Source: Variovorax paradoxus (GTDB taxonomy: Bacteria > Pseudomonadota > Gammaproteobacteria > Burkholderiales > Burkholderiaceae_C). From it: 64,000 bases of DNA. Below the pieces are notes generated by a model. The model was not told the DNA's origin. It did not search any database and was given only the letters and a program-made list of their open reading frames with translations. Made by a program: the position numbers and the translations under genes. Shown piece after piece: positions 1 to 64,000 of the stretch; position 1 is the stretch's first letter; each line of letters opens with the position of its first letter. The stretch spans positions 7,806,501 to 7,870,500 of the forward strand of contig NZ_CP091716.1 of assembly GCF_022009635.1 (NCBI RefSeq), read 5' to 3'.

Positions 1-783
1 ACCCAGCGCCGAACCGCGCACCATCGGCTTGATCGTGGCCTTGAACTCGTCCGACGTGGGCACCATCGATTTGAGCGTGACCTTCTCGGGCCGCTGGCTG
101 GTCTCCGCCGAGTTGATGCAGCGCACCACCTCCGCGACGCCGAACAGCCCCATGGCCAGTGCGATCAGGTTGATGCCGTCCATCAGTTCGGGCACGTCGA
201 AGCTGAAGCGCGCGACACCCGAATTCACATCGGTCCCGACCATGCCCAGCAGCAGGCCGAACACCACCATGCACAAGCCCTTGGCCGGCGAGCCCGAGGT
301 CATGGAGGACGCGGCGACCAGGCCCAGCACCATCATCGAGAAGAACTCGGCCGGGCCGAACTTCAACCCGATGCCGGCGATGGCCGGCGAGAACAGCACG
401 AGCAGGATCAGGCCCGACATCGCGCCCACCAGCGAGGCGATGGTGGTCACGAACAGCGCGACACCCGCCTTGCCCTTCTTGGTCATCGGATAGCCGTCGA
501 GGCAGGTGACCGCCGACGACGGCGTGCCCGGCAGGTTCAACAGAATGGAGGCCGTCGAGCCGCCGTACTGCGAGCCGTAGTAGACGCCGGCCAGCATGAT
601 GATCGCGGCGGTCGGCGGCATGTGATACGTGAGCGGCAGCAGCAGCGAGATGGCGGCCAGTGCGCCGATGCCGGGCAGCACGCCGACGATAGTCCCGAGG
701 AGAACCCCGAAGAAGCAGTAAGCGAGCGTGATGGGCTCGGCGGCGACTTGCAGGCCGAGCCAGAGATTGCTGAGAAGGTCCAT
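1..783 (-). CDS. tctA: TctA-type large membrane subunit of tripartite tricarboxylate transporter (3' part outside window)
   Basis: The reading frame starts at the ATG complementary to 781-783 and stays open to the window edge, giving the first 261 residues of a protein normally about 500 long. It begins MDLLSNLWLGLQVAAEP and carries the Gly-rich TctA signatures GVLPGIGALAA, YYGSQYGGSTASILLNLPG and DGYPMTKKGKAG, all inside hydrophobic segments. TctA is the main permease of the tripartite tricarboxylate transporter family, which takes up carboxylates delivered by a periplasmic Bug/TctC receptor. tctB lies 13 bases upstream on the same strand, so the two form one operon. The kinase/regulator pair at 2.1-4.2 kb resembles TctE/TctD and probably controls it. 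Confidence 0.93.
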   Translation of the reverse strand, partial: MDLLSNLWLGLQVAAEPITLAYCFFGVLLGTIVGVLPGIGALAAISLLLPLTYHMPPTAAIIMLAGVYYGSQYGGSTASILLNLPGTPSSAVTCLDGYPMTKKGKAGVALFVTTIASLVGAMSGLILLVLFSPAIAGIGLKFGPAEFFSMMVLGLVAASSMTSGSPAKGLCMVVFGLLLGMVGTDVNSGVARFSFDVPELMDGINLIALAMGLFGVAEVVRCINSAETSQRPEKVTLKSMVPTSDEFKATIKPMVRGSALG

Positions 784-796
784 GACGTGTCGGGAG

Positions 797-1243
797 TCAG
801 TTGCCCCAGGGCCAGATGGGAAGGCTCATTTGCAGAGCCAGGGGAAAGATCAGCGTGGTGAGCACGGCCACCACGGCGCAGACGATCAGCCGCGTGCGCA
901 AGGACATGACCGAAGGCACCAGCGCCAGCAACGCGGCCAGTGCGGAAGCAACCACCACGCCGACGCGCGGCAAGGTCCAGGCGAACACCAGCAGGCTGGC
1001 GATGGTCCAGCCCAGGTTGCCCCATTGCACGGTGACGGCCGCACCGCGGCGCCACCAGGCGGGCAGCGCCACCAGCAGGCCCAGCACCGCCAGCGTCCAG
1101 CCGAGCACCACCGGGAAGTAGCCGGGGCCCATGCGAGACGCGCTGCCGAAGTTGTAGCGACTGCCGTAGAGGGCGAAGAACAGGCCGGCCGCCACCATCA
1201 GCAGCCCTCCGATCAAGTCGTGAATGTCTCTCGTGATTTTCAT
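797..1243 (-). CDS. tctB: TctB-type small membrane subunit of tripartite tricarboxylate transporter
   Basis: A 148-residue protein with four hydrophobic segments (roughly residues 8-25, 38-58, 78-100 and 112-140), the usual TctB size and topology. The start MKITRDIHDLIGG is preferred over longer in-frame starts because TctB proteins begin just before the first membrane helix, and the upstream residues are Arg-rich and unlike the family. The motif RMGPGYFP at about residue 38 is typical of TctB. It precedes tctA in the same orientation with a 13-base gap. A Bug receptor is not adjacent, as is common in this group; candidates lie elsewhere in the window. Confidence 0.88.
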   Translation of the reverse strand: MKITRDIHDLIGGLLMVAAGLFFALYGSRYNFGSASRMGPGYFPVVLGWTLAVLGLLVALPAWWRRGAAVTVQWGNLGWTIASLLVFAWTLPRVGVVVASALAALLALVPSVMSLRTRLIVCAVVAVLTTLIFPLALQMSLPIWPWGN

Positions 1244-1578
1244 GTTGCGGGGAATGGAGTCCTCGGACCCTAGGGATGAAACAGGTCGACGCGCGAAGCG
1301 TCGGCGAAGCCCGCGCCGCGACGAGGCCGCGGCATGGGTCTGGCGCGAGCTTAGGTGGGGCTCCATGCCTGGACGGCGGCCATATGTATTGCAATATGTT
1401 GGACCGCGCGCTCGACACATTGCATTGCAAGACATGCGCGCCGCGCGCATCGGTTCGTTTCGCATCGGCGATAGATTCGGTTCTTGCCGATGCCATCGAT
1501 CACACACTTCCACTGCGCACGCCCATGAGCGTGCGAACCTGCGACAACGCCGAAGCGCATGAGCGTTCCGGCGAGGGC
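1244..1578. promoter_or_regulatory. 335-bp divergent intergenic region between tctBA and the TctB-like gene
   Basis: No gene is seen here. Within GC-rich DNA there is one AT-richer patch at 1381-1431. It holds the dyad CATAT-N8-ATATG (1381-1398) with the inner palindrome ATTGCAAT, and a second related motif ATTGCATTGCAA (1419-1430). These could be binding sites for the TctD-like response regulator encoded at 3520-4242; that assignment is inference. Confidence 0.4.
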
Positions 1579-2064
1579 ATGCGCTTCGATCGGCCGGTCG
1601 AATTCCTCTCGGGCGCAGCCTTCAGCGCCTTCGGCATTTCCTTTGCCTGCGGCGCCAGTGTCTTCAACGCCGCGCCTGCGATCCCGGGGGCCGGTGTCTA
1701 CCTGCCGCTGCTGTCGGGCCTGCTCGTCGCACTCACGGGCAACCTCGTCATCCTGAGATCGCTGTCGCTCGGGCGGTTGTATGTCGGGCCGTTCAAGAGC
1801 ACCGGCCGGGCTCTGCTCTGGATACTGCTCGGCAATCTTGTCTTCGCCGCGGCGCTGGGTGCGTGGGCCGCGACGGGACTGCCCACGCTCGGACTGTTCG
1901 GCGGCATCTACGTTGCCTGCTTTGCCGTCTGGCTCGCGGGCCGGGATGTTCGGCCAAGGATCTTCGCGGGCCTTGCCGCGGCGCTGGTGTTCGGCAGCTA
2001 CCTGGCCCTGGTGGTGGCGCTCGGCCTCGAGCTGCCCGTGTGGCCCACCTTTGCGCACCTGTGA
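1579..2064 (+). CDS. TctB-like four-helix membrane protein
   Basis: A 161-residue hydrophobic protein with about four membrane segments. The start MRFDRPVEFLSG matches the short charged N-terminus of TctB proteins just before helix 1; the frame is open far upstream, so an earlier start such as 1525 cannot be excluded. It resembles the TctB family in length and topology but lacks the clear GPGYFP signature of the neighbouring tctB. It diverges from tctBA and converges on the sensor kinase gene with a 14-base gap. It may be a spare small subunit for the same permease; this is inference. Confidence 0.62.
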   Translation: MRFDRPVEFLSGAAFSAFGISFACGASVFNAAPAIPGAGVYLPLLSGLLVALTGNLVILRSLSLGRLYVGPFKSTGRALLWILLGNLVFAAALGAWAATGLPTLGLFGGIYVACFAVWLAGRDVRPRIFAGLAAALVFGSYLALVVALGLELPVWPTFAHL

Positions 2065-2078
2065 GGGCTGCGCTCCTG

Positions 2079-3539
2079 CTACCTTGGGCGCCGGGGCAGT
2101 ATCAGCAGCGCTTCCAGGCCGCCCTCGCTGCGGTTGCGCAGCGTGATCGATCCGTCATGGGCCGTCGCAATCGAACGTGCGATCGACAAGCCCAGGCCGG
2201 TTCCGCCCGACGCCAGGTTGCGCGATTCCTCGAGCCGCAGAAAGGGCTCGAACACCTGCTCCAGCGACGCCTCGGGAATGCCCGGCCCCGTGTCTTCGAT
2301 GCGGATGCGCAATGCCTGCGCCGAGTCCTCGATGCGGACATGCGCCGCGCTGCCATAGCGGATCGCGTTCTCGATCAGGTTCTGCACACAACGCCGAAGG
2401 CTGGTGGCATAGGCAGGCAGCGGATCGCGCGCCTGTCCCTGGAGCGTGACCACCCCGCCGGTCTCCTCGAAATCCGCACGCAGGCCGGCCAGCAGGCTGT
2501 TCACGTCCACCGATTGCCGGGGCTCGCTGCGGTCTTCGCCGCGGATGTAATCCAGGGTCGAGGCGATCAGCGACTCCATATCGCCCAGGTCCTTGCGGAA
2601 CTTGTCCTGCATCTCTCCGGGCGGCAGGAACTCGGCGCGCAGCCGCAGGCGAGTGATGGGCGAGCGAAGGTCGTGCGACACCGCGGCCAGGAAGCGCGTG
2701 CGCTCGCCGATGTCCTGGATCAGCCGCCGCTGCATGAGGTTGAACGTGCGCGCCGCCTGGCGAACCTCGCGCGGACCGCCTTCGGCCAGCGGCGGGCTGT
2801 GCAGGTCGCGGCCCAGCGCATCGGCCGCGTCGGCCAGCCGTCGCAAGGGCCTGAGCGCCAGGCGCACCGCGACCAGCGCAATCGCGACGAACACCATGAT
2901 GCGCAGCACATAGATGCGCAGCACGTAGTCGGCCACGATGCTGAAGGGCTTGGCCTCGATGCCGCCCTGCGCTTCGGACGCCATGACCTCGATCCACTGG
3001 TGGGACTGGCTGGGTAACTGCAGCGCGATGCGGAAATGCCCGACCGGCTCGCGCGCATTCAGCAATGCCCAGACGTTCGCCGACTTTCCGGCATCGTCGG
3101 CCAGTTCGGCCGACAGCAGCGTCGCGTCGACACCGCTGCCCAGGCGGTCGCTCAGCGACTGGCTCAGGATGTCCTGCACGGCTTCCAGCGTGTTGTCGGG
3201 GCGGGGCATGCCGGGCATCGGACCGTCGCGCAATGCGAGCCTGAAGCTGTCGGAACCCAGGTGCGGCAGGGTCTGCGGCACCGACTCCAGCGGCAGCCCC
3301 CGCAGGATGCGCAGGGTGTCGGCCAGCTGGATCGACACCAGGCGAATCGGCATCTCCATCGCATGGCGGTAGCGCATGTCGAACCACACCGAGCTGGTCA
3401 AGGCTTGCGCGGCCAGCATACCCAGCACGAGGATCAGCGCGAGCCGTCCTCCCAGCGACCCCGGCCAGGGCCGCCAGCGCCGCCAGCGCGCCTGCCCGGC
3501 CGCGCCGTCGCCGTCCACCTCAGTGCTCCTCGACCGCAT
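2079..3539 (-). CDS. Two-component sensor histidine kinase, TctE-like
   Basis: A 486-residue inner-membrane kinase. An N-terminal membrane helix lies at about residues 28-50, a periplasmic sensor of about 150 residues follows, then a second helix near 205-225. A HAMP-like segment leads to the H-box AVSHDLRSPITRLR (phospho-acceptor His near residue 290). The catalytic domain shows the N-box LIENAIRYG, the D-box IEDTGPGIP and the G-box GGTGLGLSIA. It overlaps the response regulator gene by 20 bases, so the pair is translationally coupled, with the regulator first. Proximity to tctBA suggests that it senses a carboxylate and activates the transporter, as TctE/TctD does; the ligand is unknown. 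Confidence 0.9.
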   Translation of the reverse strand: MRSRSTEVDGDGAAGQARWRRWRPWPGSLGGRLALILVLGMLAAQALTSSVWFDMRYRHAMEMPIRLVSIQLADTLRILRGLPLESVPQTLPHLGSDSFRLALRDGPMPGMPRPDNTLEAVQDILSQSLSDRLGSGVDATLLSAELADDAGKSANVWALLNAREPVGHFRIALQLPSQSHQWIEVMASEAQGGIEAKPFSIVADYVLRIYVLRIMVFVAIALVAVRLALRPLRRLADAADALGRDLHSPPLAEGGPREVRQAARTFNLMQRRLIQDIGERTRFLAAVSHDLRSPITRLRLRAEFLPPGEMQDKFRKDLGDMESLIASTLDYIRGEDRSEPRQSVDVNSLLAGLRADFEETGGVVTLQGQARDPLPAYATSLRRCVQNLIENAIRYGSAAHVRIEDSAQALRIRIEDTGPGIPEASLEQVFEPFLRLEESRNLASGGTGLGLSIARSIATAHDGSITLRNRSEGGLEALLILPRRPR

Positions 3540-4242
3540 CGACCGCCATCACATAGCCCGCATGCCGCACCGTGCGGATCATCCTTGGCATGCGCGCGTC
3601 ATCTTCGAGGCTCACGCGCAGCCGGCTGATGCACACGTCGATGGCACGGTCGAACGGCGCGCGCTCCTTGCCGAACGCGTGCTCGATGAGGAAGTCGCGG
3701 CTCAGCGTGCGATGGGTGTTCTGCAGCAGCAGCCGCAGCACCCGGTAATCGGAGCCGCCCAGAGGCACGACCACCCGTTTGGGCGACAGCAGCTGATGCG
3801 TGCGCGTGTCGAGTTGCCATTCGGCAAAGCGCACCGTCGTGGCCCGCTCCGCTTCGCAGGAGGGCGGAAAGCTGTGGATGCGTCGCAGCACGACCTTGAT
3901 GCGCGCCAGCAGCTCGCGCGGGTCGAAGGGCTTGGGCAGGTAGTCGTCCGCGCCCATTTCCAGGCCGATGATGCGGTCGAGCAAGGCGCCGCGCGCCGTC
4001 AGAAGAATGACGGGCGGCCCGCCCCTGGCATGCAGGTCGCGGCACAGCGAGAGCCCGTCTTCGCCCGGCATCATCACGTCGAGCACGACCAGCGAGATCG
4101 ACTGCTGGCCGAGTTGCCGGTGCATCTCGGCGCCGCTCGATGCGGCCGCGACCTTGTAGCCGGCGTGGGTCAGATAGTCCGACAGCAATTGCCGGATGTC
4201 GGCGTCGTCATCGACGACAAGAATTCGTTCAATCGCTTGCAT
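3520..4242 (-). CDS. OmpR-family response regulator, TctD-like
   Basis: A 240-residue receiver/winged-helix regulator. The start MQAIERILVVDDDAD is chosen because the receiver begins there; the open frame upstream is Arg-rich and has no counterpart in the family. The acidic pocket DDD, the phospho-acceptor Asp in LVVLDVMMPGEDG, Thr in LLTARG and Lys in LPKPFDPREL are all present. The C-terminal domain ends with the wing RTVRHAGYVM. It is the first gene of a two-gene operon with the kinase. The likely targets are the tctBA and TctB-like promoters about 2 kb away; this is inference. Confidence 0.92.
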   Translation of the reverse strand: MQAIERILVVDDDADIRQLLSDYLTHAGYKVAAASSGAEMHRQLGQQSISLVVLDVMMPGEDGLSLCRDLHARGGPPVILLTARGALLDRIIGLEMGADDYLPKPFDPRELLARIKVVLRRIHSFPPSCEAERATTVRFAEWQLDTRTHQLLSPKRVVVPLGGSDYRVLRLLLQNTHRTLSRDFLIEHAFGKERAPFDRAIDVCISRLRVSLEDDARMPRMIRTVRHAGYVMAVDAVEEH

Positions 4243-4365
4243 GGACAAGGGGAGGACGGGCGTTGAAGCATGGCCCTGCGACGCCGTGACCGGGTCGATG
4301 GATCGAGTGCGCCGCGGGCGCAGGACCATTTTTAACTGGCTCCCCCGCAGAAGCGGGCGACGCCC

Positions 4366-4480
4366 CTATGCCATCGAGGGCGATGCGTTGGAGACACTCG
4401 CCCACTGCACGGCCGGCGGCACGTGTTCAGCAAGGAATTCGGCGAACGCCCGCACGGAAGGCAGCAGGCCGCGCCGGCGG
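4366..4480 (-). pseudogene. LysR-type regulator, C-terminal remnant
   Basis: On the minus strand a short stretch reads LLPSVRAFAEFLAEHVPP and stops at 4366. This looks like the last helix of a LysR effector domain (usual form RVRAFIDFLxE). Upstream of about 4480 the homology ends and the plus strand turns into tannase sequence. Only about 35 codons remain, so the gene is dead. The match is short and judged by eye, hence the low confidence. Confidence 0.35.
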
Positions 4481-4489
4481 TGTGGGCGA

Positions 4490-4997
4490 GCGGAACCGAC
4501 GACGGCCGCCAATCGGCCATCGACTACGCCTATGCCGCAGGCGGCACCACGGTGCGTTTCGGCAAGGCGGTCACGAAGGCGTTCTTCGGCAAGGCGCCGA
4601 GCCACAGCTACTTCAACGGCTGCTCCAACGGCGGGCGCAATGCCTACATCGCCGCGCAACGCTGGCCCGATGAATTCGACGGCATCGTCGCGGGGTGCGA
4701 GACCATGGACATGGCGGGGCAGACCAGCGGGTGGCTGCGCGCGGCATCGTTCACAGGCACGCCGGCGGCGCTGAGCCCCGCCCAGACCGGCGCGGCCTAT
4801 GCTGCGGCGCTGTCGGCATGCGATGCGCTCGACGGCGCGACCGACAACCTCATCGGCCGCCGTCATGGGTTGGGTCGAGAACGGCGTTGCACGTTGGCGG
4901 AACGAACCGCAGCATGCCCGTATGCCAGTATCCGAAGTACCCCAGGTACAACGGCGCGGGCGATGTGAACGCGGCCGCGAGCTACACCTGCAGCTGA
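4490..4997 (+). pseudogene. Tannase/feruloyl esterase family, decayed remnant
   Basis: The segment encoding IDYAYAAGGTTVRFGK, then the nucleophile elbow YFNGCSNGGR and RWPDEFDGIVAG, is clearly tannase/feruloyl esterase; Ser in GCSNGGR is the catalytic serine. The N-terminal third is missing. After about 4858 the frame changes and a large internal part, including the catalytic Asp/His region, is gone. The family's last residues then reappear in another frame as VCQYPKYPRYNGAGD followed by AASYTC and a stop at 4997. Full-length members have about 500-600 residues and are secreted. The copy cannot be functional. Confidence 0.75.
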
Positions 4998-5091
4998 CAT
5001 GAGGTCGCCGCGCTTCGCCTCAACGACAGCTTCAACGTGCGCAAGGCGGACAACTTCGCGGAGGCATTGCCGCGCGTGCTTCCGGTCAAGC

Positions 5092-5439
5092 TCAGGAAGA
5101 GTGCAGGCGGCGGTGGTCCGACGGAGATCGTGATGGCCCGGTGAGCCGTCCCGGCGCGTGGCGACTGGGCCGGTGTGCCTGCAGGTTGCGCAAGTCCACC
5201 TGCATGCCCGTGCTCTCCTGCTGTTCATGCAGCCATTGCACGAGGCGCTCGGCGCGCCGGACGCCGATGCCCCGCACCGGATACCACCAGGTCATTCCCG
5301 TGTCGTTGATCCGTTGCACCAACTGCCTCAGCGTGCCGAAGCCCGCTTGTTCAAGTCGTTCGGACAACAAGGGGTCGAACCAGGCGGCCACACTGTCGTG
5401 TGCCTGCGGCGCGTTGTCGAGCGATTGAAGCGTGTCCAT
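5092..5439 (-). pseudogene. Remnant of DUF3701-type N-terminal domain of a phage-like tyrosine recombinase
   Basis: The residues MDTLQSLDNAPQAHDSVAAWF and the following LSERLEQAGFGTLRQLVQRI, WWYPVRGIGVRRAERL, look like the N-terminal DUF3701 domain found on some Burkholderiales phage-integrase proteins. It ends in a dyad Gly-Ile-Gly helix-hairpin-helix pattern. No catalytic Arg/His/Arg/Tyr domain follows; the frame runs into unrelated sequence and stops at 5092. The frame is also open upstream to 5712 without recognisable homology. It is a remnant beside other truncated genes, so an old recombination scar is likely. The family call is from memory of the motif pattern. Confidence 0.5.
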
Positions 5440-5816
5440 GCGGTGTCCCTGCGCGATGTGTGACAGCCCCCGGCGCGCGTGTGACGGTGGTCTCCCGCGG
5501 CCAGGGGATCCCTGTTTCTTTGCACGGGCCGTGCCAGATGCCGACGCGTTGATCCACAAGGACATTCCTGGCACTCCGGCCGGCTGGTGTCGACCATTCA
5601 GACAAATCGCGCGCCCAATATCCGGACACGTGTACGGCAGACGAACAGGGTTTACCAGAATACTCATGCCAGAAGCAGTCGACTCGGGGAGCCGTTGTGC
5701 CGACGCTGGCATGTGGGTCCGGCATACTGACGCGCCCTGCGGGAGGGGCCATTCGATCGAATGATTCCCGCCCCGCTGGGCGCAGAACCGTCCGGCAACC
5801 TGACCCTCCCCGCGCC
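5440..5816. other. 377-bp stretch without a recognisable gene
   Basis: This lies between the integrase remnant and the LysR gene. The minus frame of the integrase remnant stays open through most of it but shows no family motif. The part nearest 5816 must carry the LysR promoter. No clear dyad was seen. Confidence 0.4.
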
Positions 5817-6710
5817 ATGCAATTCAAATGGATGGAAGACTTCATCGTGCTGGCGCAGACGCGCAGCTTCACCCGCGCCGCCGAACTGCGGCACGTGACG
5901 CATCCGGCCTTCGGGCGCCGCATCCGGGCGCTGGAGTCGTGGGCGGGCACGCCGCTCGTCGAACGCGCCAGCACGCCGGTGGCGCTCACGCCGGCCGGCG
6001 AGAGCTTCCTGGAGAACGCCACCCAGATGGTGCGCGGCGTCGACAGCGCGCGCGAGGAAATCCACACAGTGGCCGGCCGCGAGGCCCGCACGGTAACGCT
6101 GGTCACGGGCCGTACGCTCGCTCGCACGGTCATGGCCGACTGGCTGGTACGGCTGCAGCCGGTGCTGCGCGGCGGCGAGGTGCGCGTGCTGACCGGTGCG
6201 TTGGCCGAGACAGTACGCATGCTGGAACATAACGAAGTCGACTTCTCGCTGATCTTTCATCACGCCGCACTCACCTTCCGCCTCGACGGACGGCAGTTCG
6301 CGCATGTCACGGTGGCGTCCGACAAGCTGGTGCCGGTGTCGCGCGCCGATGCGCAAGGTCGACCGGCGCACAGCTTCGAGGCGCCCGGCGAGGTGCCCTT
6401 TCTCTCGTATGTGCGAACGCTGGCCATGGGCCGCCTGGTAGAAGATCTGCTGGCCCACAACCCGCATGCGCCACGCCTGAAGCGCCACATCGAATGCGAC
6501 TCGGCCGACGCGCTCTACGAGTACGTGCTGCGTGGCCTTGGCGTGGCTTGGCTGCCGTGGTCGATGGTGCAGGCCGATTGCAAGGCCGGCCGTCTGGTGC
6601 CCACGGGTGGCCGCCGCATGGAGGTGCGCTTCGAGGTGCGGCTCTACAGGCCCAAGCGCCGCCTGGGCACGCTGGCCGAAGACGTTTGGCGCGCCATGGG
6701 GACACGCTGA
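5817..6710 (+). CDS. LysR-family transcriptional regulator
   Basis: A 297-residue LysR regulator. The start MQFKWMEDFIVLAQTRSF places the helix-turn-helix at residues 4-62 as usual for the family; upstream codons in frame have no homology. The DNA-binding part has the FxRAAExxxVTHPAFGRRI pattern with the unusual Pro-Ala in the recognition helix, seen in a LysR subgroup where THPAFGRRI replaces TQPAVSRQI. The effector domain ends near residue 290. It is followed 99 bases downstream by a Bug receptor and deacylase gene in the same direction, the probable targets. The ligand is unknown. Confidence 0.88.
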   Translation: MQFKWMEDFIVLAQTRSFTRAAELRHVTHPAFGRRIRALESWAGTPLVERASTPVALTPAGESFLENATQMVRGVDSAREEIHTVAGREARTVTLVTGRTLARTVMADWLVRLQPVLRGGEVRVLTGALAETVRMLEHNEVDFSLIFHHAALTFRLDGRQFAHVTVASDKLVPVSRADAQGRPAHSFEAPGEVPFLSYVRTLAMGRLVEDLLAHNPHAPRLKRHIECDSADALYEYVLRGLGVAWLPWSMVQADCKAGRLVPTGGRRMEVRFEVRLYRPKRRLGTLAEDVWRAMGTR

Positions 6711-6809
6711 GCCGAATCCAATCAGCACGGGTTGGTGCCAGCTTGGCACCACGGCCGAGGGCGCGGCTTCGCAGAATTCGCGGATTCCTTCTCCAACCCT
6801 GAGGCCGCG

Positions 6810-7790
6810 ATGTATCTTCCCCGTGTTTTCACCCGCTCTCTGGCCTGGTGCCTGTGCGGCCTGGCTGTGTCAGCCATGGCGCCCGCCCTGGCCGACACCT
6901 ATCCCGGCAAGCCCATCACGCTGGTGGTCGGCTACCCGCCCGGCGGATCGACCGACCTGACCGGACGCGCGCTGGGGGTGGAGCTGTCGCACCGCCTGGG
7001 CGTGCCGGTGATCGTCGACAACGTGGGCGGCGCCGGGGGTGTCATCGGTGCACAGAAGGTGGTCAACGCCGCACCCGACGGCTACACGCTGCTCGTGGGA
7101 GCCAACAACGAGATCGCCATCAGCAGGCTGGTGAATGCCAGCGTGCGCTACGAACCGAAGGACTTCACCCCGATCGGCCTGATTGCCTCGCAGCCACTGG
7201 TGCTGGTGGCGGCACCGGCGGCGGGCGTGAAGAACGCGGGCGAGTTCCTTGCGCTGCTGAAGAAGAGCCCAGGCAGGTACAGCTACGGCAGCTCGGGCGT
7301 CGGCACCTCGCTGCACCTGGCCGGCGAGATGGTCAAGCAACAGGGGGGCGTTGCCATGACGCACGTGCCCTATCGCGGCGTGGCGCCGCTCACCAACGAC
7401 CTGCTGGGCGGCAACATCGACTTCGGCGTGTTCGTGCTGTCGAGCGCGCTGCCCTACATTCGCAGCGGCAAGATGGTGGCGCTGGGCACCACGGAGGCCA
7501 AGCGCTCGGCCATCACGCCCGACCTGCCGGCGCTGGGCGAGACGCCGGCACTGAAGAGCATCGACATCGGCGTGTGGTTTGCGCTGATGGGCCCTGCGAA
7601 GATGCCGGAGCCGGTGGTGGCGCGCCTGAGAAAAGCGCTGGACGAGACGCTGCAGTCGCCCGACTTCCGCCGGAAGATGGAGGCCACCAGCTCGGTCGTC
7701 CCACTGGCGCCCTTGGACATCGAGCGCTTCCTGGCCGCTGAAACCGCCAAATACCGGAACATCGTGCAATTCGCCAACATCAAGGAATGA
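6810..7790 (+). CDS. Bug/TctC family periplasmic solute-binding protein
   Basis: A 326-residue secreted receptor. The signal peptide occupies about residues 1-30, with a hydrophobic core and the likely cleavage AMAPALA-DTYPGKPI. The mature part has the family hallmarks VVGYPPGGSTDLTGRAL, DNVGGAGGVIGAQKV, AAPDGYTLLVG and HVPYRGVAPLTNDLLGG. Bug proteins bind carboxylates or related small molecules, for TctAB-like permeases or for sensing. Its stop overlaps the start of the deacylase gene (ATGA), showing translational coupling and suggesting that the bound solute is an N-acyl or ester compound handled by that enzyme; the second point is inference. Confidence 0.92.
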   Translation: MYLPRVFTRSLAWCLCGLAVSAMAPALADTYPGKPITLVVGYPPGGSTDLTGRALGVELSHRLGVPVIVDNVGGAGGVIGAQKVVNAAPDGYTLLVGANNEIAISRLVNASVRYEPKDFTPIGLIASQPLVLVAAPAAGVKNAGEFLALLKKSPGRYSYGSSGVGTSLHLAGEMVKQQGGVAMTHVPYRGVAPLTNDLLGGNIDFGVFVLSSALPYIRSGKMVALGTTEAKRSAITPDLPALGETPALKSIDIGVWFALMGPAKMPEPVVARLRKALDETLQSPDFRRKMEATSSVVPLAPLDIERFLAAETAKYRNIVQFANIKE

Positions 7791-8764
7791 GCTTGTCCGC
7801 GTCCACATTCGAACTTCTCCCCCCCGACATTTCCGCCTGGCGCGCCGGCAACAGCGGCACCGAGGGCGTCTGGCATTTCGACTCCGGTCAGGCCGGCCCT
7901 CGCGTGATGATCAGCGCGCTGGTGCACGGCAACGAAGTGTGCGGCGCCTGGGCGCTCAAGGGCCTGCTGGACGCCGCCGTGCGCCCGCAGCGCGGCAGCC
8001 TGACGCTGGCCTTCTGCAACCTGGAGGCCTTCGACAGCTTCGACCCGGCCGATACCGACGCCTCGCGCTTCGTGGATGAGGACCTCAATCGCCAGTGGTC
8101 CGTCGACCGCCTCGAGGCCGGCGGCACGCGCGAACGCCGCCGCGCCGCGGCCTTGGAGCCGCACGTGGCGCAGGCCGACTGGCTGCTCGACCTGCATTCG
8201 ATGCACGAGCCCTCCGCTCCGCTCACGCTCACCGGCATGCAGCCGCGCAACCTCGCGCTGGCGCGGCAGTTGCGCAGCCCCGAGCACATCGTGATCGACG
8301 CGGGCCACAAGGACGGCGTGCGCATGCGCGACTTCGGCCGCTTCGGCGCGCCCGACGCCGACTCGCGCAGCGATGCACTGGCGCTGCTGGTCGAATGCGG
8401 CTTTCATGGCGACCCGGCCAGCCGCACCGTTGCGCAGGACCAGTGCGCCCGCTTCCTGCGCGCAGCAGGCACGCTCGACGACGCAGCCATTGCCAAGGCA
8501 TTGCCCGGCTGGCTGCAGCCCGATGCGCCGCGCCAATGGGCGCTGGACGTCACCGGCCCGGTGGTTGCGCGCGGCGAGGACTTCCGCTTCGCCCGCCCGT
8601 TCATCGGCCTGGAGGTGATCGCGCAGGCCGGCACCGTGATCGGCTGGAACGAGGGCGAGCCCGTGGCCACACCCTATGACGACTGCGTTCTCGTCATGCC
8701 CTCGACCCGCCAGGCCAGACCCGGCGTGACGGTGGTCCGGTACGCGCGCCGCCGGCTGCTCTGA
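7787..8764 (+). CDS. Succinylglutamate desuccinylase/aspartoacylase (AstE/AspA) family zinc hydrolase
   Basis: A 325-residue enzyme of the M14-like AstE/AspA family, which removes acyl groups from N-acyl amino acids. Zinc ligands appear as His and Glu in SALVHGNEVCG (near residue 45) and His in LLDLHSMHEP (near residue 130). The substrate-binding DEDLNRQW follows the family pattern, and the general-base Glu is in LLVECGFHGDP. The start overlaps the Bug receptor stop by four bases. There is no arginine succinyltransferase pathway nearby, so the substrate is probably not succinylglutamate but whatever the receptor brings in. A hairpin follows the stop. Confidence 0.85.
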   Translation: MSLSASTFELLPPDISAWRAGNSGTEGVWHFDSGQAGPRVMISALVHGNEVCGAWALKGLLDAAVRPQRGSLTLAFCNLEAFDSFDPADTDASRFVDEDLNRQWSVDRLEAGGTRERRRAAALEPHVAQADWLLDLHSMHEPSAPLTLTGMQPRNLALARQLRSPEHIVIDAGHKDGVRMRDFGRFGAPDADSRSDALALLVECGFHGDPASRTVAQDQCARFLRAAGTLDDAAIAKALPGWLQPDAPRQWALDVTGPVVARGEDFRFARPFIGLEVIAQAGTVIGWNEGEPVATPYDDCVLVMPSTRQARPGVTVVRYARRRLL

Positions 8765-8772
8765 GTCGGGTT

Positions 8773-8798
8773 GAGATCGGGCGCAACGCCCCGATCTC
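8773..8798 (+). terminator. Hairpin, possible terminator after the AstE-like gene
   Basis: An inverted repeat starts eight bases after the stop: GAGATCGGGCG, loop CAA, then CGCCCCGATCTC with a single bulged C. The stem is long and GC-rich, but only two T follow, so termination may be partial. It sits between the deacylase gene and the helicase gene. Confidence 0.55.
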
Positions 8799-8863
8799 TT
8801 CAGCCAATACCTGCCGCGTGCCGCATTTGCACTCGCCAGGCGCCTGCCGTAGCCTTTGTTCCC

Positions 8864-11800
8864 GTGCCCCTGCACTCATTCCATCCCGCCGTCGCCCGGT
8901 GGTTCCTGCGAACCTTCCCGAGCCCCACGTCCGCCCAGGCCGAGGCCTGGCCGGCGATCCGGGCCGGGCGCGACACGCTGGTGGCGGCGCCCACCGGTTC
9001 CGGCAAGACACTGACCGCATTTCTCGCGGCGCTCGACGAACTGGTGCGCCGAGGCCTCGAACCCGGCGGGCTGCCCGACGAAACGGCGGTCGTCTATGTG
9101 TCGCCGCTGAAGGCGTTGTCGAACGACATCCGCCTGAACCTGGACGCGCCGCTCGCGGGCATCCGCGCCGAACTCGCGGCGCTCGGGCTGCCCGATGTCG
9201 ACATCCGCACCGCCGTGCGCACCGGCGACACGCCGCAGCGCGAACGCCAGCAGAGCCTGCGCCGGCCGCCGCATGTGCTGGTGACCACGCCGGAATCGCT
9301 CTACGTGCTGCTGGGTTCGACATCGGGCCGGCGAATGCTCGGGACGGTGCGCAGCGTGATCGTCGATGAGATCCATGCCGTCGCCGCCAGCAAGCGCGGC
9401 AGCCACCTCGCGCTGTCGCTGGAGCGGCTGCAGGCGCGGTGCCTGGCGCATTCAGGCGTGCGACCGGTGCGCATCGGGCTGTCCGCCACGCAGAAGCCCA
9501 TCGACGAGGTGGCGCGCTTTCTGGTGGGTGCGGGCGCGCTGCGCGCGGATGGCACGGCCGACTGCGCGGTCGTGGACATCGGCTATGCCAAGCAGCGCGA
9601 CCTGGCGCTCGAGCTGCCGCCGACGCCACTGGAGGCCGTCATGTCGGGCGGCCAGTGGACGCAGGTGTATGCCCGCGTGGCCGAACTCGTGTGGCTGCAC
9701 AAGACCACGCTGGTGTTCGTCAACACACGGCGCATGGCCGAGCGCACAGCGCGGCACCTGGGCGACATTCTCGGCAAGGAGGCCGTGGCCGCGCACCATG
9801 GCAGCCTGTCCAAGGAGACGCGGCTCGACGCCGAGCAGCGCCTCAAGCGCGGTGCGCTGAAAGTGCTGGTGGCCACGGCCTCGCTGGAGCTGGGCCTGGA
9901 CATCGGCGACGTCGATATGGTCTGCCAGATCGGTTCGCCGCGCGCCATCGCCACGTTCCTGCAGCGCGCGGGGCGCTCGGGCCATGCGGTGGGCGGGGTG
10001 CCGAAAGCACGGCTCTTTCCGCAGTCGCGCGACGAACTGGTCGAGTGCGCCGCCCTGCTCGACTGCATCCGCCGCGGCGAACTCGACGCCTTGCGCATAC
10101 TGCCTGCGCCATTGGACGTGCTGGCCCAGCAGATCGTGGCCGAGACCGCCTGCCGCGAATGGAACGAGGAAGAACTCTTCACGCTGGTGCGCCGTGCCTG
10201 GCCATACGCGCAGCTCACGCGCAAGAGCTACATGGACGTGGTGCGCATGGTGTCCGAGGGCTTCGCCACGCCACAGGGCCAACGCGCGGGCCATGTGCAC
10301 CGCGACGCGGTGAATCACCTGCTTCGCGAACGCAAGGGTGCGCGCATGACAGCGCTGACCTCCGGCGGCACGATTCCCGAGACCGGCGACTACACGGTGG
10401 TGCTGGAGCCGCAGGCCGACAAGATCGGGACGGTCAACGAAGACTTCGCGATCGAGAGCCTGGCGGGCGACGTGTTCCAGCTCGGCAACACCAGCTACCG
10501 CATCCTGAAGATCGAGCCGGGGCGCGTGCGGGTGGAAGACGCACACGGCGTCGCGCCCAACATCCCGTTCTGGCTCGGCGAGGCGCCGGGGCGCAGCGAC
10601 GAGCTGTCGCACGGCGTGTCGCGGCTGCGCGCGGAAGTGGCGCAAGCACTGGAAGCTGGTGGCCGTGACGCCGCCATGCGTTTGTTGACGCAGACCTTCG
10701 GCCTCGACGAAGAAGCCGCGCGCCAGATCGTCGAACACCTGGCCCATGCGCATGCGGTGCTCGGCACGTTGCCGACGCAGCGCACGCTGATCCTGGAGCG
10801 CTTCTTCGACGCCTCGGGCGGCATGCAGCTGGTGATTCATTCGCCTTTCGGCAGCCGGCTCAACCGTGCCTGGGGGCTGGCGCTGCGCAAGCGCTTTTGC
10901 CGCACCTTCAACTTCGAGCTGCAGGCCGCGGCGACGGAAGATGCGATCGTGCTGTCGCTGTCCACCAGCCACAGTTTTCCGCTTGACGAGGTCGCGCGCT
11001 ATCTGCATTCGTCCTCGGCGCTGCACGTGCTGGTACAGGCATTGCTCGACGCGCCACTGTTCAACGTGCGCTGGCGCTGGAACGCGACCACGGCGCTGGC
11101 GCTGCCGCGCTTCAGCGGCGGGCGCAAGGTGGCGCCGCAGCTGCAGCGCATGCGCTCCGAAGATCTGCTGGCGGCCGTGTTTCCAGACCAGGTGGCATGC
11201 GCGGAGAACATCGTCGGCGAACGCGATGTTCCCGAGCATCCGCTGGTCGCGCAGACCCTCGACGACTGCCTGCACGACGCGATGGATGCTGATGGCTGGC
11301 TCTCGCTGCTGCGCCGCATGGAGTCCGGCGAGGTGAGGGTCATCGCACGCGACCTGCCCGCGCCGTCGCCGCTCGCCATGGAAGCGCTGAGCGCACGCCC
11401 CTACGCATTTCTCGACGACGCGCCGCTGGAAGAGCGCCGGACGCAGGCCGTTCAGAACCGCCGCTACACCGACCCCGAAAGCGCCGACGACATCGGGCAG
11501 CTCGACGCCGATGCCATCGCCAGCGTGCGCGAGGAAGCGTGGCCGCAACCTCGCAGCGCCGACGAGATGCACGAGGCACTGGGCATGCTCGGCGCCCTGA
11601 GCGACGACGAGGCGGCCTGTCAGGGAGACTGGAAGCCCTGGCTCGCAACGCTCGCGAAGGCGGGCCGCGCCACGCGCCTGCTGTGCGAAGGCAAGGGGCG
11701 CGCCGCCCGCGGCCTGTGGGTGACGGCCGAACGGCTTCGGCTGCTGCAGGCCGTCGCGCCCGATGCGCCCATCCAACCCGCGATCACGCCGCCCGCCGAT

Positions 11801-13237
11801 GTCGAGCAGCCGACGGACCGCGAAGCCGCGCTGCGGGAGCTGCTGCGCTCGCGCCTCGGCGGCCTGGGTCCCGTCACGGTGGAACAGTTGGCCGCGCCGT
11901 TGTTCCTGCAGCCTGCCGACGTCGAGCGCGCATTGCTTGCGCTGCAAACCGAGGGCAGCGTGCTGCAGGGCCGCTTCACGCCGGGCGCTGCGGATCTCGA
12001 GTGGTGCGAGCGGCATCTGCTGGCCCGCATTCACCGTTACACGCTCAAGCGCCTGCGCCGCGAAATCGAACCTGTGGAGCCGCGCGACTTCATGCGCTTT
12101 CTGTTCGCGTGGCAACACATCGGCGCGGCCGCGCGTGTGCGCGGCCCGGAGGCGCTTTCGGGCATCCTGTCGCAGCTCGAAGGCTACGAGGCGCCTGCGC
12201 CATTGTGGGAGTCCGAGCTGCTGCCTGCCCGGGTGGCCGACTACGCCGGTGCCTGGCTCGACGACCTGTGCACCGCGGGTCGCGTGCTGTGGACACGGCT
12301 GCGGCCGAACGCCACGGAGGGCCGCAAGGGCGCGGGCAGTGTGTCGCTGCGCGCCACCCCGGTCGTGCTGCTGCCGCGTCGCAGCGCCGCGCTGTGGACC
12401 ACGCTCGCTCCGCCCCCGGTCGACGACGAACACCTGGGCTCGCGCGCCGCGCGCGTGGCCGCGCATCTCGCGCAGCACGGCGCCTGCTTCTTCGACGAGA
12501 TCGCGGCCGGCACGCGGCTGCTGCCGGTCGAGATCGAAGAAGCGCTGACCGAACTGGTCGCCAGGGGTCGGGCGCGCTGCGACAGCTACGCCGGCTTGCG
12601 TGCCTTGCTGGTGCCGGCGTCCAAGCGCGCCTCGGCCGATGCGCGGCGGCGCCGCCGCGCTCCGCTCTTCGGCATCGAGGATGCCGGTCGCTGGACGCTG
12701 GTGCGCCCGCCCGCCGCCACCGAAGCCATGGCGGCCAGTTCCGCGGAGGCGATCGAGCAGGTCGTGCGTGTGCTGCTGCGCCGCTACGGCGTGATCTGCT
12801 GGCGCCTGCTGGAGCGCGAGGCCGCATGGCTTGCGCCGTGGCGCGACCTGGTGCGCGTATGCCGGCGGCTGGAATCGCGCGGCGAGATCCGTGGTGGGCG
12901 CTTCATTGCGGGCGTGTCCGGAGAGCAGTTCGCGCTGCCCGAAGCGGTCGCGTCGATGCGGCAGCTGCGCCGCCAGCCGGGCAGCGGCGAACTGGTCGCA
13001 CTCGCGGCCAGCGATCCGGCCAACCTGCTGGGCACGCTCATGCCCGGCGCGAAGGCGCCGCGCGTGCCGGGATCGCGCGTGGCGTACCTCGACGGCGTGC
13101 CGGTCGCCACCAGCGTGGCCGGGGAAGTCACGATGCTGGTGGCGCTCGATGCCGCGCAAAAGCAGTCCGCCCTGCGCGCGCTGTCGCTGGACGCGCCGCT
13201 TCGCTTCTCGGAGCTGGCCGCACTGCAGCCTGGATGA
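8864..13237 (+). CDS. lhr: Lhr-type large superfamily 2 ATP-dependent helicase
   Basis: A protein of about 1457 residues, the size of the long Lhr helicases. The GTG at 8864 is chosen because the coding pattern and homology-like sequence (LHSFHPAVARWF) begin there. Motifs: Q-motif region PTSAQAEAWP, Walker A APTGSGKTLTAF, motif II VDEIHAV, motif III LSATQ, motif IV-V region LVATASLELGLDIG, and motif VI LQRAGRSGH. After the helicase core come the Lhr winged-helix and beta-barrel parts, then a long C-terminal extension with further winged-helix segments. Lhr acts in DNA repair with 3'-5' polarity. The 4.4-kb frame is intact, which contrasts with the many broken frames beyond 33 kb. Confidence 0.92.
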   Translation: MPLHSFHPAVARWFLRTFPSPTSAQAEAWPAIRAGRDTLVAAPTGSGKTLTAFLAALDELVRRGLEPGGLPDETAVVYVSPLKALSNDIRLNLDAPLAGIRAELAALGLPDVDIRTAVRTGDTPQRERQQSLRRPPHVLVTTPESLYVLLGSTSGRRMLGTVRSVIVDEIHAVAASKRGSHLALSLERLQARCLAHSGVRPVRIGLSATQKPIDEVARFLVGAGALRADGTADCAVVDIGYAKQRDLALELPPTPLEAVMSGGQWTQVYARVAELVWLHKTTLVFVNTRRMAERTARHLGDILGKEAVAAHHGSLSKETRLDAEQRLKRGALKVLVATASLELGLDIGDVDMVCQIGSPRAIATFLQRAGRSGHAVGGVPKARLFPQSRDELVECAALLDCIRRGELDALRILPAPLDVLAQQIVAETACREWNEEELFTLVRRAWPYAQLTRKSYMDVVRMVSEGFATPQGQRAGHVHRDAVNHLLRERKGARMTALTSGGTIPETGDYTVVLEPQADKIGTVNEDFAIESLAGDVFQLGNTSYRILKIEPGRVRVEDAHGVAPNIPFWLGEAPGRSDELSHGVSRLRAEVAQALEAGGRDAAMRLLTQTFGLDEEAARQIVEHLAHAHAVLGTLPTQRTLILERFFDASGGMQLVIHSPFGSRLNRAWGLALRKRFCRTFNFELQAAATEDAIVLSLSTSHSFPLDEVARYLHSSSALHVLVQALLDAPLFNVRWRWNATTALALPRFSGGRKVAPQLQRMRSEDLLAAVFPDQVACAENIVGERDVPEHPLVAQTLDDCLHDAMDADGWLSLLRRMESGEVRVIARDLPAPSPLAMEALSARPYAFLDDAPLEERRTQAVQNRRYTDPESADDIGQLDADAIASVREEAWPQPRSADEMHEALGMLGALSDDEAACQGDWKPWLATLAKAGRATRLLCEGKGRAARGLWVTAERLRLLQAVAPDAPIQPAITPPADVEQPTDREAALRELLRSRLGGLGPVTVEQLAAPLFLQPADVERALLALQTEGSVLQGRFTPGAADLEWCERHLLARIHRYTLKRLRREIEPVEPRDFMRFLFAWQHIGAAARVRGPEALSGILSQLEGYEAPAPLWESELLPARVADYAGAWLDDLCTAGRVLWTRLRPNATEGRKGAGSVSLRATPVVLLPRRSAALWTTLAPPPVDDEHLGSRAARVAAHLAQHGACFFDEIAAGTRLLPVEIEEALTELVARGRARCDSYAGLRALLVPASKRASADARRRRRAPLFGIEDAGRWTLVRPPAATEAMAASSAEAIEQVVRVLLRRYGVICWRLLEREAAWLAPWRDLVRVCRRLESRGEIRGGRFIAGVSGEQFALPEAVASMRQLRRQPGSGELVALAASDPANLLGTLMPGAKAPRVPGSRVAYLDGVPVATSVAGEVTMLVALDAAQKQSALRALSLDAPLRFSELAALQPG

Positions 13238-13246
13238 TCCGCGGGC

Positions 13247-13966
13247 TCAGTTGACCTCGGTGCCATGGCCGCCGCCACGCGTCATGACCTCGACGGAGCG
13301 CACGCCAGGCTGCTGCTGCAGGCGCTGCACGAAGCTCTCGATGTCGGCCGATGACACGCGCACCAACTGCACCGTGATGTCGTCCAGCCGACCGCCCGGC
13401 TGCACCGCCACCAGGAAGCGCCGCAGCCGCGCGGGCTGGATGCCCAGGCCGCGCTCCAGCGTCTCGGGGCTCACCGCGCCGTGGTCCGCGACCACGCCCA
13501 GGCGGCAGCTCTGGCTGCGGGCGCGATAGGCCTCTTCGAGCGGTTTGATCCCCGCCAGGATCACGAGGATGATCACCGTCGAGGCAGCGGCGGGAAAGTA
13601 GAGCCCGCCGCCCACCGCGAGCCCGATCGCGGCCACCGTCCAGATGCTGGCTGCCGTGGTGAGCCCACGCACGATCTCTCCACGCGCCAGGATCGCGCCC
13701 GCGCCCAGGAAGCCGATGCCCGAGACCACCTGGGCGGCAGCGCGCGACGGGTCGAGCACCACATGCTCGCCGCGCAGGCTGTCCGCGAAGCCGTATGCCG
13801 AGACCAGCATGAACAGGCAGGCGCCGACGCTCACCAGCATGTGCGTGCGGATGCCCGCGGCCCAAAGCAATCGCTCGCGCTCCAGGCCGACAAGGCTGCC
13901 GAGGGCGGCGGCGACGAGAAGACGCAGCAGCGTTTCACCATGGGGGAGAAGGACAGAGGTTTGCAT
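13247..13966 (-). CDS. MgtC/SapB family membrane protein
   Basis: A 239-residue protein starting MQTSVLLPHGETLLRLL. The N-terminal half has five hydrophobic segments with the MgtC/SapB signatures GSLVGLERERL, RTHMLVSVGACLFML, VSGIGFLGAGAIL and GLTTAASIWTVAAIGLA. The C-terminal soluble part (about residues 150-239) ends in an ACT-like fold region with VRVSSADIESFVQRL. MgtC proteins modulate growth under low magnesium and ATP synthase activity; the role here is unknown. The gene converges with lhr with a nine-base gap. No magnesium transporter is adjacent. Confidence 0.88.
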   Translation of the reverse strand: MQTSVLLPHGETLLRLLVAAALGSLVGLERERLLWAAGIRTHMLVSVGACLFMLVSAYGFADSLRGEHVVLDPSRAAAQVVSGIGFLGAGAILARGEIVRGLTTAASIWTVAAIGLAVGGGLYFPAAASTVIILVILAGIKPLEEAYRARSQSCRLGVVADHGAVSPETLERGLGIQPARLRRFLVAVQPGGRLDDITVQLVRVSSADIESFVQRLQQQPGVRSVEVMTRGGGHGTEVN

Positions 13967-14152
13967 GGTGCAACTCTGCGGGTGGCCATGCACCAGGCGC
14001 ATCGGAGTGCCGCTTCATCGGCCGTAAGAGTGCGCCGCGAAAGCCGCAGTCCTGAAGAAGAGCTAGCGGGCGTCGGCGCAAACTGGCATGGGTCGACGCG
14101 ACGCTACAGTCGAGGGACAAAGTTTTCAGTCCATACAAGCAGGAGAAGAGTC

Positions 14153-14620
14153 GTGGGTTTCTTGGATTTCGTGAGTGATGTGTTCGACGGCGCAGTCGAT
14201 GCGGTTGGCAGCGTGGCAAGCGGCGCTGCCGATGTCGTGAGCGGCATTGGAGACGCCGCCGGCAGCGTGTTCGACGGCGCAATCGATGTCGTGGGAGACG
14301 CCGTGGACGTCGTGGTCGAGAACCCGGGCAAGACGCTGCTGGTGTTGGGCGGAGCCGCGGTCACGGGTGGAGCGGCTTTCATTGCCGCACCCGCGCTTGC
14401 CGCGACGGCCGGCGGCGCCGGCCTGCTCGGCGCCGCGAGCACGGGCACGGCCATCAGTTCGCTATCAGGCGCAGCCCTGGCCAATGCGTCTTTGGCCGCC
14501 GTGGGCGGAGGAGCGCTGGCGGCCGGCGGCGGAGGGATGGCCGCTGGCGCTTCCGTCATCGCCGGTGCCGGTGCCGCCGCTGGCGCGGGTCTTTCGGCCG
14601 GTTTGGTCAAAGACAGCTGA
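14153..14620 (+). CDS. Small Gly/Ala-rich protein with glycine-zipper-like hydrophobic half, unknown
   Basis: A 155-residue protein with a GTG start at 14153, preceded by AGGAG at 14141-14145. The first about 60 residues hold imperfect repeats around the theme VFDGAxDxVGxxxxGAADVV (residues 9-55), acidic and amphipathic. The remainder is nearly all Gly, Ala, Ser and Val, with repeated small-xxx-small spacing (GGAAVTGGAAF, AVGGGALAAGGGGMAAGAS), as in glycine-zipper membrane-inserting segments. No N-terminal signal peptide and no cysteine were seen. I do not recognise a named family. Composition resembles pore-forming bacteriocin or membrane-associated stress proteins; no immunity or export gene is adjacent. 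Confidence 0.68.
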   Translation: MGFLDFVSDVFDGAVDAVGSVASGAADVVSGIGDAAGSVFDGAIDVVGDAVDVVVENPGKTLLVLGGAAVTGGAAFIAAPALAATAGGAGLLGAASTGTAISSLSGAALANASLAAVGGGALAAGGGGMAAGASVIAGAGAAAGAGLSAGLVKDS

Positions 14621-14662
14621 TCGCGTCCGGCTAGGCGGAGGCTTGCGCAGACCCAGCGAAGG

Positions 14663-16099
14663 TCAACGCCGGGACGCCCCTGATTCCATCAGCAGGGTCT
14701 TGGGCTCCAGATAGGCGTTCATTCCCCACCGCCCCATCTCGCGCCCGAGCCCCGAGTGCTTGAAGCCGCCGAACGGCGCGCGCGGCTCATGGGACAGCGT
14801 GTTGACGAGGACCCGGCCCGAATCGATCTGCCGTGCCACCCGTTCGCAGCGCACGGAGTCCTTGCCGAGCACGAGGGCGCTCAGTCCGTAGCGCGTGTCG
14901 TTGGCGATGGCGATGGCGTCGGCCTCGTCTTCATAGGGGATCACAGTCAGCACGGGACCGAAGATTTCCTCGCGCGCAATGCGCATCTGGTTGGTCGCGC
15001 CGGTGAAGATCGTCGGTTTCACGAACCACCCCCTGTCCAATCCCTCGGGCCGCCCTTCACCGCCAGCGAGCAGCTTTGCGCCCTCGGCTTGGCCAAGGCG
15101 GATGTAGCTCTGCACGCGCTCCCATTGCTTCGCGCTCACCATGGGACCGATGTCGGTGTCGGCTTCGCTCGGGTCGCCCGACTTGACGTGCGACACCGCT
15201 TCCCTCGCCGCCTGCTCGAACTCGATCAGCCGCGCCCGCGGCACCAGGATGCGCGTGCCCGCGATGCAGGCCTGTCCACTGTTGGCGAAGCCGGCCTGGA
15301 GCACCAGGGGCATGACGCCTGCGAAGTCCGCGTCCTCCAGCACCACCGTGGGCGACTTGCCGCCCAGCTCCAGCGTCACGCGCTTCATCGTGGCCGCGCC
15401 GGCGGTCACCAGATGCTCGCCGACGGCGGACGATCCGGTGAACGATATCTTGGCGATGTCGGGATGTCGGGCGATTTCCTCGCCGACGACATCGCCCCGG
15501 CCATTGACGATGTTGAACACGCCGGGAGGCAGGGCGGCGTCGTGCAGCGCCTCGGCGATGACCTGCGTCTGCAGCGCGCTCATCTCGCTGGGCTTGATGA
15601 CGACGGTGCAGCCTGCCGCCAGTGCCGTGGCGAGCTTGTTGCAGATGAAGCCCGCATTGCTGTTCCAGGGAGTGATCAGGCCGGCCACGCCCACCGGCGT
15701 CTGGATCACGCGCGCAGTGCCCGCCTGCTCCTCGAACGCGAAGGATTCCAGCACTTCGATGGCCTGCTCGATGACGGCAGCCGGATAGGTCGCCATCCAG
15801 CGCCCGCGCACCGAAGGCGCGCCGTACTCCTCCAGGATGACCTCCATCAACCGGTCTTCGCGTGCGACGACAGCCCGGTGCATGCGTTTCAGCGCCGCCA
15901 CGCGTTCCTCGCGCGTGGTGCGCGACCAGGCGGGAAACGCTGCCTTGGCAGCCGCGATTGCGCGCCTTGCATCATGCGCGTCGCCAAGCAGCACCTGGCC
16001 GATGACTTCCTCGGTGCTCGGGTTGTGAAGATCGAACCATTCCTGGCCGTGCGGTGCGACGAATTCGCCGTTGATGTAGATGCGTTCAATGCGGTCCAT
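14663..16099 (-). CDS. NAD(P)-dependent aldehyde dehydrogenase
   Basis: A 478-residue enzyme of the ALDH superfamily, standard length. Cofactor-binding TPWNSNAGF and VIKPSE appear near residues 145-175, FTGSSAVGEHL near 222, the general-base Glu in LELGGKSPTV near 248 and the catalytic Cys in GQACIAGTRI near 283. The later EEIFGPVLTV and APFGGFKHSGLGRE are intact. It converts an aldehyde to its acid in the cytoplasm. The divergent LysR at 16247 and the inverted repeat between the two genes suggest inducer-dependent control. The substrate cannot be told from sequence. Confidence 0.93.
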   Translation of the reverse strand: MDRIERIYINGEFVAPHGQEWFDLHNPSTEEVIGQVLLGDAHDARRAIAAAKAAFPAWSRTTREERVAALKRMHRAVVAREDRLMEVILEEYGAPSVRGRWMATYPAAVIEQAIEVLESFAFEEQAGTARVIQTPVGVAGLITPWNSNAGFICNKLATALAAGCTVVIKPSEMSALQTQVIAEALHDAALPPGVFNIVNGRGDVVGEEIARHPDIAKISFTGSSAVGEHLVTAGAATMKRVTLELGGKSPTVVLEDADFAGVMPLVLQAGFANSGQACIAGTRILVPRARLIEFEQAAREAVSHVKSGDPSEADTDIGPMVSAKQWERVQSYIRLGQAEGAKLLAGGEGRPEGLDRGWFVKPTIFTGATNQMRIAREEIFGPVLTVIPYEDEADAIAIANDTRYGLSALVLGKDSVRCERVARQIDSGRVLVNTLSHEPRAPFGGFKHSGLGREMGRWGMNAYLEPKTLLMESGASRR

Positions 16100-16189
16100 G
16101 GTGACTCCTTGAAGGTGACTCGCGGCCTTCGGCGCCAGGGAGGGAACAAGGGCTCGAATCGCGATGCAATGGAAGTCTAGGAATGGTTT

Positions 16190-16244
16190 ATTGTTCTGAT
16201 AAGCCGCCTTTTTATGGATGGCACATCCCGATAATCAGGACAAT
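16190..16244. promoter_or_regulatory. Inverted repeat in the divergent ALDH/LysR promoter
   Basis: ATTGTTCTGATAA at 16190-16202 and TAATCAGGACAAT at 16232-16244 are inverted copies agreeing at 11 of 13 positions, centred 42 bases apart. The right arm ends two bases before the LysR start. This fits a regulator contacting two sites and repressing its own gene while controlling the aldehyde dehydrogenase gene. Confidence 0.5.
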
Positions 16245-16246
16245 TC

Positions 16247-17170
16247 ATGCATCGCACAGGTATGACCGAGCTCGAAGTGGTGCTGGCCGTGGCACGCCGC
16301 AACAGCTTTCGCGCCGCGGCGCTGGAGCTCGGCATGTCGACCACGGCAGTAAGCAGCGCCGTGGCAGGGCTGGAAGCGCGGCTGAAGGTGCGCCTGTTCA
16401 ATCGCTCGACACGCAGCGTGGCGCTCACCGATGCCGGCCAGCGCTATGTGGAGCGCATCGCGCCGGCGCTTGCCGAAATCCGCAGCGCGGGCGAAGAGGC
16501 CGGCACCGGCTCGGGCGTGCCCAGCGGCACGCTGCGGATCAATGCGCCGCAGGGGGCGGCTTTTCTGCTGCTGGAGCCTCTCTTCAGCACGTACGCGCAG
16601 CGCCATCCGCAGGTGCGAATCGACATCGTGAGCGAGTCGCGCATGGTCGACATCGTGGCCGGTGGCTTCGATGCGGGCATCCGCCTGGCCGAATCCGTGC
16701 CGCAGGACATGATTGCGGTGCCGCTCTCGCGCGACATCCGCATGCTCGTGGTGGCAACGCCGGCGTACCTGGCGCGCCACGGAACGCCCAGACATCCGCG
16801 CGACCTGCTCAAGCACCAAAGCATCGGCATGCGCATGTCGCACGGCGGCATCTATCACTGGGAGCTGGCGAGAAACGGCCAGAAGCTGCAGATGGACCTG
16901 CCCGTGCGCCTGGCGCTCAACGAGATGCCGGCCATCAAGCAGGCAGTGCTGCTCGGCCTGGGCATCGGCTTCATCTCCGAATGGTTCATCGAGGAAGAAC
17001 TCGCGTCCGGCACGCTGAAGCCCCTGCTGGTTCCGTGGTGCCCGCCGTTCGGTGGCCTGAGGCTCTACTACCCGGGCCACCGCTTCGTGCCTGCAAGACT
17101 GCGGGCGCTCATCGACCTGATCCATGAGCTGCGCCTGGCCATGGATGAAGAAGTGCACCAGCGCCAGTAA
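16247..17170 (+). CDS. LysR-family transcriptional regulator of the adjacent aldehyde dehydrogenase
   Basis: A 307-residue LysR protein. The helix-turn-helix lies near residues 8-60 with the pattern [24 protein letters not shown] and [16 protein letters not shown]. The effector domain includes [15 protein letters not shown] and [13 protein letters not shown], typical of the subgroup whose members often control adjacent oxidoreductase genes. It may start at 16247 or at the Met of MTELEVV six codons later. It is divergent from the aldehyde dehydrogenase gene, separated by 147 bases containing a clear inverted repeat. Confidence 0.9.
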
Positions 17171-17272
17171 AAGACCACATGTGCGCTGCGACTGCCATGT
17201 CTGTCGCCAGCAAGGGAACTGTCAGCGGGGCAAGCATGCTCTGGCTGCGCCGGGCATGCGTGGTGGCAAGAA

Positions 17273-17569
17273 TTAGTATCCAGCTTCGCGCTGGTGCCGC
17301 ACCGATAATATGGTCACCGTGTGGAGTTCCTCGTCCTACCGATACAAGGCGACATAACCGCCGCTTCCGAAATTGATCATCCACTCGCGGTAGGGAAACG
17401 CCATCTCTTCAACAGGCCGGCCTACTCCGGGCTGCAGGGTCAGCACCTTGACTCCCGAACGTATGGCCTTGATGGCACGCCGAGCAGCATCCGGGCTCTT
17501 GGGTGCCAAGAAACGGCACAGCCGCTGTACGTCGCTCAGCGCGCTTGGCGCCCAGATCAATCGCCCCAT
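17273..17569 (-). pseudogene. ParE/RelE-family toxin with in-frame amber stop
   Basis: The frame starts MGRLIWAPSALSDVQRL and continues RFLAPKSPDAARRAIKAI, VLTLQPGVGRPVEEM and NFGSGGYVALYR, a ParE-type toxin. A TAG at 17336-17338 then ends it after 77 residues. The same frame goes on for 20 codons, reading DEELHTVTILSVRHQREAGY, the usual ParE C-terminus, to a TAA at 17273-17275. The family normally has Tyr or Phe where the TAG stands, so one base change would restore a protein of about 98 residues. Losing the C-terminal strand with RHQREAGY should inactivate the toxin. It lies 11 bases after the antitoxin remnant. Confidence 0.8.
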
Positions 17570-17580
17570 TCACGGGCGCC

Positions 17581-17894
17581 TCAGGAGTGGGCAGCCGGAG
17601 GATCGACTTCTTCGCCAGCCTCCAATTTGGCCAGCCAGGCATCGGCCTCATCCCCAGTCACATGCAAGCCCGTGGCTTCATATGCCTCCCAGGCTTTGAT
17701 TGCATCTTCACGCATGCTTTGGCGCTTTTCCTCGCGGTCCACGTACTGAGCGATGGCCTCGCGCAGAGCCAGTGCGGCGCACGATGGCGTATCTCCGCCA
17801 GACGCTTGAGGCGCACTTTCAATTGAGGGTCGAGCTTGACCGGTGTGGGGCTACCAGATGACGAGGCAGAGCGTGCGGAAGCACCAGTAGTCAT
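17581..17894 (-). pseudogene. Ribbon-helix-helix antitoxin partner of the ParE remnant, frameshifted
   Basis: The first frame reads TPVKLDPQLKVRLKRLAEIRHRAPHW, with the beta-strand/helix pattern of a CopG/ParD-like antitoxin. Near 17765-17771 one base is missing. The next frame continues LREAIAQYVDREEKRQSMRED and then TGDEADAWLAKLEAG to a TGA at 17581-17583. Rejoining the frames gives about 104 residues, the usual size. It precedes the toxin, as in par-type modules. Both partners being broken, by different kinds of change, suggests real decay, although the base loss alone could be a reading error. Confidence 0.75.
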
Positions 17895-17991
17895 AGGTAA
17901 TACTCTAGCCGCTTTTGGAGGTGCCAGCCAGTCGGACGGTCTTGATTCCGCAGGCTCGCATCCGCCGAGCGGGGGGCACTATATTCACCGG

Positions 17992-19155
17992 GTGCCCACC
18001 GCCACTACTCCCACCCTGTTCGACTACGCCCGCTTCGTCGAGGACCTGAAACACCGCATCGATGGCGCGCGGCTGTCGGCCGCTCGGGCGGTCAACCGGG
18101 AACTGGTGGCCCTGTACTGGGACATCGGACAGGCCATTCGCGAGCAACAGGCGCGGCGCGGATGGGGTGATGCGGTGGTCGACCGGCTGGCGCGCGATCT
18201 CAAGACCTTCTTTCCCGGGACGGCCGGCTTTTCGGCGGCGAGCCTCTGGCGCATGCGCCAGTTCAACGAGATCTACACCGCGCCGGAGTTTCTCGCACAG
18301 CTTGTGCGAGAAAACGAGCGCGATGCCAAGCGCCCTCGGACGTCCAAGGCGCTCGCGGTGGCCAACGACCGACAACTCGCACAGGCTGTGCGAGACATGG
18401 TGGAGGCCGTGCCTTGGGGCCATCACGTCAACCTGCTGTCCAAGCTCGACGACGCCGGCCAGCGGCTGTTCTACCTGAAGGCCACCGCGCGCTTCGGCTG
18501 GAGCCGCAACGTGCTGCTCAACCAGATCAAGGCGCAGGCCTACGAGCGCTCGCTGGCCGAGGGCAAGGCGCACAACTTCGCGCTGGCGTTGCCAGAGCAC
18601 CTCGCCGAGCAGGCCGAGGAGGCGCTCAAGAGCAGCTACAACCTGGAATTTCTCGGCATCCGGCGCGAGATCAAGGAGCGCGAGCTGGAGGACCACCTGA
18701 CCGACAGGCTAAGGGACTTCATCCTCGAACTGGGCTACGGCTTCTGCTTCGTCGGGCGCCAGTACCGGCTCACGCTCGGGCGCAAGGAATACTTCATCGA
18801 CCTGCTTTTCTATCACCGCTTCCTCAAGGCGCTGGTGGCCATCGAACTGAAGATCGGCGCCTTCGAGCCGGAGTTCGCCGGCAAGATGGACTTCTATCTC
18901 AACCTCCTCAACGAGAAGGAGCGCGCGCCGGACGATGCGCCGTCCATCGGGATCATCCTGTGCGCGGAGAAAGACAACCTCGAGGTGGAGTTCGCGCTCA
19001 AGAGCAAGTCGAACCCGATCGGCGTTGCCGAGTACCACCTCCAGGGCCGGCTGCCGGCGGAGATGAAGGGCAAGCTGCCTTCGCCGCGCCAACTGCAGGA
19101 GGTGGTGCGGGCCAGCTATCCGGGGTTGGCTCCGCGGGAGCGGACCTCCAAGTAG
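17992..19155 (+). CDS. YhcG/DUF1016 family PDDEXK nuclease-domain protein
   Basis: A 387-residue protein. The GTG at 17992 is chosen as start because DUF1016 homology (LFDYARFVEDLKHRI) begins soon after; earlier in-frame codons overlap the toxin-antitoxin promoter. The N-terminal DUF1016 helical domain contains ALYWDIGQAIREQQ and WGDAVVDRLARDL. The C-terminal YhcG nuclease domain has FVGRQYRLTLGRKEYFIDLLFYH, IELKIGAFEPEFAGKMDFYLNLL and IGIILCAEKD, matching PD-(D/E)xK spacing with Asp in YFIDLL and Glu-x-Lys in IELKIG. Compared with the family, an extra stretch (about residues 100-135) separates LWRMRQF from VPWGHH; it carries two palindromes. These proteins are common in mobile islands, with no settled function. 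Confidence 0.88.
   Translation: MPTATTPTLFDYARFVEDLKHRIDGARLSAARAVNRELVALYWDIGQAIREQQARRGWGDAVVDRLARDLKTFFPGTAGFSAASLWRMRQFNEIYTAPEFLAQLVRENERDAKRPRTSKALAVANDRQLAQAVRDMVEAVPWGHHVNLLSKLDDAGQRLFYLKATARFGWSRNVLLNQIKAQAYERSLAEGKAHNFALALPEHLAEQAEEALKSSYNLEFLGIRREIKERELEDHLTDRLRDFILELGYGFCFVGRQYRLTLGRKEYFIDLLFYHRFLKALVAIELKIGAFEPEFAGKMDFYLNLLNEKERAPDDAPSIGIILCAEKDNLEVEFALKSKSNPIGVAEYHLQGRLPAEMKGKLPSPRQLQEVVRASYPGLAPRERTSK
18289..18313. repeat. Perfect palindrome inside the YhcG gene, copy 1
   Basis: TTTCTCGCACA, loop GCT, TGTGCGAGAAA forms an 11-bp perfect stem within coding sequence (protein FLAQLVREN). The core CTCGCACA-N3-TGTGCGAG recurs at 18376-18394. Confidence 0.8.
18376..18394. repeat. Palindrome inside the YhcG gene, copy 2
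   Basis: CTCGCACA, loop GGC, TGTGCGAG is an 8-bp perfect stem sharing its core with the palindrome at 18289-18313. The translation QLAQAVRDM parallels the first copy. Confidence 0.8.
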
Positions 19156-19358
19156 TTCACCCGAAGAAGACACGCGAGGTGCCATGTGAAGCTGGCTCCG
19201 GGGCCGCAAGGATTGCGACCTCGTGCGCTCGAGCCGCGGAAGCTTGCCCAAGACGATCATTCGCCAGGGCTCTTGCCGTAGCATCAGACCCTGCGTAGCG
19301 TGATCGGCGGCCAGGCGCGATCGTCAGCGATTGACGAAGCTCACATCAGCATGCGCCC

Positions 19359-19907
19359 ATGACATACCGCCCCAAGTTCCCCGTCCTGCTGCGGCCCGCC
19401 GTTTCAGCACTGTTGCGAGCACTTCCCTTTGCGGAGCTTGCCTGTGCAAAGGATGGATTCACTGTCCTTTTTCAAGGCGAGCAGCTGTCCATTCCCTACC
19501 GTATTTACTGCGCATCGCACAACCTTCGGTCGGTGATCGCAGACGCTAGCGGTGATACCCGAATACTCGCGCTGTGCATTGGGACCAGGCATTGGGATGG
19601 TTACGTCCGCGAGGAATGCCTGCGGCAGCTTATCGGGACCGACCGAACATGGGTTGTTCCGTTCGTTGTTCAGCTTCTTGGCGAGTATGTCGTCGAGATC
19701 GCGGAAGTGATTTCCGCGGCTCTTCCTGAGGTCGACACCGCACAGTTCTCCGCATTTGCGCGGGAGAATCCCAATTTCATGGCCATCACAAGGCAGCGGG
19801 TGACGAGCTACTGGGACTGCTATTACCGTGCCCGGTTTCAAACGCTGCAGGCCTATCCGGCCTTCATCGCACTCGAAGCCATCGAGAAGATGGCTCTGAC
19901 TACGTAG
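19359..19907 (+). CDS. Hypothetical protein, unknown function
   Basis: A 182-residue protein, MTYRPKFPVLLRPAVSALL, that I do not assign to a family. No signal peptide, membrane helix or catalytic motif is obvious. It has recognisable folded-protein character with mixed hydrophobic patterning (WVVPFVVQLLGEYVVEI near residue 105) and several aromatic residues (SYWDCYYRARF). Its base composition looks visibly less GC-rich than its neighbours, as expected for acquired DNA. It stands alone, 203 bases after the YhcG gene and convergent with the RraA-like gene. The bases 19156-19358 before it show no gene. Confidence 0.7.
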   Translation: MTYRPKFPVLLRPAVSALLRALPFAELACAKDGFTVLFQGEQLSIPYRIYCASHNLRSVIADASGDTRILALCIGTRHWDGYVREECLRQLIGTDRTWVVPFVVQLLGEYVVEIAEVISAALPEVDTAQFSAFARENPNFMAITRQRVTSYWDCYYRARFQTLQAYPAFIALEAIEKMALTT

Positions 19908-19970
19908 ACATCAGGTGACGTCAAGCAAAGCTCGCCGTGCTCCGTGTGAATTCGACCCGCTTGAGCATCT

Positions 19971-20696
19971 CTAGCCGCGCGCCGCAACCCATGACGCAAA
20001 TCGCGCCTGGTTCTGCTCATTGGGCGGATACAGCCCCGGCAGTGCGGCGCCGGCCTCGACCTCGCCCATGATCCAGGTTTCCAGGCGCTCCTGTGACTGC
20101 GCGGCCTCCACCACCGCATCTAGCATCGCGGCCGGGATCAGCACAGCGCCATCGTCGTCGGTCACCACCACGTCGTTGGGGAAGACGGCCACGCCGCCGC
20201 AGTCGATGGGCTCCTGCCAGCCCACGAAGGTCAGCCCTGCCACCGACGGCGGCGCCGCCGCGCCGCGGCACCAGACCGGCAGGCCGGTGGCCAGCACGCC
20301 CGCGAGGTCGCGCACCACGCCGTCTGTGACCAGGCCGGCCACACCACGCTTGTGCATGCGCGCGCAAAGGATATCGCCGTAGATTCCGGCGTCGGTGACA
20401 CCCATCGCGCCGACCACCGCGACGCAGCCCGCCGGCATGACTTCGATCGCGGCACGGGTGGAGATCGGAGAAGCCCAGGCTGCGGGCGTGGCCAGGTCTT
20501 CGCGCGCCGGCACGAAGCGCAGCGTGAAGGCGCGGCCGACACGGCGCGGCTGACCCGGCACGAGTGGCCGCGTGCCGCGCATCCACACATTGCGCAAGCC
20601 GTGCTTGAGCAGCACGGTGGTGAGCGTGGCGGTGGAAACGCCGGCCAGCGCGTCGACGACGGCGGGATCGAGCGGGAGAGATTCAATGGCAGTCAT
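19971..20696 (-). CDS. RraA-like family protein (possible oxaloacetate decarboxylase/HMG-type aldolase)
   Basis: A 241-residue protein starting MTAIESLPLDPAVVDAL; an ATG nine codons earlier is an alternative. It has the RraA fold motifs STATLTTVLLKHGL, VGAMGVTDAGIYGDILC and GLVTDGVVRDLAGV, the last carrying the Arg-Asp that binds metal and substrate in the HMG/CHA aldolase branch. Members of this branch cleave 4-hydroxy-4-carboxy-2-oxoadipate-like acids or decarboxylate oxaloacetate; others inhibit RNase E. Being the last gene of a Bug/enolase-superfamily/SDR operon favours the catabolic role. The SDR gene ends 30 bases upstream. Confidence 0.85.
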   Translation of the reverse strand: MTAIESLPLDPAVVDALAGVSTATLTTVLLKHGLRNVWMRGTRPLVPGQPRRVGRAFTLRFVPAREDLATPAAWASPISTRAAIEVMPAGCVAVVGAMGVTDAGIYGDILCARMHKRGVAGLVTDGVVRDLAGVLATGLPVWCRGAAAPPSVAGLTFVGWQEPIDCGGVAVFPNDVVVTDDDGAVLIPAAMLDAVVEAAQSQERLETWIMGEVEAGAALPGLYPPNEQNQARFASWVAARG

Positions 20697-20726
20697 AACA
20701 AAACTTTCTTGGACAGGATTCAAACT

Positions 20727-21512
20727 TCAGACGCTGGCGATCAGCCCGCCGTCGATACGCAAGGTCGAACCGGTGATGTAGCCCGCGCGCGGGCTCGCGA
20801 GAAAGGCGACCGCATCGGCGTACTCCTGCGGCTCGCCGTAGCGGCCGAGCGGAATCGCGCGGGTGCTCTCGGCCGCCACCGCCTCGACGCTGCGGCCCTC
20901 ACGCCCGGCTTTCTGCGCGTCGAGAAAGTGGATGCGCCGCGTGGCGATGCGCCCTGGCAGCACCACATTGCAGGTTACGCCGTCGCGACCAACCTCGAGC
21001 GCCAGCGTCTTCGACCAGCCCAGCAGCGACAGGCGCAGCGCGTTGGACAGGCCCAGGTTCGGGATCGGTGCCACCACCCCCGAGGAGGCGCTGGTGATCA
21101 CCCGGCCGAAGCGACGCGCACGCATGCCGGGCAACACGCGGTCGGTGGTGGCGATCACCGCCAGCACCATCGCCTCGAAATGGCGGCGCCACAGGTCCGG
21201 CGGCTGGCCGTGTGCCGTGGTCGGCGGCGGACCACCGGTGTTGTTGACCAACACTTCAACCGGCCCGAACGCGTGTTCGATGGATGAGACGCGGCTGTCG
21301 ATGCCTTCGAGATCGGCCAGGTCCCACTGCAGCGCGATGGCGCGCCTGCCTTCGGCCGCGATGCGTGCCGCGGCGGCGTTCGCAGCCTCGATGTCCACGT
21401 CGGCCACCACCACCCGCGCGCCCTCGGCCGCCAGCGCCTGGGCGATCGCGCCGCCCAGCCCTCCGCCGCCACCCATGATCAGGGCCGTGCGGTCTTTCAA
21501 TTGCAAGTCCAT
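20727..21512 (-). CDS. SDR-family oxidoreductase with atypical active site
   Basis: A 261-residue Rossmann protein. The nucleotide-binding motif reads [11 protein letters not shown] instead of the usual TGxxxGxG. NNTGGPPP follows in the position of NNAG. The catalytic segment is [23 protein letters not shown]: the usual Tyr-x-x-x-Lys is replaced by a Ser-Asn-Ala-x-Arg type. This fits the BKR-like SDR subgroup (cd05344-type) that lacks a standard tetrad. The end, [12 protein letters not shown], is classical. It lies in the operon between the Bug receptor and the RraA-like gene, so it probably oxidises or reduces a sugar-acid-like intermediate, if it is catalytically active. Confidence 0.87.
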
Positions 21513-21530
21513 GTTCCGTCTGTCCCTCTG

Positions 21531-22517
21531 TCAGGAATCGGCCGTGATCTTTCGGTCACGGATGAGCTGCGCCCACTTGCGCTGCTCTGTGCGGATGTAG
21601 CCGCCGAAGGCCTCTGGCGTGCCGCCGCCGTCCTCGGCGCCGAACTCCGCCAGTCGCGCGGCAACTTCGGGCTGCGCCAGCACCTTGTTGACGTCGGCAT
21701 TGAAGCGGGAGACCAGCGCGGCCGGCAGCGCGGCGGGGCCGACAAGGCCGAACCAGATGCTGGCCTCGAACCCGGGGTAGCCCGACTCGGCCAACGTCGG
21801 CACCTGCGGCAAGGCACTCGCGCGCCGCACCCCCGTCTGGGCCAGCGCCACCGCCTTGCGGTCTTTCAGCAAGCCCATCGCAGTCGTCATGCCCTCGAAG
21901 GCGAACTTCACGTGCCCGCCCAGCAGGTCGGTGACCATGGGGGCCGACCCCTTGTACGGCACATGCAGCACCTGCACACCGGCACGTTGCTCGAACAGCG
22001 CCAGCGCCAAGTGCTGCGCCGAGCCCGCCCCGGCAGAGCCGAAGCTCACCAGTCCAGGGTACGTACGGCACGTCGCGATCAGGGCCGAAAGCGTCGACGT
22101 GGGCGAGTCGCGTGATGCGATCAGCACCTGCGGTGTCTTGCCGACCAGCGCGATGGGCGCGAAGTCGCGCTCGGCCGAGTAAGCCATCCGCGGGTAAAGA
22201 CTCGGCGCGATGCCCAACGCGTTGATGTGCCCCATCAACAGCGTGTTGCCGTCGGGCGCCGCTTTTGCGACATCGGCCGCGGCAATCATGCCGGCAGCCC
22301 CGGCCTTGTTCTCCACCACCACCGGCACGCCCCACAGCACGCCCAGCTTCACGGCCAGGATGCGCGCGAGGATGTCGGTGCCGCCGCCGGGCGGGAAGCC
22401 GACGACGATGCGCACCGGACCGCGCGCAAGCGTGGCCTCCGCCTCATGGCTGGTGGCCTGCAGCGCTGGCAGCGTCGCCGCGGCACCCAGCCAGCCAATG
22501 AGTTGACGACGTCTCAT
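21531..22517 (-). CDS. Bug/TctC family periplasmic solute-binding protein
   Basis: A 328-residue receptor with an N-terminal twin-Arg-like charged start MRRRQLIGWLG, a hydrophobic core and processing near residue 30. Family motifs: VVGFPPGGGTDILARIL, ENKAGAAGMIAAADVAKAAPDG, and HVPYKGSAPMVTDLLGG. It sits 38 bases after the enolase-superfamily gene and 18 bases before the SDR gene, all on the minus strand. It likely captures the acid that the operon degrades. Confidence 0.92.
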   Translation of the reverse strand: MRRRQLIGWLGAAATLPALQATSHEAEATLARGPVRIVVGFPPGGGTDILARILAVKLGVLWGVPVVVENKAGAAGMIAAADVAKAAPDGNTLLMGHINALGIAPSLYPRMAYSAERDFAPIALVGKTPQVLIASRDSPTSTLSALIATCRTYPGLVSFGSAGAGSAQHLALALFEQRAGVQVLHVPYKGSAPMVTDLLGGHVKFAFEGMTTAMGLLKDRKAVALAQTGVRRASALPQVPTLAESGYPGFEASIWFGLVGPAALPAALVSRFNADVNKVLAQPEVAARLAEFGAEDGGGTPEAFGGYIRTEQRKWAQLIRDRKITADS

Positions 22518-22555
22518 GATGTTTGTCTCCTGTTGTATTTATGGAATGCCTGCCT

Positions 22556-23680
22556 TCAGGCGCAGCGGCTCCAGCGGCCGTACTTTTCGACTTCCTTCGC
22601 ACTGAACTCGAAGCCCAGGCCCGGCGTCTGGTGCAGCACGACGCGGCCGCGCTGGTGCGACAACTGACGGTCCACCAGGCGGCGAAAGTTCAACACTTGG
22701 TCGTCCCAGAAGAACTCGACGTAGCGCGCATTCGGCGTCGCTGCCACCAGCGGCGCATGCAGGTCGTGGAACCAGTGCGGGCACATCTGCACGCCGTAGC
22801 CCGCGGCCATGGCCGCGATGCGCCGCCATTCGGTGATGCCGCCGCACACCGCGGCGTCGGTCTGCAGGATCGCGGCGCCGGCCATGTCCAGCAGCTGTTT
22901 GTGGTACCAGCGCCCATAGCCGATCTCGGCAGTGGCCACCGGAACGCATGTGAGCTTCGCCAGCCGTGCATGGCTCTCGATGTCGTCGGGGCCGAAAGGC
23001 TCCTCGATGAAATACGGGTGGTAAGGCTCGATGCGACGCATGTACTCCATCGCCTGCACCGTGTCGACCCAGCCGTTGTTGCAATCGAGCATGAGCTGCA
23101 CGTCGGGACCAATGGCCTCGCGCGCGGCGCGCACCCGCGACTCCTCGCCCTTCGGGTCCCAGCGGCCGGTCTTCATCTTCACCGCGTTGAACCCCAGTGC
23201 GACGTAGCTGGCCATTTCCTCGCCGACCATCTCCGCGGTCTTGCCGTCGAGGTAGTAGCCGCCGCTGGCGTAGGCCGGCACGGTGTCAAGCTCGACCGCG
23301 CCCAGGTACTTGTGCAGGGGCAGGCCCACGGTGCGCGCGTTGAGGTCCCACAACGCGATGTCCAGTGCGCTGAGCGCGCGCATCACGGTGCCCATGCGGC
23401 CCTGCAGCAGCGACTCCTGGTACATGCGCTGCCACAGTCCTTCGACGGCCAGCGAGTCCTGGCCCAGTAGCACCGGCGCCAGCAGCTGTTCCACTGCGAC
23501 GCGGAACAGTTCGCCCGCCGCGCTGCCGACATAGCAGAAGCCGATGCCTTCGACGCCATCGGCAGAGCGCACCTTCACCAGACCGTAGTGCCGCTCGTGG
23601 ACAGTTCGATTGGAAAAAGAAGTGACGCGGTCGAGCGGGACGCGGGCGACGCAGACGTCGATGGATTGAATGACGGGCAC
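22556..23680 (-). CDS. Mandelate racemase/muconate lactonizing enzyme family (enolase superfamily) dehydratase or racemase
   Basis: A 374-residue enzyme. The GTG at 23680-23678 is chosen because GGAG lies six bases upstream and the capping domain begins with PVIQSIDVCVARVPL. Catalytic residues are visible in order: KxK in NAVKMKTG, the metal Asp in LMLDCNNGW, Glu in FIEEPFGPDD, Glu in ATAEIGYGRW, and the general-base His in CPHWFHDLHAP. This is the mandelate-racemase-type subgroup, whose members dehydrate acid sugars or racemise hydroxy acids. It is the first gene of an operon continuing with a Bug receptor, SDR and RraA-like protein. The divergent LysR starts 104 bases away. Confidence 0.9.
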   Translation of the reverse strand: MPVIQSIDVCVARVPLDRVTSFSNRTVHERHYGLVKVRSADGVEGIGFCYVGSAAGELFRVAVEQLLAPVLLGQDSLAVEGLWQRMYQESLLQGRMGTVMRALSALDIALWDLNARTVGLPLHKYLGAVELDTVPAYASGGYYLDGKTAEMVGEEMASYVALGFNAVKMKTGRWDPKGEESRVRAAREAIGPDVQLMLDCNNGWVDTVQAMEYMRRIEPYHPYFIEEPFGPDDIESHARLAKLTCVPVATAEIGYGRWYHKQLLDMAGAAILQTDAAVCGGITEWRRIAAMAAGYGVQMCPHWFHDLHAPLVAATPNARYVEFFWDDQVLNFRRLVDRQLSHQRGRVVLHQTPGLGFEFSAKEVEKYGRWSRCA

Positions 23681-23784
23681 GGGATTCTCCGGAAGGGGGT
23701 AGTGATGACAGCGCCAGTCTGCGCTCGCCCGAGCATGAGAAAAAGCGCTGAAATCAATGTTCAAACAACGCAAAATACGTGGTC

Positions 23785-24654
23785 ATGGACACCAGCTTTC
23801 TCGAAACCTTCGTGGCCGTCGCCGAGGCCGGCTCCCTCGCGGAAGCTGCACGCCGGCTCGACCTCGCCCCCACCACGGTTGCGCAGCAGATCCGCGCGCT
23901 GGAAACCGACATAGGCAGTCAGTTGCTGCGCCGCGCAGGCCGCACAGTGCAGCCTACCGTGGCCGGCAACCGCATCCTCGCGCGCGCACGTACTCTGCTG
24001 CGCGAAGTGCGCGACCTGCGTTCCGAAGCTTCCGAGCACGCACTGCCCGCCGGCCCGCTGCACCTGGGTGCCACACCGACCGCGTTGATGGGCATGCTGA
24101 CCCCGGCCCTGCTTCGCTGGCGGCAGGTTCACGAGGACATCGAGATCCGCATCGAACCCGGCACCTCTGCCGCGTTGCTGACCAAAGTGCTGGCGGGCGA
24201 ACTGGATGCGGCGCTGCTGGTGCACCCGACATTCGCGCTGCCCAAGACCTGCCACTGGATCCCGCTGCGCAGCGAGCCGCTGATCCTGCTGGCGCCCGCG
24301 AAACTGCGCGTGCGCGACCCGCTGGTCACCGCGGCACGCGAGCCCTTCATCCGCTACGACCGTAGCGTGGTGGCCGGCAAGCTGGCCGACGAGTACCTGC
24401 GCCAGCACGGCGTGCGCCCGCGCGTGCAGTTCGAGCTCGACGGCATCGAATACATCGCCAAGCTGGTGGCCGAGGGCCTGGGGGTTTCGGTCCTGCCCGA
24501 CTGGGCCACGGTGGGAGCGCCCCACCCCGGCCTGAAACGCTGGCCGCTGCCGGCGCCATGCCCGGCGCGCACCGTCGGCCTGCTGTCGCTGCGCGGCGCG
24601 GCCCGGGCGCCGCTGGCGGATGCACTCGCGCAGTTGATGCGAGAGCCCGCCTGA
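23785..24654 (+). CDS. LysR-family transcriptional regulator, divergent from the enolase-superfamily operon
   Basis: A 289-residue regulator with the helix-turn-helix GSLAEAARRLDLAPTTVAQQIRALE near residue 18. The start is taken at ATG 23785, a few codons before the helix-turn-helix; a GTG two codons earlier (23779) is possible. The effector domain contains GPLHLGATPTALMG and GELDAALLVHPTF. Divergence from the operon that starts at 23680 makes it the probable regulator. The 104-bp gap contains the start-proximal sequence CGCTGAAATCAATGTTCAAAC, AT-richer than its surroundings, where the regulator may bind. Confidence 0.88.
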   Translation: MDTSFLETFVAVAEAGSLAEAARRLDLAPTTVAQQIRALETDIGSQLLRRAGRTVQPTVAGNRILARARTLLREVRDLRSEASEHALPAGPLHLGATPTALMGMLTPALLRWRQVHEDIEIRIEPGTSAALLTKVLAGELDAALLVHPTFALPKTCHWIPLRSEPLILLAPAKLRVRDPLVTAAREPFIRYDRSVVAGKLADEYLRQHGVRPRVQFELDGIEYIAKLVAEGLGVSVLPDWATVGAPHPGLKRWPLPAPCPARTVGLLSLRGAARAPLADALAQLMREPA

Positions 24655-24794
24655 ATCCCTTCGAATTCGGCTCCCACGCCGATCGACAGGAATGGATTCA
24701 CGTTGCTCACGTCGTTTGCCGGATCGCAGGTTGTGAACTGCTGGTTGAAGCCGTTCATCGGCATGCCAGGAAGCACAGGCTTCCCGGGCAATGC

Positions 24795-25688
24795 TCAGGG
24801 AGATGCAAAAGCCCGGACATGCTCGACCAGCGCGCGCAGCTTGCGGGGCTGATTGCGGCGGCTGGGAAAGTACAGGAAGAACCCGGGAAAGCTCGGCAGG
24901 AAGTCGTCCAGCACCGACACCAGTTCGCCGCGCTCGATATACGGCCTGAAGGTCTCTTCCATGCCGATCGTGATGCCGGTGCCAGCGAGCGCGGTGCGGA
25001 TCATCAGCAGCATGTCGTTGGTGGTGATCCTCGGCTCCACCGTCAGGTCGAAGTCGCGGCCATCCTCGCGAAACTCCCAGCGATACGGCGCCACGCCGGG
25101 AGCGGGGCGCCAGCCGATGCAGCAATGCGCGAGCAGGTCGCGGGGATGTAGCGGCGTGCCGTGCCTCGACAGGTAAGCCGGGGTTGCGACCACCATCTGG
25201 CGTTGCGCTCCGGTGAGCGGCACGGCCACCATGTCCTGCTCGATGACCTCCCCCAGCCGCACGCCGGCATCGAAGCCCGCGCCGACGATGTCCGATTCGT
25301 CGTCGGTCACCGTCACATCCAGCGTGACGCCGGGATGTGCCTCGGCGAATGAACTGATCAGCGGGCCGGAAAGGAACCGTTCCGCGATCGAGGTGACCGC
25401 CACCCGCAACAGCCCGCGCGCGGGACCTTCGACCGCGGCTTCTTCCAGCGCAGCACCGACCGCGCACAGCGGCCCGGCAATCTGTCGATGCAGCAGTTCG
25501 CCGGCCTCGGTCAGGCGCACGTTGCGCGTGGAGCGTTGCACCAGCGCGATGCCCAGGCTGTCTTCCAGCCGCCGGATCCCCTGGCTGACCGCCGAACGCG
25601 TGACACCCAGATGGTCGGCCGCGGCGCGGAAATTCTGTTCTTTCGCGACCGCGAGGAAAAAGCGCAACAGATTGAAATCGGCGTCCAT
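24795..25688 (-). CDS. LysR-family transcriptional regulator, divergent from an SDR gene
   Basis: A 297-residue LysR protein: MDADFNLLRFFLAVAKEQNF, then the helix-turn-helix AADHLGVTRSAVSQGIRRLE. The effector part has DIVGAGFDAGVRLGE and DMVAVPLTGAQRQMVVATP, the same subgroup as the regulator at 16247. The SDR gene starts 101 bases away in the opposite direction and is the likely target. The imperfect dyad GGTAAGC-GAT-GCTAACC lies just upstream of its start. The 140 bases between its end and the previous LysR hold no convincing gene. Confidence 0.9.
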   Translation of the reverse strand: MDADFNLLRFFLAVAKEQNFRAAADHLGVTRSAVSQGIRRLEDSLGIALVQRSTRNVRLTEAGELLHRQIAGPLCAVGAALEEAAVEGPARGLLRVAVTSIAERFLSGPLISSFAEAHPGVTLDVTVTDDESDIVGAGFDAGVRLGEVIEQDMVAVPLTGAQRQMVVATPAYLSRHGTPLHPRDLLAHCCIGWRPAPGVAPYRWEFREDGRDFDLTVEPRITTNDMLLMIRTALAGTGITIGMEETFRPYIERGELVSVLDDFLPSFPGFFLYFPSRRNQPRKLRALVEHVRAFASP

Positions 25689-25689
25689 T

Positions 25690-25706
25690 GGTAAGCGATG
25701 CTAACC
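25690..25706. promoter_or_regulatory. LysR-type dyad in the divergent LysR/SDR promoter
   Basis: GGTAAGC-GAT-GCTAACC is an inverted repeat matching at six of seven positions per arm, one base upstream of the LysR start at 25688. Its size and place fit autoregulation and control of the SDR at 25790. Confidence 0.45.
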
Positions 25707-25789
25707 AGTCCGGTCAGCGACCGGGGAGTTCTCGCGACCGCGCTGCGTCCCTAGAGTTTGGGTTCCCCATCCACAAAGAGATCCAGATC

Positions 25790-26524
25790 ATGAACGAAAC
25801 AACTTCCAAGATCGTCCTCATCACCGGCGCCAGCAGCGGCATCGGCGAAGCCACGGCGCGATTGCTCGCAGCCAGCGGCGCCACGGTGTTGCTCGGCGCG
25901 CGCCGGACGGATCGGCTGGAGCGCATCGTCGCGGACATCGTCGCCGACGGCGGCACCGCGCAGGCCCGCGCATTGGACGTGACCTCCCGTGAAGACGTCG
26001 AAGCCTTCGCGGCCCACGCGATCGCGCGCTTTGGCCGCATCGATGTCATCGTCAACAACGCCGGCGTCATGCCCCTGTCCCCGCTCGCCTCGCTGAAGGT
26101 CGACGAGTGGGACCGGATGATCGACGTGAACATCCGCGGCGTGCTGCACGGCATTGCCGCGGTGCTGCCGACGATGCAGGCGCAGGGCTTCGGCCAGGTG
26201 GTGAACGTCGCGTCCATCGGGGCGCATGCAGTGTCTCCGACCGCGGCGATCTACTGCGCGACCAAGTACGCGGTCTGGGCGATCTCCGAAGGCTTGCGCC
26301 AGGAACATTCCGACATTCGCGTCACCACGATCAGCCCCGGCGTGACCGAGTCCGAGTTGGCGGACACCATCTCCGACGAGAAGGGACGCGACGAGATGAA
26401 GGAGTTCCGCAAGGTGGCGATCAGTGCGGCAGCCATCGCCCGCGCGATCCAGTTTGCGATCTCCCAGCCCGAAGACGTGGACACGAGCGAGATCGTCATC
26501 CGGCCGACGGCGAGCGCGCATTGA
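25790..26524 (+). CDS. Classical SDR-family oxidoreductase
   Basis: A 244-residue enzyme with full classical motifs: TGASSGIGEATARLL for nucleotide binding, NNAGVMPLSPL, the catalytic Ser in VVNVASIGAHAVS and Tyr-x-x-x-Lys in YCATKYAVWAI. Arg in LLGARRTDRL suggests a preference for NADP. The start MNETTSKIVLITG is 101 bases from the divergent LysR. It resembles clavaldehyde-dehydrogenase-like SDRs that LysR genes of this subgroup often control. The substrate is unknown. The 201 bases after it hold the operator at 26574-26596 and the promoter of the next operon. Confidence 0.9.
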   Translation: MNETTSKIVLITGASSGIGEATARLLAASGATVLLGARRTDRLERIVADIVADGGTAQARALDVTSREDVEAFAAHAIARFGRIDVIVNNAGVMPLSPLASLKVDEWDRMIDVNIRGVLHGIAAVLPTMQAQGFGQVVNVASIGAHAVSPTAAIYCATKYAVWAISEGLRQEHSDIRVTTISPGVTESELADTISDEKGRDEMKEFRKVAISAAAIARAIQFAISQPEDVDTSEIVIRPTASAH

Positions 26525-26573
26525 GCATCCGACAAGGAAAACCACGGTATCCGGGTCATCCCGTTTTCGGCGA

Positions 26574-26596
26574 ACTTTTCTGCTGGTGAAAACTTC
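26574..26596. promoter_or_regulatory. Putative operator (TTTTC-N7-GAAAA), copy upstream of the aminotransferase operon
   Basis: The plus strand reads ACTTTTCTGCTGGTGAAAACTTC in full extent; its core TTTTC-N7-GAAAA is at 26576-26592. The reverse complement matches 35982-36004 at 20 of 23 positions, differing only in the three central bases. It lies 130 bases before the start of the aminotransferase gene. The shared site is probably bound by the IclR-type regulator at 31861. Confidence 0.7.
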
Positions 26597-26725
26597 GAAA
26601 TTTCCGATTGCGGCGCCAGGGGGCCGATGAAAAGATGCCGGCTCTCGTGGAAGTTGTCTAGGGCCTGGCATGTGTCGTGACGGATCGGACGCTTCTTTTC
26701 TTCGCGTACCGCTACCCATCGCCGC

Positions 26726-27937
26726 ATGAGTTCTTCGCCCCCGTTCCAGCTGGCCCGACGTGCCCAGCGCATCCAGCCGTCGATCATTCGCGAGATCCTC
26801 AATCTCGCCGCCCGTCCGGGCGTGATCTCCCTGGCGGGTGGTTTGCCGTCGCCCGATGCATTCCCCCTGGATACGGTCCGCGAGGCGACGCAGCACGTGC
26901 TGCGGCAGACACCGCGTGAAGCATTGCAGTACGCGTCGACCGAGGGCTTTGCGCCGTTGCGCGATTGGGTGGCGCAGGATCTGGCGTCGCAGGGCCTGCG
27001 CGTCGGTGCGGGTGACGTGCTGATCACCAGCGGTTCGCAGCAGGGCCTGGACCTCGTCGGAAAGGTGCTGCTCGATCCCGGCAGCGTGGTCGCGGTCGAG
27101 TCGCCGACCTACGTGGGCGCGCTGCAGGCATTCAACCCGTACGAGGCCGACTACCTCGGCATCGCCAACGACGACGAAGGCCCGCTGCCCGATGCGCTGG
27201 CGCAAGCGGGCGGCGCACGCTTTCTGTACGTGGTGCCGAATTTCCAGAATCCCACCGGTCGCACCATCGGCGCCGCGCGGCGCGTGCAACTGGCCGAGCA
27301 GGCACATCGCATGGGCCTGCCGCTGGTCGAAGACAACCCCTATGGCGACCTGTGGTTCGACGCGCCCGCGCCTGCGTCGCTGGCCTCGCACTGGCAAGAG
27401 GGCAGTGTCTACCTCGGCTCGTTCTCGAAGGTGCTCGCGCCGGGCCTGCGGCTGGGCTACATGGTGGCGCCTGCCTCGCTGATGCCCAAGCTGGTTCAGG
27501 CCAAGCAGGCGGCAGACCTGCACACGCCGATCTTCAACCAGCAGGTGGTCCACCAGATCGTGCGCGACGGGTTTCTGGCCGCGCATGTTCCCGTGATCCG
27601 CGATCGCTATCGCGCCCACCGCGATGCCATGCAGGCCGCGCTGCTGCGCCACTTGCCCGCGGGCTGCCACTGGCGCATTCCCGCCGGCGGCATGTTCTTC
27701 TGGGTCGAAGTGCCCGAAGGCGTCGATGCCATGGCGCTGCTGCCGCATGCCGTGGAGCTTGGCGTGGCGTACGTGCCCGGCTTCGCGTTCTTCGCGGACC
27801 GATCGCGCCGCAACCTGCTGCGCCTGTCTTTCGTGACCGCGCCGCCCGCCCAGATCGATCGGGGCATCGAATTGCTGGCGCAGGCGCTGAACACGGCACT
27901 CGACCAGCCGACAACAAGAAAAGGAGACCACCCATGA
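26726..27937 (+). CDS. PLP-dependent class I/II aminotransferase (2-aminoadipate transaminase-like)
   Basis: A 403-residue fold-type I aminotransferase of the Aro8/LysN type. Motifs: ISLAGGLPSPDAFP at the N-terminus, VPNFQNPTGRT, VEDNPYGDLWF with the Asp that contacts the PLP ring nitrogen, and GSFSKVLAPGLRLGY with the Schiff-base Lys near residue 235. It exchanges an amino group between an amino acid and 2-oxoglutarate. It opens an operon with a Bug receptor whose start overlaps its stop. A 130-base leader from the shared operator precedes it. Confidence 0.9.
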   Translation: MSSSPPFQLARRAQRIQPSIIREILNLAARPGVISLAGGLPSPDAFPLDTVREATQHVLRQTPREALQYASTEGFAPLRDWVAQDLASQGLRVGAGDVLITSGSQQGLDLVGKVLLDPGSVVAVESPTYVGALQAFNPYEADYLGIANDDEGPLPDALAQAGGARFLYVVPNFQNPTGRTIGAARRVQLAEQAHRMGLPLVEDNPYGDLWFDAPAPASLASHWQEGSVYLGSFSKVLAPGLRLGYMVAPASLMPKLVQAKQAADLHTPIFNQQVVHQIVRDGFLAAHVPVIRDRYRAHRDAMQAALLRHLPAGCHWRIPAGGMFFWVEVPEGVDAMALLPHAVELGVAYVPGFAFFADRSRRNLLRLSFVTAPPAQIDRGIELLAQALNTALDQPTTRKGDHP

Positions 27938-28905
27938 TGAAACGCCGCCACTTCTCCATGTCGCTCGCGCTCGCGGCGGCGACCTCGCCCGTGCCTTCCG
28001 TGTGGGCGCAGGACACCACACCCACGCGCATCCTGGTGGGCTTTCCGCCCGGGGGCGGCGTGGACGCGGTGGCGCGCCTGCTGGCGGACAAGCTGCGGGT
28101 TTCGCTGAACACCAATGTGCTGGTGGACAACCGGCCCGGCGCGGCCGGGCGCATTGCGCTGAGCGAGCTGAAGCGTTCGCGGCCCGACGGGCGCACGCTG
28201 GCCATCGCGCCGGGCGGCGCGCTGACCATCCTGCCGTGGCTCTACCCGGCCAGCCTGGGCTACGACCCGGTCAAGGACTTCACGCCGGTCTCGCGCCTGA
28301 CCACGCTGGACCTTGCCATGTCCGTCGGGCCGGCCGTGCCGCCTGGCGACGTGAAGGCGATGTTCGCGTGGATGAAGGCCAACCCCGCGAAGGCCTCCTA
28401 TGCAACGTCCGGCGCGGGCTCGGTGCCGCATTTCGCGGGGCTGGTGATCGCGCAGGCGACCGGCGTTCCGCTGCTCCATGTGCCCTACCGGGGCGGCGCG
28501 CCGGCCATCCAGGACCTGATTGGCGGACAGGTGCCGCTGATGATCGACAGCCCGGCCGAAGTGGTGGAGATGCACCGCAACGGCAAGCTGCGCGTTCTGG
28601 CCGTGACCGGCGCCCAGCGCACGCCCGCCCTGCCCGACGTGCCGACGCTGCGCGAATCGGGCATCGATGTGGTGGTCGACAACTTCTTCGGCCTCTATGG
28701 GCCCGCGAACATGCCGGCCGCCGCCACCGAGCGCATCGACAAGGCCGTGGCGCAGGCGCTCGCATCGCAGGACGTGCGCGACAAGCTCCTGAACCTCGCG
28801 ATGGTGGCCGACCACGGCAGCCCGCAGTTGCTCGCGAGCACGCAAGCCTCCCAGTACAAGCGCTGGGAAGACCCCATCAAACGCTCCGGCTTCAAGGCCG
28901 AATGA
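27934..28905 (+). CDS. Bug/TctC family periplasmic solute-binding protein
   Basis: A 323-residue receptor starting MMKRRHFSMSLALAAAT, with a signal peptide and cleavage after VWA near residue 24. Motifs: LVGFPPGGGVDAVARLL, DNRPGAAGRIALSEL, RPDGRTLAIAPGG and HVPYRGGAPAIQDLIGG. The start overlaps the aminotransferase stop, and GGAG lies eight bases upstream. It feeds the operon its substrate; the aminotransferase and amidohydrolase neighbours suggest an amino- or lactone-containing acid. Confidence 0.92.
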   Translation: MMKRRHFSMSLALAAATSPVPSVWAQDTTPTRILVGFPPGGGVDAVARLLADKLRVSLNTNVLVDNRPGAAGRIALSELKRSRPDGRTLAIAPGGALTILPWLYPASLGYDPVKDFTPVSRLTTLDLAMSVGPAVPPGDVKAMFAWMKANPAKASYATSGAGSVPHFAGLVIAQATGVPLLHVPYRGGAPAIQDLIGGQVPLMIDSPAEVVEMHRNGKLRVLAVTGAQRTPALPDVPTLRESGIDVVVDNFFGLYGPANMPAAATERIDKAVAQALASQDVRDKLLNLAMVADHGSPQLLASTQASQYKRWEDPIKRSGFKAE

Positions 28906-28924
28906 AGAGACAACGCACCACACC

Positions 28925-29842
28925 ATGACAGACATCAGCACAACCACCGGCACGCCCGCTCCTCTCAGGGTCAATCCCCCGCCGCACCCGAACCCCAGCC
29001 GGCCCGCCTACCGGCTGCCGCCCGGCGCCTGCGACGCGCACTGCCACGTGTTCGGGCCCGGTGCGCGCTTTGCGTACTCGCCCAAACGCACCTACGAACC
29101 GACGGACGCGCCGGCGGCGCAATTGCGCGCGCTGCATGCGCTGCTCGGCATCGAGCGCGTGGTGCTGGTGCAGGCCAGCATCCACGGCCACGACAACAGC
29201 GCGATGCTGGACGCCATCGCACAGTCGCCCGACACCTACCGCGGCGTCGCGATGGTGCCCGCATCCATTGCCGACGCCGAGCTGCGAGCCCTGCACGAGG
29301 GCGGCGTGCGTTCGCTGCGCTTCAACTTCGTGCGGCGGCTGGGCGGCGCGCCCGATCTCGACGCCATCCGCAGCCTGGCCCATCGCGTGAAGACGCTGGG
29401 CTGGCACCTGGTGCTGCACTTCGACCCGCAGGACCTGCCGGTGTACCGCCAGTTCCTCGACGAGCTGCCGCTGCCCTACGTGATCGATCACATGGGCCGC
29501 GTGCTCGCCGAAAGCGGCCCGCGGCAAGAGCCTTTCGACGCGCTGCTCGAACTCATGAAGGACGAACGCTGCTGGGTCAAGGTGAGCGGCGCGGAGCGTA
29601 CCTCGCACCTGCTGTCCTCGGGACCGGGCCTGCCTTTCGAGGACGCCGTGCCCTTCGCGCGCCGGCTGATCCAGGCGGCCCCCGACCGCGTGCTCTGGGG
29701 CACCGACTGGCCGCACCCCAGCGTGCGCGAGATGCCCGACGACGGCAAGCTGGTCGACCTGCTGCCGCTTTTTTCAGACGATCCCGCCGTGCTCCACAAG
29801 CTGCTGGTGGACAACCCCACGCGCCTTTACTGGCAAGACTGA
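28925..29842 (+). CDS. TIM-barrel amidohydrolase (2-pyrone-4,6-dicarboxylate lactonase-like)
   Basis: A 305-residue member of the amidohydrolase_2 family. The metal-site motif is CDAHCHVFGP near residue 36; VLVQASIHGHDN, VRSLRFNFVRR, HLVLHFDPQD, VIDHMGR and LWGTDWPHP (the catalytic Asp) follow in family order. This resembles LigI and related lactonases. LigI-type enzymes open pyrone-dicarboxylate or other lactones. It follows the Bug receptor by 19 bases and precedes the SnoaL-like gene by 19. The exact substrate is not known. Confidence 0.87.
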   Translation: MTDISTTTGTPAPLRVNPPPHPNPSRPAYRLPPGACDAHCHVFGPGARFAYSPKRTYEPTDAPAAQLRALHALLGIERVVLVQASIHGHDNSAMLDAIAQSPDTYRGVAMVPASIADAELRALHEGGVRSLRFNFVRRLGGAPDLDAIRSLAHRVKTLGWHLVLHFDPQDLPVYRQFLDELPLPYVIDHMGRVLAESGPRQEPFDALLELMKDERCWVKVSGAERTSHLLSSGPGLPFEDAVPFARRLIQAAPDRVLWGTDWPHPSVREMPDDGKLVDLLPLFSDDPAVLHKLLVDNPTRLYWQD

Positions 29843-29861
29843 AACGGCACGAAAGCCACGC

Positions 29862-30302
29862 ATGAACCACATCGAAAAACTCGCGATTCGCCAGGCGCTC
29901 GAGGCACTGGCCGTCGACTACTGGTACGAGGTCGACTTCAATTGGGGCCAGGACGCCCACGCCTACTACACCGAGGACGCGGTATTCACCACCAGCCAGA
30001 AGTCGCGCACCGGCCGCGCCGCCATTGCCGACTTCTACAACGCGCGGCAGGCACGCGGCGCGCGCACGTCGCTGCACGTGGTGCAGAACTTCCGCGTGGT
30101 GCCGGTGTCGCCGCAGCGCGTGGACTGCAACTACGTGATGAGCCTCTACGCTGCCGACGGCGAAGGCGTGCTGCCCTCCCGGCCCGCGATCATGATCGCC
30201 GACGTGCGCGAGACGGTCGTGCGCCAGCCCGACGGGGCCTGGCTCTACGCGCTGCGCACGCTGCGTCCGCTGTTCCGGGACGACACGCCGACCACGGGCT
30301 GA
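29862..30302 (+). CDS. SnoaL-like/NTF2-fold protein, ring-hydroxylating-dioxygenase beta-like
   Basis: A 146-residue cone-shaped NTF2-like protein. It begins NHIEKLAIRQALEALAVDYWYEVD, then YYTEDAVFTTSQKSRTGRAAIADFY, the usual SnoaL-type start, and ends in LYALRTLRPLF. The family includes isomerases, dehydratases and small subunits of oxygenases. No oxygenase large subunit is seen nearby, so it likely acts alone on a pathway intermediate. It lies in the operon between the amidohydrolase and the flavin reductase. Confidence 0.8.
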   Translation: MNHIEKLAIRQALEALAVDYWYEVDFNWGQDAHAYYTEDAVFTTSQKSRTGRAAIADFYNARQARGARTSLHVVQNFRVVPVSPQRVDCNYVMSLYAADGEGVLPSRPAIMIADVRETVVRQPDGAWLYALRTLRPLFRDDTPTTG

Positions 30303-30326
30303 AGCGCTCGAACGAAAGAAGTCCCC

Positions 30327-30956
30327 ATGCTCTTCATCGACCCCGAAAACGCACCCGGTTTCAAGCGCACCCTGTTCAACGCCATCGTGGCGCCCCGGCC
30401 CATCGGCTGGATCAGCACGATGAGCCCCGAAGGCCAGGTCAACCTGGCGCCGTTCTCTCACTTCAACCTGGTTTCCACGGCGCCGCCGGTGGTGATGTTC
30501 TCCTGCAACGCGCCCGCCGACCGGCACGAGAAGGACACCATCACGAACGTGCGCGCGACCGGCGAGTTCGTCACCAACCTCGTGACCTGGGAGCTGCGCG
30601 ACCTCATGAACATCAGCTCGCTCGACGCGCCCTACGGCACCGACGAGTTCGAACTCGCCGGCCTGGAGAAGGCGCAAAGCCAGAAGGTGCGACCGCCGCG
30701 CGTGGCGCGCTCGCCGGCGAGCATGGAATGCAAGCTGCTGCGCATCGTCGAGATCGAGCCGCAGGGGCCGGGCGACACGGTCAGCAACGTGGTGTTCGGC
30801 CGGGTGGTCGGTATCCACCTGGACCCGGCCTTCGTCGAGCCGAACGGCCGTTTCGACGTGGCGCGCACCCTGCCGCTCACGCGGCTGGGCGGCAACCAGT
30901 ACGCGTCGGTCGGCCCGCTGGTCGAACTCTCGCGGCCGAGCCCGCGGCGCGACTGA
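30327..30956 (+). CDS. Flavin reductase-like FMN-binding split-barrel protein
   Basis: A 209-residue protein with the flavin_Reduct motifs AIVAPRPIGWISTMSPEG, NLAPFSHFNLVSTAPPVV and KDTITNVRATGEFVTNLV. It binds FMN and may reduce it or act as an oxidoreductase subunit. It sits within the catabolic operon, 24 bases after the SnoaL-like gene. No flavin-dependent monooxygenase is encoded nearby, so its electron acceptor is unclear. Confidence 0.87.
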   Translation: MLFIDPENAPGFKRTLFNAIVAPRPIGWISTMSPEGQVNLAPFSHFNLVSTAPPVVMFSCNAPADRHEKDTITNVRATGEFVTNLVTWELRDLMNISSLDAPYGTDEFELAGLEKAQSQKVRPPRVARSPASMECKLLRIVEIEPQGPGDTVSNVVFGRVVGIHLDPAFVEPNGRFDVARTLPLTRLGGNQYASVGPLVELSRPSPRRD

Positions 30957-30993
30957 CGGCACGCACCGCAATCAAGTCAATGAAAGGAACACG

Positions 30994-31827
30994 ATGACGA
31001 ACACCACACCCGAAACCGGCGTACGCCGCGCCTCGGTCCACGAGCTTGCGCCGGGTTCGGTCGCGCGCGGACAGAACTTCTGGGTCCAATGGATCGAGGG
31101 CGCGGCCCCGGTCGAAGCCACCAGCCTGAACGAGATGCTGCTGCTGCTGCCCGACGGCGGCGCCACCGTGCACGCCGGTGCCGAGGTGCGCGAAGTGCCG
31201 GGGCGCAGCGTCTGCGTGCTGCCGGCCGGCGCCGTCACGGTGCGCCTCGCGGGTACGGGCCAGGGCACGGACCGCGCCGCGCTGGTCGCGTCTTCGCGGC
31301 CCGACCTGGCGCCCGGCGTGGCGCGCAACCAGACCGACTACGCCGTGCCCGACGCCCGGGTGCGTCCGGTCGGCGACGACTACCACCGCCGCGCATCCGC
31401 CGGTGCGATCCGCGTCATGGAAGTCGACGCGATCCAGCCCCCGGCCGACAAGCCCCGGCTCAAGATGTTCCAGACCGATACGCTGAGCATCAACTGGGTC
31501 GAATACCAGGAGGCGCGCGACCGCACCCAACTGAGCCCGCACAACCACGCCGACTTCGAGCAGGGCTCGCTGGCGATGGCGGGCGACTTCGTGCACCACC
31601 TGCGCGTCAACTGGGGCGGCAACGCCGACCAGTGGCGCGACGACGAGCACCTGCACGCGCCTTCGCCCTCGATGATCACGGTGCCGGTGCTGCTGGTGCA
31701 CACCACCGAAGGCGTGGGCCCGGGCCGCCATCTGCTGATCGACGTGTTCTCGCCGCCGCGGCACGACTTCATCGACAAGGGCTGGGTGGCCAACGCAGGC
31801 GACTACGAGCGCCGCAAGGCCGGCTGA
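30994..31827 (+). CDS. Cupin-like double-domain protein, possible dioxygenase or isomerase
   Basis: A 277-residue protein of unknown function with two cupin-like halves. The N-terminal half carries NEMLLLLPDGGATV and GRSVCVLPAGAVTVRL. The C-terminal half carries LSPHNHADFEQGSLAMAG, where His-x-His and Glu look like metal ligands, and a later DEHLHAPSPSMITVP with two more His. I infer a metal-dependent cupin. It is the last gene of the forward operon, 33 bases before the IclR gene. Such proteins often act on oxo acids or aromatic fragments. Confidence 0.7.
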   Translation: MTNTTPETGVRRASVHELAPGSVARGQNFWVQWIEGAAPVEATSLNEMLLLLPDGGATVHAGAEVREVPGRSVCVLPAGAVTVRLAGTGQGTDRAALVASSRPDLAPGVARNQTDYAVPDARVRPVGDDYHRRASAGAIRVMEVDAIQPPADKPRLKMFQTDTLSINWVEYQEARDRTQLSPHNHADFEQGSLAMAGDFVHHLRVNWGGNADQWRDDEHLHAPSPSMITVPVLLVHTTEGVGPGRHLLIDVFSPPRHDFIDKGWVANAGDYERRKAG

Positions 31828-31860
31828 AGCACGACAGGCGCGGCCTACACTGCGCCCTCC

Positions 31861-32628
31861 ATGCCATCCTTCACTCCCATCCGTGCCGTCGAGCGCGCCA
31901 TCGACGTACTGGCCGCGCTCAACCGTTCCCCCGTCTGCACGCTCGACACGCTGCACCGCCAGACGGGCATTCCCAAGCCCACGCTGATCCGGCTGCTCGA
32001 AACGCTGGAGGGCAAGGGGCTGGTCACACGGGCACCGCAGTACGGGGCCTACAGCCTCACATCGGGCGTGCGGCAGCTGTCGTCGGGCTACCACGGCGAG
32101 CCGCGACTGGTGGAGGCCTCGATGCGCCCCATGGACGAGCTGACGCGCAAACTCAAATGGCCCATTGCGCTGGCGGTGCCCGATTACGACGCGGTCGTGA
32201 TCCGCTACAGCACGATTCCCAGCTCGCCGCTGTCGTTGCTGCACTCCAGCATCAACATGCGCCTGAGCTTCATGACGCGCGCGCTCGGCCGGGTCTACCT
32301 CGCGGCCTGCACGGCGCAGGAGTGCCGCGCGCTGCTCGACATCCTCAGGGTTTCGGACGATCCGGAAAATGCGCCGGCGGCCCAGCCGCGCACCGTGCAG
32401 GCGATGCTGCGGCAGATCCGCCAGCAGGGCTATGCGTTGCGCGTGCCCGATGTCAGGCCGGTCTCGAACACGCTGGCCGTGCCCATCTTCGAAGGACGCA
32501 GGGTCGTGGCCAGCGCCGGGCTCACATGGATCACCTCCGCCATCAGCGAAGAGCAGGCGGTGAAGAAATTCCTGCCGCCGATGCAGGAGATGGCCCTGCG
32601 CATCAGGGAGCGGCTCAGCGCGCTCTAG
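31861..32628 (+). CDS. IclR-family transcriptional regulator
   Basis: A 255-residue IclR protein. The winged helix-turn-helix (residues 6-65) reads AVERAIDVLAALN, TGIPKPTLIRLLETLE and YSLTSGVRQLSSG. The effector domain contains MTRALGRVYLAACTAQE, the usual LG-x-A-xLA-style segment, and ALRVPDVRPVSNTLAVPIF. It resembles MhpR-type activators of aromatic catabolism. It lies between two convergent catabolic operons and overlaps the 3' end of the aldolase gene by 14 bases. It probably binds the TTTTC-N7-GAAAA sites at 26574 and 35982; this is inference. Confidence 0.9.
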   Translation: MPSFTPIRAVERAIDVLAALNRSPVCTLDTLHRQTGIPKPTLIRLLETLEGKGLVTRAPQYGAYSLTSGVRQLSSGYHGEPRLVEASMRPMDELTRKLKWPIALAVPDYDAVVIRYSTIPSSPLSLLHSSINMRLSFMTRALGRVYLAACTAQECRALLDILRVSDDPENAPAAQPRTVQAMLRQIRQQGYALRVPDVRPVSNTLAVPIFEGRRVVASAGLTWITSAISEEQAVKKFLPPMQEMALRIRERLSAL

Positions 32629-33364
32629 ATGTCCTGGGCGGTCCGGCAAAGGCCTGCACCGCCTGCCGCAGCAAGGTCTGGTCGGACGAAACGACGAACC
32701 AGTTGGCGCCCTCGGCCATGAATTGCTCGCGCTCGGGCGTGCCGCCCACGTGCATGCCCGCGAGCTTGCCGGCTCGCGTGGCCGCCTGCAGCGCCACGCG
32801 GGTGGCCTGCAGCACCTCCGGCGCGCGCGGATCGTCCAGCCCCATCGACAACGCCAGGTCGGCGCGGCCCACGAACAGGCCCGCCACGCCCGGCACGTCG
32901 GCAATCGCCTGCGCTTCCTCGACGGCCTGCGCGCTCTCGATCTGGCAGACGATCTGCGCCTGGTCGCCCAGCTGCAGCGCCTGCGCCATGCCCAGGCTCG
33001 CGTAGCCCGCAAAACGCGGGCCGCCCGAGTAGCCGCGGCGGCCGCCGCGGTAGCGCGCCATGGCCACCACCTCGCGGGCTTGTTCGGCGGTGTCCACGTG
33101 CGGCACCAGCAGCCCGGCCGCGCCGATGTCGAGGCAGGAAAGAATCACCGCCGGATTGATCTCCGGGATGCGGATGAACACCGGTATCCCAGCGGCGCGC
33201 CCGCCCATCACCATCAGGTCGAGCAGCGCGCGATCGAAGGGCGCGTGCTCGGCGTCGACCACGACGAAGTCCAGGCCGGTGGTACCGAGCACTTCGACGG
33301 TTTGCGGCGAACCGGTCTTGACGAAGGTGCCGAGTTGCGCTTCGGCCGTGCTGCTGTCTTTCAT
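32615..33364 (-). CDS. HpcH/HpaI-type 2-oxo-acid aldolase
   Basis: A 249-residue class II pyruvate aldolase. Motifs: GTFVKTGSPQTVEVLGTTG, FVVVDAEHAPFD (His near residue 41), FIRIPEINPAVI, AAGLLVPHVDTAEQA, the metal Glu in QIESAQAVEEA and Asp in VGRADLALSMG. It splits 4-hydroxy-2-oxo acids into pyruvate and an aldehyde. The start MKDSSTAEAQL is chosen as the family begins there; a longer frame upstream overlaps the Bug gene. It is the last gene of the reverse operon after the hydro-lyase subunits and Bug receptor. Confidence 0.9.
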   Translation of the reverse strand: MKDSSTAEAQLGTFVKTGSPQTVEVLGTTGLDFVVVDAEHAPFDRALLDLMVMGGRAAGIPVFIRIPEINPAVILSCLDIGAAGLLVPHVDTAEQAREVVAMARYRGGRRGYSGGPRFAGYASLGMAQALQLGDQAQIVCQIESAQAVEEAQAIADVPGVAGLFVGRADLALSMGLDDPRAPEVLQATRVALQAATRAGKLAGMHVGGTPEREQFMAEGANWFVVSSDQTLLRQAVQAFAGPPRTSRAR

Positions 33365-33384
33365 GGGCGTATGCCTGCCTTTCT

Positions 33385-34388
33385 TCAGTCGAGCTTGATC
33401 TGCGCGGTCTTGATCACGCGCTGCCACTTCTGGCCGTCGGCCTCGATGCGCTGGCGCAGCAGTGCCGGCGCACCGCTTGCCACCACGCCGCCGTATTGCT
33501 GCAGCTTGCTCTTGCCCTGCGGGGATTCGAGCAGGCGGTTGATCTCGGCGTTGAGTCGCTGCACCATGGGTGCCGGCATGCCTGCCGGCCCGACCATCGC
33601 GAACCACACCGTCGCCGTCTGGTCGATGCCCTGCTCCTGGCGGTCGGCACATCGGGCAGGCCGGGAAAGCGCGTGCCCGATGTCACCGCCAGCCCGCGCA
33701 GCTTGCCTGCCTGGATGTTCGGAATGAAGGTGGAGACGGGCGCCGAGATGGCCTGCACCACGCCGCCCAGCAGGTCCGTGAGCGCGGGGGTGTCGCCGCG
33801 ATAAGGCACGTCCTGCAGGCGCACGCCGACTGTCTGCGACAGGTCGGCCAGCGCCAGGTGGCCGATGGTGCCGTTGCCGGGCGTGGCGACGGAGAACGCG
33901 GAAGGTTTGGCCTTCGCCGCCTCCACGAACTCCTTGAGGTTGCGCACCTTCAGCTGCTCGGGGTTGCTGACGAAGACCATCGGGATCTCGCAGACCAGCG
34001 CAATCGGTGTCAGGTCCTTGTCGCCGTCGAAGGGCATCGACTTGTAGAGGAACTTGTTGTTCACCAGCGGGCCCGAGGTGACCAGGCCGATGGTGTAACC
34101 GTCGGGTGCGGCCTTCGCCACGGCGTCGGTGCCGATGTTGCCGGCCGCGCCGGCCCGGTTGTCGACCACGACGGGGGCGCCCAGGCGCTCGCCCAGGCCC
34201 TGCGCGAGATAGCGCGCCACCATGTCGGTGCTGCCGCCAGCCGGGAAGGGCACGACCATGCGGATCGGGCGGTTCGGCCACCCGCTGTTCGAGGCCCATG
34301 CAGCCATCGGCGAGAGGCTCGCGGCCACGCCTGCGCCAACTGCACCGATGGCGCCCAGGCTCGCGCCGAGCCAATGTCTCCTGTTCAT
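33385..34388 (-). pseudogene. Bug/TctC family solute-binding protein, single frameshift
   Basis: The frame from MNRRHWLGASLGAIG runs through a signal peptide, VVPFPAGGSTDMVARYL, DNRAGAAGNIGTDAV and DVPYRGDTPALTDLLGG to LPDVPTA. One base is missing in CCGCCAGG near 33636-33643. The next frame then continues EQGIDQTATVWFAMVGPAG through to the normal end at 33385. Adding one C (GCCCAG) restores about 334 residues. The gene lies between the hydro-lyase and aldolase genes. It is either a fresh pseudogene or a reading error. Confidence 0.88.
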
Positions 34389-34410
34389 TCTTGAAGTCTC
34401 CTGAGGTTTT

Positions 34411-35028
34411 CTAAAGGGATGCCTTGCGGGCGGTTTCCAGTCGCTGCAGCAATTGCGGCATGCGGGCCTGCGCCTGATCGCGCAGCTGGTCGTAGAGGCT
34501 GTTGCCGTGGGCATCGATCGCCACCGTGGCGGGGCCGAGCGCGGCCACGTTCAGGGTCAGCAGGCGGAACTGCGAGATGTATTCGTTCCAATGGGACGAC
34601 ACCACGCGGCGCAGCCCGCGCGAGAGCAGCGGCGCTCCGCCGCCGAGAAAGGACAGGTAGACGCAGCCGGTGTCGCGCAGCGCCTGCACGCAGGCCGCGT
34701 CGAGCCCGCCCTTGCCGCCGGTCAGCCGCAGATCGAGGCCGCGCACCAGCGGCGGCATCCAGGCGTTGTAGCGCGTGCTGGTGCTCGGGTTCATGTAGAG
34801 CGGCACGGGGCCGTCGGCGGTCTCGCGCACGAAGGTGCTCAGGTGGAAGAAGGCGCCGCCGCGCAGATCGACCGGCAACGCCTGGCCGTCGGCCACGGCC
34901 TGCGCCATGCGCTGGTGCGTGGGCAGGCCGATGCTGACGGTGATATCGCCGTCCAGCGTCACCATGTCGCCGACCGCGAGTTCGCGCACCTTCTCGCGCG
35001 AGAGGGGAAGTTCAAGCTTGTGGAGCAT
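34411..35028 (-). CDS. Class I fumarase/tartrate dehydratase family hydro-lyase, beta subunit
   Basis: A 205-residue protein matching the C-terminal (beta) domain of Fe-S fumarases and L-tartrate dehydratase. It shows KLELPLSREKVRELAVGDMV, DITVSIGLPTHQRM, NPSTSTRYNAWM and TGGKGGLDAACVQAL, the GKGG segment being the conserved substrate-binding loop. It pairs with the alpha subunit, which starts upstream on the same strand with six bases between. The complex hydrates or dehydrates fumarate, tartrate or a related acid. Neighbouring Bug, aldolase and porin genes favour a catabolic substrate over citric-acid-cycle duty. Confidence 0.88.
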   Translation of the reverse strand: MLHKLELPLSREKVRELAVGDMVTLDGDITVSIGLPTHQRMAQAVADGQALPVDLRGGAFFHLSTFVRETADGPVPLYMNPSTSTRYNAWMPPLVRGLDLRLTGGKGGLDAACVQALRDTGCVYLSFLGGGAPLLSRGLRRVVSSHWNEYISQFRLLTLNVAALGPATVAIDAHGNSLYDQLRDQAQARMPQLLQRLETARKASL

Positions 35029-35034
35029 CGCGGC

Positions 35035-35907
35035 CTACCAGTTGAGGTCTTCGACGCGGCCGTCGTTGTAGATGCGCGCTGAGGTGCGGCGGTTGATCCA
35101 GCAGTTGAAGCACACCGCGACCGGTACGAAGCCATGGCTCGCCGCATAGTCGATGTGTACCGCCATTGCGCTGGCATCGCCGCCGGTGCCCATGGGGCCG
35201 AAGCCCATGGCGTTGATGGCGTCCAGCAGGCGCTGCTCCATGGCCGCGAGGATGGGCTCCGGGTTGGTGCGGCCGAAGGGGCGCAGCACCGACTCCTTGG
35301 CCAGCCGCGCCGCGTAGTCGAAGGTGCCGCCGATGCCCACGCCGACAACGATGGGCAGGCAGGGTTGCGAGCCCGCGCGCAGCACGGTGTCGAGCACGAA
35401 TTTCTCGATCTGCTCGAGCGTCGGGTACACGAAGGCGTCGACGGCCTCCCAACGGCCGGTGCCCATGGCCTTGGGCGCGCAGACGATTTCCATGTAGTCG
35501 GCGTCGTCGATCACATCGAAGCTCAGCAGCGGCATGTCCTTGCCCGCATAGCTGCGCGCATGCGTGAGCGGGTTGGTCACCATCTTGAGGATCGGCGGGT
35601 CGATGTGCTGCACCAGGTCGGCAAAGCCGCGCACGATGGCCTCGCGCACCGGCCCGTCGAACTGCACGCGCGTGCCGATCTTGATGCTGTAGGTGGGAAT
35701 GCCGACGTCGGTGCACACCAGCTCGTTGCCCTGCTGCGCGGCGTCGGCGCTGTGCAGCATGATCTTGAGCGTGTGCTTGCCGGTGCTGCCGGTCTCGGCT
35801 GTTTCGGCGCGCTGCAGCGCGGCACGCGTGTCGTCGGGAATTTTCTTCAGGGAGCGCTCATAGAGCTGCGCCGTCACTCGTTGAAGAGTGGCACTGTCGA
35901 TGGCCAT
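35035..35907 (-). CDS. Class I fumarase/tartrate dehydratase family hydro-lyase, alpha subunit
   Basis: A 290-residue protein matching the N-terminal (alpha) domain of Fe-S hydro-lyases. Likely cluster cysteines are in ELVCTDVGIPTYSIK, QPCLPIVVGVGIGGTFD and VAVCFNCWINRR. Other family motifs are THARSYAGKDMPLLSFDVI and GFGPMGTGGDASAMAVHIDYA. The start MAIDSATLQRV lies 75 bases from the operator at 35982. It is the first gene of the reverse operon: alpha, beta, Bug receptor, HpaI-type aldolase. Confidence 0.89.
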   Translation of the reverse strand: MAIDSATLQRVTAQLYERSLKKIPDDTRAALQRAETAETGSTGKHTLKIMLHSADAAQQGNELVCTDVGIPTYSIKIGTRVQFDGPVREAIVRGFADLVQHIDPPILKMVTNPLTHARSYAGKDMPLLSFDVIDDADYMEIVCAPKAMGTGRWEAVDAFVYPTLEQIEKFVLDTVLRAGSQPCLPIVVGVGIGGTFDYAARLAKESVLRPFGRTNPEPILAAMEQRLLDAINAMGFGPMGTGGDASAMAVHIDYAASHGFVPVAVCFNCWINRRTSARIYNDGRVEDLNW

Positions 35908-35981
35908 GTTTACGTGGGATTCGCTTGTCTCGATGGCCCGTACGATGCGCTGTCGCGAGCAAGTGTTCAAGCGCATTCTTT

Positions 35982-36004
35982 GAAGTTTTCACCTGTAGAA
36001 AAGT
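35982..36004. promoter_or_regulatory. Putative operator (TTTTC-N7-GAAAA) midway between hydro-lyase operon and porin
   Basis: The sequence GAAGTTTTCACCTGTAGAAAAGT has core TTTTC at 35986-35990 and GAAAA at 35998-36002. Its centre at 35994 is 87 bases from the hydro-lyase start and 86 from the porin start, so one site could serve both promoters. It matches the site at 26574-26596 (reverse complement) at 20 of 23 positions. Confidence 0.7.
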
Positions 36005-36079
36005 CTGAACGTTTCGTTTGCGCCGGTGCCGTCGCCCCTCCAACAATGCGCTCCCCAACTTTCATGGAGGAGACAAGCA

Positions 36080-37297
36080 ATGAGGTTTTTCGCGATGGGA
36101 CTTGCAGCCGCCGGCCTGGCCGGTGCGGCGTGCGCCCAATCTTCGGTCACGCTGTTCGGCGTGGTCGATGCCGGCATCAGCGGCTATTCGAACAAGTCGA
36201 CGGACCCGAAATCGGCCACGCTGGCCAATCCGTTCTATCGGAACCAGGGCAGCGTCACCGCGAGCCAGCGGGTGCTGTCGAACTCGGGCCTTGCGTCCAG
36301 CCGCGTCGGCTTTCGCGGCGTCGAAGACCTGGGCGGCGGACTGGCCGCGAGCTTCTGGCTCGAATCATCGATCACCAACGACTCGGGGCAGGAAGGCATC
36401 CAGAGCTTCGCGCGCCGCTCGACAGTCAGCCTGTCCGGCAGCTTCGGCGAGATCCGCCTGGGCCGGGATATCAACGCGACCTTCACCAACGACTTCGTGT
36501 TCGACCCGCTCGGCGTCAATGGCGTGGGCGTCAACCTGCTCTACCGCGCCGGCACCGCGATGAGCAAGATGGGCGTGCCGCAATCGGCGGGCGTGTCCCC
36601 GGTGCTGACCAATGCCTATGCGCGCAGCAGCAACATGGTGTCCTACTTCCTGCCGCCGAACCTCGGGGGCTTCTATGGACAGGTGCAGTACGCCTTCAAC
36701 GAGAAGACCCAGACCTCGCCCGGCGTGCTGACGCCCGCCGCGACCGACACGCGTTCGGGCCGCTTCGTCGGCGGACGCTTCGGCTACGACCGGGGGCCGC
36801 TGAACGTGGCCCTGGCGCTCAGTCGCAACACGCTGCTGAGCGACTACCTCACGGGCACCACGCTGCGACAGGACACCGTCAACCTCGGCGCGGCCTACGA
36901 CCTGGGCGTGGCGAAGCTCTTCGGCGAGGTTTCGCGCATCAAGAACCGGACGATCGTCACCGGCCTGGCGGCCAGTACAGCGTCCGACCTCGATCTCTCG
37001 GGATTGATGTTCGGCGTCAACGTGCCGGTGGGGCCGGGCGTGATCCGGGCGTCTTATGCAAAGGTGCGGTACGACTACCACCGGCCGTTCAACACCACGC
37101 CGGACCCGAAGGCGCGGCAGCTGGCGTTGAGCTACGTGCACAACCTGTCCAAACGCACCGCCCTGTATGCGAGCGTTGCGCGCATCGACAACAGGAACGG
37201 CGCGGCGCTGTCCGTGGGTGGTCCGAGCTTCGTGTCGGGCGCTCTTGTGCCAAGCCGCTCGACCGGCTACGACTTCGGGCTTCGCCATGCCTTCTGA
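36080..37297 (+). CDS. Gram-negative general porin, Burkholderiales type
   Basis: A 405-residue outer-membrane trimeric porin. GGAGGAG lies 7-13 bases before ATG 36080. The signal peptide is MRFFAMGLAAAGLAGAACA with cleavage before QSSVTLFGVVDAG, the standard porin N-terminus. RVGFRGVEDLGGGLAASFWLE, SLSGSFGEIRLGRD and the terminal Phe of YDFGLRHAF are also typical. It is divergent from the hydro-lyase operon and shares its operator region, so it likely lets in the substrate. Its stop overlaps the start of the next gene by 11 bases. Confidence 0.95.
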   Translation: MRFFAMGLAAAGLAGAACAQSSVTLFGVVDAGISGYSNKSTDPKSATLANPFYRNQGSVTASQRVLSNSGLASSRVGFRGVEDLGGGLAASFWLESSITNDSGQEGIQSFARRSTVSLSGSFGEIRLGRDINATFTNDFVFDPLGVNGVGVNLLYRAGTAMSKMGVPQSAGVSPVLTNAYARSSNMVSYFLPPNLGGFYGQVQYAFNEKTQTSPGVLTPAATDTRSGRFVGGRFGYDRGPLNVALALSRNTLLSDYLTGTTLRQDTVNLGAAYDLGVAKLFGEVSRIKNRTIVTGLAASTASDLDLSGLMFGVNVPVGPGVIRASYAKVRYDYHRPFNTTPDPKARQLALSYVHNLSKRTALYASVARIDNRNGAALSVGGPSFVSGALVPSRSTGYDFGLRHAF

Positions 37298-38327
37298 TTC
37301 CATGCGCACCCCGACGAACGGGTGCCCCCTGCGCATCGCGGTCATTGGCGCGGGCGCCATCGGCGGCCACTTCGCGGCGCGGCTCGCGCAGGCCGGGCAC
37401 TCGGTCACCGTGCTCGACCGCGGCGCCACGCTGGAAGCGATTCGCGAGCACGGCCTGCGCTACACAAGCGGCCCGCAGCCGCAGCAATGCATCGCGGTTC
37501 GCGCCGCGGCATCGCCGCTCGAGATGGAGCCGCCCGAACTCGTGGTGCTCGCGCTCAAGTCGCACGTGCTGCCGGCGGTGGTGCCCACGCTGTCGCCCCT
37601 GCTGAAAGAAGGAGCCACTGTTCTGCCGGTCGGCAACGGCTTGCCGTGGTGGTATTTCCTGGTGCCCGGAAAGCCGCTGTCCGGTTTGCGTCTTCGAAGC
37701 GTGGACCCCGAAGGCGCCATCGAAAGAAGCATCGACGTGCAACAGGTGCTCGGCGGCAGCGTGATGGCGTCCTGCCACTGTTCGGAGCCGGGCGTGGTAG
37801 TGCACAGCGCCGGCGGACGCGTCGTGGTCGGAGAGCCGGCCGGCGGACTCAGCGAACGTGCGCAGCACTGGGCCGGCGTGCTGGCTGACGCCGGGCTTGG
37901 CGCCGTCGCGAGCGACGATATCCGCAGCGAGCTTTGGCTCAAATTGCTGGGCAATGCCTGTGCCAATCCGCTGAGCCTGCTGACCGGCGTGACCACCGAC
38001 CGGATGCTGGACGATGATCCGATGCGCCAATTGTTCGAACGCATGATGACCGAGTGCATCTCGCTCGGTCGGCGGCTGGGCCTGACGATCCAGACCGACA
38101 CGGCGCAGCGCATGGCGCAGACACGCAAGCTCGGCGCGATCAAGACCTCGATGCTGCAGGACATGGAGGCCGGCCGCGGCGTGGAACTCGATGCGATCCT
38201 CGGTGCCGCGCTCGAAAGCGCATCGGCCTTGCAGCAGCCGGTGCCCTACCTGGAGAGCGCGTTCGCGCTGGCCTGCATGCGGGCGCAGCAGGCCGGGTTG
38301 TACTTCTCGCGAAGTTCGGCCCGCTGA
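37287..38327 (+). CDS. Ketopantoate reductase (PanE/ApbA) family protein
   Basis: A 346-residue NADP-dependent dehydrogenase. GAGAIGGHFAARLAQAGH forms the dinucleotide-binding site; ALKSHVLPAVVPTL, PVGNGLPWWYF, and the catalytic Lys/Asn region LWLKLLGNACANPLSLLTG follow. MLQDMEAGRGVELDAILG matches the conserved SSMLQD-like loop. It is longer and more divergent than panE of pantothenate synthesis, and its coupling to a porin suggests that it reduces a 2-oxo acid of the same pathway. The start overlaps the porin's last codons. Confidence 0.87.
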   Translation: MPSDSMRTPTNGCPLRIAVIGAGAIGGHFAARLAQAGHSVTVLDRGATLEAIREHGLRYTSGPQPQQCIAVRAAASPLEMEPPELVVLALKSHVLPAVVPTLSPLLKEGATVLPVGNGLPWWYFLVPGKPLSGLRLRSVDPEGAIERSIDVQQVLGGSVMASCHCSEPGVVVHSAGGRVVVGEPAGGLSERAQHWAGVLADAGLGAVASDDIRSELWLKLLGNACANPLSLLTGVTTDRMLDDDPMRQLFERMMTECISLGRRLGLTIQTDTAQRMAQTRKLGAIKTSMLQDMEAGRGVELDAILGAALESASALQQPVPYLESAFALACMRAQQAGLYFSRSSAR

Positions 38328-38918
38328 TCAGCGCGCCCGGTCGGCCACCGGGCGCACGGCGTGCGTGGATTCGGCGTCCTCGTTCAGCCCGATCCACGCG
38401 TTGCCGAAGTTCACGGCATAGAAGTGCTGATCGGCCTCGCTGCCGGAGCCCGACCAGAACTTGATGGGCGGCGTATCGGGGAAGCGCGCCGCGTCGATGG
38501 TGGGAATGGTGGTTTCGCCTACGCACCAGCGTGGCAGGGTCACGGGAGACTGCTCGGGGCTCAGTGCGAGCGTGAAGCTCTCGTCCACCAGTCCGTGGTC
38601 GCAGCGCCGCAGGGCGGCCAGTTCCCCGATGGTCGGCAGCCGCCACTGGGTGATGCCCTCATGGCCTTGGGTATTGAGCGCGTGAACGCGTGCCTGGGCA
38701 TCCATCAGGCCCAGCCTCTCGGGCTCGCCCACACAACGTTCGCCCTTCGAGGTCTGGCCCACGGCGCAGCGCAGCCATCGCAACCCGGTGGTGGCATCGG
38801 TGACGACAGCCGCCGACTCAGGGCGGGTCGTGGGTGAAACGGCTTGTTCGTTGCAACCGCCGAGCAGCAACAGGGTCATCAAAGCAGCCGCCGACGACCA
38901 AGGCTTCGCATCGCGCAT
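38328..38918 (-). CDS. Lipoprotein with Lcl C-terminal (DUF1566) domain
   Basis: A 196-residue protein. The lipobox LLLLGGC sits near residue 22, so it is an outer- or inner-membrane-anchored lipoprotein. The DUF1566 domain reads DATTGLRWLRCAVGQT, WRLPTIGEL and FWSGSGSEADQHFYAVNF, with several Cys that may form disulfides. The family occurs on phage tails and fimbriae and as secreted lectin-like proteins. It converges directly on the ketopantoate-reductase-like gene and diverges from the Sia operon, with 197 bases between. Confidence 0.87.
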   Translation of the reverse strand: MRDAKPWSSAAALMTLLLLGGCNEQAVSPTTRPESAAVVTDATTGLRWLRCAVGQTSKGERCVGEPERLGLMDAQARVHALNTQGHEGITQWRLPTIGELAALRRCDHGLVDESFTLALSPEQSPVTLPRWCVGETTIPTIDAARFPDTPPIKFWSGSGSEADQHFYAVNFGNAWIGLNEDAESTHAVRPVADRAR

Positions 38919-39115
38919 TCAAAATCCTCCATGACATATAGGTTCTTGGCGGATTTTCCACTCTAGGAGGTGGCACCGGCTTCGCTCAGCCGCGCCCGGC
39001 CCGCAATTGCTTCGCCTGTCAGAGCAGCCGCGGAGAGCCGTCATCCGACTGTCATAGATACGAAACGTTAAAAACATAACATAAGTACACATCTATCCAG
39101 CAGGCGCCGTTTTCC

Positions 39116-40348
39116 ATGCCCGAAACCTCCGAGTATTTGAGCGATTTCCGGCCGCGTTTTCGCCAGCCCAGCGCGGCGGATCTCTGCACGGAAGTGCCGT
39201 GCATGACGACCGAGGAGACGAACGAGAAGGTGATGGAGGTTTTCAACCGGCACCGCGACCTCGTCAGCCTGCCGGTGGTGGAGCAGAACCAGCCGATCGG
39301 CCTGATCAACCGGAACATCTTCCTGTCGCAGATGAGCAAGCCGTTCCGCGTCGAGCTGTATGGCCGCAAGAGTTGCATCGCCTTCATGGACAAGGACCCG
39401 CTGATCGTCGATGCGGCGCTGGACCTGGAAGCGTTGACCTTCAAGACCGTGGCGCACGGCGAGAAGGCCCTGTCCGACGGCTTCATCATCACGCGCGACG
39501 GCGAGTTCGCCGGCGTCGGCAACGGCTTGCAGCTCATGCGCCTGGTGGCGGACCTGCAGGTGTCGCGCAACCGCCAGATCATGCACAGCATCGAATACGC
39601 CAGCGTGATCCAGCGCTCCACCCTGCGCAGCTCGCTCGACGCCCTGTCGCGCGCCTGTCCCGAGGCCCACCTGGTGTGGGAGCCGCGCGACGTGGTCGGC
39701 GGCGATTTCTACCAGTTCAGCACCGCGGCGGACGGCTGGTTCGCCACCGTGGCCGACTGCACGGGGCACGGCGTTCCCGGCGCCTTCATGACGCTGATCG
39801 CCTCCACCAACCTGAATCAGGCCATCGAGCAGCACGGGCCGCGCGACCCCGCCCTCCTGCTGGGCAACGTGAATCGCAGTATCAAACATATGCTGGGCCA
39901 GATGGACGGGCAGGACGCAACGCCCGGCTCGGACGACGGCATGGACGCCGCGTGCTTCTGGTTCGAGCCCGCGCATGGCCGGCTGGTGTTTGCCGGCGCC
40001 CGGCTGTCGCTGTTCCTGCTGCGCCCCGGCGCCGATGCCGTGGAACTGGTCGAGGGGCAGCGCAAGGGCGTGGGCTACATGGACACCGAGTTCGACTTCG
40101 GCTGGACCAACCAGGAACTGCACCTGCCCCAGGGCAGCCTTGTCTTCGTGAGCACCGACGGGCTGATCGACCAGGTCGGCGGCCCCCGCGCCATCGCACT
40201 GGGCAAGCGTCGCGTGCGCGAACTGCTGCTCGAGCAGCGCGGGCGCACGGCCGCGCAAGTCAATCAGGCGGTGCTGGACGCCCTGCGGGCCTGGCAAGGC
40301 GAGCACCACCGCCGCGACGACCTGACCTTTTTCTGTTTCCGCACCTGA
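39116..40348 (+). CDS. SiaA-like PP2C/SpoIIE phosphatase with CBS-like N-terminal domain
   Basis: A 410-residue soluble protein. Residues 1-150 look like a CBS-pair domain: HRDLVSLPVVEQNQPIGLINRN and TVAHGEKALSDGFIITRDGEFAGV. Residues 170-410 are a PP2C/SpoIIE phosphatase with metal Asp in DVVGGDFYQF, ADCTGHGVPGAFMT, FVSTDGLIDQ and HRRDDLTFF. SiaA of Pseudomonas aeruginosa has membrane and HAMP parts instead. In Sia systems this phosphatase dephosphorylates SiaC and so sets diguanylate cyclase activity. It heads an operon of SiaB-, SiaC- and SiaD-like genes. Confidence 0.9.
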   Translation: MPETSEYLSDFRPRFRQPSAADLCTEVPCMTTEETNEKVMEVFNRHRDLVSLPVVEQNQPIGLINRNIFLSQMSKPFRVELYGRKSCIAFMDKDPLIVDAALDLEALTFKTVAHGEKALSDGFIITRDGEFAGVGNGLQLMRLVADLQVSRNRQIMHSIEYASVIQRSTLRSSLDALSRACPEAHLVWEPRDVVGGDFYQFSTAADGWFATVADCTGHGVPGAFMTLIASTNLNQAIEQHGPRDPALLLGNVNRSIKHMLGQMDGQDATPGSDDGMDAACFWFEPAHGRLVFAGARLSLFLLRPGADAVELVEGQRKGVGYMDTEFDFGWTNQELHLPQGSLVFVSTDGLIDQVGGPRAIALGKRRVRELLLEQRGRTAAQVNQAVLDALRAWQGEHHRRDDLTFFCFRT

Positions 40349-40363
40349 CACGGGAATTCACCC

Positions 40364-40936
40364 ATGCCCTTCCCCCCGATCGCCGACAAGTACGGTTCCT
40401 TCTTCAACGTGGCGCGCCAACACCAGGTCATCTTCTATTACGTGGGCTACTTCTCCCAGCACATCGTGGCCGCCATGTCCGACGCCGTGAAGCTGCAGCT
40501 CGAGGTGGCCGGCGTGGCCGGCCCGACACGGCGCAAGCTGTTCTCCTCGTTCGTCGAGATGGCACAGAACATCATTCACTACTCGGCCGATACACTCACG
40601 GCCGCGAGCCTGGACAGCGGCGAGTTGCGCCACGGCTCGGTCTGCATCCGCCGCGAGAGCGACGGCGGCTTTCTACTGCTGTGCGCCAACCCCGTCGAGC
40701 CCGCGATCGCCGATGCGTTGCGCGAGAAGCTGGAGACGCTGCGCAGCATGACGCTGGAAGAGATCAAGCAGGCCTACCGCCAGACGCTGCGCGAAGAAAC
40801 GCCCGAAGGCAGCAAAGGCGCGGGCATGGGACTTCTCACGGTCGCTCGCGACGCCCGCGAGCCGCTGGAGTTCGATTTCGACGCTGCCGACAGCGCCGGT
40901 GGCTCCCCGGTGTTCTACCTGAAGGCGGCGATCTAA
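40364..40936 (+). CDS. SiaB-family protein kinase
   Basis: A 190-residue GHKL-type kinase of the SiaB family (DUF6272). It has SFVEMAQNIIHYSAD near residue 60 as an N-box analogue, with Glu and Asn for Mg-ATP, and GSKGAGMGLLTVARDA near 150 as the G-box. No transmembrane segment is present. SiaB phosphorylates SiaC on Thr; the phosphatase reverses it. The gene follows the phosphatase gene by 15 bases and precedes the SiaC gene by 34. Confidence 0.9.
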   Translation: MPFPPIADKYGSFFNVARQHQVIFYYVGYFSQHIVAAMSDAVKLQLEVAGVAGPTRRKLFSSFVEMAQNIIHYSADTLTAASLDSGELRHGSVCIRRESDGGFLLLCANPVEPAIADALREKLETLRSMTLEEIKQAYRQTLREETPEGSKGAGMGLLTVARDAREPLEFDFDAADSAGGSPVFYLKAAI

Positions 40937-40970
40937 ACCGCCCAAGCCCGGCAACGAATCGAGATTACAG

Positions 40971-41360
40971 ATGGAAAACCTCTACATCGCCCCGACGCCC
41001 AGTTCCCCCCAGGTGGACTTCAAGTTCGACGCTCGGACACTCAGCCTGCGGGGCGAGTCCTATCCCGAAAACGCCGCCGCCTTCTATGGCGAGGTGATTG
41101 CGCGACTCAAGGAATACCTGGCCCAGCAAAGCGGCACCCAGATCGAGGTCAATATCGCATTGGCCTACTTCAACAGCTCCAGCACCAAGATGCTGTTCAA
41201 CCTGATCGCGGCGCTCAACGACGCGGTGGAGGCCGGCAACCGGGTGAACCTGAACTGGTACCACGACGAGGACGACGACACCATCCTCGAATTCGGCCAG
41301 GAGCTCAGCGAAGACTTTCCCGCGATCGACTTCGCGAGCCATCCCGTGAAGCCGGCCTGA
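40971..41360 (+). CDS. SiaC-family (DUF1987) regulatory phosphoprotein
   Basis: A 129-residue protein with the conserved SiaC core: LRGESYPENAAAFYGEVIARL, NIALAYFNSSSTKMLFNLI with the phosphorylated Thr, and NWYHDEDDDTILEFG. In the Pseudomonas system unphosphorylated SiaC binds and activates the diguanylate cyclase SiaD. The stop abuts the SiaD-like start with no intervening bases (41360/41361), indicating coupling. Confidence 0.93.
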   Translation: MENLYIAPTPSSPQVDFKFDARTLSLRGESYPENAAAFYGEVIARLKEYLAQQSGTQIEVNIALAYFNSSSTKMLFNLIAALNDAVEAGNRVNLNWYHDEDDDTILEFGQELSEDFPAIDFASHPVKPA

Positions 41361-42100
41361 ATGGACACCGCCGCACCGCCGGATCTGTTCGACGCCGAGA
41401 GCCGGGCGCTGCAAGCCGCGCGCGCCGCCTACGACGCCAGCGCCACGACGCAGTCCGAACCCTGCCGGCAGGCGCTGGGCGAACTGCTCACGGCCTACGA
41501 ACGGCTCCTGCGCGAAACGCGCCGGCTGGTGCGCCGCAGTGACCGGGCCGAATTCGACATGAACCAGCTGAACCTGCGCCTGCAGGACCTGGCGGCCGAG
41601 CTCGAATACCGCGCCACGCACGATCCGCTGACCGGCGTGCTCAACCGGGCGGCCATCATCGAGCTCGTGAACAGCCATTTTCGGACGGTGACATCGCACT
41701 GATCGTGCTGGACATCGATCACTTCAAGCGCATCAACGACAGCTTCGGCCACCCCACGGGAGACCGCGTCATCCAGGCCGTGGTGAGCTGCCTCAAGCAA
41801 GAGGTGCCGACGACGGCGCAGATCGGCCGTGTCGGCGGCGAGGAATTCACCGTGGTGCTGCCAGGGCAAGGCGGCGATGCCAGCGGACAGGTCGCGCAGG
41901 CGCTGCGGCGTGCCATCGAGGCGTATGCATTCGATCTGCCCGACGGCAGCGGCGTCACGGCCAGCTTCGGCGTGTGCTGGTCGCCGCGCGGCAGCAACTT
42001 CGACAGCGCCTACGGTCTGGCCGACGAAGCCCTGTATGTCGCCAAGCGCGGCGGACGCAACCAGGTCGCGCTCGCATCCGGCCACGCGCAACCCGCATGA
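41361..42100 (+). pseudogene. SiaD-like diguanylate cyclase (GGDEF), single frameshift
   Basis: The first frame reads an N-terminal coiled-coil-like segment with LLRETRRLVRRSDRAEFDMNQL and then ATHDPLTGVLNRAAII, ending after 113 residues. One base is missing in CATTTTCGG near 41678-41682. The next frame goes on SDGDIALIVLDIDHFKRIND through the active-site GRVGGEEFTVVLPG. Restored, it is about 246 residues, the SiaD size. GGEEF and the metal Asp are intact. No RxxD inhibitory site precedes GGEEF (PTTA at that place). The next gene overlaps its stop (ATGA). Confidence 0.88.
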
Positions 42101-44336
42101 GGCGCGAGGCTGAGCCGGGCCGGTCGGCCCGCGCGAAGGGCCGGGCGCCCGACTGGCGCGTGCTGGTCGTGGACCAGGACGCCGACGTGCATGCGGCAGC
42201 GCGCGCCGCGCTGCAGGGCCTCACGCTGTTCGAACGCCCCCTGGTGTTCGTGCATGCCTACTCGGGCGAGGAAGCGCGCGCGCTCGTGCTGCGCGAGCAC
42301 GACCTGGCCGTGGTCATCCTGGACGTGGTGACGGAAAGCACGAAAGCCGGGCTGGACCTGGTGGACTTCATCCGCCACACCGCCGGCCTGCGCAACACGC
42401 GCATCGTGCTGCGCACGGGCGGACCGGGCCATGTGCCGGCGCTGGACACGCTGCTGCGCTATGACATCAACGACTACCGGACCAAGGCCGAGCTCACGCA
42501 GGACCGCCTGCTGGCCATGGTCGTCACGGCCGTGCGCTCCTACAAGCAGCTGTGCGCCATCGAGGCCAACAGCCGCAGCCTGGAGCTCATCGTGCGCTCC
42601 AGCGCCTCGCTGCTCGAAGAGACCGATCTGCGCGCCTTTGCCCGCAGCATCATCACCCAGCTCATCGCGCTGCTCGGCGCGGCCGGGGACGGCCTGGTCT
42701 GTGCACCGGGCATGCAGCCGGCCAGCCCGTACCGCGTGGTGGCGGCGGCCGGCCGGTTCACCGGCCTGGTCGATCTGCCGCTGGATGCGCTGCCCGAATT
42801 GCCCGAGCTCTCCGGGCTGCACCTGTTGCGCCGCGCGCTCTCGCTCGGCTGCAACGTCTATGGCGAGGACGGCGGCGTGGCCCTGCACATCGGCCGCAAG
42901 GACGATCAGGACATGGCCGTCTTCATCGACACCACCGGGCTGCGCGGCACTGTCGACCGGCAGCTGCTGGACGTGTTCTGCGTCAACCTCAGCACGCTGC
43001 TGCACAGCCGAGGGCTGCTGGAGCGGTTGCACGAATACGCCTACTACGACCCGCTCGTGCGACTGCCCAACCGGACCCACTTCGTCGAAAAGGTCGACGA
43101 CTGCGCACGGCAGGGCATGCGGGACCACATCCTGGCGCTGGTCGACATCGACGACTTCAGCGCCACCAACGACGTCATGGGCCACCGCTTCGGCGACCGC
43201 CTGCTGGAGACCGTGGCCCGGCGCCTGGCCGATGCATTGCCGGCCGAAGTCGTGCTGGCCCGCCTGGGCGCCGACACCTTCGGCGTGCTCGGACCCGTCG
43301 GCCAGGTGTCGCCGACGCAATTGCTGGAATGCGTGCGCCAGCCGCTGGCCGTCGACGGCGTGCCGCACAAGGTCTCGCTGACCTGCGGCTACGTCTTGCT
43401 TCCGGAAGACGCACAGGCTGGCGTCGATCTGGTCAAGGACGCCACGATTGCCTTGAAGCGCGCCAAGCGCGACCACCGCGGCCAGCACCTGCAGTACTCC
43501 GGGCACATGGGCACCGAGGCCCGCGCTCGCGCCTTGCTGCTGTCCAATTTGCGTGCCGCCATCGACAACGCGCAGCTGTTCCTGGTCTATCAGCCGCAAA
43601 TCGACCTGAACACCCGCGCGCTGGTGGGCCTGGAAGCCCTGCTGCGCTGGCGCGCCGATGACGGCAATCTGGTGCCGCCGGACCGGTTCATTCCGGTGGC
43701 CGAGCATTCCGGCCTGATCGTGGCGCTCGGGCAATGGGTGTTGTCCACGGCCTGCATGACCATGCGCGAGCTGCTGGATGCGGGCTGCGCGCCGCTGCGC
43801 ATGGCCGTCAACGTCTCGACCGTGCAGTTGCGGGACCCGGGGTTCTTCGAGACCGTGCGCGCGGCGTTGTCGCACAGCCGGCTCCAGGGCAGCCACCTGG
43901 AACTGGAGATCACCGAATCCGTCGCCGTGCTGCCCACGCAACTGCTGGAGTCCACTTTGACCGCCTTGCGGGCCGAGGGCATTTCCATTGCCATCGACGA
44001 CTTCGGCACCGGCTATTCATCGCTGAGCTATCTGGAGCGGCTGCCGCTGGACCGCATCAAGATCGACGGCACTTTCGTGCGCCAGCTCAGCGAGACGCAA
44101 GGGCACGCATCGCCGAAATGGTCGTGCAACTGGGCCGCAAGCTCGGCCTGCACGTGCTGGCCGAAGGCATCGAGGACGATGCCGCCTGGCAAGCGCTGCT
44201 GGCCATGGACTGCAACGAAGGCCAGGGCTACTGCATTGCTCCGCCCATGGACAAGGACAGTTTGTTCCGCTGGCTTCAGCAGCGGGCCGATCGGCGCGAG
44301 GGCATCGCGCTTCACAGCGGGCTGGACGGGGCCTGA
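42097..44336 (+). pseudogene. Receiver-DUF3369-degenerate GGDEF-EAL c-di-GMP phosphodiesterase, frameshift near 3' end
   Basis: About 746 residues if repaired. Order: receiver-like domain (VLVVDQDAD, phospho-acceptor in VVILDVV), DUF3369 sensor (SRSLELIVRSSASLLEETDL), degenerate GGDEF (ARLGADTFGVLG, where GGDEF is replaced), then EAL (GLEALLRWRA, NVSTVQL, ELEITES, IAIDDFGTGYSS, DRIKIDG), all catalytic acids present. Near 44100 one base is lost in CAAGGGCACGC, and the normal end (RIAEMVVQLGRKLG, VLAEGIED, GQGYCIAPPM) continues in another frame. It overlaps the SiaD-like stop by four bases. It probably degrades c-di-GMP made by the cyclase. Confidence 0.85.
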
Positions 44337-44406
44337 TCGATGAGGGCGGCCTGCGGACCACACGCCCTCGCGCTGTCGAACCATGAGATCTGCGTGCCAC
44401 GCGTCT

Positions 44407-44703
44407 TCACGACAGATCTGTCAGTCCACCGGGCCACGACTGTGCACTGTGAAGAACTCGCAAGATGCGAACGCCATCTTCTTCGACCCGATACGCCACG
44501 ATGTATGGCGTGCGACGAATGACAAGTTCGCGGGTTCCTTCGATGCGCCCCGGACGCCCGCCCTCTGGAAACTGCAGCAGCACCAATACCTGCGTGGCAA
44601 TGCGCTCATCTACCGAGATTGCCGCGCGTGAGTCATCTTTCTCGATGAAATCGAATATTCGCTCGCGGTCATCCATCGCCAGCGGCGACCACTCAAGCCT
44701 CAC
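44407..44703 (-). CDS. RelE/ParE-family toxin
   Basis: A 98-residue toxin: MRLEWSPLAMDDRERIFDFIEKD, FPEGGRPGRIEGTRELVI, PYIVAYRVEEDGVRILRVLHSAQSWP. The RxxRVLHSAQ end and the GRxGRxxGTRELV motif are typical of the RelE/ParE superfamily, intact here. Its first four bases overlap the antitoxin stop, so it is translated from the same message. Confidence 0.92.
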   Translation of the reverse strand: MRLEWSPLAMDDRERIFDFIEKDDSRAAISVDERIATQVLVLLQFPEGGRPGRIEGTRELVIRRTPYIVAYRVEEDGVRILRVLHSAQSWPGGLTDLS

Positions 44704-45008
44704 GCGCCACCTTCACCGGCCTTGAGCTGCGCGGCCGCACGACGCTTGGCGAAATGCGCCTCGACTTTTTCATGAGGAATACCCGGGCGAGGGTCGTCCA
44801 AGGCCTCCTGGACCTTGGCCCGGAACCAGGCGTCATACGCCGCGGGATCGACGGTCAGGCCCGCCGGCAACGCGCCCTCTTTTGCCACGCGCGTCAAAAC
44901 GATCCTCATCACATCCGACACGCTAAGACCGATGTTGTCGAGCACAGCAGTCGCGCGCTCCTTGATTTCGGCGTCGATGCGGGTCTGCACCAATGCGTTT
45001 GCGGCCAT
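44700..45008 (-). CDS. RelB/DinJ-family antitoxin
   Basis: A 102-residue antitoxin with the ribbon-helix-helix segment ALVQTRIDAEIKERATAVLDNIG and LSVSDVMRIVLTRVAKEGALP, a RelB/DinJ signature. The start MAANALVQT is preceded by GGAGG five bases upstream. The C-terminal part (DAWFRAKVQEALDD) is the toxin-wrapping tail. It heads the pair and likely represses the promoter at 45009-45123, which has an AT-rich repeated CAATTG motif. Confidence 0.9.
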   Translation of the reverse strand: MAANALVQTRIDAEIKERATAVLDNIGLSVSDVMRIVLTRVAKEGALPAGLTVDPAAYDAWFRAKVQEALDDPRPGIPHEKVEAHFAKRRAAAQLKAGEGGA

Positions 45009-45038
45009 GGCGGCCCTCCTGGTCAGAAAACAATCGAT

Positions 45039-45055
45039 CAATTGTAATTCAATTG
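45039..45055. promoter_or_regulatory. Putative operator of the RelB/RelE-type pair
   Basis: CAATTG-TAATT-CAATTG, two palindromic hexamers five bases apart, lies 31 bases upstream of the antitoxin start in an AT-rich patch within GC-rich DNA. This matches the usual autoregulatory site of ribbon-helix-helix antitoxins. Confidence 0.55.
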
Positions 45056-45123
45056 AATGACAAATGAGCTGCTCACGGTGCGGGCACGGAGGCGTGTGCA
45101 GTCGGCCGCCATGCCGCGAAGGT

Positions 45124-46098
45124 TCAAGCGTCGAGCCTAGCCTCTGCAGGGGCTGCAGGCGGATCGGCACGCCCCGTGCGTGCAAACGCGCTGGGAGAGA
45201 GCCCCACGGAACGACTGAAGGCAGCACTGAACGCGCTTGCCGATTGGTAGCCGACTGCATGAGCGACCTCGCCGAGCGAGAGTCCGTCATGCCACAGCAT
45301 GTCCTTAGCCAGGGCCATGCGCCATCGCAGCACGTACTCCATCGGTGGCGCGCCAAGAATTTGTGTGAAGCGCGCGGCAAAGGCCGCGCGCGACATGCCG
45401 ACCTTGCTCGCGAGATCCTCGATGGTCCAGCGCCGCGCGACGTCCTCATGAATCAGTCGCAGCGCATTCGCCATGCGCGGATCGGCCAGGCCCGCCAGGA
45501 GTCCTGAAATCGGCGCTGCGTCCTGCGCGGGTTGCCAGCGCAGCGCTTCGATCAGCATGATCTCGACAAGGCGCGTCAGGATGGCGTCGCCACCGGGTCT
45601 CGGCGTCATGCTCTCTTCGCCGATGGCGCGCGCAATCCAGCTCAAACGCGCCGCCCCGCTGTCCGCCGCCTTGATGTGGACCACCATGGGCAGAAGCCCC
45701 ACCAGCAGCGGAGCGCTCGTCGGGTCGAACAGGAAGTAGCCGCCGAGCATCCTCACCGCCGCCTCGTCCTCCTGGGTGCCATGTCGGACCTCTCCCGCCG
45801 GACTCGCCTCCGCGATACGCATGGCGGGGCGATCCATTGCCTCGAGGTCGCTCCCCATGCGCAAACCCGGCGTTGCGGGCAGCAATACGTAGTCCCCCGG
45901 TTCCATGAGAAAGGGATCTGCCGAGTCCAGCCTCAGCCAGCATGAGCCTTGCACCATCAGGCAGAAGCTGGGCTGCCCGTAGCTCGGATATTGCACCGCC
46001 CAACTGCCCGCGCCACTGACGAACTTGGACAGCACCGTTTGGGGTCGCAGCAAGGCCACGATGGAAGCCAGTGGGTCCGCATTTAGACGATCTCGCAT
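45124..46098 (-). CDS. AraC-family transcriptional regulator with cupin_6 sensor
   Basis: A 324-residue regulator. The N-terminal cupin-like sensor contains YGQPSFCLMVQGSCWLRLDS and LMEPGDYVLLPATPGLRM. The C-terminal DNA-binding part carries two helix-turn-helix units: EDLASKVGMSRAAFAARFTQILG and SLGEVAHAVGYQSASAFSAAFSRSVG. It diverges from the SDR gene at 46174 with 75 bases between. Regulators of this type usually control a neighbouring oxidoreductase in response to a small molecule. Confidence 0.92.
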   Translation of the reverse strand: MRDRLNADPLASIVALLRPQTVLSKFVSGAGSWAVQYPSYGQPSFCLMVQGSCWLRLDSADPFLMEPGDYVLLPATPGLRMGSDLEAMDRPAMRIAEASPAGEVRHGTQEDEAAVRMLGGYFLFDPTSAPLLVGLLPMVVHIKAADSGAARLSWIARAIGEESMTPRPGGDAILTRLVEIMLIEALRWQPAQDAAPISGLLAGLADPRMANALRLIHEDVARRWTIEDLASKVGMSRAAFAARFTQILGAPPMEYVLRWRMALAKDMLWHDGLSLGEVAHAVGYQSASAFSAAFSRSVGLSPSAFARTGRADPPAAPAEARLDA

Positions 46099-46173
46099 GA
46101 AATCCAGATTATGCGATATGGATCGTCTTGGTCAAGCGCCCTAGCATCGACCCATCTTGAAAGGAAGACGAAC

Positions 46174-46992
46174 ATGAAAACGGTACTGATCACGGGCTGC
46201 TCCTCAGGTTACGGCAAGGCCACGGCAGCGCATTTCCTGGCGCTGGGTTGGAACGTCATCGCGACGATGCGCAAGCCCGACCCGGCGCTTCTGGGAGCGT
46301 CTTCGGAGCGGTTGCGCGTGGTCCGGCTCGACGTGACGAACGACGAGAGCATCGCGCATGCAGTAGACCAAGGCATCGCGGCCTTCGGCCAGATCGACGT
46401 GCTGGTCAACAACGCCGGCATCGGCTTGTTCTCGGCCTTCGAGGTCACGCCCAAGGAAACCATCCGCGAGCTGTTCGAGACCAACACCTTCGGCGTAATG
46501 GCCATGAGCCAGGCCGTGATTCCCCACATGCGCGAGCGCGGCGAAGGCGCCATCGTCAACGTGACGTCCAGCGTCTGCTTCGCGGGGATGCCGCTGGTTG
46601 CACCCTATGCCGCCAGCAAGTTCGCGATCGAAGGGTTCACCGAAGCGCTGTTCTTCGAGCTGGAGTCCATCGGCGTGCACGTGCGGCTCGTCGAGCCGGG
46701 CTACGGCCCCGGTACCGCCTTCACGGCCAATGGCATGGACCGCATGGACGGGTTGATCTCGCCGCCGTACCAGGCCTATGCAGGACAACTCCTGGCGCAG
46801 TTCAAAGTCGCTGGCGCGGTGACGACGCCGAATCAGGTCGCGGCGGCCGTGTTCGCGGCCGCCACGGAAACGTCGGAAAAGCTGCGATTTCCCGCGGGCC
46901 CCGACAGCACCCACCTGGCCGATGCGCGCTGGAACAGCACCGACGAGCAGTTCCTTGCGGGAATGCGGTCGATGCTGCGGATGAAGGCTTAG
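46174..46992 (+). CDS. Classical SDR-family oxidoreductase
   Basis: A 272-residue enzyme: MKTVLITGCSSGYGKATAAHF for cofactor binding, NNAGIGLFSAFEVTPKE, catalytic Ser in VNVTSSVCFAGMP and Tyr-x-x-x-Lys in YAASKFAIEGF. Arg in MRKPDP after the second strand suggests NADP use. A good ribosome site AAGGAAG precedes the ATG. The divergent AraC protein probably controls it. The end converges on the acetolactate-synthase-like gene. Confidence 0.92.
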   Translation: MKTVLITGCSSGYGKATAAHFLALGWNVIATMRKPDPALLGASSERLRVVRLDVTNDESIAHAVDQGIAAFGQIDVLVNNAGIGLFSAFEVTPKETIRELFETNTFGVMAMSQAVIPHMRERGEGAIVNVTSSVCFAGMPLVAPYAASKFAIEGFTEALFFELESIGVHVRLVEPGYGPGTAFTANGMDRMDGLISPPYQAYAGQLLAQFKVAGAVTTPNQVAAAVFAAATETSEKLRFPAGPDSTHLADARWNSTDEQFLAGMRSMLRMKA

Positions 46993-47016
46993 CCGCGCGT
47001 CATCGGCTCCGCCCCC

Positions 47017-48824
47017 TCAAAGGTCTTCGCTTCCCAGCAGCATCTCGTTGATGCCCTTGCCCACTTCCACCACGGGAAGACGTTCTCCGTCGGATCGATC
47101 CGGAAATCGAGAAGCACGGTGCGGTCGCGCATGGCCCGGGCTTCCTGCAGTGCGGCTTCGATATCGGTCGGGCGTTCGACCAGCATGCCGACATGGCCGT
47201 AGGCTTCGGCGAGCTTCACGAAGTCCGGCAAAGCGTCGAGATAGCTGTGGCTGTACCGGCCCTCGTGGCTGATCTGCTGTTGCTGCCGGACCATCCCGAG
47301 ATAGCGGTTGTTCAGAAGAACGATCTTGATCGGCGTGTCGTACTGCAGGCAGGTCGACAGTTCCTTGGTGCTCATCTGCACGGAGCCGTCGCCCACGATG
47401 CAAAAGACCTCGCTGTCGGGTCTTCCCATCTTCACGCCCATCGCGTAAGGGATCCCAACGCCCATGGTGCCAAGCCCACCTGAATTGATCCAGCGCCGCG
47501 GTTCCTCGAAGCGGAAGTACTGCGCGGCCCACATCTGATGCTGTCCGACATCCGACGCGATGTAGACATCGTCATCGCGGGTGATCCTGCAAAGCGTCTC
47601 TATGACGCGCTGCGGCTTGATGACGAACGTGTTGTCGCGATCGTAGTCAAGACAGCGTCGGGCGCGCCAGATCGCGATCGCCGACCACCACTCGGCCATG
47701 TCCTGCGCCGCGGGCCGAGCCGTTGAAGCATCGAGCAAGCAGAGGAGTTCCACGAGAACGGTCTTGACGTCGCCGACGATGGGAATGTCCACCTTCACGC
47801 GCTTGGCAATGCTCGAGGGATCGATGTCGATGTGAATGATCTGGCGCCTGCTCTGCGCGAAGTGCGCCACGTTGCCGATGACCCGGTCATCGAAGCGCGC
47901 CCCGATGGCCAGCAGCACGTCGCAGTCCTGCATGGCGTTGTTGGCCTCCCAGGTGCCGTGCATCCCCAGCATCCCCAGAAATTTGGGATCCGAGGCCGGG
48001 TATGCGCCCAGGCCCATGAGCGTGCTGGTGACCGGAAAGCCCAGCCGATCCACCAGCGTGCGCAGTTCATCGCAGGCGCCACTGAGAAGCACGCCTCCGC
48101 CGGTATAGATGTAGGGACGCCTGGCGCTCAGAAGCAGCTGCAGGGCCTTGCGGATCTGACCGCCGTGTCCTTGCATCGTGGGCTTGTACGACCGCATTTC
48201 CAGCGCCTGCGGATAGCCCGCATGGACGATCCTGCTGGCCGACACGTCCTTCGGGAAATCCACCACCACGGGGCCGGGACGGCCGCTGCGTGCGATGTGA
48301 AACGCCTTCTTCAGCGTCTGCGCGATGTCCCGTGGGTCCTTGATCAGGAAGTTGTGCTTCACGATCGGGCGAGTGATGCCGACCGTGTCGCACTCCTGGA
48401 ACGCGTCCTGCCCGATGGCGGGGGTCGGCACCTGGCCGCTGATGACGACCATCGGAATCGAGTCCAGGTAGGCCGTCGCGATGCCGGTCACGGCATTGGT
48501 CAAGCCGGGGCCGGATGTGACGAGCGCCACGCCGACGTGGCCGGTGGCGCGCGCATAGCCGTCGGCCGCATGCACGGCCGATTGTTCGTGCCGGACCAGG
48601 ACATGCTGGACCTGCTGCTGCTTGTGCAGGGCGTCGTACACATGAAGTACGGCGCCGCCGGGGTAGCCCCACAGGCAGGTGACACCTTCTGCCTGAAGGC
48701 ATCGGATGAGGATTTCAGAGCCCGTGAGCTCTTCGCTGGATGCATCGAGTGAAACCGATGCGGCGGAGGTTGCGCCGGGCAATGCCGCGGCTGCCGGGGG
48801 ATGCCCGGCGGGAGAGTTTTTCAT
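47017..48824 (-). pseudogene. Acetolactate synthase-like TPP-dependent enzyme, frameshift near C-terminus
   Basis: About 602 residues after repair. TPP-enzyme motifs: GYPGGAVLHVYDAL, VRHEQSAVHAADGYARATG with the catalytic Glu, TSGPGLTNAVTGIATAYLDSIP, and the TPP/Mg motif GDGSVQMSTKEL to LNNRYLGMVRQQQ. Near 47073 one C is missing in TTCCC-GTGGTG; the family's end, VVEVGKGINEMLLGSEDL, then reads in another frame to 47017. Without repair the chain runs to 46989 with an unrelated tail. No regulatory small-subunit gene follows, so a catabolic role is possible. It is the last gene of the liv-type operon. Confidence 0.87.
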
Positions 48825-48995
48825 GGTCTACCTTTGTGAATTTCTCTAACGAAATACCTCGGGTGCCCCTTCCCCCGACCCTTGTGAGGTGGTGTTGGGA
48901 CCTTGGACCCAGCGGCCATGGACGCAATGCTTGCTGCGTCGGGCCGGGATCTGTTTGCCGTTGAAGTGCAGCGGCGATTATCTCCGCATCGGGTG

Positions 48996-49393
48996 CTACA
49001 GCCGCTGCAGGACGGCCGAGACGGCCTGTTCGGGAAATGCCCCCGTCCCGCGAAGCAGGTTGACGGTGAATACCGTCCGGCCCAGCTCCTGCCATGGAAC
49101 ATTGAGTGCAAAGGACAGATCGAGCGCTTCCAGTTTCCTGTAATCCGCGAAGGACGCGCGGAACTCGGCGCTGGTTTGCGACCTGAATGCCTGACCGCCA
49201 AAATCACGCGATCGGCCCACGGGCTTCCCATCAGGCGCTTGATGCCCCCGCTGGGATAGTTCACCTCGTCGGTCGAGAAGTGGCGTCTGACCAGGTTCTC
49301 GTGCCAGTCCACTTCAAGCACCGTCAGCAGGTCGAAGTTCACGCGCAACGCCAGGCGCTTCGCGAACAGCGTCCAGTCCCGTTGAACCGTCAC
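48996..49393 (-). pseudogene. GAF-domain-like small protein, single frameshift
   Basis: The GTG at 49393 overlaps the stop of livM. The first frame gives FAKRLALRVNFDLLTVLEVDW and VNYPSGGIKRLMGSPW; after a lost G near 49214-49222 the next frame gives GGQAFRSQTSAEFRASFADYR and DLSFALNVPWQELGRTVFTVNLLRG to 48996. The strand/helix pattern and NVPW-x-GRTVFTVNLL resemble small free GAF proteins. Restored size is about 132 residues. The family call is by pattern only. Confidence 0.6.
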
Positions 49394-50358
49394 GCGTGGC
49401 TCGCAAGCGGAGTCGAGCCGGCGTCCGGTTCGCTGGTGGTTTTCCCGACTCGCGCCGCGACGCTGGCGCCGCGAGAGCTTTCTGGTTGACGCTCTGGAAC
49501 ACGCCTTCCGGCTTGAGCTGCATGATCACGATCAGACTGACTGCGATGACCAGCTCACGCAACGAGGCGACCTGCACGGCCGTCAGTCCTGGAATGACTG
49601 CTGCGATGAAGCGCGTCGACTCCAGCAAGGCAACGACGGCAAGCGACCCTGCGAGTGCCCCCACCACGCGTGTACCCACCGGCGGTGGCCGCAAGGAAGA
49701 TGTAGATCGTCAGCAGCGGAACGAATCCGTCGGGGGCGATGTAGCTGGTGAGATGGGCATAGATGCCTCCCGCCAGGCCCGACAGCGCGGCGCCGACGAA
49801 GAAGGTCTTGAGCTTGAGTTGCAGCACGGGCTTGCCCGCGACCGCGGCCACCTGCTCGTCGTCTCGCACGGCCCTGAGCGCGCGTCCATACGGCGACCTG
49901 AACAAGCGGACAAGGCCGAACGCCGCGGCCGCGACAATCGCCCAGACCAGCAGAAGGTAGAACCAGGGGTGGATGGCGCCAAGCTCCGCCTTCAGCGGCG
50001 ACCGGATGCCCGAGAGCCCGTCGCTGCCGCCGGTGAGCCATTTCTCGTTGGTCGCGACAAGCCGGATGACTTCGGCAAAGCCCAGCGAGACGATCGCCAG
50101 GTAGTCGCCACGCAACGGCCGCGTCAGGTACGACAACACGACCCCCACCGCACCGGCCATCAGCGCCGCGCACATGAGCGAGATACCGATCGGAATGCCG
50201 GCGTTCGACAGCAGGGCGGAGGCGTACGCACCGACGGCGTAGAAGCCGACGAGGCCGAGATTCACCATGCCGCCCTGCCCCCAGATCGTGACCAGTCCGA
50301 GGGACAACAGAGCGTAGATGCCGGCCAGCGTGGCCATGAAGACAAGGTAAGAGGTCAC
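49390..50358 (-). pseudogene. livM: LivM-type branched-chain amino acid ABC transporter permease with two compensating frameshifts
   Basis: Starts MTSYLVFMATLAGIYALLSLG and shows LivM helices and the EAA-like loop GRALRAVRDDEQVAAVAGKP. Near 49676 the frame shifts by one extra base after FLAATAGG, continuing TRVVGALAGSLAVVALLESTR and LKPEGVFQSV. A second shift near 49450 restores the first frame, ending EPDAGSTPLASHA with TGA inside the next gene's GTGA. The net length (969 bases) is a multiple of three. Other members take up branched-chain or aromatic amino acids, amides or urea. It overlaps livH by four bases. Confidence 0.85.
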
Positions 50359-51242
50359 TTGCGAACTCCCGATGCTCCGGCGAACAAGCCGCTTGGACGA
50401 ATCAACAGCACCAGCAGGATCGCGGCGAAGGCCGTCGCCGACTGGTAGACGGGAGAAATGACCAGAAGCGAAACCTCGCTGACCATGCCGATCAAGAGCG
50501 CCCCCAGCACCGCCCCGGTGAGGCTCGTCAGCCCACCGAGCACGCTCGCCGAGAAGATGATCAGCAAGAGACGCGAACCTGTGGAAGGGTCCACGCTGGT
50601 GTCGATGGCCAGCAAGGCGCCGCCGATGCCGGCCAACCCCATGCCGATGAAGGTGGCCAGGTTCGACAGCCTTGTCGGGTCGATGCCCTTGAGACGGGCC
50701 AGGTCGGCGTTGTCCGCCACGGCCCGCATGGCCTTGCCCACGCGCGTCACGGTGAAGAACGCCGCCAGCACCACCGCGATCGCCAGAGCGATGCCGAGGT
50801 TGTGCACCTGCTGCGGCCCCACCCGGATGCCCGCGAACTGCACATCGCGTGCAATGGGCATCTCGAAGCTGTTCAGGTCGCTGCCGAAGCCGAAGCGCAG
50901 CGCGTTCTCCAGTGCAAGGTTCAATGCGATGGACACGATGGCCACCATCAGCGGTGTATGCGCCGAGATCTTGCGGCGCATGGGAACGAGCGCGAGACGG
51001 TCGCCCACCACCCCCACCAGCCCGGCCAACGCGAACGCCGCCACCAGCACGGGAACAAGCGGCCAGTGCAGATGGGTGTTGACCAGCCAGCCTCCGTAGG
51101 CGCCCACCGTCATCTGCGCGGCAATGCTGAAGTTGATGAACCCGAGCACGCTGAAGATGAGCGTCAGGCCCAGGGCGGGAAGGGCGACGACCGCCCCCAT
51201 CACCAGGCCGTTGACCAGGTGCTGAACAAGATCGGAGAACAT
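50355..51242 (-). CDS. livH: LivH-type branched-chain amino acid ABC transporter permease
   Basis: A 295-residue permease, intact. MFSDLVQHLVNGLVMGAVVAL opens the first helix; GLTLIFSVLGFINFSIAAQ is the standard LivH N-terminal motif and GKAMRAVADNADLARLKGID is the EAA loop that touches the ATPases. About eight membrane helices. It lies between the binding protein gene (20 bases upstream) and livM. Confidence 0.93.
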   Translation of the reverse strand: MFSDLVQHLVNGLVMGAVVALPALGLTLIFSVLGFINFSIAAQMTVGAYGGWLVNTHLHWPLVPVLVAAFALAGLVGVVGDRLALVPMRRKISAHTPLMVAIVSIALNLALENALRFGFGSDLNSFEMPIARDVQFAGIRVGPQQVHNLGIALAIAVVLAAFFTVTRVGKAMRAVADNADLARLKGIDPTRLSNLATFIGMGLAGIGGALLAIDTSVDPSTGSRLLLIIFSASVLGGLTSLTGAVLGALLIGMVSEVSLLVISPVYQSATAFAAILLVLLIRPSGLFAGASGVRK

Positions 51243-51261
51243 CTGGATCCTTCGGTTCGGG

Positions 51262-52465
51262 TCAAGCGACCTTTGTCACGACGAGCTTGCCCTTCTGGAT
51301 CTGCTCGTAGCGAAAGAAGACGCCCTTGACATCACCGTTGTCGGCGAAGTCGAGCGGCCCGCTGGCACCGTCGAAGTTGATGCGGCCGCCGGCACCCAGC
51401 AGCTTGAGCCCTTCGGCGGCACTGTCGACCACCTTGGCCTGCGTCGATTGGGAGATGCCGCGCAGGTGGTCCCGCACCGTGGTTCCGTTGGCCTCGGCCG
51501 TCGGCGCGCTGGCGAGCGCAAGAGCGACAAGCATCACGTGGTCGTAGACTTGGCAGGAATAGCTGTCGAGCGCCTCGAGCTTCATCCTGGCCACCAGGCG
51601 CTTGTAGGCACCTGCGGTCACCGACGCCGAAGGAACCAGCGAATACGCGCCTTCTGCGACCTCGGCGGGCACGGCCTCCACGAGCTTCTGGTTGATCCCG
51701 AACGAGAAGCCGATGCGCTTGCCGTCGTAGCCGGCACGGTAGAGGTCTTTCAATACCACCGAGGTGTCGGGAACGTAGCCGCCAAGCACGATCACATCCG
51801 GCCGGGTGCGCAACGCCTGGTCGACCTCGGAGCGATAGCTGGACTTCTTGTCTTCGTAGATCAGGCCGGCACCCGCGCCGCCGGCCCGTGTGAAGATCCC
51901 CGAGATGATGTCGATGTACGACTGCGCGAACGGCGTTTGCGGCCCCATGAAGAACATCTTCCTGCAGCCGAGTTCGATGCCGAGGTCACCCACCCGCGTG
52001 CCCTGCAGTGTCACCGTGGGCGAGGTCCGGAAGACATAGCCCTGGTGCGGCAGCTTCGTGATGCTGTCCGCGCCCGAGGAGGTGGCCAGGACCGTCTTGC
52101 TCTCCCAGCACAGCGGCGCGATGGCCGAAGTCACGGACGATGCATAGGACCCGCCGATAGCGACCACGCGATCGACGTCGATCAGCTTGCGCGCAGCGCA
52201 CCGCGGCTTCCGGGTTGCTCTGATCGTCTTCGATGACGACTTCCAGACGGCGTCCGTTCACCCCTCCGGCCGCGTTGACCTCCTCCGCGGCGATCTGCGC
52301 GGCACGGCTCATGGTCGCACCGAACTGGCTGGTGGCGCCGGTCAGGGGGATCAGGATTCCGATCCTGATCGGCTCCTTGTTCTGCGCCCACAGCACGGGG
52401 TGCGCAACACCGAGGGCCACCGCGGCGCCGGTGGAAAGAAAAGATCTTCTGCTAGTCATGGCCAT
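51262..52465 (-). pseudogene. LivK/LivJ-type substrate-binding protein, frameshifted
   Basis: The first frame reads a Tat-like signal (MTSRRSFLSTGAAVALGVAH), then IRIGILIPLTGATSQFG and NPEAAVRCAQ. Two bases appear lost in a GCGCGC tract near 52192-52200. The next frame begins KLIDVDRVVAIGGSYASS and continues through FFMGPQTPFAQSYIDII and VYDHVMLVALAL to the end at 51262. Restored length is about 402 residues, normal for Peripla_BP_6 receptors. Binding proteins of this type bind amino acids, amides or aromatic acids. Confidence 0.87.
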
Positions 52466-52482
52466 GCTCCAAGGAAGTTGAA

Positions 52483-53204
52483 TCAGTGATGAATCGGTGC
52501 GCCGCCGAGGAACAGGTGACGGATCTCGTCATCCGCCAGCAGCTCGCTGGCCTTCGTGTCCCTGAGCTTTCTCCCGGCGACAAGCACGATCCCGCGCGTG
52601 CCGTACTCCAGAGCCAGCAGGGCGTTCTGCTCGACCATCAGAATCGCAAGGCCCTGGGCGGCCAGCTCGCGGATCAGGTCGAACACTTCGTCGGCCGCGG
52701 CCGGCGACAGCCCGGCCGTCGGTTCATCGAGCAGGAGCACGGTCGGCTGCGTCATCAGGGCAATCGCCATCGCCAACACCTGCCGCTGGCCTCCGGACAG
52801 GTTGCCGGCCTTGTGCTTCAGGCGCGGCTTGAGCAGCGGGAAGCGTTCGAGCTGCGCCTCGATTCGCGACCTGGCCTGCGCACGCACCAGGTAGCCTCCC
52901 ATCTCGAGGTTCTCCTGACCGTCAGGCTCTGGAAGACGTTGCGCTCCTGAGGCACGAAGCTCAGCCCCTGTGCACAGGCTTCCTGCGCGCTGCCCGACAG
53001 GAGATGACGGCCATCGATCTGCACATGGCCGGTCTTGGGCTTGAGCAACCCGGCGACGAGCTTCAGGAAGGTCGACTTGCCAGCCCCGTTGGGGCCGATG
53101 ATCACGGCAAGGTCACGCGCCCGCACCTCGAGATCGATGCCCTTGACGATCTCGTCCGCACTGCCGTAGCCGCCGCGGATGTCGCGCACGTTCAGCGTCG
53201 TCAT
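52483..53204 (-). pseudogene. livF: LivF-type ABC transporter ATPase, single frameshift
   Basis: The first frame has MTTLNVRDIRGGYGSADEIVKG, Walker A GPNGAGKSTFLKL and LSFVPQERNVFQSLTV. One C is lost in GTC(C)AGG near 52920. The next frame continues ENLEMGGYLVRA, the signature LSGGQRQVLAMA and Walker B LLLDEPTAGLSP, then VEQNALLAL. Restored size is about 240 residues, normal for LivF. The frameshift falls between the two nucleotide-binding motifs, so as read it would destroy transport. The start overlaps livG by four bases. Confidence 0.9.
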
Positions 53205-53968
53205 GTGCGGCTCCTTCCAAGATACGAGGACTGGACACGCGGGTCCGACGTGACCTGGTCGAAGCTGCCGTGCATCAGGTACTTGCCCTGCGCCATCACG
53301 ACGACTTCTTCGCAGAGCCGTTGAATGAGCGCCATCTCGTGTTCGATCAGGAGGATCGCGATGCCTTCGGCCTTCACGATTTCGAGCTGATCCGCGATCT
53401 CGCCGACAAGCGTCGGATTGACTCCGGCCATGGGTTCGTCGAGCAGGATCATGTCGGGCTCGGCGAGCAGCGCGCGCCCGATCTCCAGCAGCTTCTTCTG
53501 GCCGCCCGAGAGCGCGGGCACGAGGTTGTCCAGCACGTGATCCAGACGGAGCCTTCGCGCCATGGCCCAGGCTTTTTCCCGAAGATCTTCCTCGCGTGCG
53601 CGGACCGCCGCGCCGCCGAGAAGACCGGCAAGAAAACCTTCTCCGCGCTGCCGCGGGCCATAGAGCATCAGGTGCTCGAAGACGGTCATCCGCGGACAGC
53701 CGCGCGCGAGCTGGAAGGTCCTGATCAGACCCGATCGCGAAATGCCCTCGGGCCGCAACCCGGTGATGTTCTTGCCCTTGAACGCGATTCGCCCCGACGC
53801 ATGCGGCAGCAAACCCGTGATGGCATTGAAGAGCGTCGTCTTGCCGGCACCGTTGGGGCCGATCAAGCCGGTGGTCTTGCCGCGCGAGACATTGAAGGTC
53901 GCACCGTCCAGTGCATGGAGTCCGCCGAACGTGGCACGCACGTTCGAGATTTCAAGGAGTGCATCCAT
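53201..53968 (-). CDS. livG: LivG-type ABC transporter ATPase
   Basis: A 255-residue ATPase, intact. MDALLEISNVRATFGGLHALDG is chosen as start because the family begins there. Walker A GPNGAGKTTLFNAITG, the Q-loop FQLARGCPRMTV, signature LSGGQKKLLEIGRAL, Walker B ILLDEPMAGVNP and the H-loop LLIEHEM are complete. It follows the amidohydrolase gene with one base between and overlaps livF. Confidence 0.93.
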   Translation of the reverse strand: MDALLEISNVRATFGGLHALDGATFNVSRGKTTGLIGPNGAGKTTLFNAITGLLPHASGRIAFKGKNITGLRPEGISRSGLIRTFQLARGCPRMTVFEHLMLYGPRQRGEGFLAGLLGGAAVRAREEDLREKAWAMARRLRLDHVLDNLVPALSGGQKKLLEIGRALLAEPDMILLDEPMAGVNPTLVGEIADQLEIVKAEGIAILLIEHEMALIQRLCEEVVVMAQGKYLMHGSFDQVTSDPRVQSSYLGRSRT

Positions 53969-53969
53969 G

Positions 53970-55233
53970 TCAATGCGCCAGCGAGGTGCTCGCACGTACC
54001 GGCAGTTCATTCTTGACGAACTTCCCGTCCTTCAGGATGGCGGCGATTCCCTCGCCCTGCCCCGTCAGCACACCGATGTCGCGCAGCGGGTTGCCCCGCA
54101 CGACCAGCAGATCGGCGATTGCGCCAGGCCGCACCACACCCAGCTTGCCGGCATGCTGCACGATCTCCGCGGCCACGGTCGTGGCGCTGCGCAGCGCCTC
54201 CAGATTCCCGACGATCTCTGCGCGCACGCGCAGCTCCTCGCTCTGGTGGCGATGCGACTCGCCCAGCAGGTCGCTGCCGTAGCCCATCTTCACGCCGTTG
54301 CGGTGAAGCAGCGCAACCGCCTGCCGGCCTGCCTGGCGCACATCGTCCACTTTGGCGATCGACTCCACAGGCAGCCCGAGCGAGGCGCCTTCGAGCGAAA
54401 GCATGTCGAAAGTGATCAGCGTCGGCACGACGAAGACGCCCTTCTCCTTCAGCAGCACGGCCGTCGCCTCGTCCACCAGATTGCCGTGCTCGATGGTTCG
54501 GACACCGGCTTCCACCGCACGCCGGATGGCGTGCGGTGTGTAGGCATGCGCCATCACGTAGGTCTGCCACGCGGTGGCCTCTTCGACGATGGCCCGCAGT
54601 TCGTCCATCGAGTAGCCGGTGTTTCCGATGGGATCGTTCGGCGAGGTCACGCCGCCGCTGGCCATCACCTTAATCTGGGTTGCCCCTTTGGTCAGCTCTT
54701 CCCGCGCGGCGCGGCGCACCTCGTCGACACCGTCCACGACGCGCCCGATGTTGCCGATGCGGAACGAACATGCGCAGGACTCGAGCTGGTCGCTGCGTGC
54801 ACGGAAGTCGCCGTGCCCGCCGGTTTGCGAGTGCCTTGCCGGACGTGAAGAGCCGGGGCGATTCGATCAACCCGTCTCTGGCGGCCTGGCCCAGGGCCCA
54901 GTCGCCACCGCCCGCGTCGCGCACGCTGGTGAAGCCGCGCATCAGCATCCCCTTGAGGATCGGCAGCGACCGGATGATGCCCAAGGCGTTGGGCAGCCGT
55001 GCCGCGAGTCCCAGGTTGACCGAGGAAGCCGTGACATGGACATGGCAATCGATCAGACCGGGCATCAACGTCAGGCCATCGAGGTCGTAGACGGCTTCGG
55101 CCGCCCTCGGCCGGGCAAGCCGCGCCCCGACCTCCGCCACCTGGCCGTCGACAACGACGACGTCCATGCCATCGACCAGCTCACCCTGTTCGAGATCCAG
55201 GAGGTTCGCATTCCGCAGAACGAATATCGACAT
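53970..55233 (-). pseudogene. Metal-dependent amidohydrolase (prolidase/imidazolonepropionase-like), frameshifted
   Basis: Starts MSIFVLRNANLLDLEQGELVDG. Metal motif LMPGLIDCHVHVTASSV, then GFTSVRDAGGGDWALGQAA, and SPRLFTSGKAL. Two bases appear lost in a CTCTCG tract near 54828-54832. The next frame reads SQTGGHGDFRARSDQLE, TQIKVMASGGV with the metal Lys, MAHAYTPHAI, IEHGNLVDE, and MGYGSDLLGE with the catalytic Asp. Restored size is about 421 residues. It heads the liv-type operon, so the transporter likely imports its amide or peptide-like substrate. Confidence 0.87.
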
Positions 55234-55253
55234 GAAAATTTCCGCCCAAAACA

Positions 55254-55313
55254 CCTAATACGATAGGAGTCTAGGAGTCGTATACTCCTACGACAATAGG
55301 TGTCGAGCACCTA
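55254..55313. promoter_or_regulatory. Three successive dyads in the divergent amidohydrolase/LuxR promoter
   Basis: Three related dyads lie in a row: CCTA-ATACGA-TAGG (55254-55267), TAGGAGT-CGTAT-ACTCCTA (55272-55290) and TAGGTG-TCGAG-CACCTA (55297-55313). The last two share TAGGNG-N-CNCCTA form with five-base spacers. Their centres are about 20 and 24 bases apart, near two helical turns. The LuxR-type protein encoded next to them is the natural candidate binder. Confidence 0.65.
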
Positions 55314-55341
55314 AGTGTTTTTTCCTAGGGAGTTTTCATCG

Positions 55342-55923
55342 ATGCGCAATAAGGCACCCGACAAGAACGCGGCGATCGACTACCACCGCGCCTTTCAAGA
55401 TGCGCCCGTCGGCCAGGCGCTGGGACGCGACCGGCTGATCGTTGCCTGCAACCGCGCCTTCGCCGCCATCTTTCGAGCGCAGGTCGACGACCTCATCGGT
55501 ACGTCGTTCGAGCGGCTCTACCCCACGCAGACGCACTTCGAGCAGACGGGCGATCGCATCGCCCCGGTGCTCGCCAAGCACCGCACGTTCTCCGACGACC
55601 GGGTGATGCGCCGGCTCGACGGAGAACTCTTTTGGGTGCACGTGAGCGGGTTCACGTACACACCGGAAGATCCGCATCACGACACGCTCTGGGCTTTCAC
55701 CGACCTGTCCACCGGACGCAAGGTGAACTCGGCGCTGCGCGGCTCCATGACGCCTCGCGAGCGCGATATCGCGGCCCTGCTGATCGAGGGAAAGACAGGC
55801 AAGGAAGTGGCGCGGGCACTGAACATCAGCCCGCGCACGGTGGACATCTACAAGACACGCTTGCTGCGCAAGTACAGCGTGAGCAGCACGCCTGACCTGG
55901 TGAAGCGCCTGCTCGCCGGCTAG
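55342..55923 (+). CDS. PAS-LuxR-type transcriptional regulator
   Basis: A 193-residue regulator. The N-terminal PAS-like sensor includes DAPVGQALGRDRLIVACNRAFAAIF and DDRVMRRLDGELFWVHVSG. The C-terminal LuxR helix-turn-helix is MTPRERDIAALLIEGKTGKEVA and LNISPRTVDIYKTRLLRKY. No receiver domain is present, so it senses its own ligand. The divergent amidohydrolase/liv-type operon and three dyads in the gap make it the likely local regulator. It converges with the pucR-type gene, three bases apart. Confidence 0.9.
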   Translation: MRNKAPDKNAAIDYHRAFQDAPVGQALGRDRLIVACNRAFAAIFRAQVDDLIGTSFERLYPTQTHFEQTGDRIAPVLAKHRTFSDDRVMRRLDGELFWVHVSGFTYTPEDPHHDTLWAFTDLSTGRKVNSALRGSMTPRERDIAALLIEGKTGKEVARALNISPRTVDIYKTRLLRKYSVSSTPDLVKRLLAG

Positions 55924-55926
55924 GCG

Positions 55927-57513
55927 TCAAGCCTGCTCGGCCAGATACAGCCGCACTCCGAACTGGAGACGGAAGCGCCCTTCGACGCAGTCCAGGTCCA
56001 GCTTGGTCAGTTCGCTCAGGCGCCCCAGGCGGTAGCGCAACGTGCTGATGTGCACGTCGAGGCGATCGGCGGCGCGCTGCAGGTTGAACCCCTCGTCCGT
56101 CAATGCGATGGCGGTATCGATCAAGGCTTGCCCGCGCCTGTCCGCTTCCAGCGCGCCGAACAGCCGCTGGATGAAGACCCGCCGCGCGGCCGCATCGCCG
56201 GCCAGCACGCGAGGGAACATCGCTTCATCGAAGAAGTGGACGCGCCCGGGCTTGGTGTGCGGCATGAGGTCGGCCATCTCCAGTCCCGCCGAATGCATGC
56301 CTGCGACACCCTGGTGAACCTCGCTCACGCCCATCGCGCAGTGGCCATGGGAGATGCTTGACCAGAGCCATTCGATGTCCACTTCGTGCGGCACGAGCGC
56401 ATGGATCTGGTTGGCCGACAGGCTGATGAGCGGCTGCGCCCCCTTCTGGCGAAGCGCCCGCGCGACCTGCCCTGCGAGTTGCTCGCGACGCCCCAGGCCT
56501 TCGCTCGAAAGCGGGTTGGGCTCATCCAGCAGGATCGTCGCCAGGCGGTAGGACTGCTCAGGGTCCCAGCCGAGCAAACGGGCGCGCTCGATGACGCTCG
56601 GCGTTTCGTCAAAACGCCCTTCCAGCAACGCGGCGACAAGCGCATAGCCAAGGCGCGCCTCGTGGGCCGACAGCTCGCGCTGATGCGCGATCTGCAAGGC
56701 AGCCACGATGCTCGCCTGCTCCACGGCACGCAGATCGATCTCGCTGAGCGGCGGCACGCCTTCGGCCACCAGAACGTAGCCGAGGCCGCCATTGCGATTG
56801 CGTACCGCACAGCCCACCACACTCTGGGCTGTCGTTGCCAGTCGCGACGGGCGCGGATGCCAGCGGATGGCGCGCGTCTGCGCATCCATCGCCTTGATGC
56901 CGCCGCCCGCGGACAGCGCCTGGAAGATACCCGGCTCGAAAGCCGGCGACGCATGGCCGCCCTGCTCCACGATGTGGCCTGCCAGCAGACCGCCCTCGGT
57001 GGCGTGAATCTGCACCGAGCGCTCCAGAACCTGGCCGAGCACGCGTGCCACGTCCTGCAGGCTGTCGCCTGTTGCCGCGGCCTCGGTGAGCTGGCGGTGG
57101 ATCTGCGCCGACTTCGCCAGGGCGCGGCTCTGGCGGTCCACGAGTTCACGATGCACGTATTGCGTGATCGAACTGAACGGCACCTCCCAGGGCAGCTCGA
57201 TGAGCGGCAGGTGCGCCCGGTTCGCGGCGGCAATGGTTTCGGCCGCGAAATGCTCGACGAAGTTGGGAACCGCCAGCACCACGCCGCAAGCCCCCTTGGC
57301 CGCGAGCTTGCCGATCAGCACGGCGGCGTCCTTGTCGCCCTTCGGCCAGTTGTAGCCGGTGCTCAGAAGCAGATGGCCCGGCTCCACCCATTCCTCGATG
57401 TCCGGGTGATCCACCACCTGAACCCACGAAATGTCCCTTGCCAGGTGCGCCGAAGCCGCCACCACGGTCCCCACCTGAAGGGGGGATGTGCGAAAGGCTT
57501 CATCGAGTTGCAT
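55927..57513 (-). CDS. PucR-family transcriptional regulator
   Basis: A 528-residue regulator. The N-terminal PucR sensor has ISWVQVVDHPDIEEWVEPGHLLLSTGYNW in pieces (VVDHPDIEEWV, GHLLLSTGYNWP) and NRAHLPLIELPWEVPFSSITQ. The C-terminal helix-turn-helix is AADRLDVHISTLRYRLGRL, as in the HTH_30 type. PucR-type proteins respond to purines, amino acids or their catabolites. The divergent FAD dehydrogenase/aminotransferase operon starts 92 bases away and is the likely target. Confidence 0.92.
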   Translation of the reverse strand: MQLDEAFRTSPLQVGTVVAASAHLARDISWVQVVDHPDIEEWVEPGHLLLSTGYNWPKGDKDAAVLIGKLAAKGACGVVLAVPNFVEHFAAETIAAANRAHLPLIELPWEVPFSSITQYVHRELVDRQSRALAKSAQIHRQLTEAAATGDSLQDVARVLGQVLERSVQIHATEGGLLAGHIVEQGGHASPAFEPGIFQALSAGGGIKAMDAQTRAIRWHPRPSRLATTAQSVVGCAVRNRNGGLGYVLVAEGVPPLSEIDLRAVEQASIVAALQIAHQRELSAHEARLGYALVAALLEGRFDETPSVIERARLLGWDPEQSYRLATILLDEPNPLSSEGLGRREQLAGQVARALRQKGAQPLISLSANQIHALVPHEVDIEWLWSSISHGHCAMGVSEVHQGVAGMHSAGLEMADLMPHTKPGRVHFFDEAMFPRVLAGDAAARRVFIQRLFGALEADRRGQALIDTAIALTDEGFNLQRAADRLDVHISTLRYRLGRLSELTKLDLDCVEGRFRLQFGVRLYLAEQA

Positions 57514-57605
57514 GGGTCAAATTCTACGAATCAACGGAGAACCTGGATATCGATTCCCATCTTTCCTTCATATCCGAAGACCGCCATCGCTCTTAAATTT
57601 GCCCC

Positions 57606-59051
57606 ATGCCCTCATCGCACATCGAGAGTCTTTCTGTCTTGGTCGGCGCCGCGAATTGCCTGGTCGAGGAAGAAAGCACGCACCCCTTCACGACCGACTA
57701 CCGCGGCGTGTTCCACGGAAAGGCGCTCGCCGTCGTGCGTCCGGCCGATACGGCCGAAGTCAGCCGCGTGGTCGCGTACTGCCACGCCCACGCCATTCCG
57801 GTCGTGCCTCAGGGCGGCAACACCTCGTTGCTCGGAGGTTCGGTCCCGGACGGGGCCGGCAAAAGCATCGTGCTCAGCCTGTCACGCATGAACCGCATCC
57901 GCTCGGTGGATGCCGTGAACGACACCATGGTCGTCGAGGCCGGCGTGACTTTGCATCAGGCGCGGATGAAGGCCGAGGAGGTGCGCAAGCTCTTCCCCTT
58001 GCGCATCGGATCCGAAGGCAGCTGCCAGATCGGCGGAAACATCTCGACCAATGCAGGCGGTACAGCGGTCCTGCGATACGGCAACATGCGCGATCTCGTT
58101 CTCGGCATCGAGGCCGTGTTGCCCGACGGGAACGTCTGGCATGGGCTGCGCGCCCTGCGAAAAGACAACACCGGCTACGACCTGAAGCAGCTGTTCATCG
58201 GCGCCGAGGGCACGCTCGGCATCGTCACCGCCGCCGTCCTCAAGCTGATGCCCCAGCCGCGCTCCGTCTGCACCGCCTTCCTGGCGTTCGATACAACGGA
58301 GATCGCGCTTGGCTTCTTCATGGAATTGCGCAAGTGCATCGGTCAGGATGTGACTGCCTACGAACTGATTTCGCAGCCCGCGCTCGACCTGGTTCTGAAC
58401 CATCTGCCCGATTCGCGAGCGCCTCTTTCCGTGTCCGCCGAGTGGTACGTGCTCGTCGAGATGGCCTCGGGTCGATCGCAAGAGGAACTCGAGAGCGATT
58501 TCTATGGCGCCGTGCAGGTCGGTCTGGAAAACGGCAGCGTCCGCGACGCGGCAGTGGCGGCAACGCAGGCGCACGCCGCCGATTTCTGGCGGATCCGGGA
58601 GGAAATATCGGATGCCCAGACGCGCGCAGGCGGAAGCGTTCGCTGCGACATCTCCGTGCCGCTTTCGAAGATGCCGGAGTTCATCGCACAAGCCTCGGCC
58701 GGCGTACTCGCCCTGGAGCCGCACACGCGCATGGTGGTCTACGGACACGTTGGCGACGGCAACGTGCATTTCAACCCGCTGCGACCCGCCTGCGAAACGG
58801 CCGCTCGATACCTGGCCCGCGCCAGCCGGCCGATCACGCACATCGTGGACGAGATCGCCATGGCCATGAACGGTTCGATCTCCGCCGAGCACGGCGTCGG
58901 CGCGGCCAAGCGGGACGAGTTGCTGAGCGTGAAGTCTCGCGTCGAGCTCGAGATGGCATGGCGCATCAAGCGCGCCTTCGATCCCGGCAACCTGTTCAAC
59001 CCGGGGAAGTTCCTTCCTCGACTGGATGCCATGAAAGAGGCCGCGCCTTGA
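57606..59051 (+). CDS. FAD-binding GlcD/D-2-hydroxy-acid dehydrogenase-type oxidoreductase
   Basis: A 481-residue flavoprotein. The FAD_binding_4 PP-loop PVVPQGGNTSLLGGSVP and IGGNISTNAGGTAVLRYGNMRD are present, then GAEGTLGIVTAAVLKL. The C-terminal domain ends with VYGHVGDGNVHFNPL, GSISAEHGVGAAKRDEL and FDPGNLFNPGK. It oxidises a 2-hydroxy acid with transfer to quinone or another acceptor. It leads an operon with the class III aminotransferase, 53 bases downstream. The divergent PucR-type gene probably regulates it. Confidence 0.93.
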   Translation: MPSSHIESLSVLVGAANCLVEEESTHPFTTDYRGVFHGKALAVVRPADTAEVSRVVAYCHAHAIPVVPQGGNTSLLGGSVPDGAGKSIVLSLSRMNRIRSVDAVNDTMVVEAGVTLHQARMKAEEVRKLFPLRIGSEGSCQIGGNISTNAGGTAVLRYGNMRDLVLGIEAVLPDGNVWHGLRALRKDNTGYDLKQLFIGAEGTLGIVTAAVLKLMPQPRSVCTAFLAFDTTEIALGFFMELRKCIGQDVTAYELISQPALDLVLNHLPDSRAPLSVSAEWYVLVEMASGRSQEELESDFYGAVQVGLENGSVRDAAVAATQAHAADFWRIREEISDAQTRAGGSVRCDISVPLSKMPEFIAQASAGVLALEPHTRMVVYGHVGDGNVHFNPLRPACETAARYLARASRPITHIVDEIAMAMNGSISAEHGVGAAKRDELLSVKSRVELEMAWRIKRAFDPGNLFNPGKFLPRLDAMKEAAP

Positions 59052-59104
59052 CCGCCATCGGCCCCGGCACCGCGATTTTCCAGACACTTTCAACGAGGAC
59101 TTCC

Positions 59105-60258
59105 ATGCACATGTCAGACCATTTCGCCGAACTCACCGAGATCGACCGTCGTCACTGGCTTCATCCCGTTGCCCCGCTGCGGCAGCACGAGAAGCGGGGC
59201 GCGACCATCTGGCAGGCGGCCGACCGCATTCATCTGATCGACGCCACCGGCCACCGGGTGCAGGATGCGTTCTCGGGCCTGTGGTGCGTCAACGTCGGCT
59301 ACGGGCATGAATCGATCGTGCAGGCCGCCGCCGAGCAGATGCGCCGACTTCCGTATGCCACGGGCTACTTCCATTTCGCGAACGAGCAGGCCATCCGCCT
59401 TGCAGGCCGCCTGACGGCGCTGGCACCGGCGGGGCTGACCCATGTGCTTTTCGGCCAAGGCGGCTCCGACGCCATCGACACCGCCATCCGCGCCGTCCGC
59501 TATTACTTCAATGCGACCGGCAGACCGAACAAGAAGCACTTCATCGGCCTGGAGCGCGGCTTTCACGGAAGCTCCGCGGTCGGCAGCGGGTTGACGGCGT
59601 TGCCGCTTTTTCACCGCTTCTTCGACGTGCCGGCGCCGCAGCAGCACCACATTCCTTCGCCCTACCCCTACCGGCACGCGGACGGGCCCGACCCGGCGGC
59701 GGTGCTCGCGAGCACGGTGCGCGCTGCGTGACAAGGTGGCCGCGCTCGGTGCCGACAACGTGGCGGCGTTCGTCTGCGAGCCGATACAGGGCTCCGGCGG
59801 TGTGATCATTCCGCCACCGGGCTTTCTGGCCGCCATGCGCAAGGCGTGCGACGAACTGGGAATCCTGCTGATCGTCGACGAGGTCATCACCGGCTTCGGC
59901 CGCACGGGGCCCATGTTCGCCTGCGCTTCCGAGGGTGTGACGCCGGACGTGCTCACGCTCGCCAAGGGGTTGACCGCCGGCTACGCGCCGATGAGCGCGA
60001 CCCTGATCTCGCAGGAGCTCTACCAGGGCATCGCCGACGGTGGCAGCGACGGGACTGCGTTCGGCCATGGCCAGACCTATGCCGGCCACCCAGTCAGCGC
60101 CGCCGTGGCCAATGCGGTGCTCGACCTGTACACGGACGGCGGCCTGCTCGAAAACGGCCAGCGTGTCGGCCAGTATTTCGAAGCGAAGCTGAAAGATCTC
60201 GAGTCCCTGCCGTGCGTGGGCGAGGTCCGTGTGCGCGGCCTGCTCGGGGCCGTGGAAC
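59105..60258 (+). pseudogene. Class III aminotransferase, frameshifted and truncated by an IS element
   Basis: The first frame gives WLHPVAPLRQHEKRGATIW, DAFSGLWCVNVGYGHESIV and LFGQGGSDAIDTAIRAVRYY up to a stop at 59731. Near 59722-59730 a GCGCGCGC tract has lost two bases. The next frame has LRDKVAALGADNVAAFVCEP, ILLIVDEVITGFGRTGPMF with the PLP Asp, and TLAKGLTAGYAPMSA with the Schiff-base Lys. At 60258 the reading ends in the IS inverted repeat after RVRGLLGAVE, so the last about 70 residues are missing. The enzyme resembles beta-alanine/omega-aminotransferases. Confidence 0.9.
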
Positions 60259-62490
<2,232 letters not shown>

Positions 62491-62506
62491 AAAAAGGAGG
62501 TTTTCA

Positions 62507-62872
62507 ATGAGCGCCTACACCGTGTCCCGGCTGGCCCTTGATGCCGGGGTGAGCGTGCATATCGTGCGCGACTACCTGCTGCGCGGATTGCTGCGTCCGG
62601 TGGCGTGCACCCCGGGCGGCTATGGCCTGTTCGATGATGCCGCCTTGCAACGGCTGTGCTTCGTGCGGGCGGCCTTCGAGGCGGGCATCGGCCTGGACGC
62701 GCTGGCGCGGCTGTGCCGGGCGCTGGATGCTGCGGACGGCGATGAAGCGGCCGCGCAGCTTGCCGTTCTGCGCCAGTTCGTCGAGCGTCGGCGCGAAGCG
62801 TTGGCCGATCTGGAGGTGCAGTTGGCCACCATGCCGACCGAGCCGGCACAGCACGCGGAGAGTCTGCCATGA
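62507..62872 (+). CDS. merD: MerD, mercury-resistance co-regulator
   Basis: A 121-residue MerR-like protein, full length. It opens [27 protein letters not shown] in pieces ([23 protein letters not shown]), then [22 protein letters not shown]. MerD down-regulates the mer promoter. GGAGG lies 8-12 bases upstream. Its start follows the merA 3' end by 16 bases, the usual Tn21/Tn501-group spacing. Its stop overlaps merE. Confidence 0.96.
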
Positions 62873-63105
62873 ACAGCCCCGAGCGCTTGCCGTCCGAGAC
62901 GCACAAACCGATCACCGGCTACCTGTGGGGCGCGCTGGCCGTGCTCACCTGTCCCTGCCATTTGCCGATTCTCGCCATTGTGCTGGCCGGCACGACGGCC
63001 GGCGCGTTCATCGGAGAGTACTGGGGTATCGCAGCCCTCACGCTGACCGGTTTGTTCGTCCTGTCTGTGACACGACTGCTGCGGGCCTTCAAAGATCGAT
63101 CATGA
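62869..63105 (+). CDS. merE: MerE, small mercury transport membrane protein
   Basis: A 78-residue protein with two membrane helices: [23 protein letters not shown] contains the metal-binding CPCH motif, and [18 protein letters not shown] is the second helix. It overlaps merD by four bases (ATGA). MerE can carry mercury into the cell. Without merR, merT, merP and an intact merA the operon cannot confer resistance. Confidence 0.96.
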
Positions 63106-63156
63106 GCGCTTCCCATTGAGACAAACCACGCTGTCGCTACGTTGCCTCATGCGGCA

Positions 63157-63767
63157 TCAAATTCGGCTGAGTAGCTTCTCGCCATCTGGACGTAGCTCAC
63201 CCTTGGGTGAAACATGCCGATACAGGGTCTGCCGCGTGACGCCAAGTTCCTGGCACAGGTCGCCGACCTTGGTCTCTGGCTGACCCATTGCCGCCATCGC
63301 CAGCCGCAGCTTGGCGGCGGTCATCTTGAACGGCCGGCCGCCTTTCCGCCCGCGCGCGCCGAGGCTAGGCCGGCAATCGTGCGCTCCGCGATCAACTCGC
63401 GCTCGAACTCGGCCAGGGCGGCGAAGATGCCAAAGACCAGCTTGCCGGCGGCGGTCGTGGTGTCGATGGCCGCGCCGTGCCCGGTTAATACCTTCAAGCC
63501 GATGCCGCGCCCAGTCAGGTCGTGCACGGTGTTGATGAGATGTCGCAGGTCGCGTCCGAGCCGATCCAGTTTCCACACGACCAGTGTGTCGCCAGTTCGC
63601 AACGCCTTCAGGCAGCTCGTCAAGCCGGGCCGATCCTCGCGCATGCCGGATGCCTGGTCCTCGTAAAGATGTACTGGATCGACCCCGGCGGCAATCAGCG
63701 CGTCGCGCTGCAAATCGGTAGCCTGGGAGCCGTCCGCCTTCGATACCCGCATGTAGCCTATCAGCAT
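63157..63767 (-). pseudogene. tniR: Serine resolvase (Tn5053/Tn402 TniR-like), frameshifted
   Basis: Begins MLIGYMRVSKADGSQATDLQ with the catalytic Ser and continues LVVWKLDRLGRDLRHLINTV and VFGIFAALAEFERELIAERT. Near 63345-63355 one base is lost in a GCGCGCG tract. The next frame ends with GRKGGRPFKMTAAKLRLAMAAMG and the helix-turn-helix DLCQELGVTRQTLYRHVSP, LRPDGEKLLSRI. Restored length is about 203 residues. It lies next to a mer operon pointing toward it with a res-like site upstream, the order known for Tn5053-type elements. Assignment to tniR against tnpR is inference from order. Confidence 0.85.
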
Positions 63768-63900
63768 GTCGTACCTGTCACATATACGTTCGATTATGTG
63801 ACAGTGTGCGCCGGAAAGTTAAGGTCGTCAAAATTTGTCACTTAACCCGTCATTCTGTCTAAGACATGCAAAGGATCCGTCAGGCTCATAATGTGACAGA
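63768..63900. other. Resolvase recombination (res-like) region
   Basis: Immediately upstream of the resolvase gene: a perfect dyad CTGTCACATA-N10-TATGTGACAG (63775-63804), a half-site TTTGTCACTTAA near 63834, and ATAATGTGACAG at 63888-63899. Three subsites with GTCACATA half-sites, the first being the crossover-like dyad, match a res site. Confidence 0.7.
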
Positions 63901-63998
63901 AATTCCGTGGCGATGCCTTCCTTCGCGAAGGTGGCGCGCAACTGTTCCAGGAAGCGGGGTCGCGCCGACCATAGGAAGCCAACGCGAACAGCGAGCGT
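63828..63998 (-). other. Partial open frame running off the window, unassigned (possible tniQ 3' end)
   Basis: The minus frame from the window edge to TGA at 63828 reads RVGFLWSARPRFLEQLRATF and EGIATEFLSHYEPDGS. It has the composition of real coding sequence but I do not recognise it. In Tn5053-type elements the tniQ 3' end would lie here, upstream of the res site. It overlaps the res-like region, which argues against the last codons being functional. Confidence 0.35.
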
Positions 63999-64000
63999 GC

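Follow-up and report, generated by a model that had tools for sequence, protein, structure and literature searches.

MhpR regulates the mhp genes of Escherichia coli, which act on 3-(3-hydroxyphenyl)propionate, and carries the annotation of an activator. Between mhpR and mhpA lies the palindrome GTGCACCTGGTGCAC; TATACT starts at +47 from the palindrome centre, and TTGTAG, read as a -35 box, begins at +25, leaving a spacer of 16 bp. LigI is the 2-pyrone-4,6-dicarboxylate lactonase of the protocatechuate 4,5-cleavage route. For the IclR family at large, the parts of the survey by Suvorova and Gelfand (2021, PMC8222616) drawn on here give WTTYCRYW3RYGRAAW as the motif of a group 1 subgroup, measure site positions from gene starts instead of promoters, and tie COG3618 (the LigI family, by the reference list) and COG3181 to IclR regulogs. 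Table 1 of that survey lists ATTCC-N7(5)-GGAAT for GenR of Corynebacterium glutamicum, an IclR-type protein that, according to a title among its references, activates and represses catabolic genes.

Here, we describe a catabolic gene cluster within a 64,000-nucleotide stretch of Variovorax paradoxus DNA (the window), whose regulator finds in MhpR its nearest characterised relative that we detected. The iclR gene (31861..32628, forward strand) encodes a protein passing the domain models PF09339 (42.3 bits, cutoff 22) and PF01614 (43.6 bits, cutoff 24) as well as NF007342 of NCBIfam (380 bits, cutoff 251), which we take to be the MhpR model (PRK09834), and it shares 33% identity with E. coli MhpR over 218 columns. 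The initial annotation placed iclR between two operons; it in fact closes the aminotransferase operon, with 33 nt between it and the preceding cupin gene, and its 3' end shares 14 nt with that of the convergent aldolase gene.

On the forward strand, this operon starts with a class I/II PLP-dependent aminotransferase gene (AT; 26726..27937, PF00155), whose product stayed below the cutoff of every NCBIfam model among the best 25 of 61. It is followed by genes for Bug-type receptor 1 (TctC; 27937..28905, PF03401), a LigI-like amidohydrolase (28925..29842, PF04909), a SnoaL-like protein (29862..30302, PF13577), a flavin-reductase-like protein (30327..30956, PF01613; solved relatives 1eje, 3bpk, and 4z85), and a predicted two-domain cupin (bicupin; 30994..31827, pLDDT 84.5). 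The bicupin matched no Pfam or NCBIfam family, and among the fold-search matches listed were generic bicupins only (oxalate decarboxylase, quercetinase, KduI, YlbA), which suggested no function. It was found in 1 of 349 genomes of an order-wide sample, the window's own, and a protein search returned relatives from Burkholderia, Paraburkholderia, and Achromobacter. The reverse strand carries the Fe-S hydro-lyase alpha (hlA; 35035..35907) and beta (hlB; 34411..35028) subunit genes, the gene for Bug-type receptor 2 (33385..34388, PF03401 over part of the profile), which is frameshifted in this assembly and split into two frames, and an HpcH/HpaI-family aldolase gene (32615..33364, PF03328; 1dxe, 5e-31). 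We take COG3181 to represent the Bug receptors. Divergent from hlA, on the forward strand, lie a porin gene (36080..37297), named from the initial annotation and a reading of its translation and preceded by a ribosome-binding-like GGAGGAG, and a gene for a PanE-like protein of the 2-dehydropantoate 2-reductase family (37302..38327; NF005089, 348 bits, cutoff 223; TIGR00745, 195 bits, cutoff 141).

Two near-identical 23-mers had been noted at 26574-26596 and 35982-36004, and both are present there, although their agreement, given as 20 of 23 positions, is 21 of 23 when aligned in the same sense, with differences at positions 9 and 11. As had been described, the centre of the second 23-mer (35993) lies 86 nt from the hlA start (35907) and 87 nt from the porin start (36080). 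We refer to the 21-bp dyads as operators O1 (ACTTTTC-N7-GAAAACT; 26574..26594, forward strand) and O2 (35984..36004), the latter common to two divergent predicted promoters. Their likeness by itself is little proof. The 9.6 kb holding them contain a second 21/23 pair in coding DNA (29407/35595), and 12 shuffles of this segment yielded 16 matches at 21/23 or better (inverted pairs counted twice), so such pairs are not rare; when the two promoter regions alone were compared, the best shuffle reached at most 18/23 in 400 shuffles. The core TTTTC-N7-GAAAA occurs exactly at 2 places in the window, and with one mismatch there are 3 window matches versus 0.22 expected from shuffles. The whole-genome scan for this bare core that had been proposed as a check returned 5 places versus 4 in the reversed control, which is not above chance. 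With up to 3 mismatches allowed, the whole genome matched the 23-mer only at O1, at O2, and in a redundant second copy of this locus at a contig end.

The proof is conservation. In most orthologous clusters, whether from Variovorax, Verminephrobacter, Hydrogenophaga, Pseudacidovorax, Ramlibacter, or other Burkholderiales, ACTTTYC-N7-GRAAAGT precedes the catabolic operons, and it is kept despite gene rearrangement. Sites were found at orthologous operons of four other Variovorax genomes, Verminephrobacter, two Hydrogenophaga, and one Burkholderiales metagenome-assembled genome; O1 is conserved in L008, L009, L010, and L152, and O2 in L008-L011 and L152. Clusters with distant regulator orthologues (54-59% identity) carry ACTTTCC-N7-GGAAAGT at the equivalent place. 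Bare palindromes were not enriched genome-wide, and the case therefore rests on position and co-occurrence: the second dialect, ACTTTCC-N7-GGAAA, accounted for 21 rows listed, spread over 18 of the 101 genus genomes, versus 17 control matches, and a unified palindrome gave 10 places in 9 of 399 family genomes versus control matches in 19 genomes. In outer letters, spacing, and the variable Y/R position, TTTYC-N7-GRAAA matches the group 1 motif as given in the cited parts of PMC8222616, a fit that does not require the inner N7 letters to agree; the Variovorax-type dyad differs in its conserved flanking AC/GT. The GenR motif of the same source is near the second dialect (TTTCC-N7-GGAAA); GenR is actinobacterial and controls other genes.

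The new point is the geometry between operator and promoter. Exactly 24 nt separate the operator centre from the start of a -35-like TTG in 24 of 24 operator-to-gene pairs from close orthologues and in 16 of 18 from distant ones, the exceptions being L146 and L023, the latter in the direction first chosen. The next best TTG offset was shared by 5 close and 2 distant pairs, and controls had a TTG at +24 in 2/52 and 2/30 cases. A -10-like box follows at approximately +47. A composite model, evaluated by leaving out one locus at a time, gave scores of 23-49, with weak sites in L025 (13.0) and L146 (11.6); the maximum in 10 mononucleotide-shuffled loci was 9.0. In the genus, a scan for the operator-plus-TTG pattern (no -10) found 7 places in 6 of 94 regulator-less genomes versus 3 in the control; matches in the regulator-bearing genomes follow by construction, because all seven had served to see the spacing, and only these background counts are new information. 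A composite match elsewhere in the window's own genome (L159, base 1501, 1 mismatch) falls inside a frame of 558 codons and was attributed to chance.

In the window, the predicted -35 boxes of all three promoters start 24 nt from an operator centre. Next to O1, the predicted aminotransferase-operon promoter (26608..26636, forward strand) combines TTGCGG (26608-26613) and AAAGAT (26631-26636) across 17 bp. O2 faces two divergent predicted promoters with equal geometry, that of hlA (35942..35970, reverse strand; TTGAAC 35970-35965, 17 bp, CATCGT 35947-35942) and that of the porin gene (36018..36047, forward strand; TTGCGC 36018-36023, 18 bp, AACAAT 36042-36047). The predicted -10 boxes are poor, and that of the porin gene requires the 18-bp spacer. 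An independent arrangement of this kind occurs in L026, where one operator scores in both directions.

The initial annotation left the mode of action unstated. Judging by the geometry, activation is the predicted mode: the fixed spacing would suit an MhpR-like activator with its centre near -59, not a repressor. We consider it probable that an MhpR-like IclR activator, acting at O1 and O2, switches on the three promoters of the uncharacterised, putative acid-degradation cluster. The iclR product would be a ligand-dependent transcriptional activator; one dimer, or two paired dimers, would occupy the 21-bp dyad ACTTTYC-N7-GRAAAGT and sit approximately 59 bp upstream of the putative transcript starts on weak sigma-70 promoters. 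O1 would drive the operon from the aminotransferase gene to iclR, by which the activator would boost its own production, and O2 would drive the hydro-lyase/Bug/aldolase operon on one side and the porin-panE pair on the other. The -10-like box at +47 is shared with E. coli, whereas the -35 box starts at +24 in the Variovorax cluster and at +25, with a 16-bp spacer, in E. coli. Further differences from MhpR are the catabolic genes concerned, an E. coli operator sequence unlike the Variovorax dyad (judged with the cited parts of PMC8222616), and the position of iclR at the end of the operon that its product would control.

Several IclR-family proteins repress, according to the same parts of PMC8222616, and the protein might bind its operators as a repressor freed by ligand. 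We regard this as unlikely, considering that the operator lies upstream of the predicted promoter without overlap, that 40 of 42 pairs have 13 nt between the -35 box and the 21-mer, and that MhpR is annotated as an activator.

The IclR protein is the putative binder. Among the sampled genomes, 7 of 101 from the genus and 8 of 399 from the family have the regulator, and ACTTTTC-N7-GAAAANT is restricted to 4 of the 101, exactly those whose regulator orthologue is approximately 90% identical or closer; three of these four were already known from L009, L010, and the window, and the new information is G453 and 97 absences. The dyad form tracks which IclR orthologue is present. Of the regulators in the query set, IclR alone was found in each of the 19 loci L008-L026, and the window's LysR gene does not adjoin the cluster in L008-L010. 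These observations, together with the fit to the published IclR consensus (PMC8222616, cited parts), make it improbable that another transcription factor binds the dyad with IclR as a bystander. Two regulator-bearing genomes have three further sites away from the cluster (L111, and L112 twice) that retain the +24 TTG and could be read in favour of such a factor; this regulator or a paralogue may use them, and one genome (G105) encodes a second relative of the regulator with 56% identity. The L148 site has no TTG, and the fetched stretch around it held no iclR-like match. That a single recognition-helix residue sets T or C at the variable operator position is doubtful, as Q47 was seen with T (L026, L069) and with C. 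E47 accompanies T in eight regulators of one clade, and regulator positions 4, 42, and 52 separate T and C operators better, a split that follows kinship. That O1 and O2 are a chance resemblance is hardly credible: 21/23 pairs do arise in shuffles and the genome core count is near its control, but conservation, co-occurrence, and spacing in other genera contradict it.

The initial annotation had combined a regulon with a pathway. One IclR regulon of both operons and the porin gene is well supported by conservation, co-occurrence, and geometry, while the pathway half draws on co-localisation: the amidohydrolase, flavin-reductase-like protein, HpcH/HpaI aldolase, cupin, PanE-like protein, hydro-lyase subunits, and Bug receptor stay together through several rearrangements. 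We infer one pathway in which an organic acid would be imported, a lactone opened and hydrated, and pyruvate cleaved off. The amidohydrolase is closest, among solved chains, to LigI (4d8l, 7e-74), and its HxH, DHMGR, and GTDWPHP stretches, presumably the metal and catalytic motifs of LigI, align. As a candidate 4-sulfomuconolactone hydrolase it scored 233 bits against a cutoff of 500 (NF042924). L(+)-tartrate dehydratase and class I fumarase models likewise remained below cutoff for the alpha (NF006084, 131 of 365; NF004885, 205 of 276) and beta subunits (NF006082, 80.5 of 264; NF004708, 107 of 269). As only the alpha subfamily model TIGR00722 passes (198 bits, cutoff 101; closest structure 7xky, 1e-46), with TIGR00723 at 91.7 bits below its cutoff of 145 for the beta subunit, we name the enzyme no further than Fe-S hydro-lyase. 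The order of lactonase, hydratase, and pyruvate aldolase would be analogous to the LigI route, but here hydration would fall to an Fe-S hydro-lyase and pyruvate release to an HpcH/HpaI-type aldolase, and the cluster adds aminotransferase, cupin, PanE-like, and flavin-reductase-like proteins. Scans of the cluster genes with Pfam and NCBIfam returned no mhp annotation, and no ring-cleavage enzyme was recognised in the cluster. A description of the cluster was not found in the open-licence literature searched; the regulon may stand in the supplement of PMC8222616.

The kind of regulator and the kind of site are known; the regulon and its uncharacterised pathway appear to be new. More tentatively, it is possible that one symmetric operator activates two divergent promoters simultaneously through one shared -59 geometry, that the -59 phase is an MhpR-type rule, and that a hitherto undescribed LigI-like/hydro-lyase/HpcH-HpaI route converts a carboxylated lactone or pyrone to pyruvate. 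What began as a guessed motif becomes a predicted regulon for which promoters, direction of control, and a rule of spacing can be named. The analysis also delimits the genes of an uncharacterised catabolic pathway whose distribution among environmental Burkholderiales is patchy. If the rule is general for MhpR-type regulators, the targets and operators of many unstudied IclR activators would become readable from sequence.

The two operators, O1 (26574-26596, + strand) before the aminotransferase operon and O2 (35982-36004, - strand) between the divergent porin gene and hlA, encoding the hydro-lyase alpha subunit, lie where the initial annotation had placed them; their agreement, given there as 20 of 23 positions, is 21 of 23 on direct alignment. 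By itself this mutual likeness is weak evidence, because 12 shuffles of the 9.6-kb segment yielded 16 matches of at least 21/23 (each inverted pair being counted twice), and another pair at 21/23 or better occurs in the real segment, inside coding DNA. When only the two promoter regions were shuffled (400 times), the top score was 18/23. A genome scan with the bare core TTTTC-N7-GAAAA gave no excess over chance, with five places in the 7.95-Mb genome versus four for the reversed control. The contig start (G000:C1:1-20000) repeats window positions 27757-47811 (99.66% identity, 40 gap openings in the alignment) and thus accounts for a third genome match of the 23-mer; this repeat probably reflects a circular long-read contig whose overlapping ends were left untrimmed, rather than a duplication.

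Fifty-nine loci encoding IclR relatives were fetched, of which 19 (L008-L026, 54-92% identity) were analyzed; the remaining 40 (≤50% identity) were excluded, except for gene maps of L027, L028, and L030. The motif is kept upstream of orthologous operons in Variovorax, Verminephrobacter, Hydrogenophaga, and a Burkholderiales MAG. In three Variovorax loci (L008, L009, L010) and the genus genome locus L152, the gene order matches that of the window and both sites are present at their positions. In five-locus alignments, 12/14 arm bases of O1 are invariant versus 64/180 other columns, and 14/14 of O2 versus 111/151, a modest contrast at O2 since much of the surrounding gap is conserved. Verminephrobacter retains the site before hlA (L011), and on another contig (L110) a site lies about 140 bp before an amidohydrolase match, with no aminotransferase match seen beside it. 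In the MAG and two Hydrogenophaga (L012, L013, L113), the genes are rearranged and sites precede panE, the aminotransferase, Bug, or hlA genes. Across five whole genomes with close orthologs (the sixth, that of L008, not included), ACTTTTC-N7-GAAAA occurs without mismatch at 13 places, 10 at cluster genes and 3 elsewhere (L111, L112 twice). Judging from translations, the L112 sites (7292-7400, G496:C16), of the same kind and with a TTG at +24 from the operator center, lie before an operon of Bug, MaoC-like, ligase, and SDR genes that diverges from an aldehyde dehydrogenase gene, and the similar L111 site (6476, G497:C38), also with the +24 TTG, precedes a Bug gene adjoining an acyl-CoA synthetase gene. 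These genes might also belong to the regulon or be controlled by a paralog.

This core was not seen in the loci at 54-59% identity; several of them carry ACTTTCC-N7-GGAAAGT, found by a dyad search near iclR, in which the 7-N7-7 design is retained and a single base differs symmetrically. With intermediates in L149/L154 and L145, both dialects can be read as a single ACTTTYC-N7-GRAAAGT. The predicted motif falls within WTTYCRYW3RYGRAAW, published as the consensus of an IclR subgroup (PMC8222616).

A TTG hexamer starts 24 nt from each operator center in conserved blocks, in both directions at O2. Operator-direction pairs were chosen according to operator match and the direction of the gene. Among these pairs, TTG stands exactly at +24 in 24/24 of the close and 16/18 of the distant orthologs (5 and 2 pairs at the next best offset); after near-identical orthologs were collapsed by eye, it is found in 12 of about 12 and 11 of about 13 promoters. 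At L023 8315, one of the two misses, the TTG is present in the opposite direction, toward a Bug gene. Of the additional sites in L111, L112 (two), and L148, all but that in L148 have it as well. Control frequencies were 2/30 for the opposite direction of chosen sites and 2/52 for unchosen sites (≤3 mismatches, both directions), both of the latter in L017 and perhaps real. These weaker L017 operators lie at 7948 (+) and 20192 (-), the second preceding an amidohydrolase/SnoaL gene pair resembling the window's first operon. A -10-like box follows 17 bp away, with A at +48 in 38 and T at +52 in 34 of 41 distinct sequences.

A composite model of operator, -35, and -10, trained on 26 promoters, gave scores of 23-49 with the own locus left out and a maximum of 9.0 in 10 mononucleotide-shuffled loci. 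It recovered sites missed by the dyad scan (L018, L022/L153, L026), that of L026 scoring in both directions between divergent amidohydrolase and hlA genes. Scores were weak in L025 (13.0) and L146 (11.6), and none of at least 9 was found within the scanned stretch of L014, the hlA site of which falls within L113. Across the 64-kb window, the highest scores are those of the three promoters, all training members (39-48 when left out), and the next is 14.4.

The regulator (E ≤ 1e-60) is present in 7/101 genus and 8/399 family genomes. ACTTTTC-N7-GAAAANT occurs at seven places in four genus genomes (G000, the window's own, G404, G453, and G455), and precisely these four have an ortholog of about 90% identity or more (Fisher p 2.4e-7); the reversed control gave eight matches in seven genomes. 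Three of the four were known beforehand (the window, and L009 and L010 by coordinates), so that G453 and 97 absences are new. The second dialect, ACTTTCC-N7-GGAAA, has 21 listed matches in 18/101 genomes versus 17 control matches, only the G477 site among those listed lying at the cluster, and the unified palindrome occurs at 10 places in 9/399 family genomes, three of which carry the regulator, with control matches in 19 genomes. Genome-wide counts of the palindrome alone are therefore weightless for the second dialect. Extended by the TTG, CTTTYC-N7-GRAAA-N15-TTG is found at 18 places in 13/101 genus genomes (reversed control, 3); the seven genomes with the regulator contribute 11 of these places, and 6 of the other 94 contribute 7. 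The resulting Fisher value of 1e-7 is not independent, because the spacing had been recognized from all seven regulator genomes; taken alone, the pattern is fairly, not perfectly, specific.

The partners kept through rearrangements, not each in every locus, are the amidohydrolase, flavin-reductase-like protein, HpcH/HpaI aldolase, bicupin, PanE-like protein, hydro-lyase subunits, and Bug receptors. LigI is closest to the window's amidohydrolase; in three other clusters tested, this protein is more distant and nearest to L-fuconolactonase, far under the cutoff. The hydro-lyase cysteines align with those of fumarase, and the protein falls short of equivalog cutoffs. It is plausible that a lactone would be opened, hydrated, and cleaved by the aldolase to yield pyruvate. 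A known parallel is the LigI-LigJ-LigK route of lactonase, hydratase, and aldolase, although the hydratase and aldolase here differ. No step in this order is assigned to the aminotransferase, cupin, SnoaL-like, and flavin-reductase-like proteins. The bicupin (30994-31827) has no Pfam match; it has 563 relatives at E ≤ 1e-5, with 50 columns invariant in 18 sequences, and those named among the 120 matches listed (P0002-P0120) are mostly hypothetical or mannose-6-phosphate-isomerase-like. The second Bug gene (33385-34388, -) is split over two frames in this assembly, likely an assembly error, since it is a single open frame in G453 (L152) and V. boronicumulans (L010) and two single-base gaps distinguish it from its contig-end copy. 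Translations also suggest a second catabolic-looking cluster at 19971-24654 (RraA-like, SDR, Bug receptor, enolase-superfamily, and LysR proteins) and a signaling module at 39116-44343 (phosphatase-like, small partner, and GGDEF/EAL-type proteins).

The predicted start lies about 59 bp downstream of the operator center, and 13 nt separate the operator from the -35 box; such upstream, promoter-clear placement is an activator position. The IclR protein scores above the cutoff of NCBIfam NF007342 and shares 33% identity with E. coli MhpR, annotated as an activator in RefSeq. The E. coli mhpR-mhpA gap contains the palindrome GTGCACCTGGTGCAC with TATACT starting at +47 from its center, the -10-box distance at the operators here, if this promoter assignment is read correctly from sequence; TTG occurs there twice, starting at +25 (16-bp spacer) and at +21, compared with +24 here. 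As iclR is the last gene of the O1-driven operon, its product is predicted to raise its own synthesis via O1 (positive autoregulation). Regulator and motif belong to a known kind, and no description of the regulon and pathway was found in the literature searched. Conservation at orthologous operons, co-occurrence with the regulator, and the +24 spacing give good support to the initial annotation's proposal that a shared near-palindrome joins the two operons and the porin in one IclR regulon. This regulon very probably exists, and the proposal can be narrowed to a predicted MhpR-like activator whose operators stand at a rigid spacing from their promoters.
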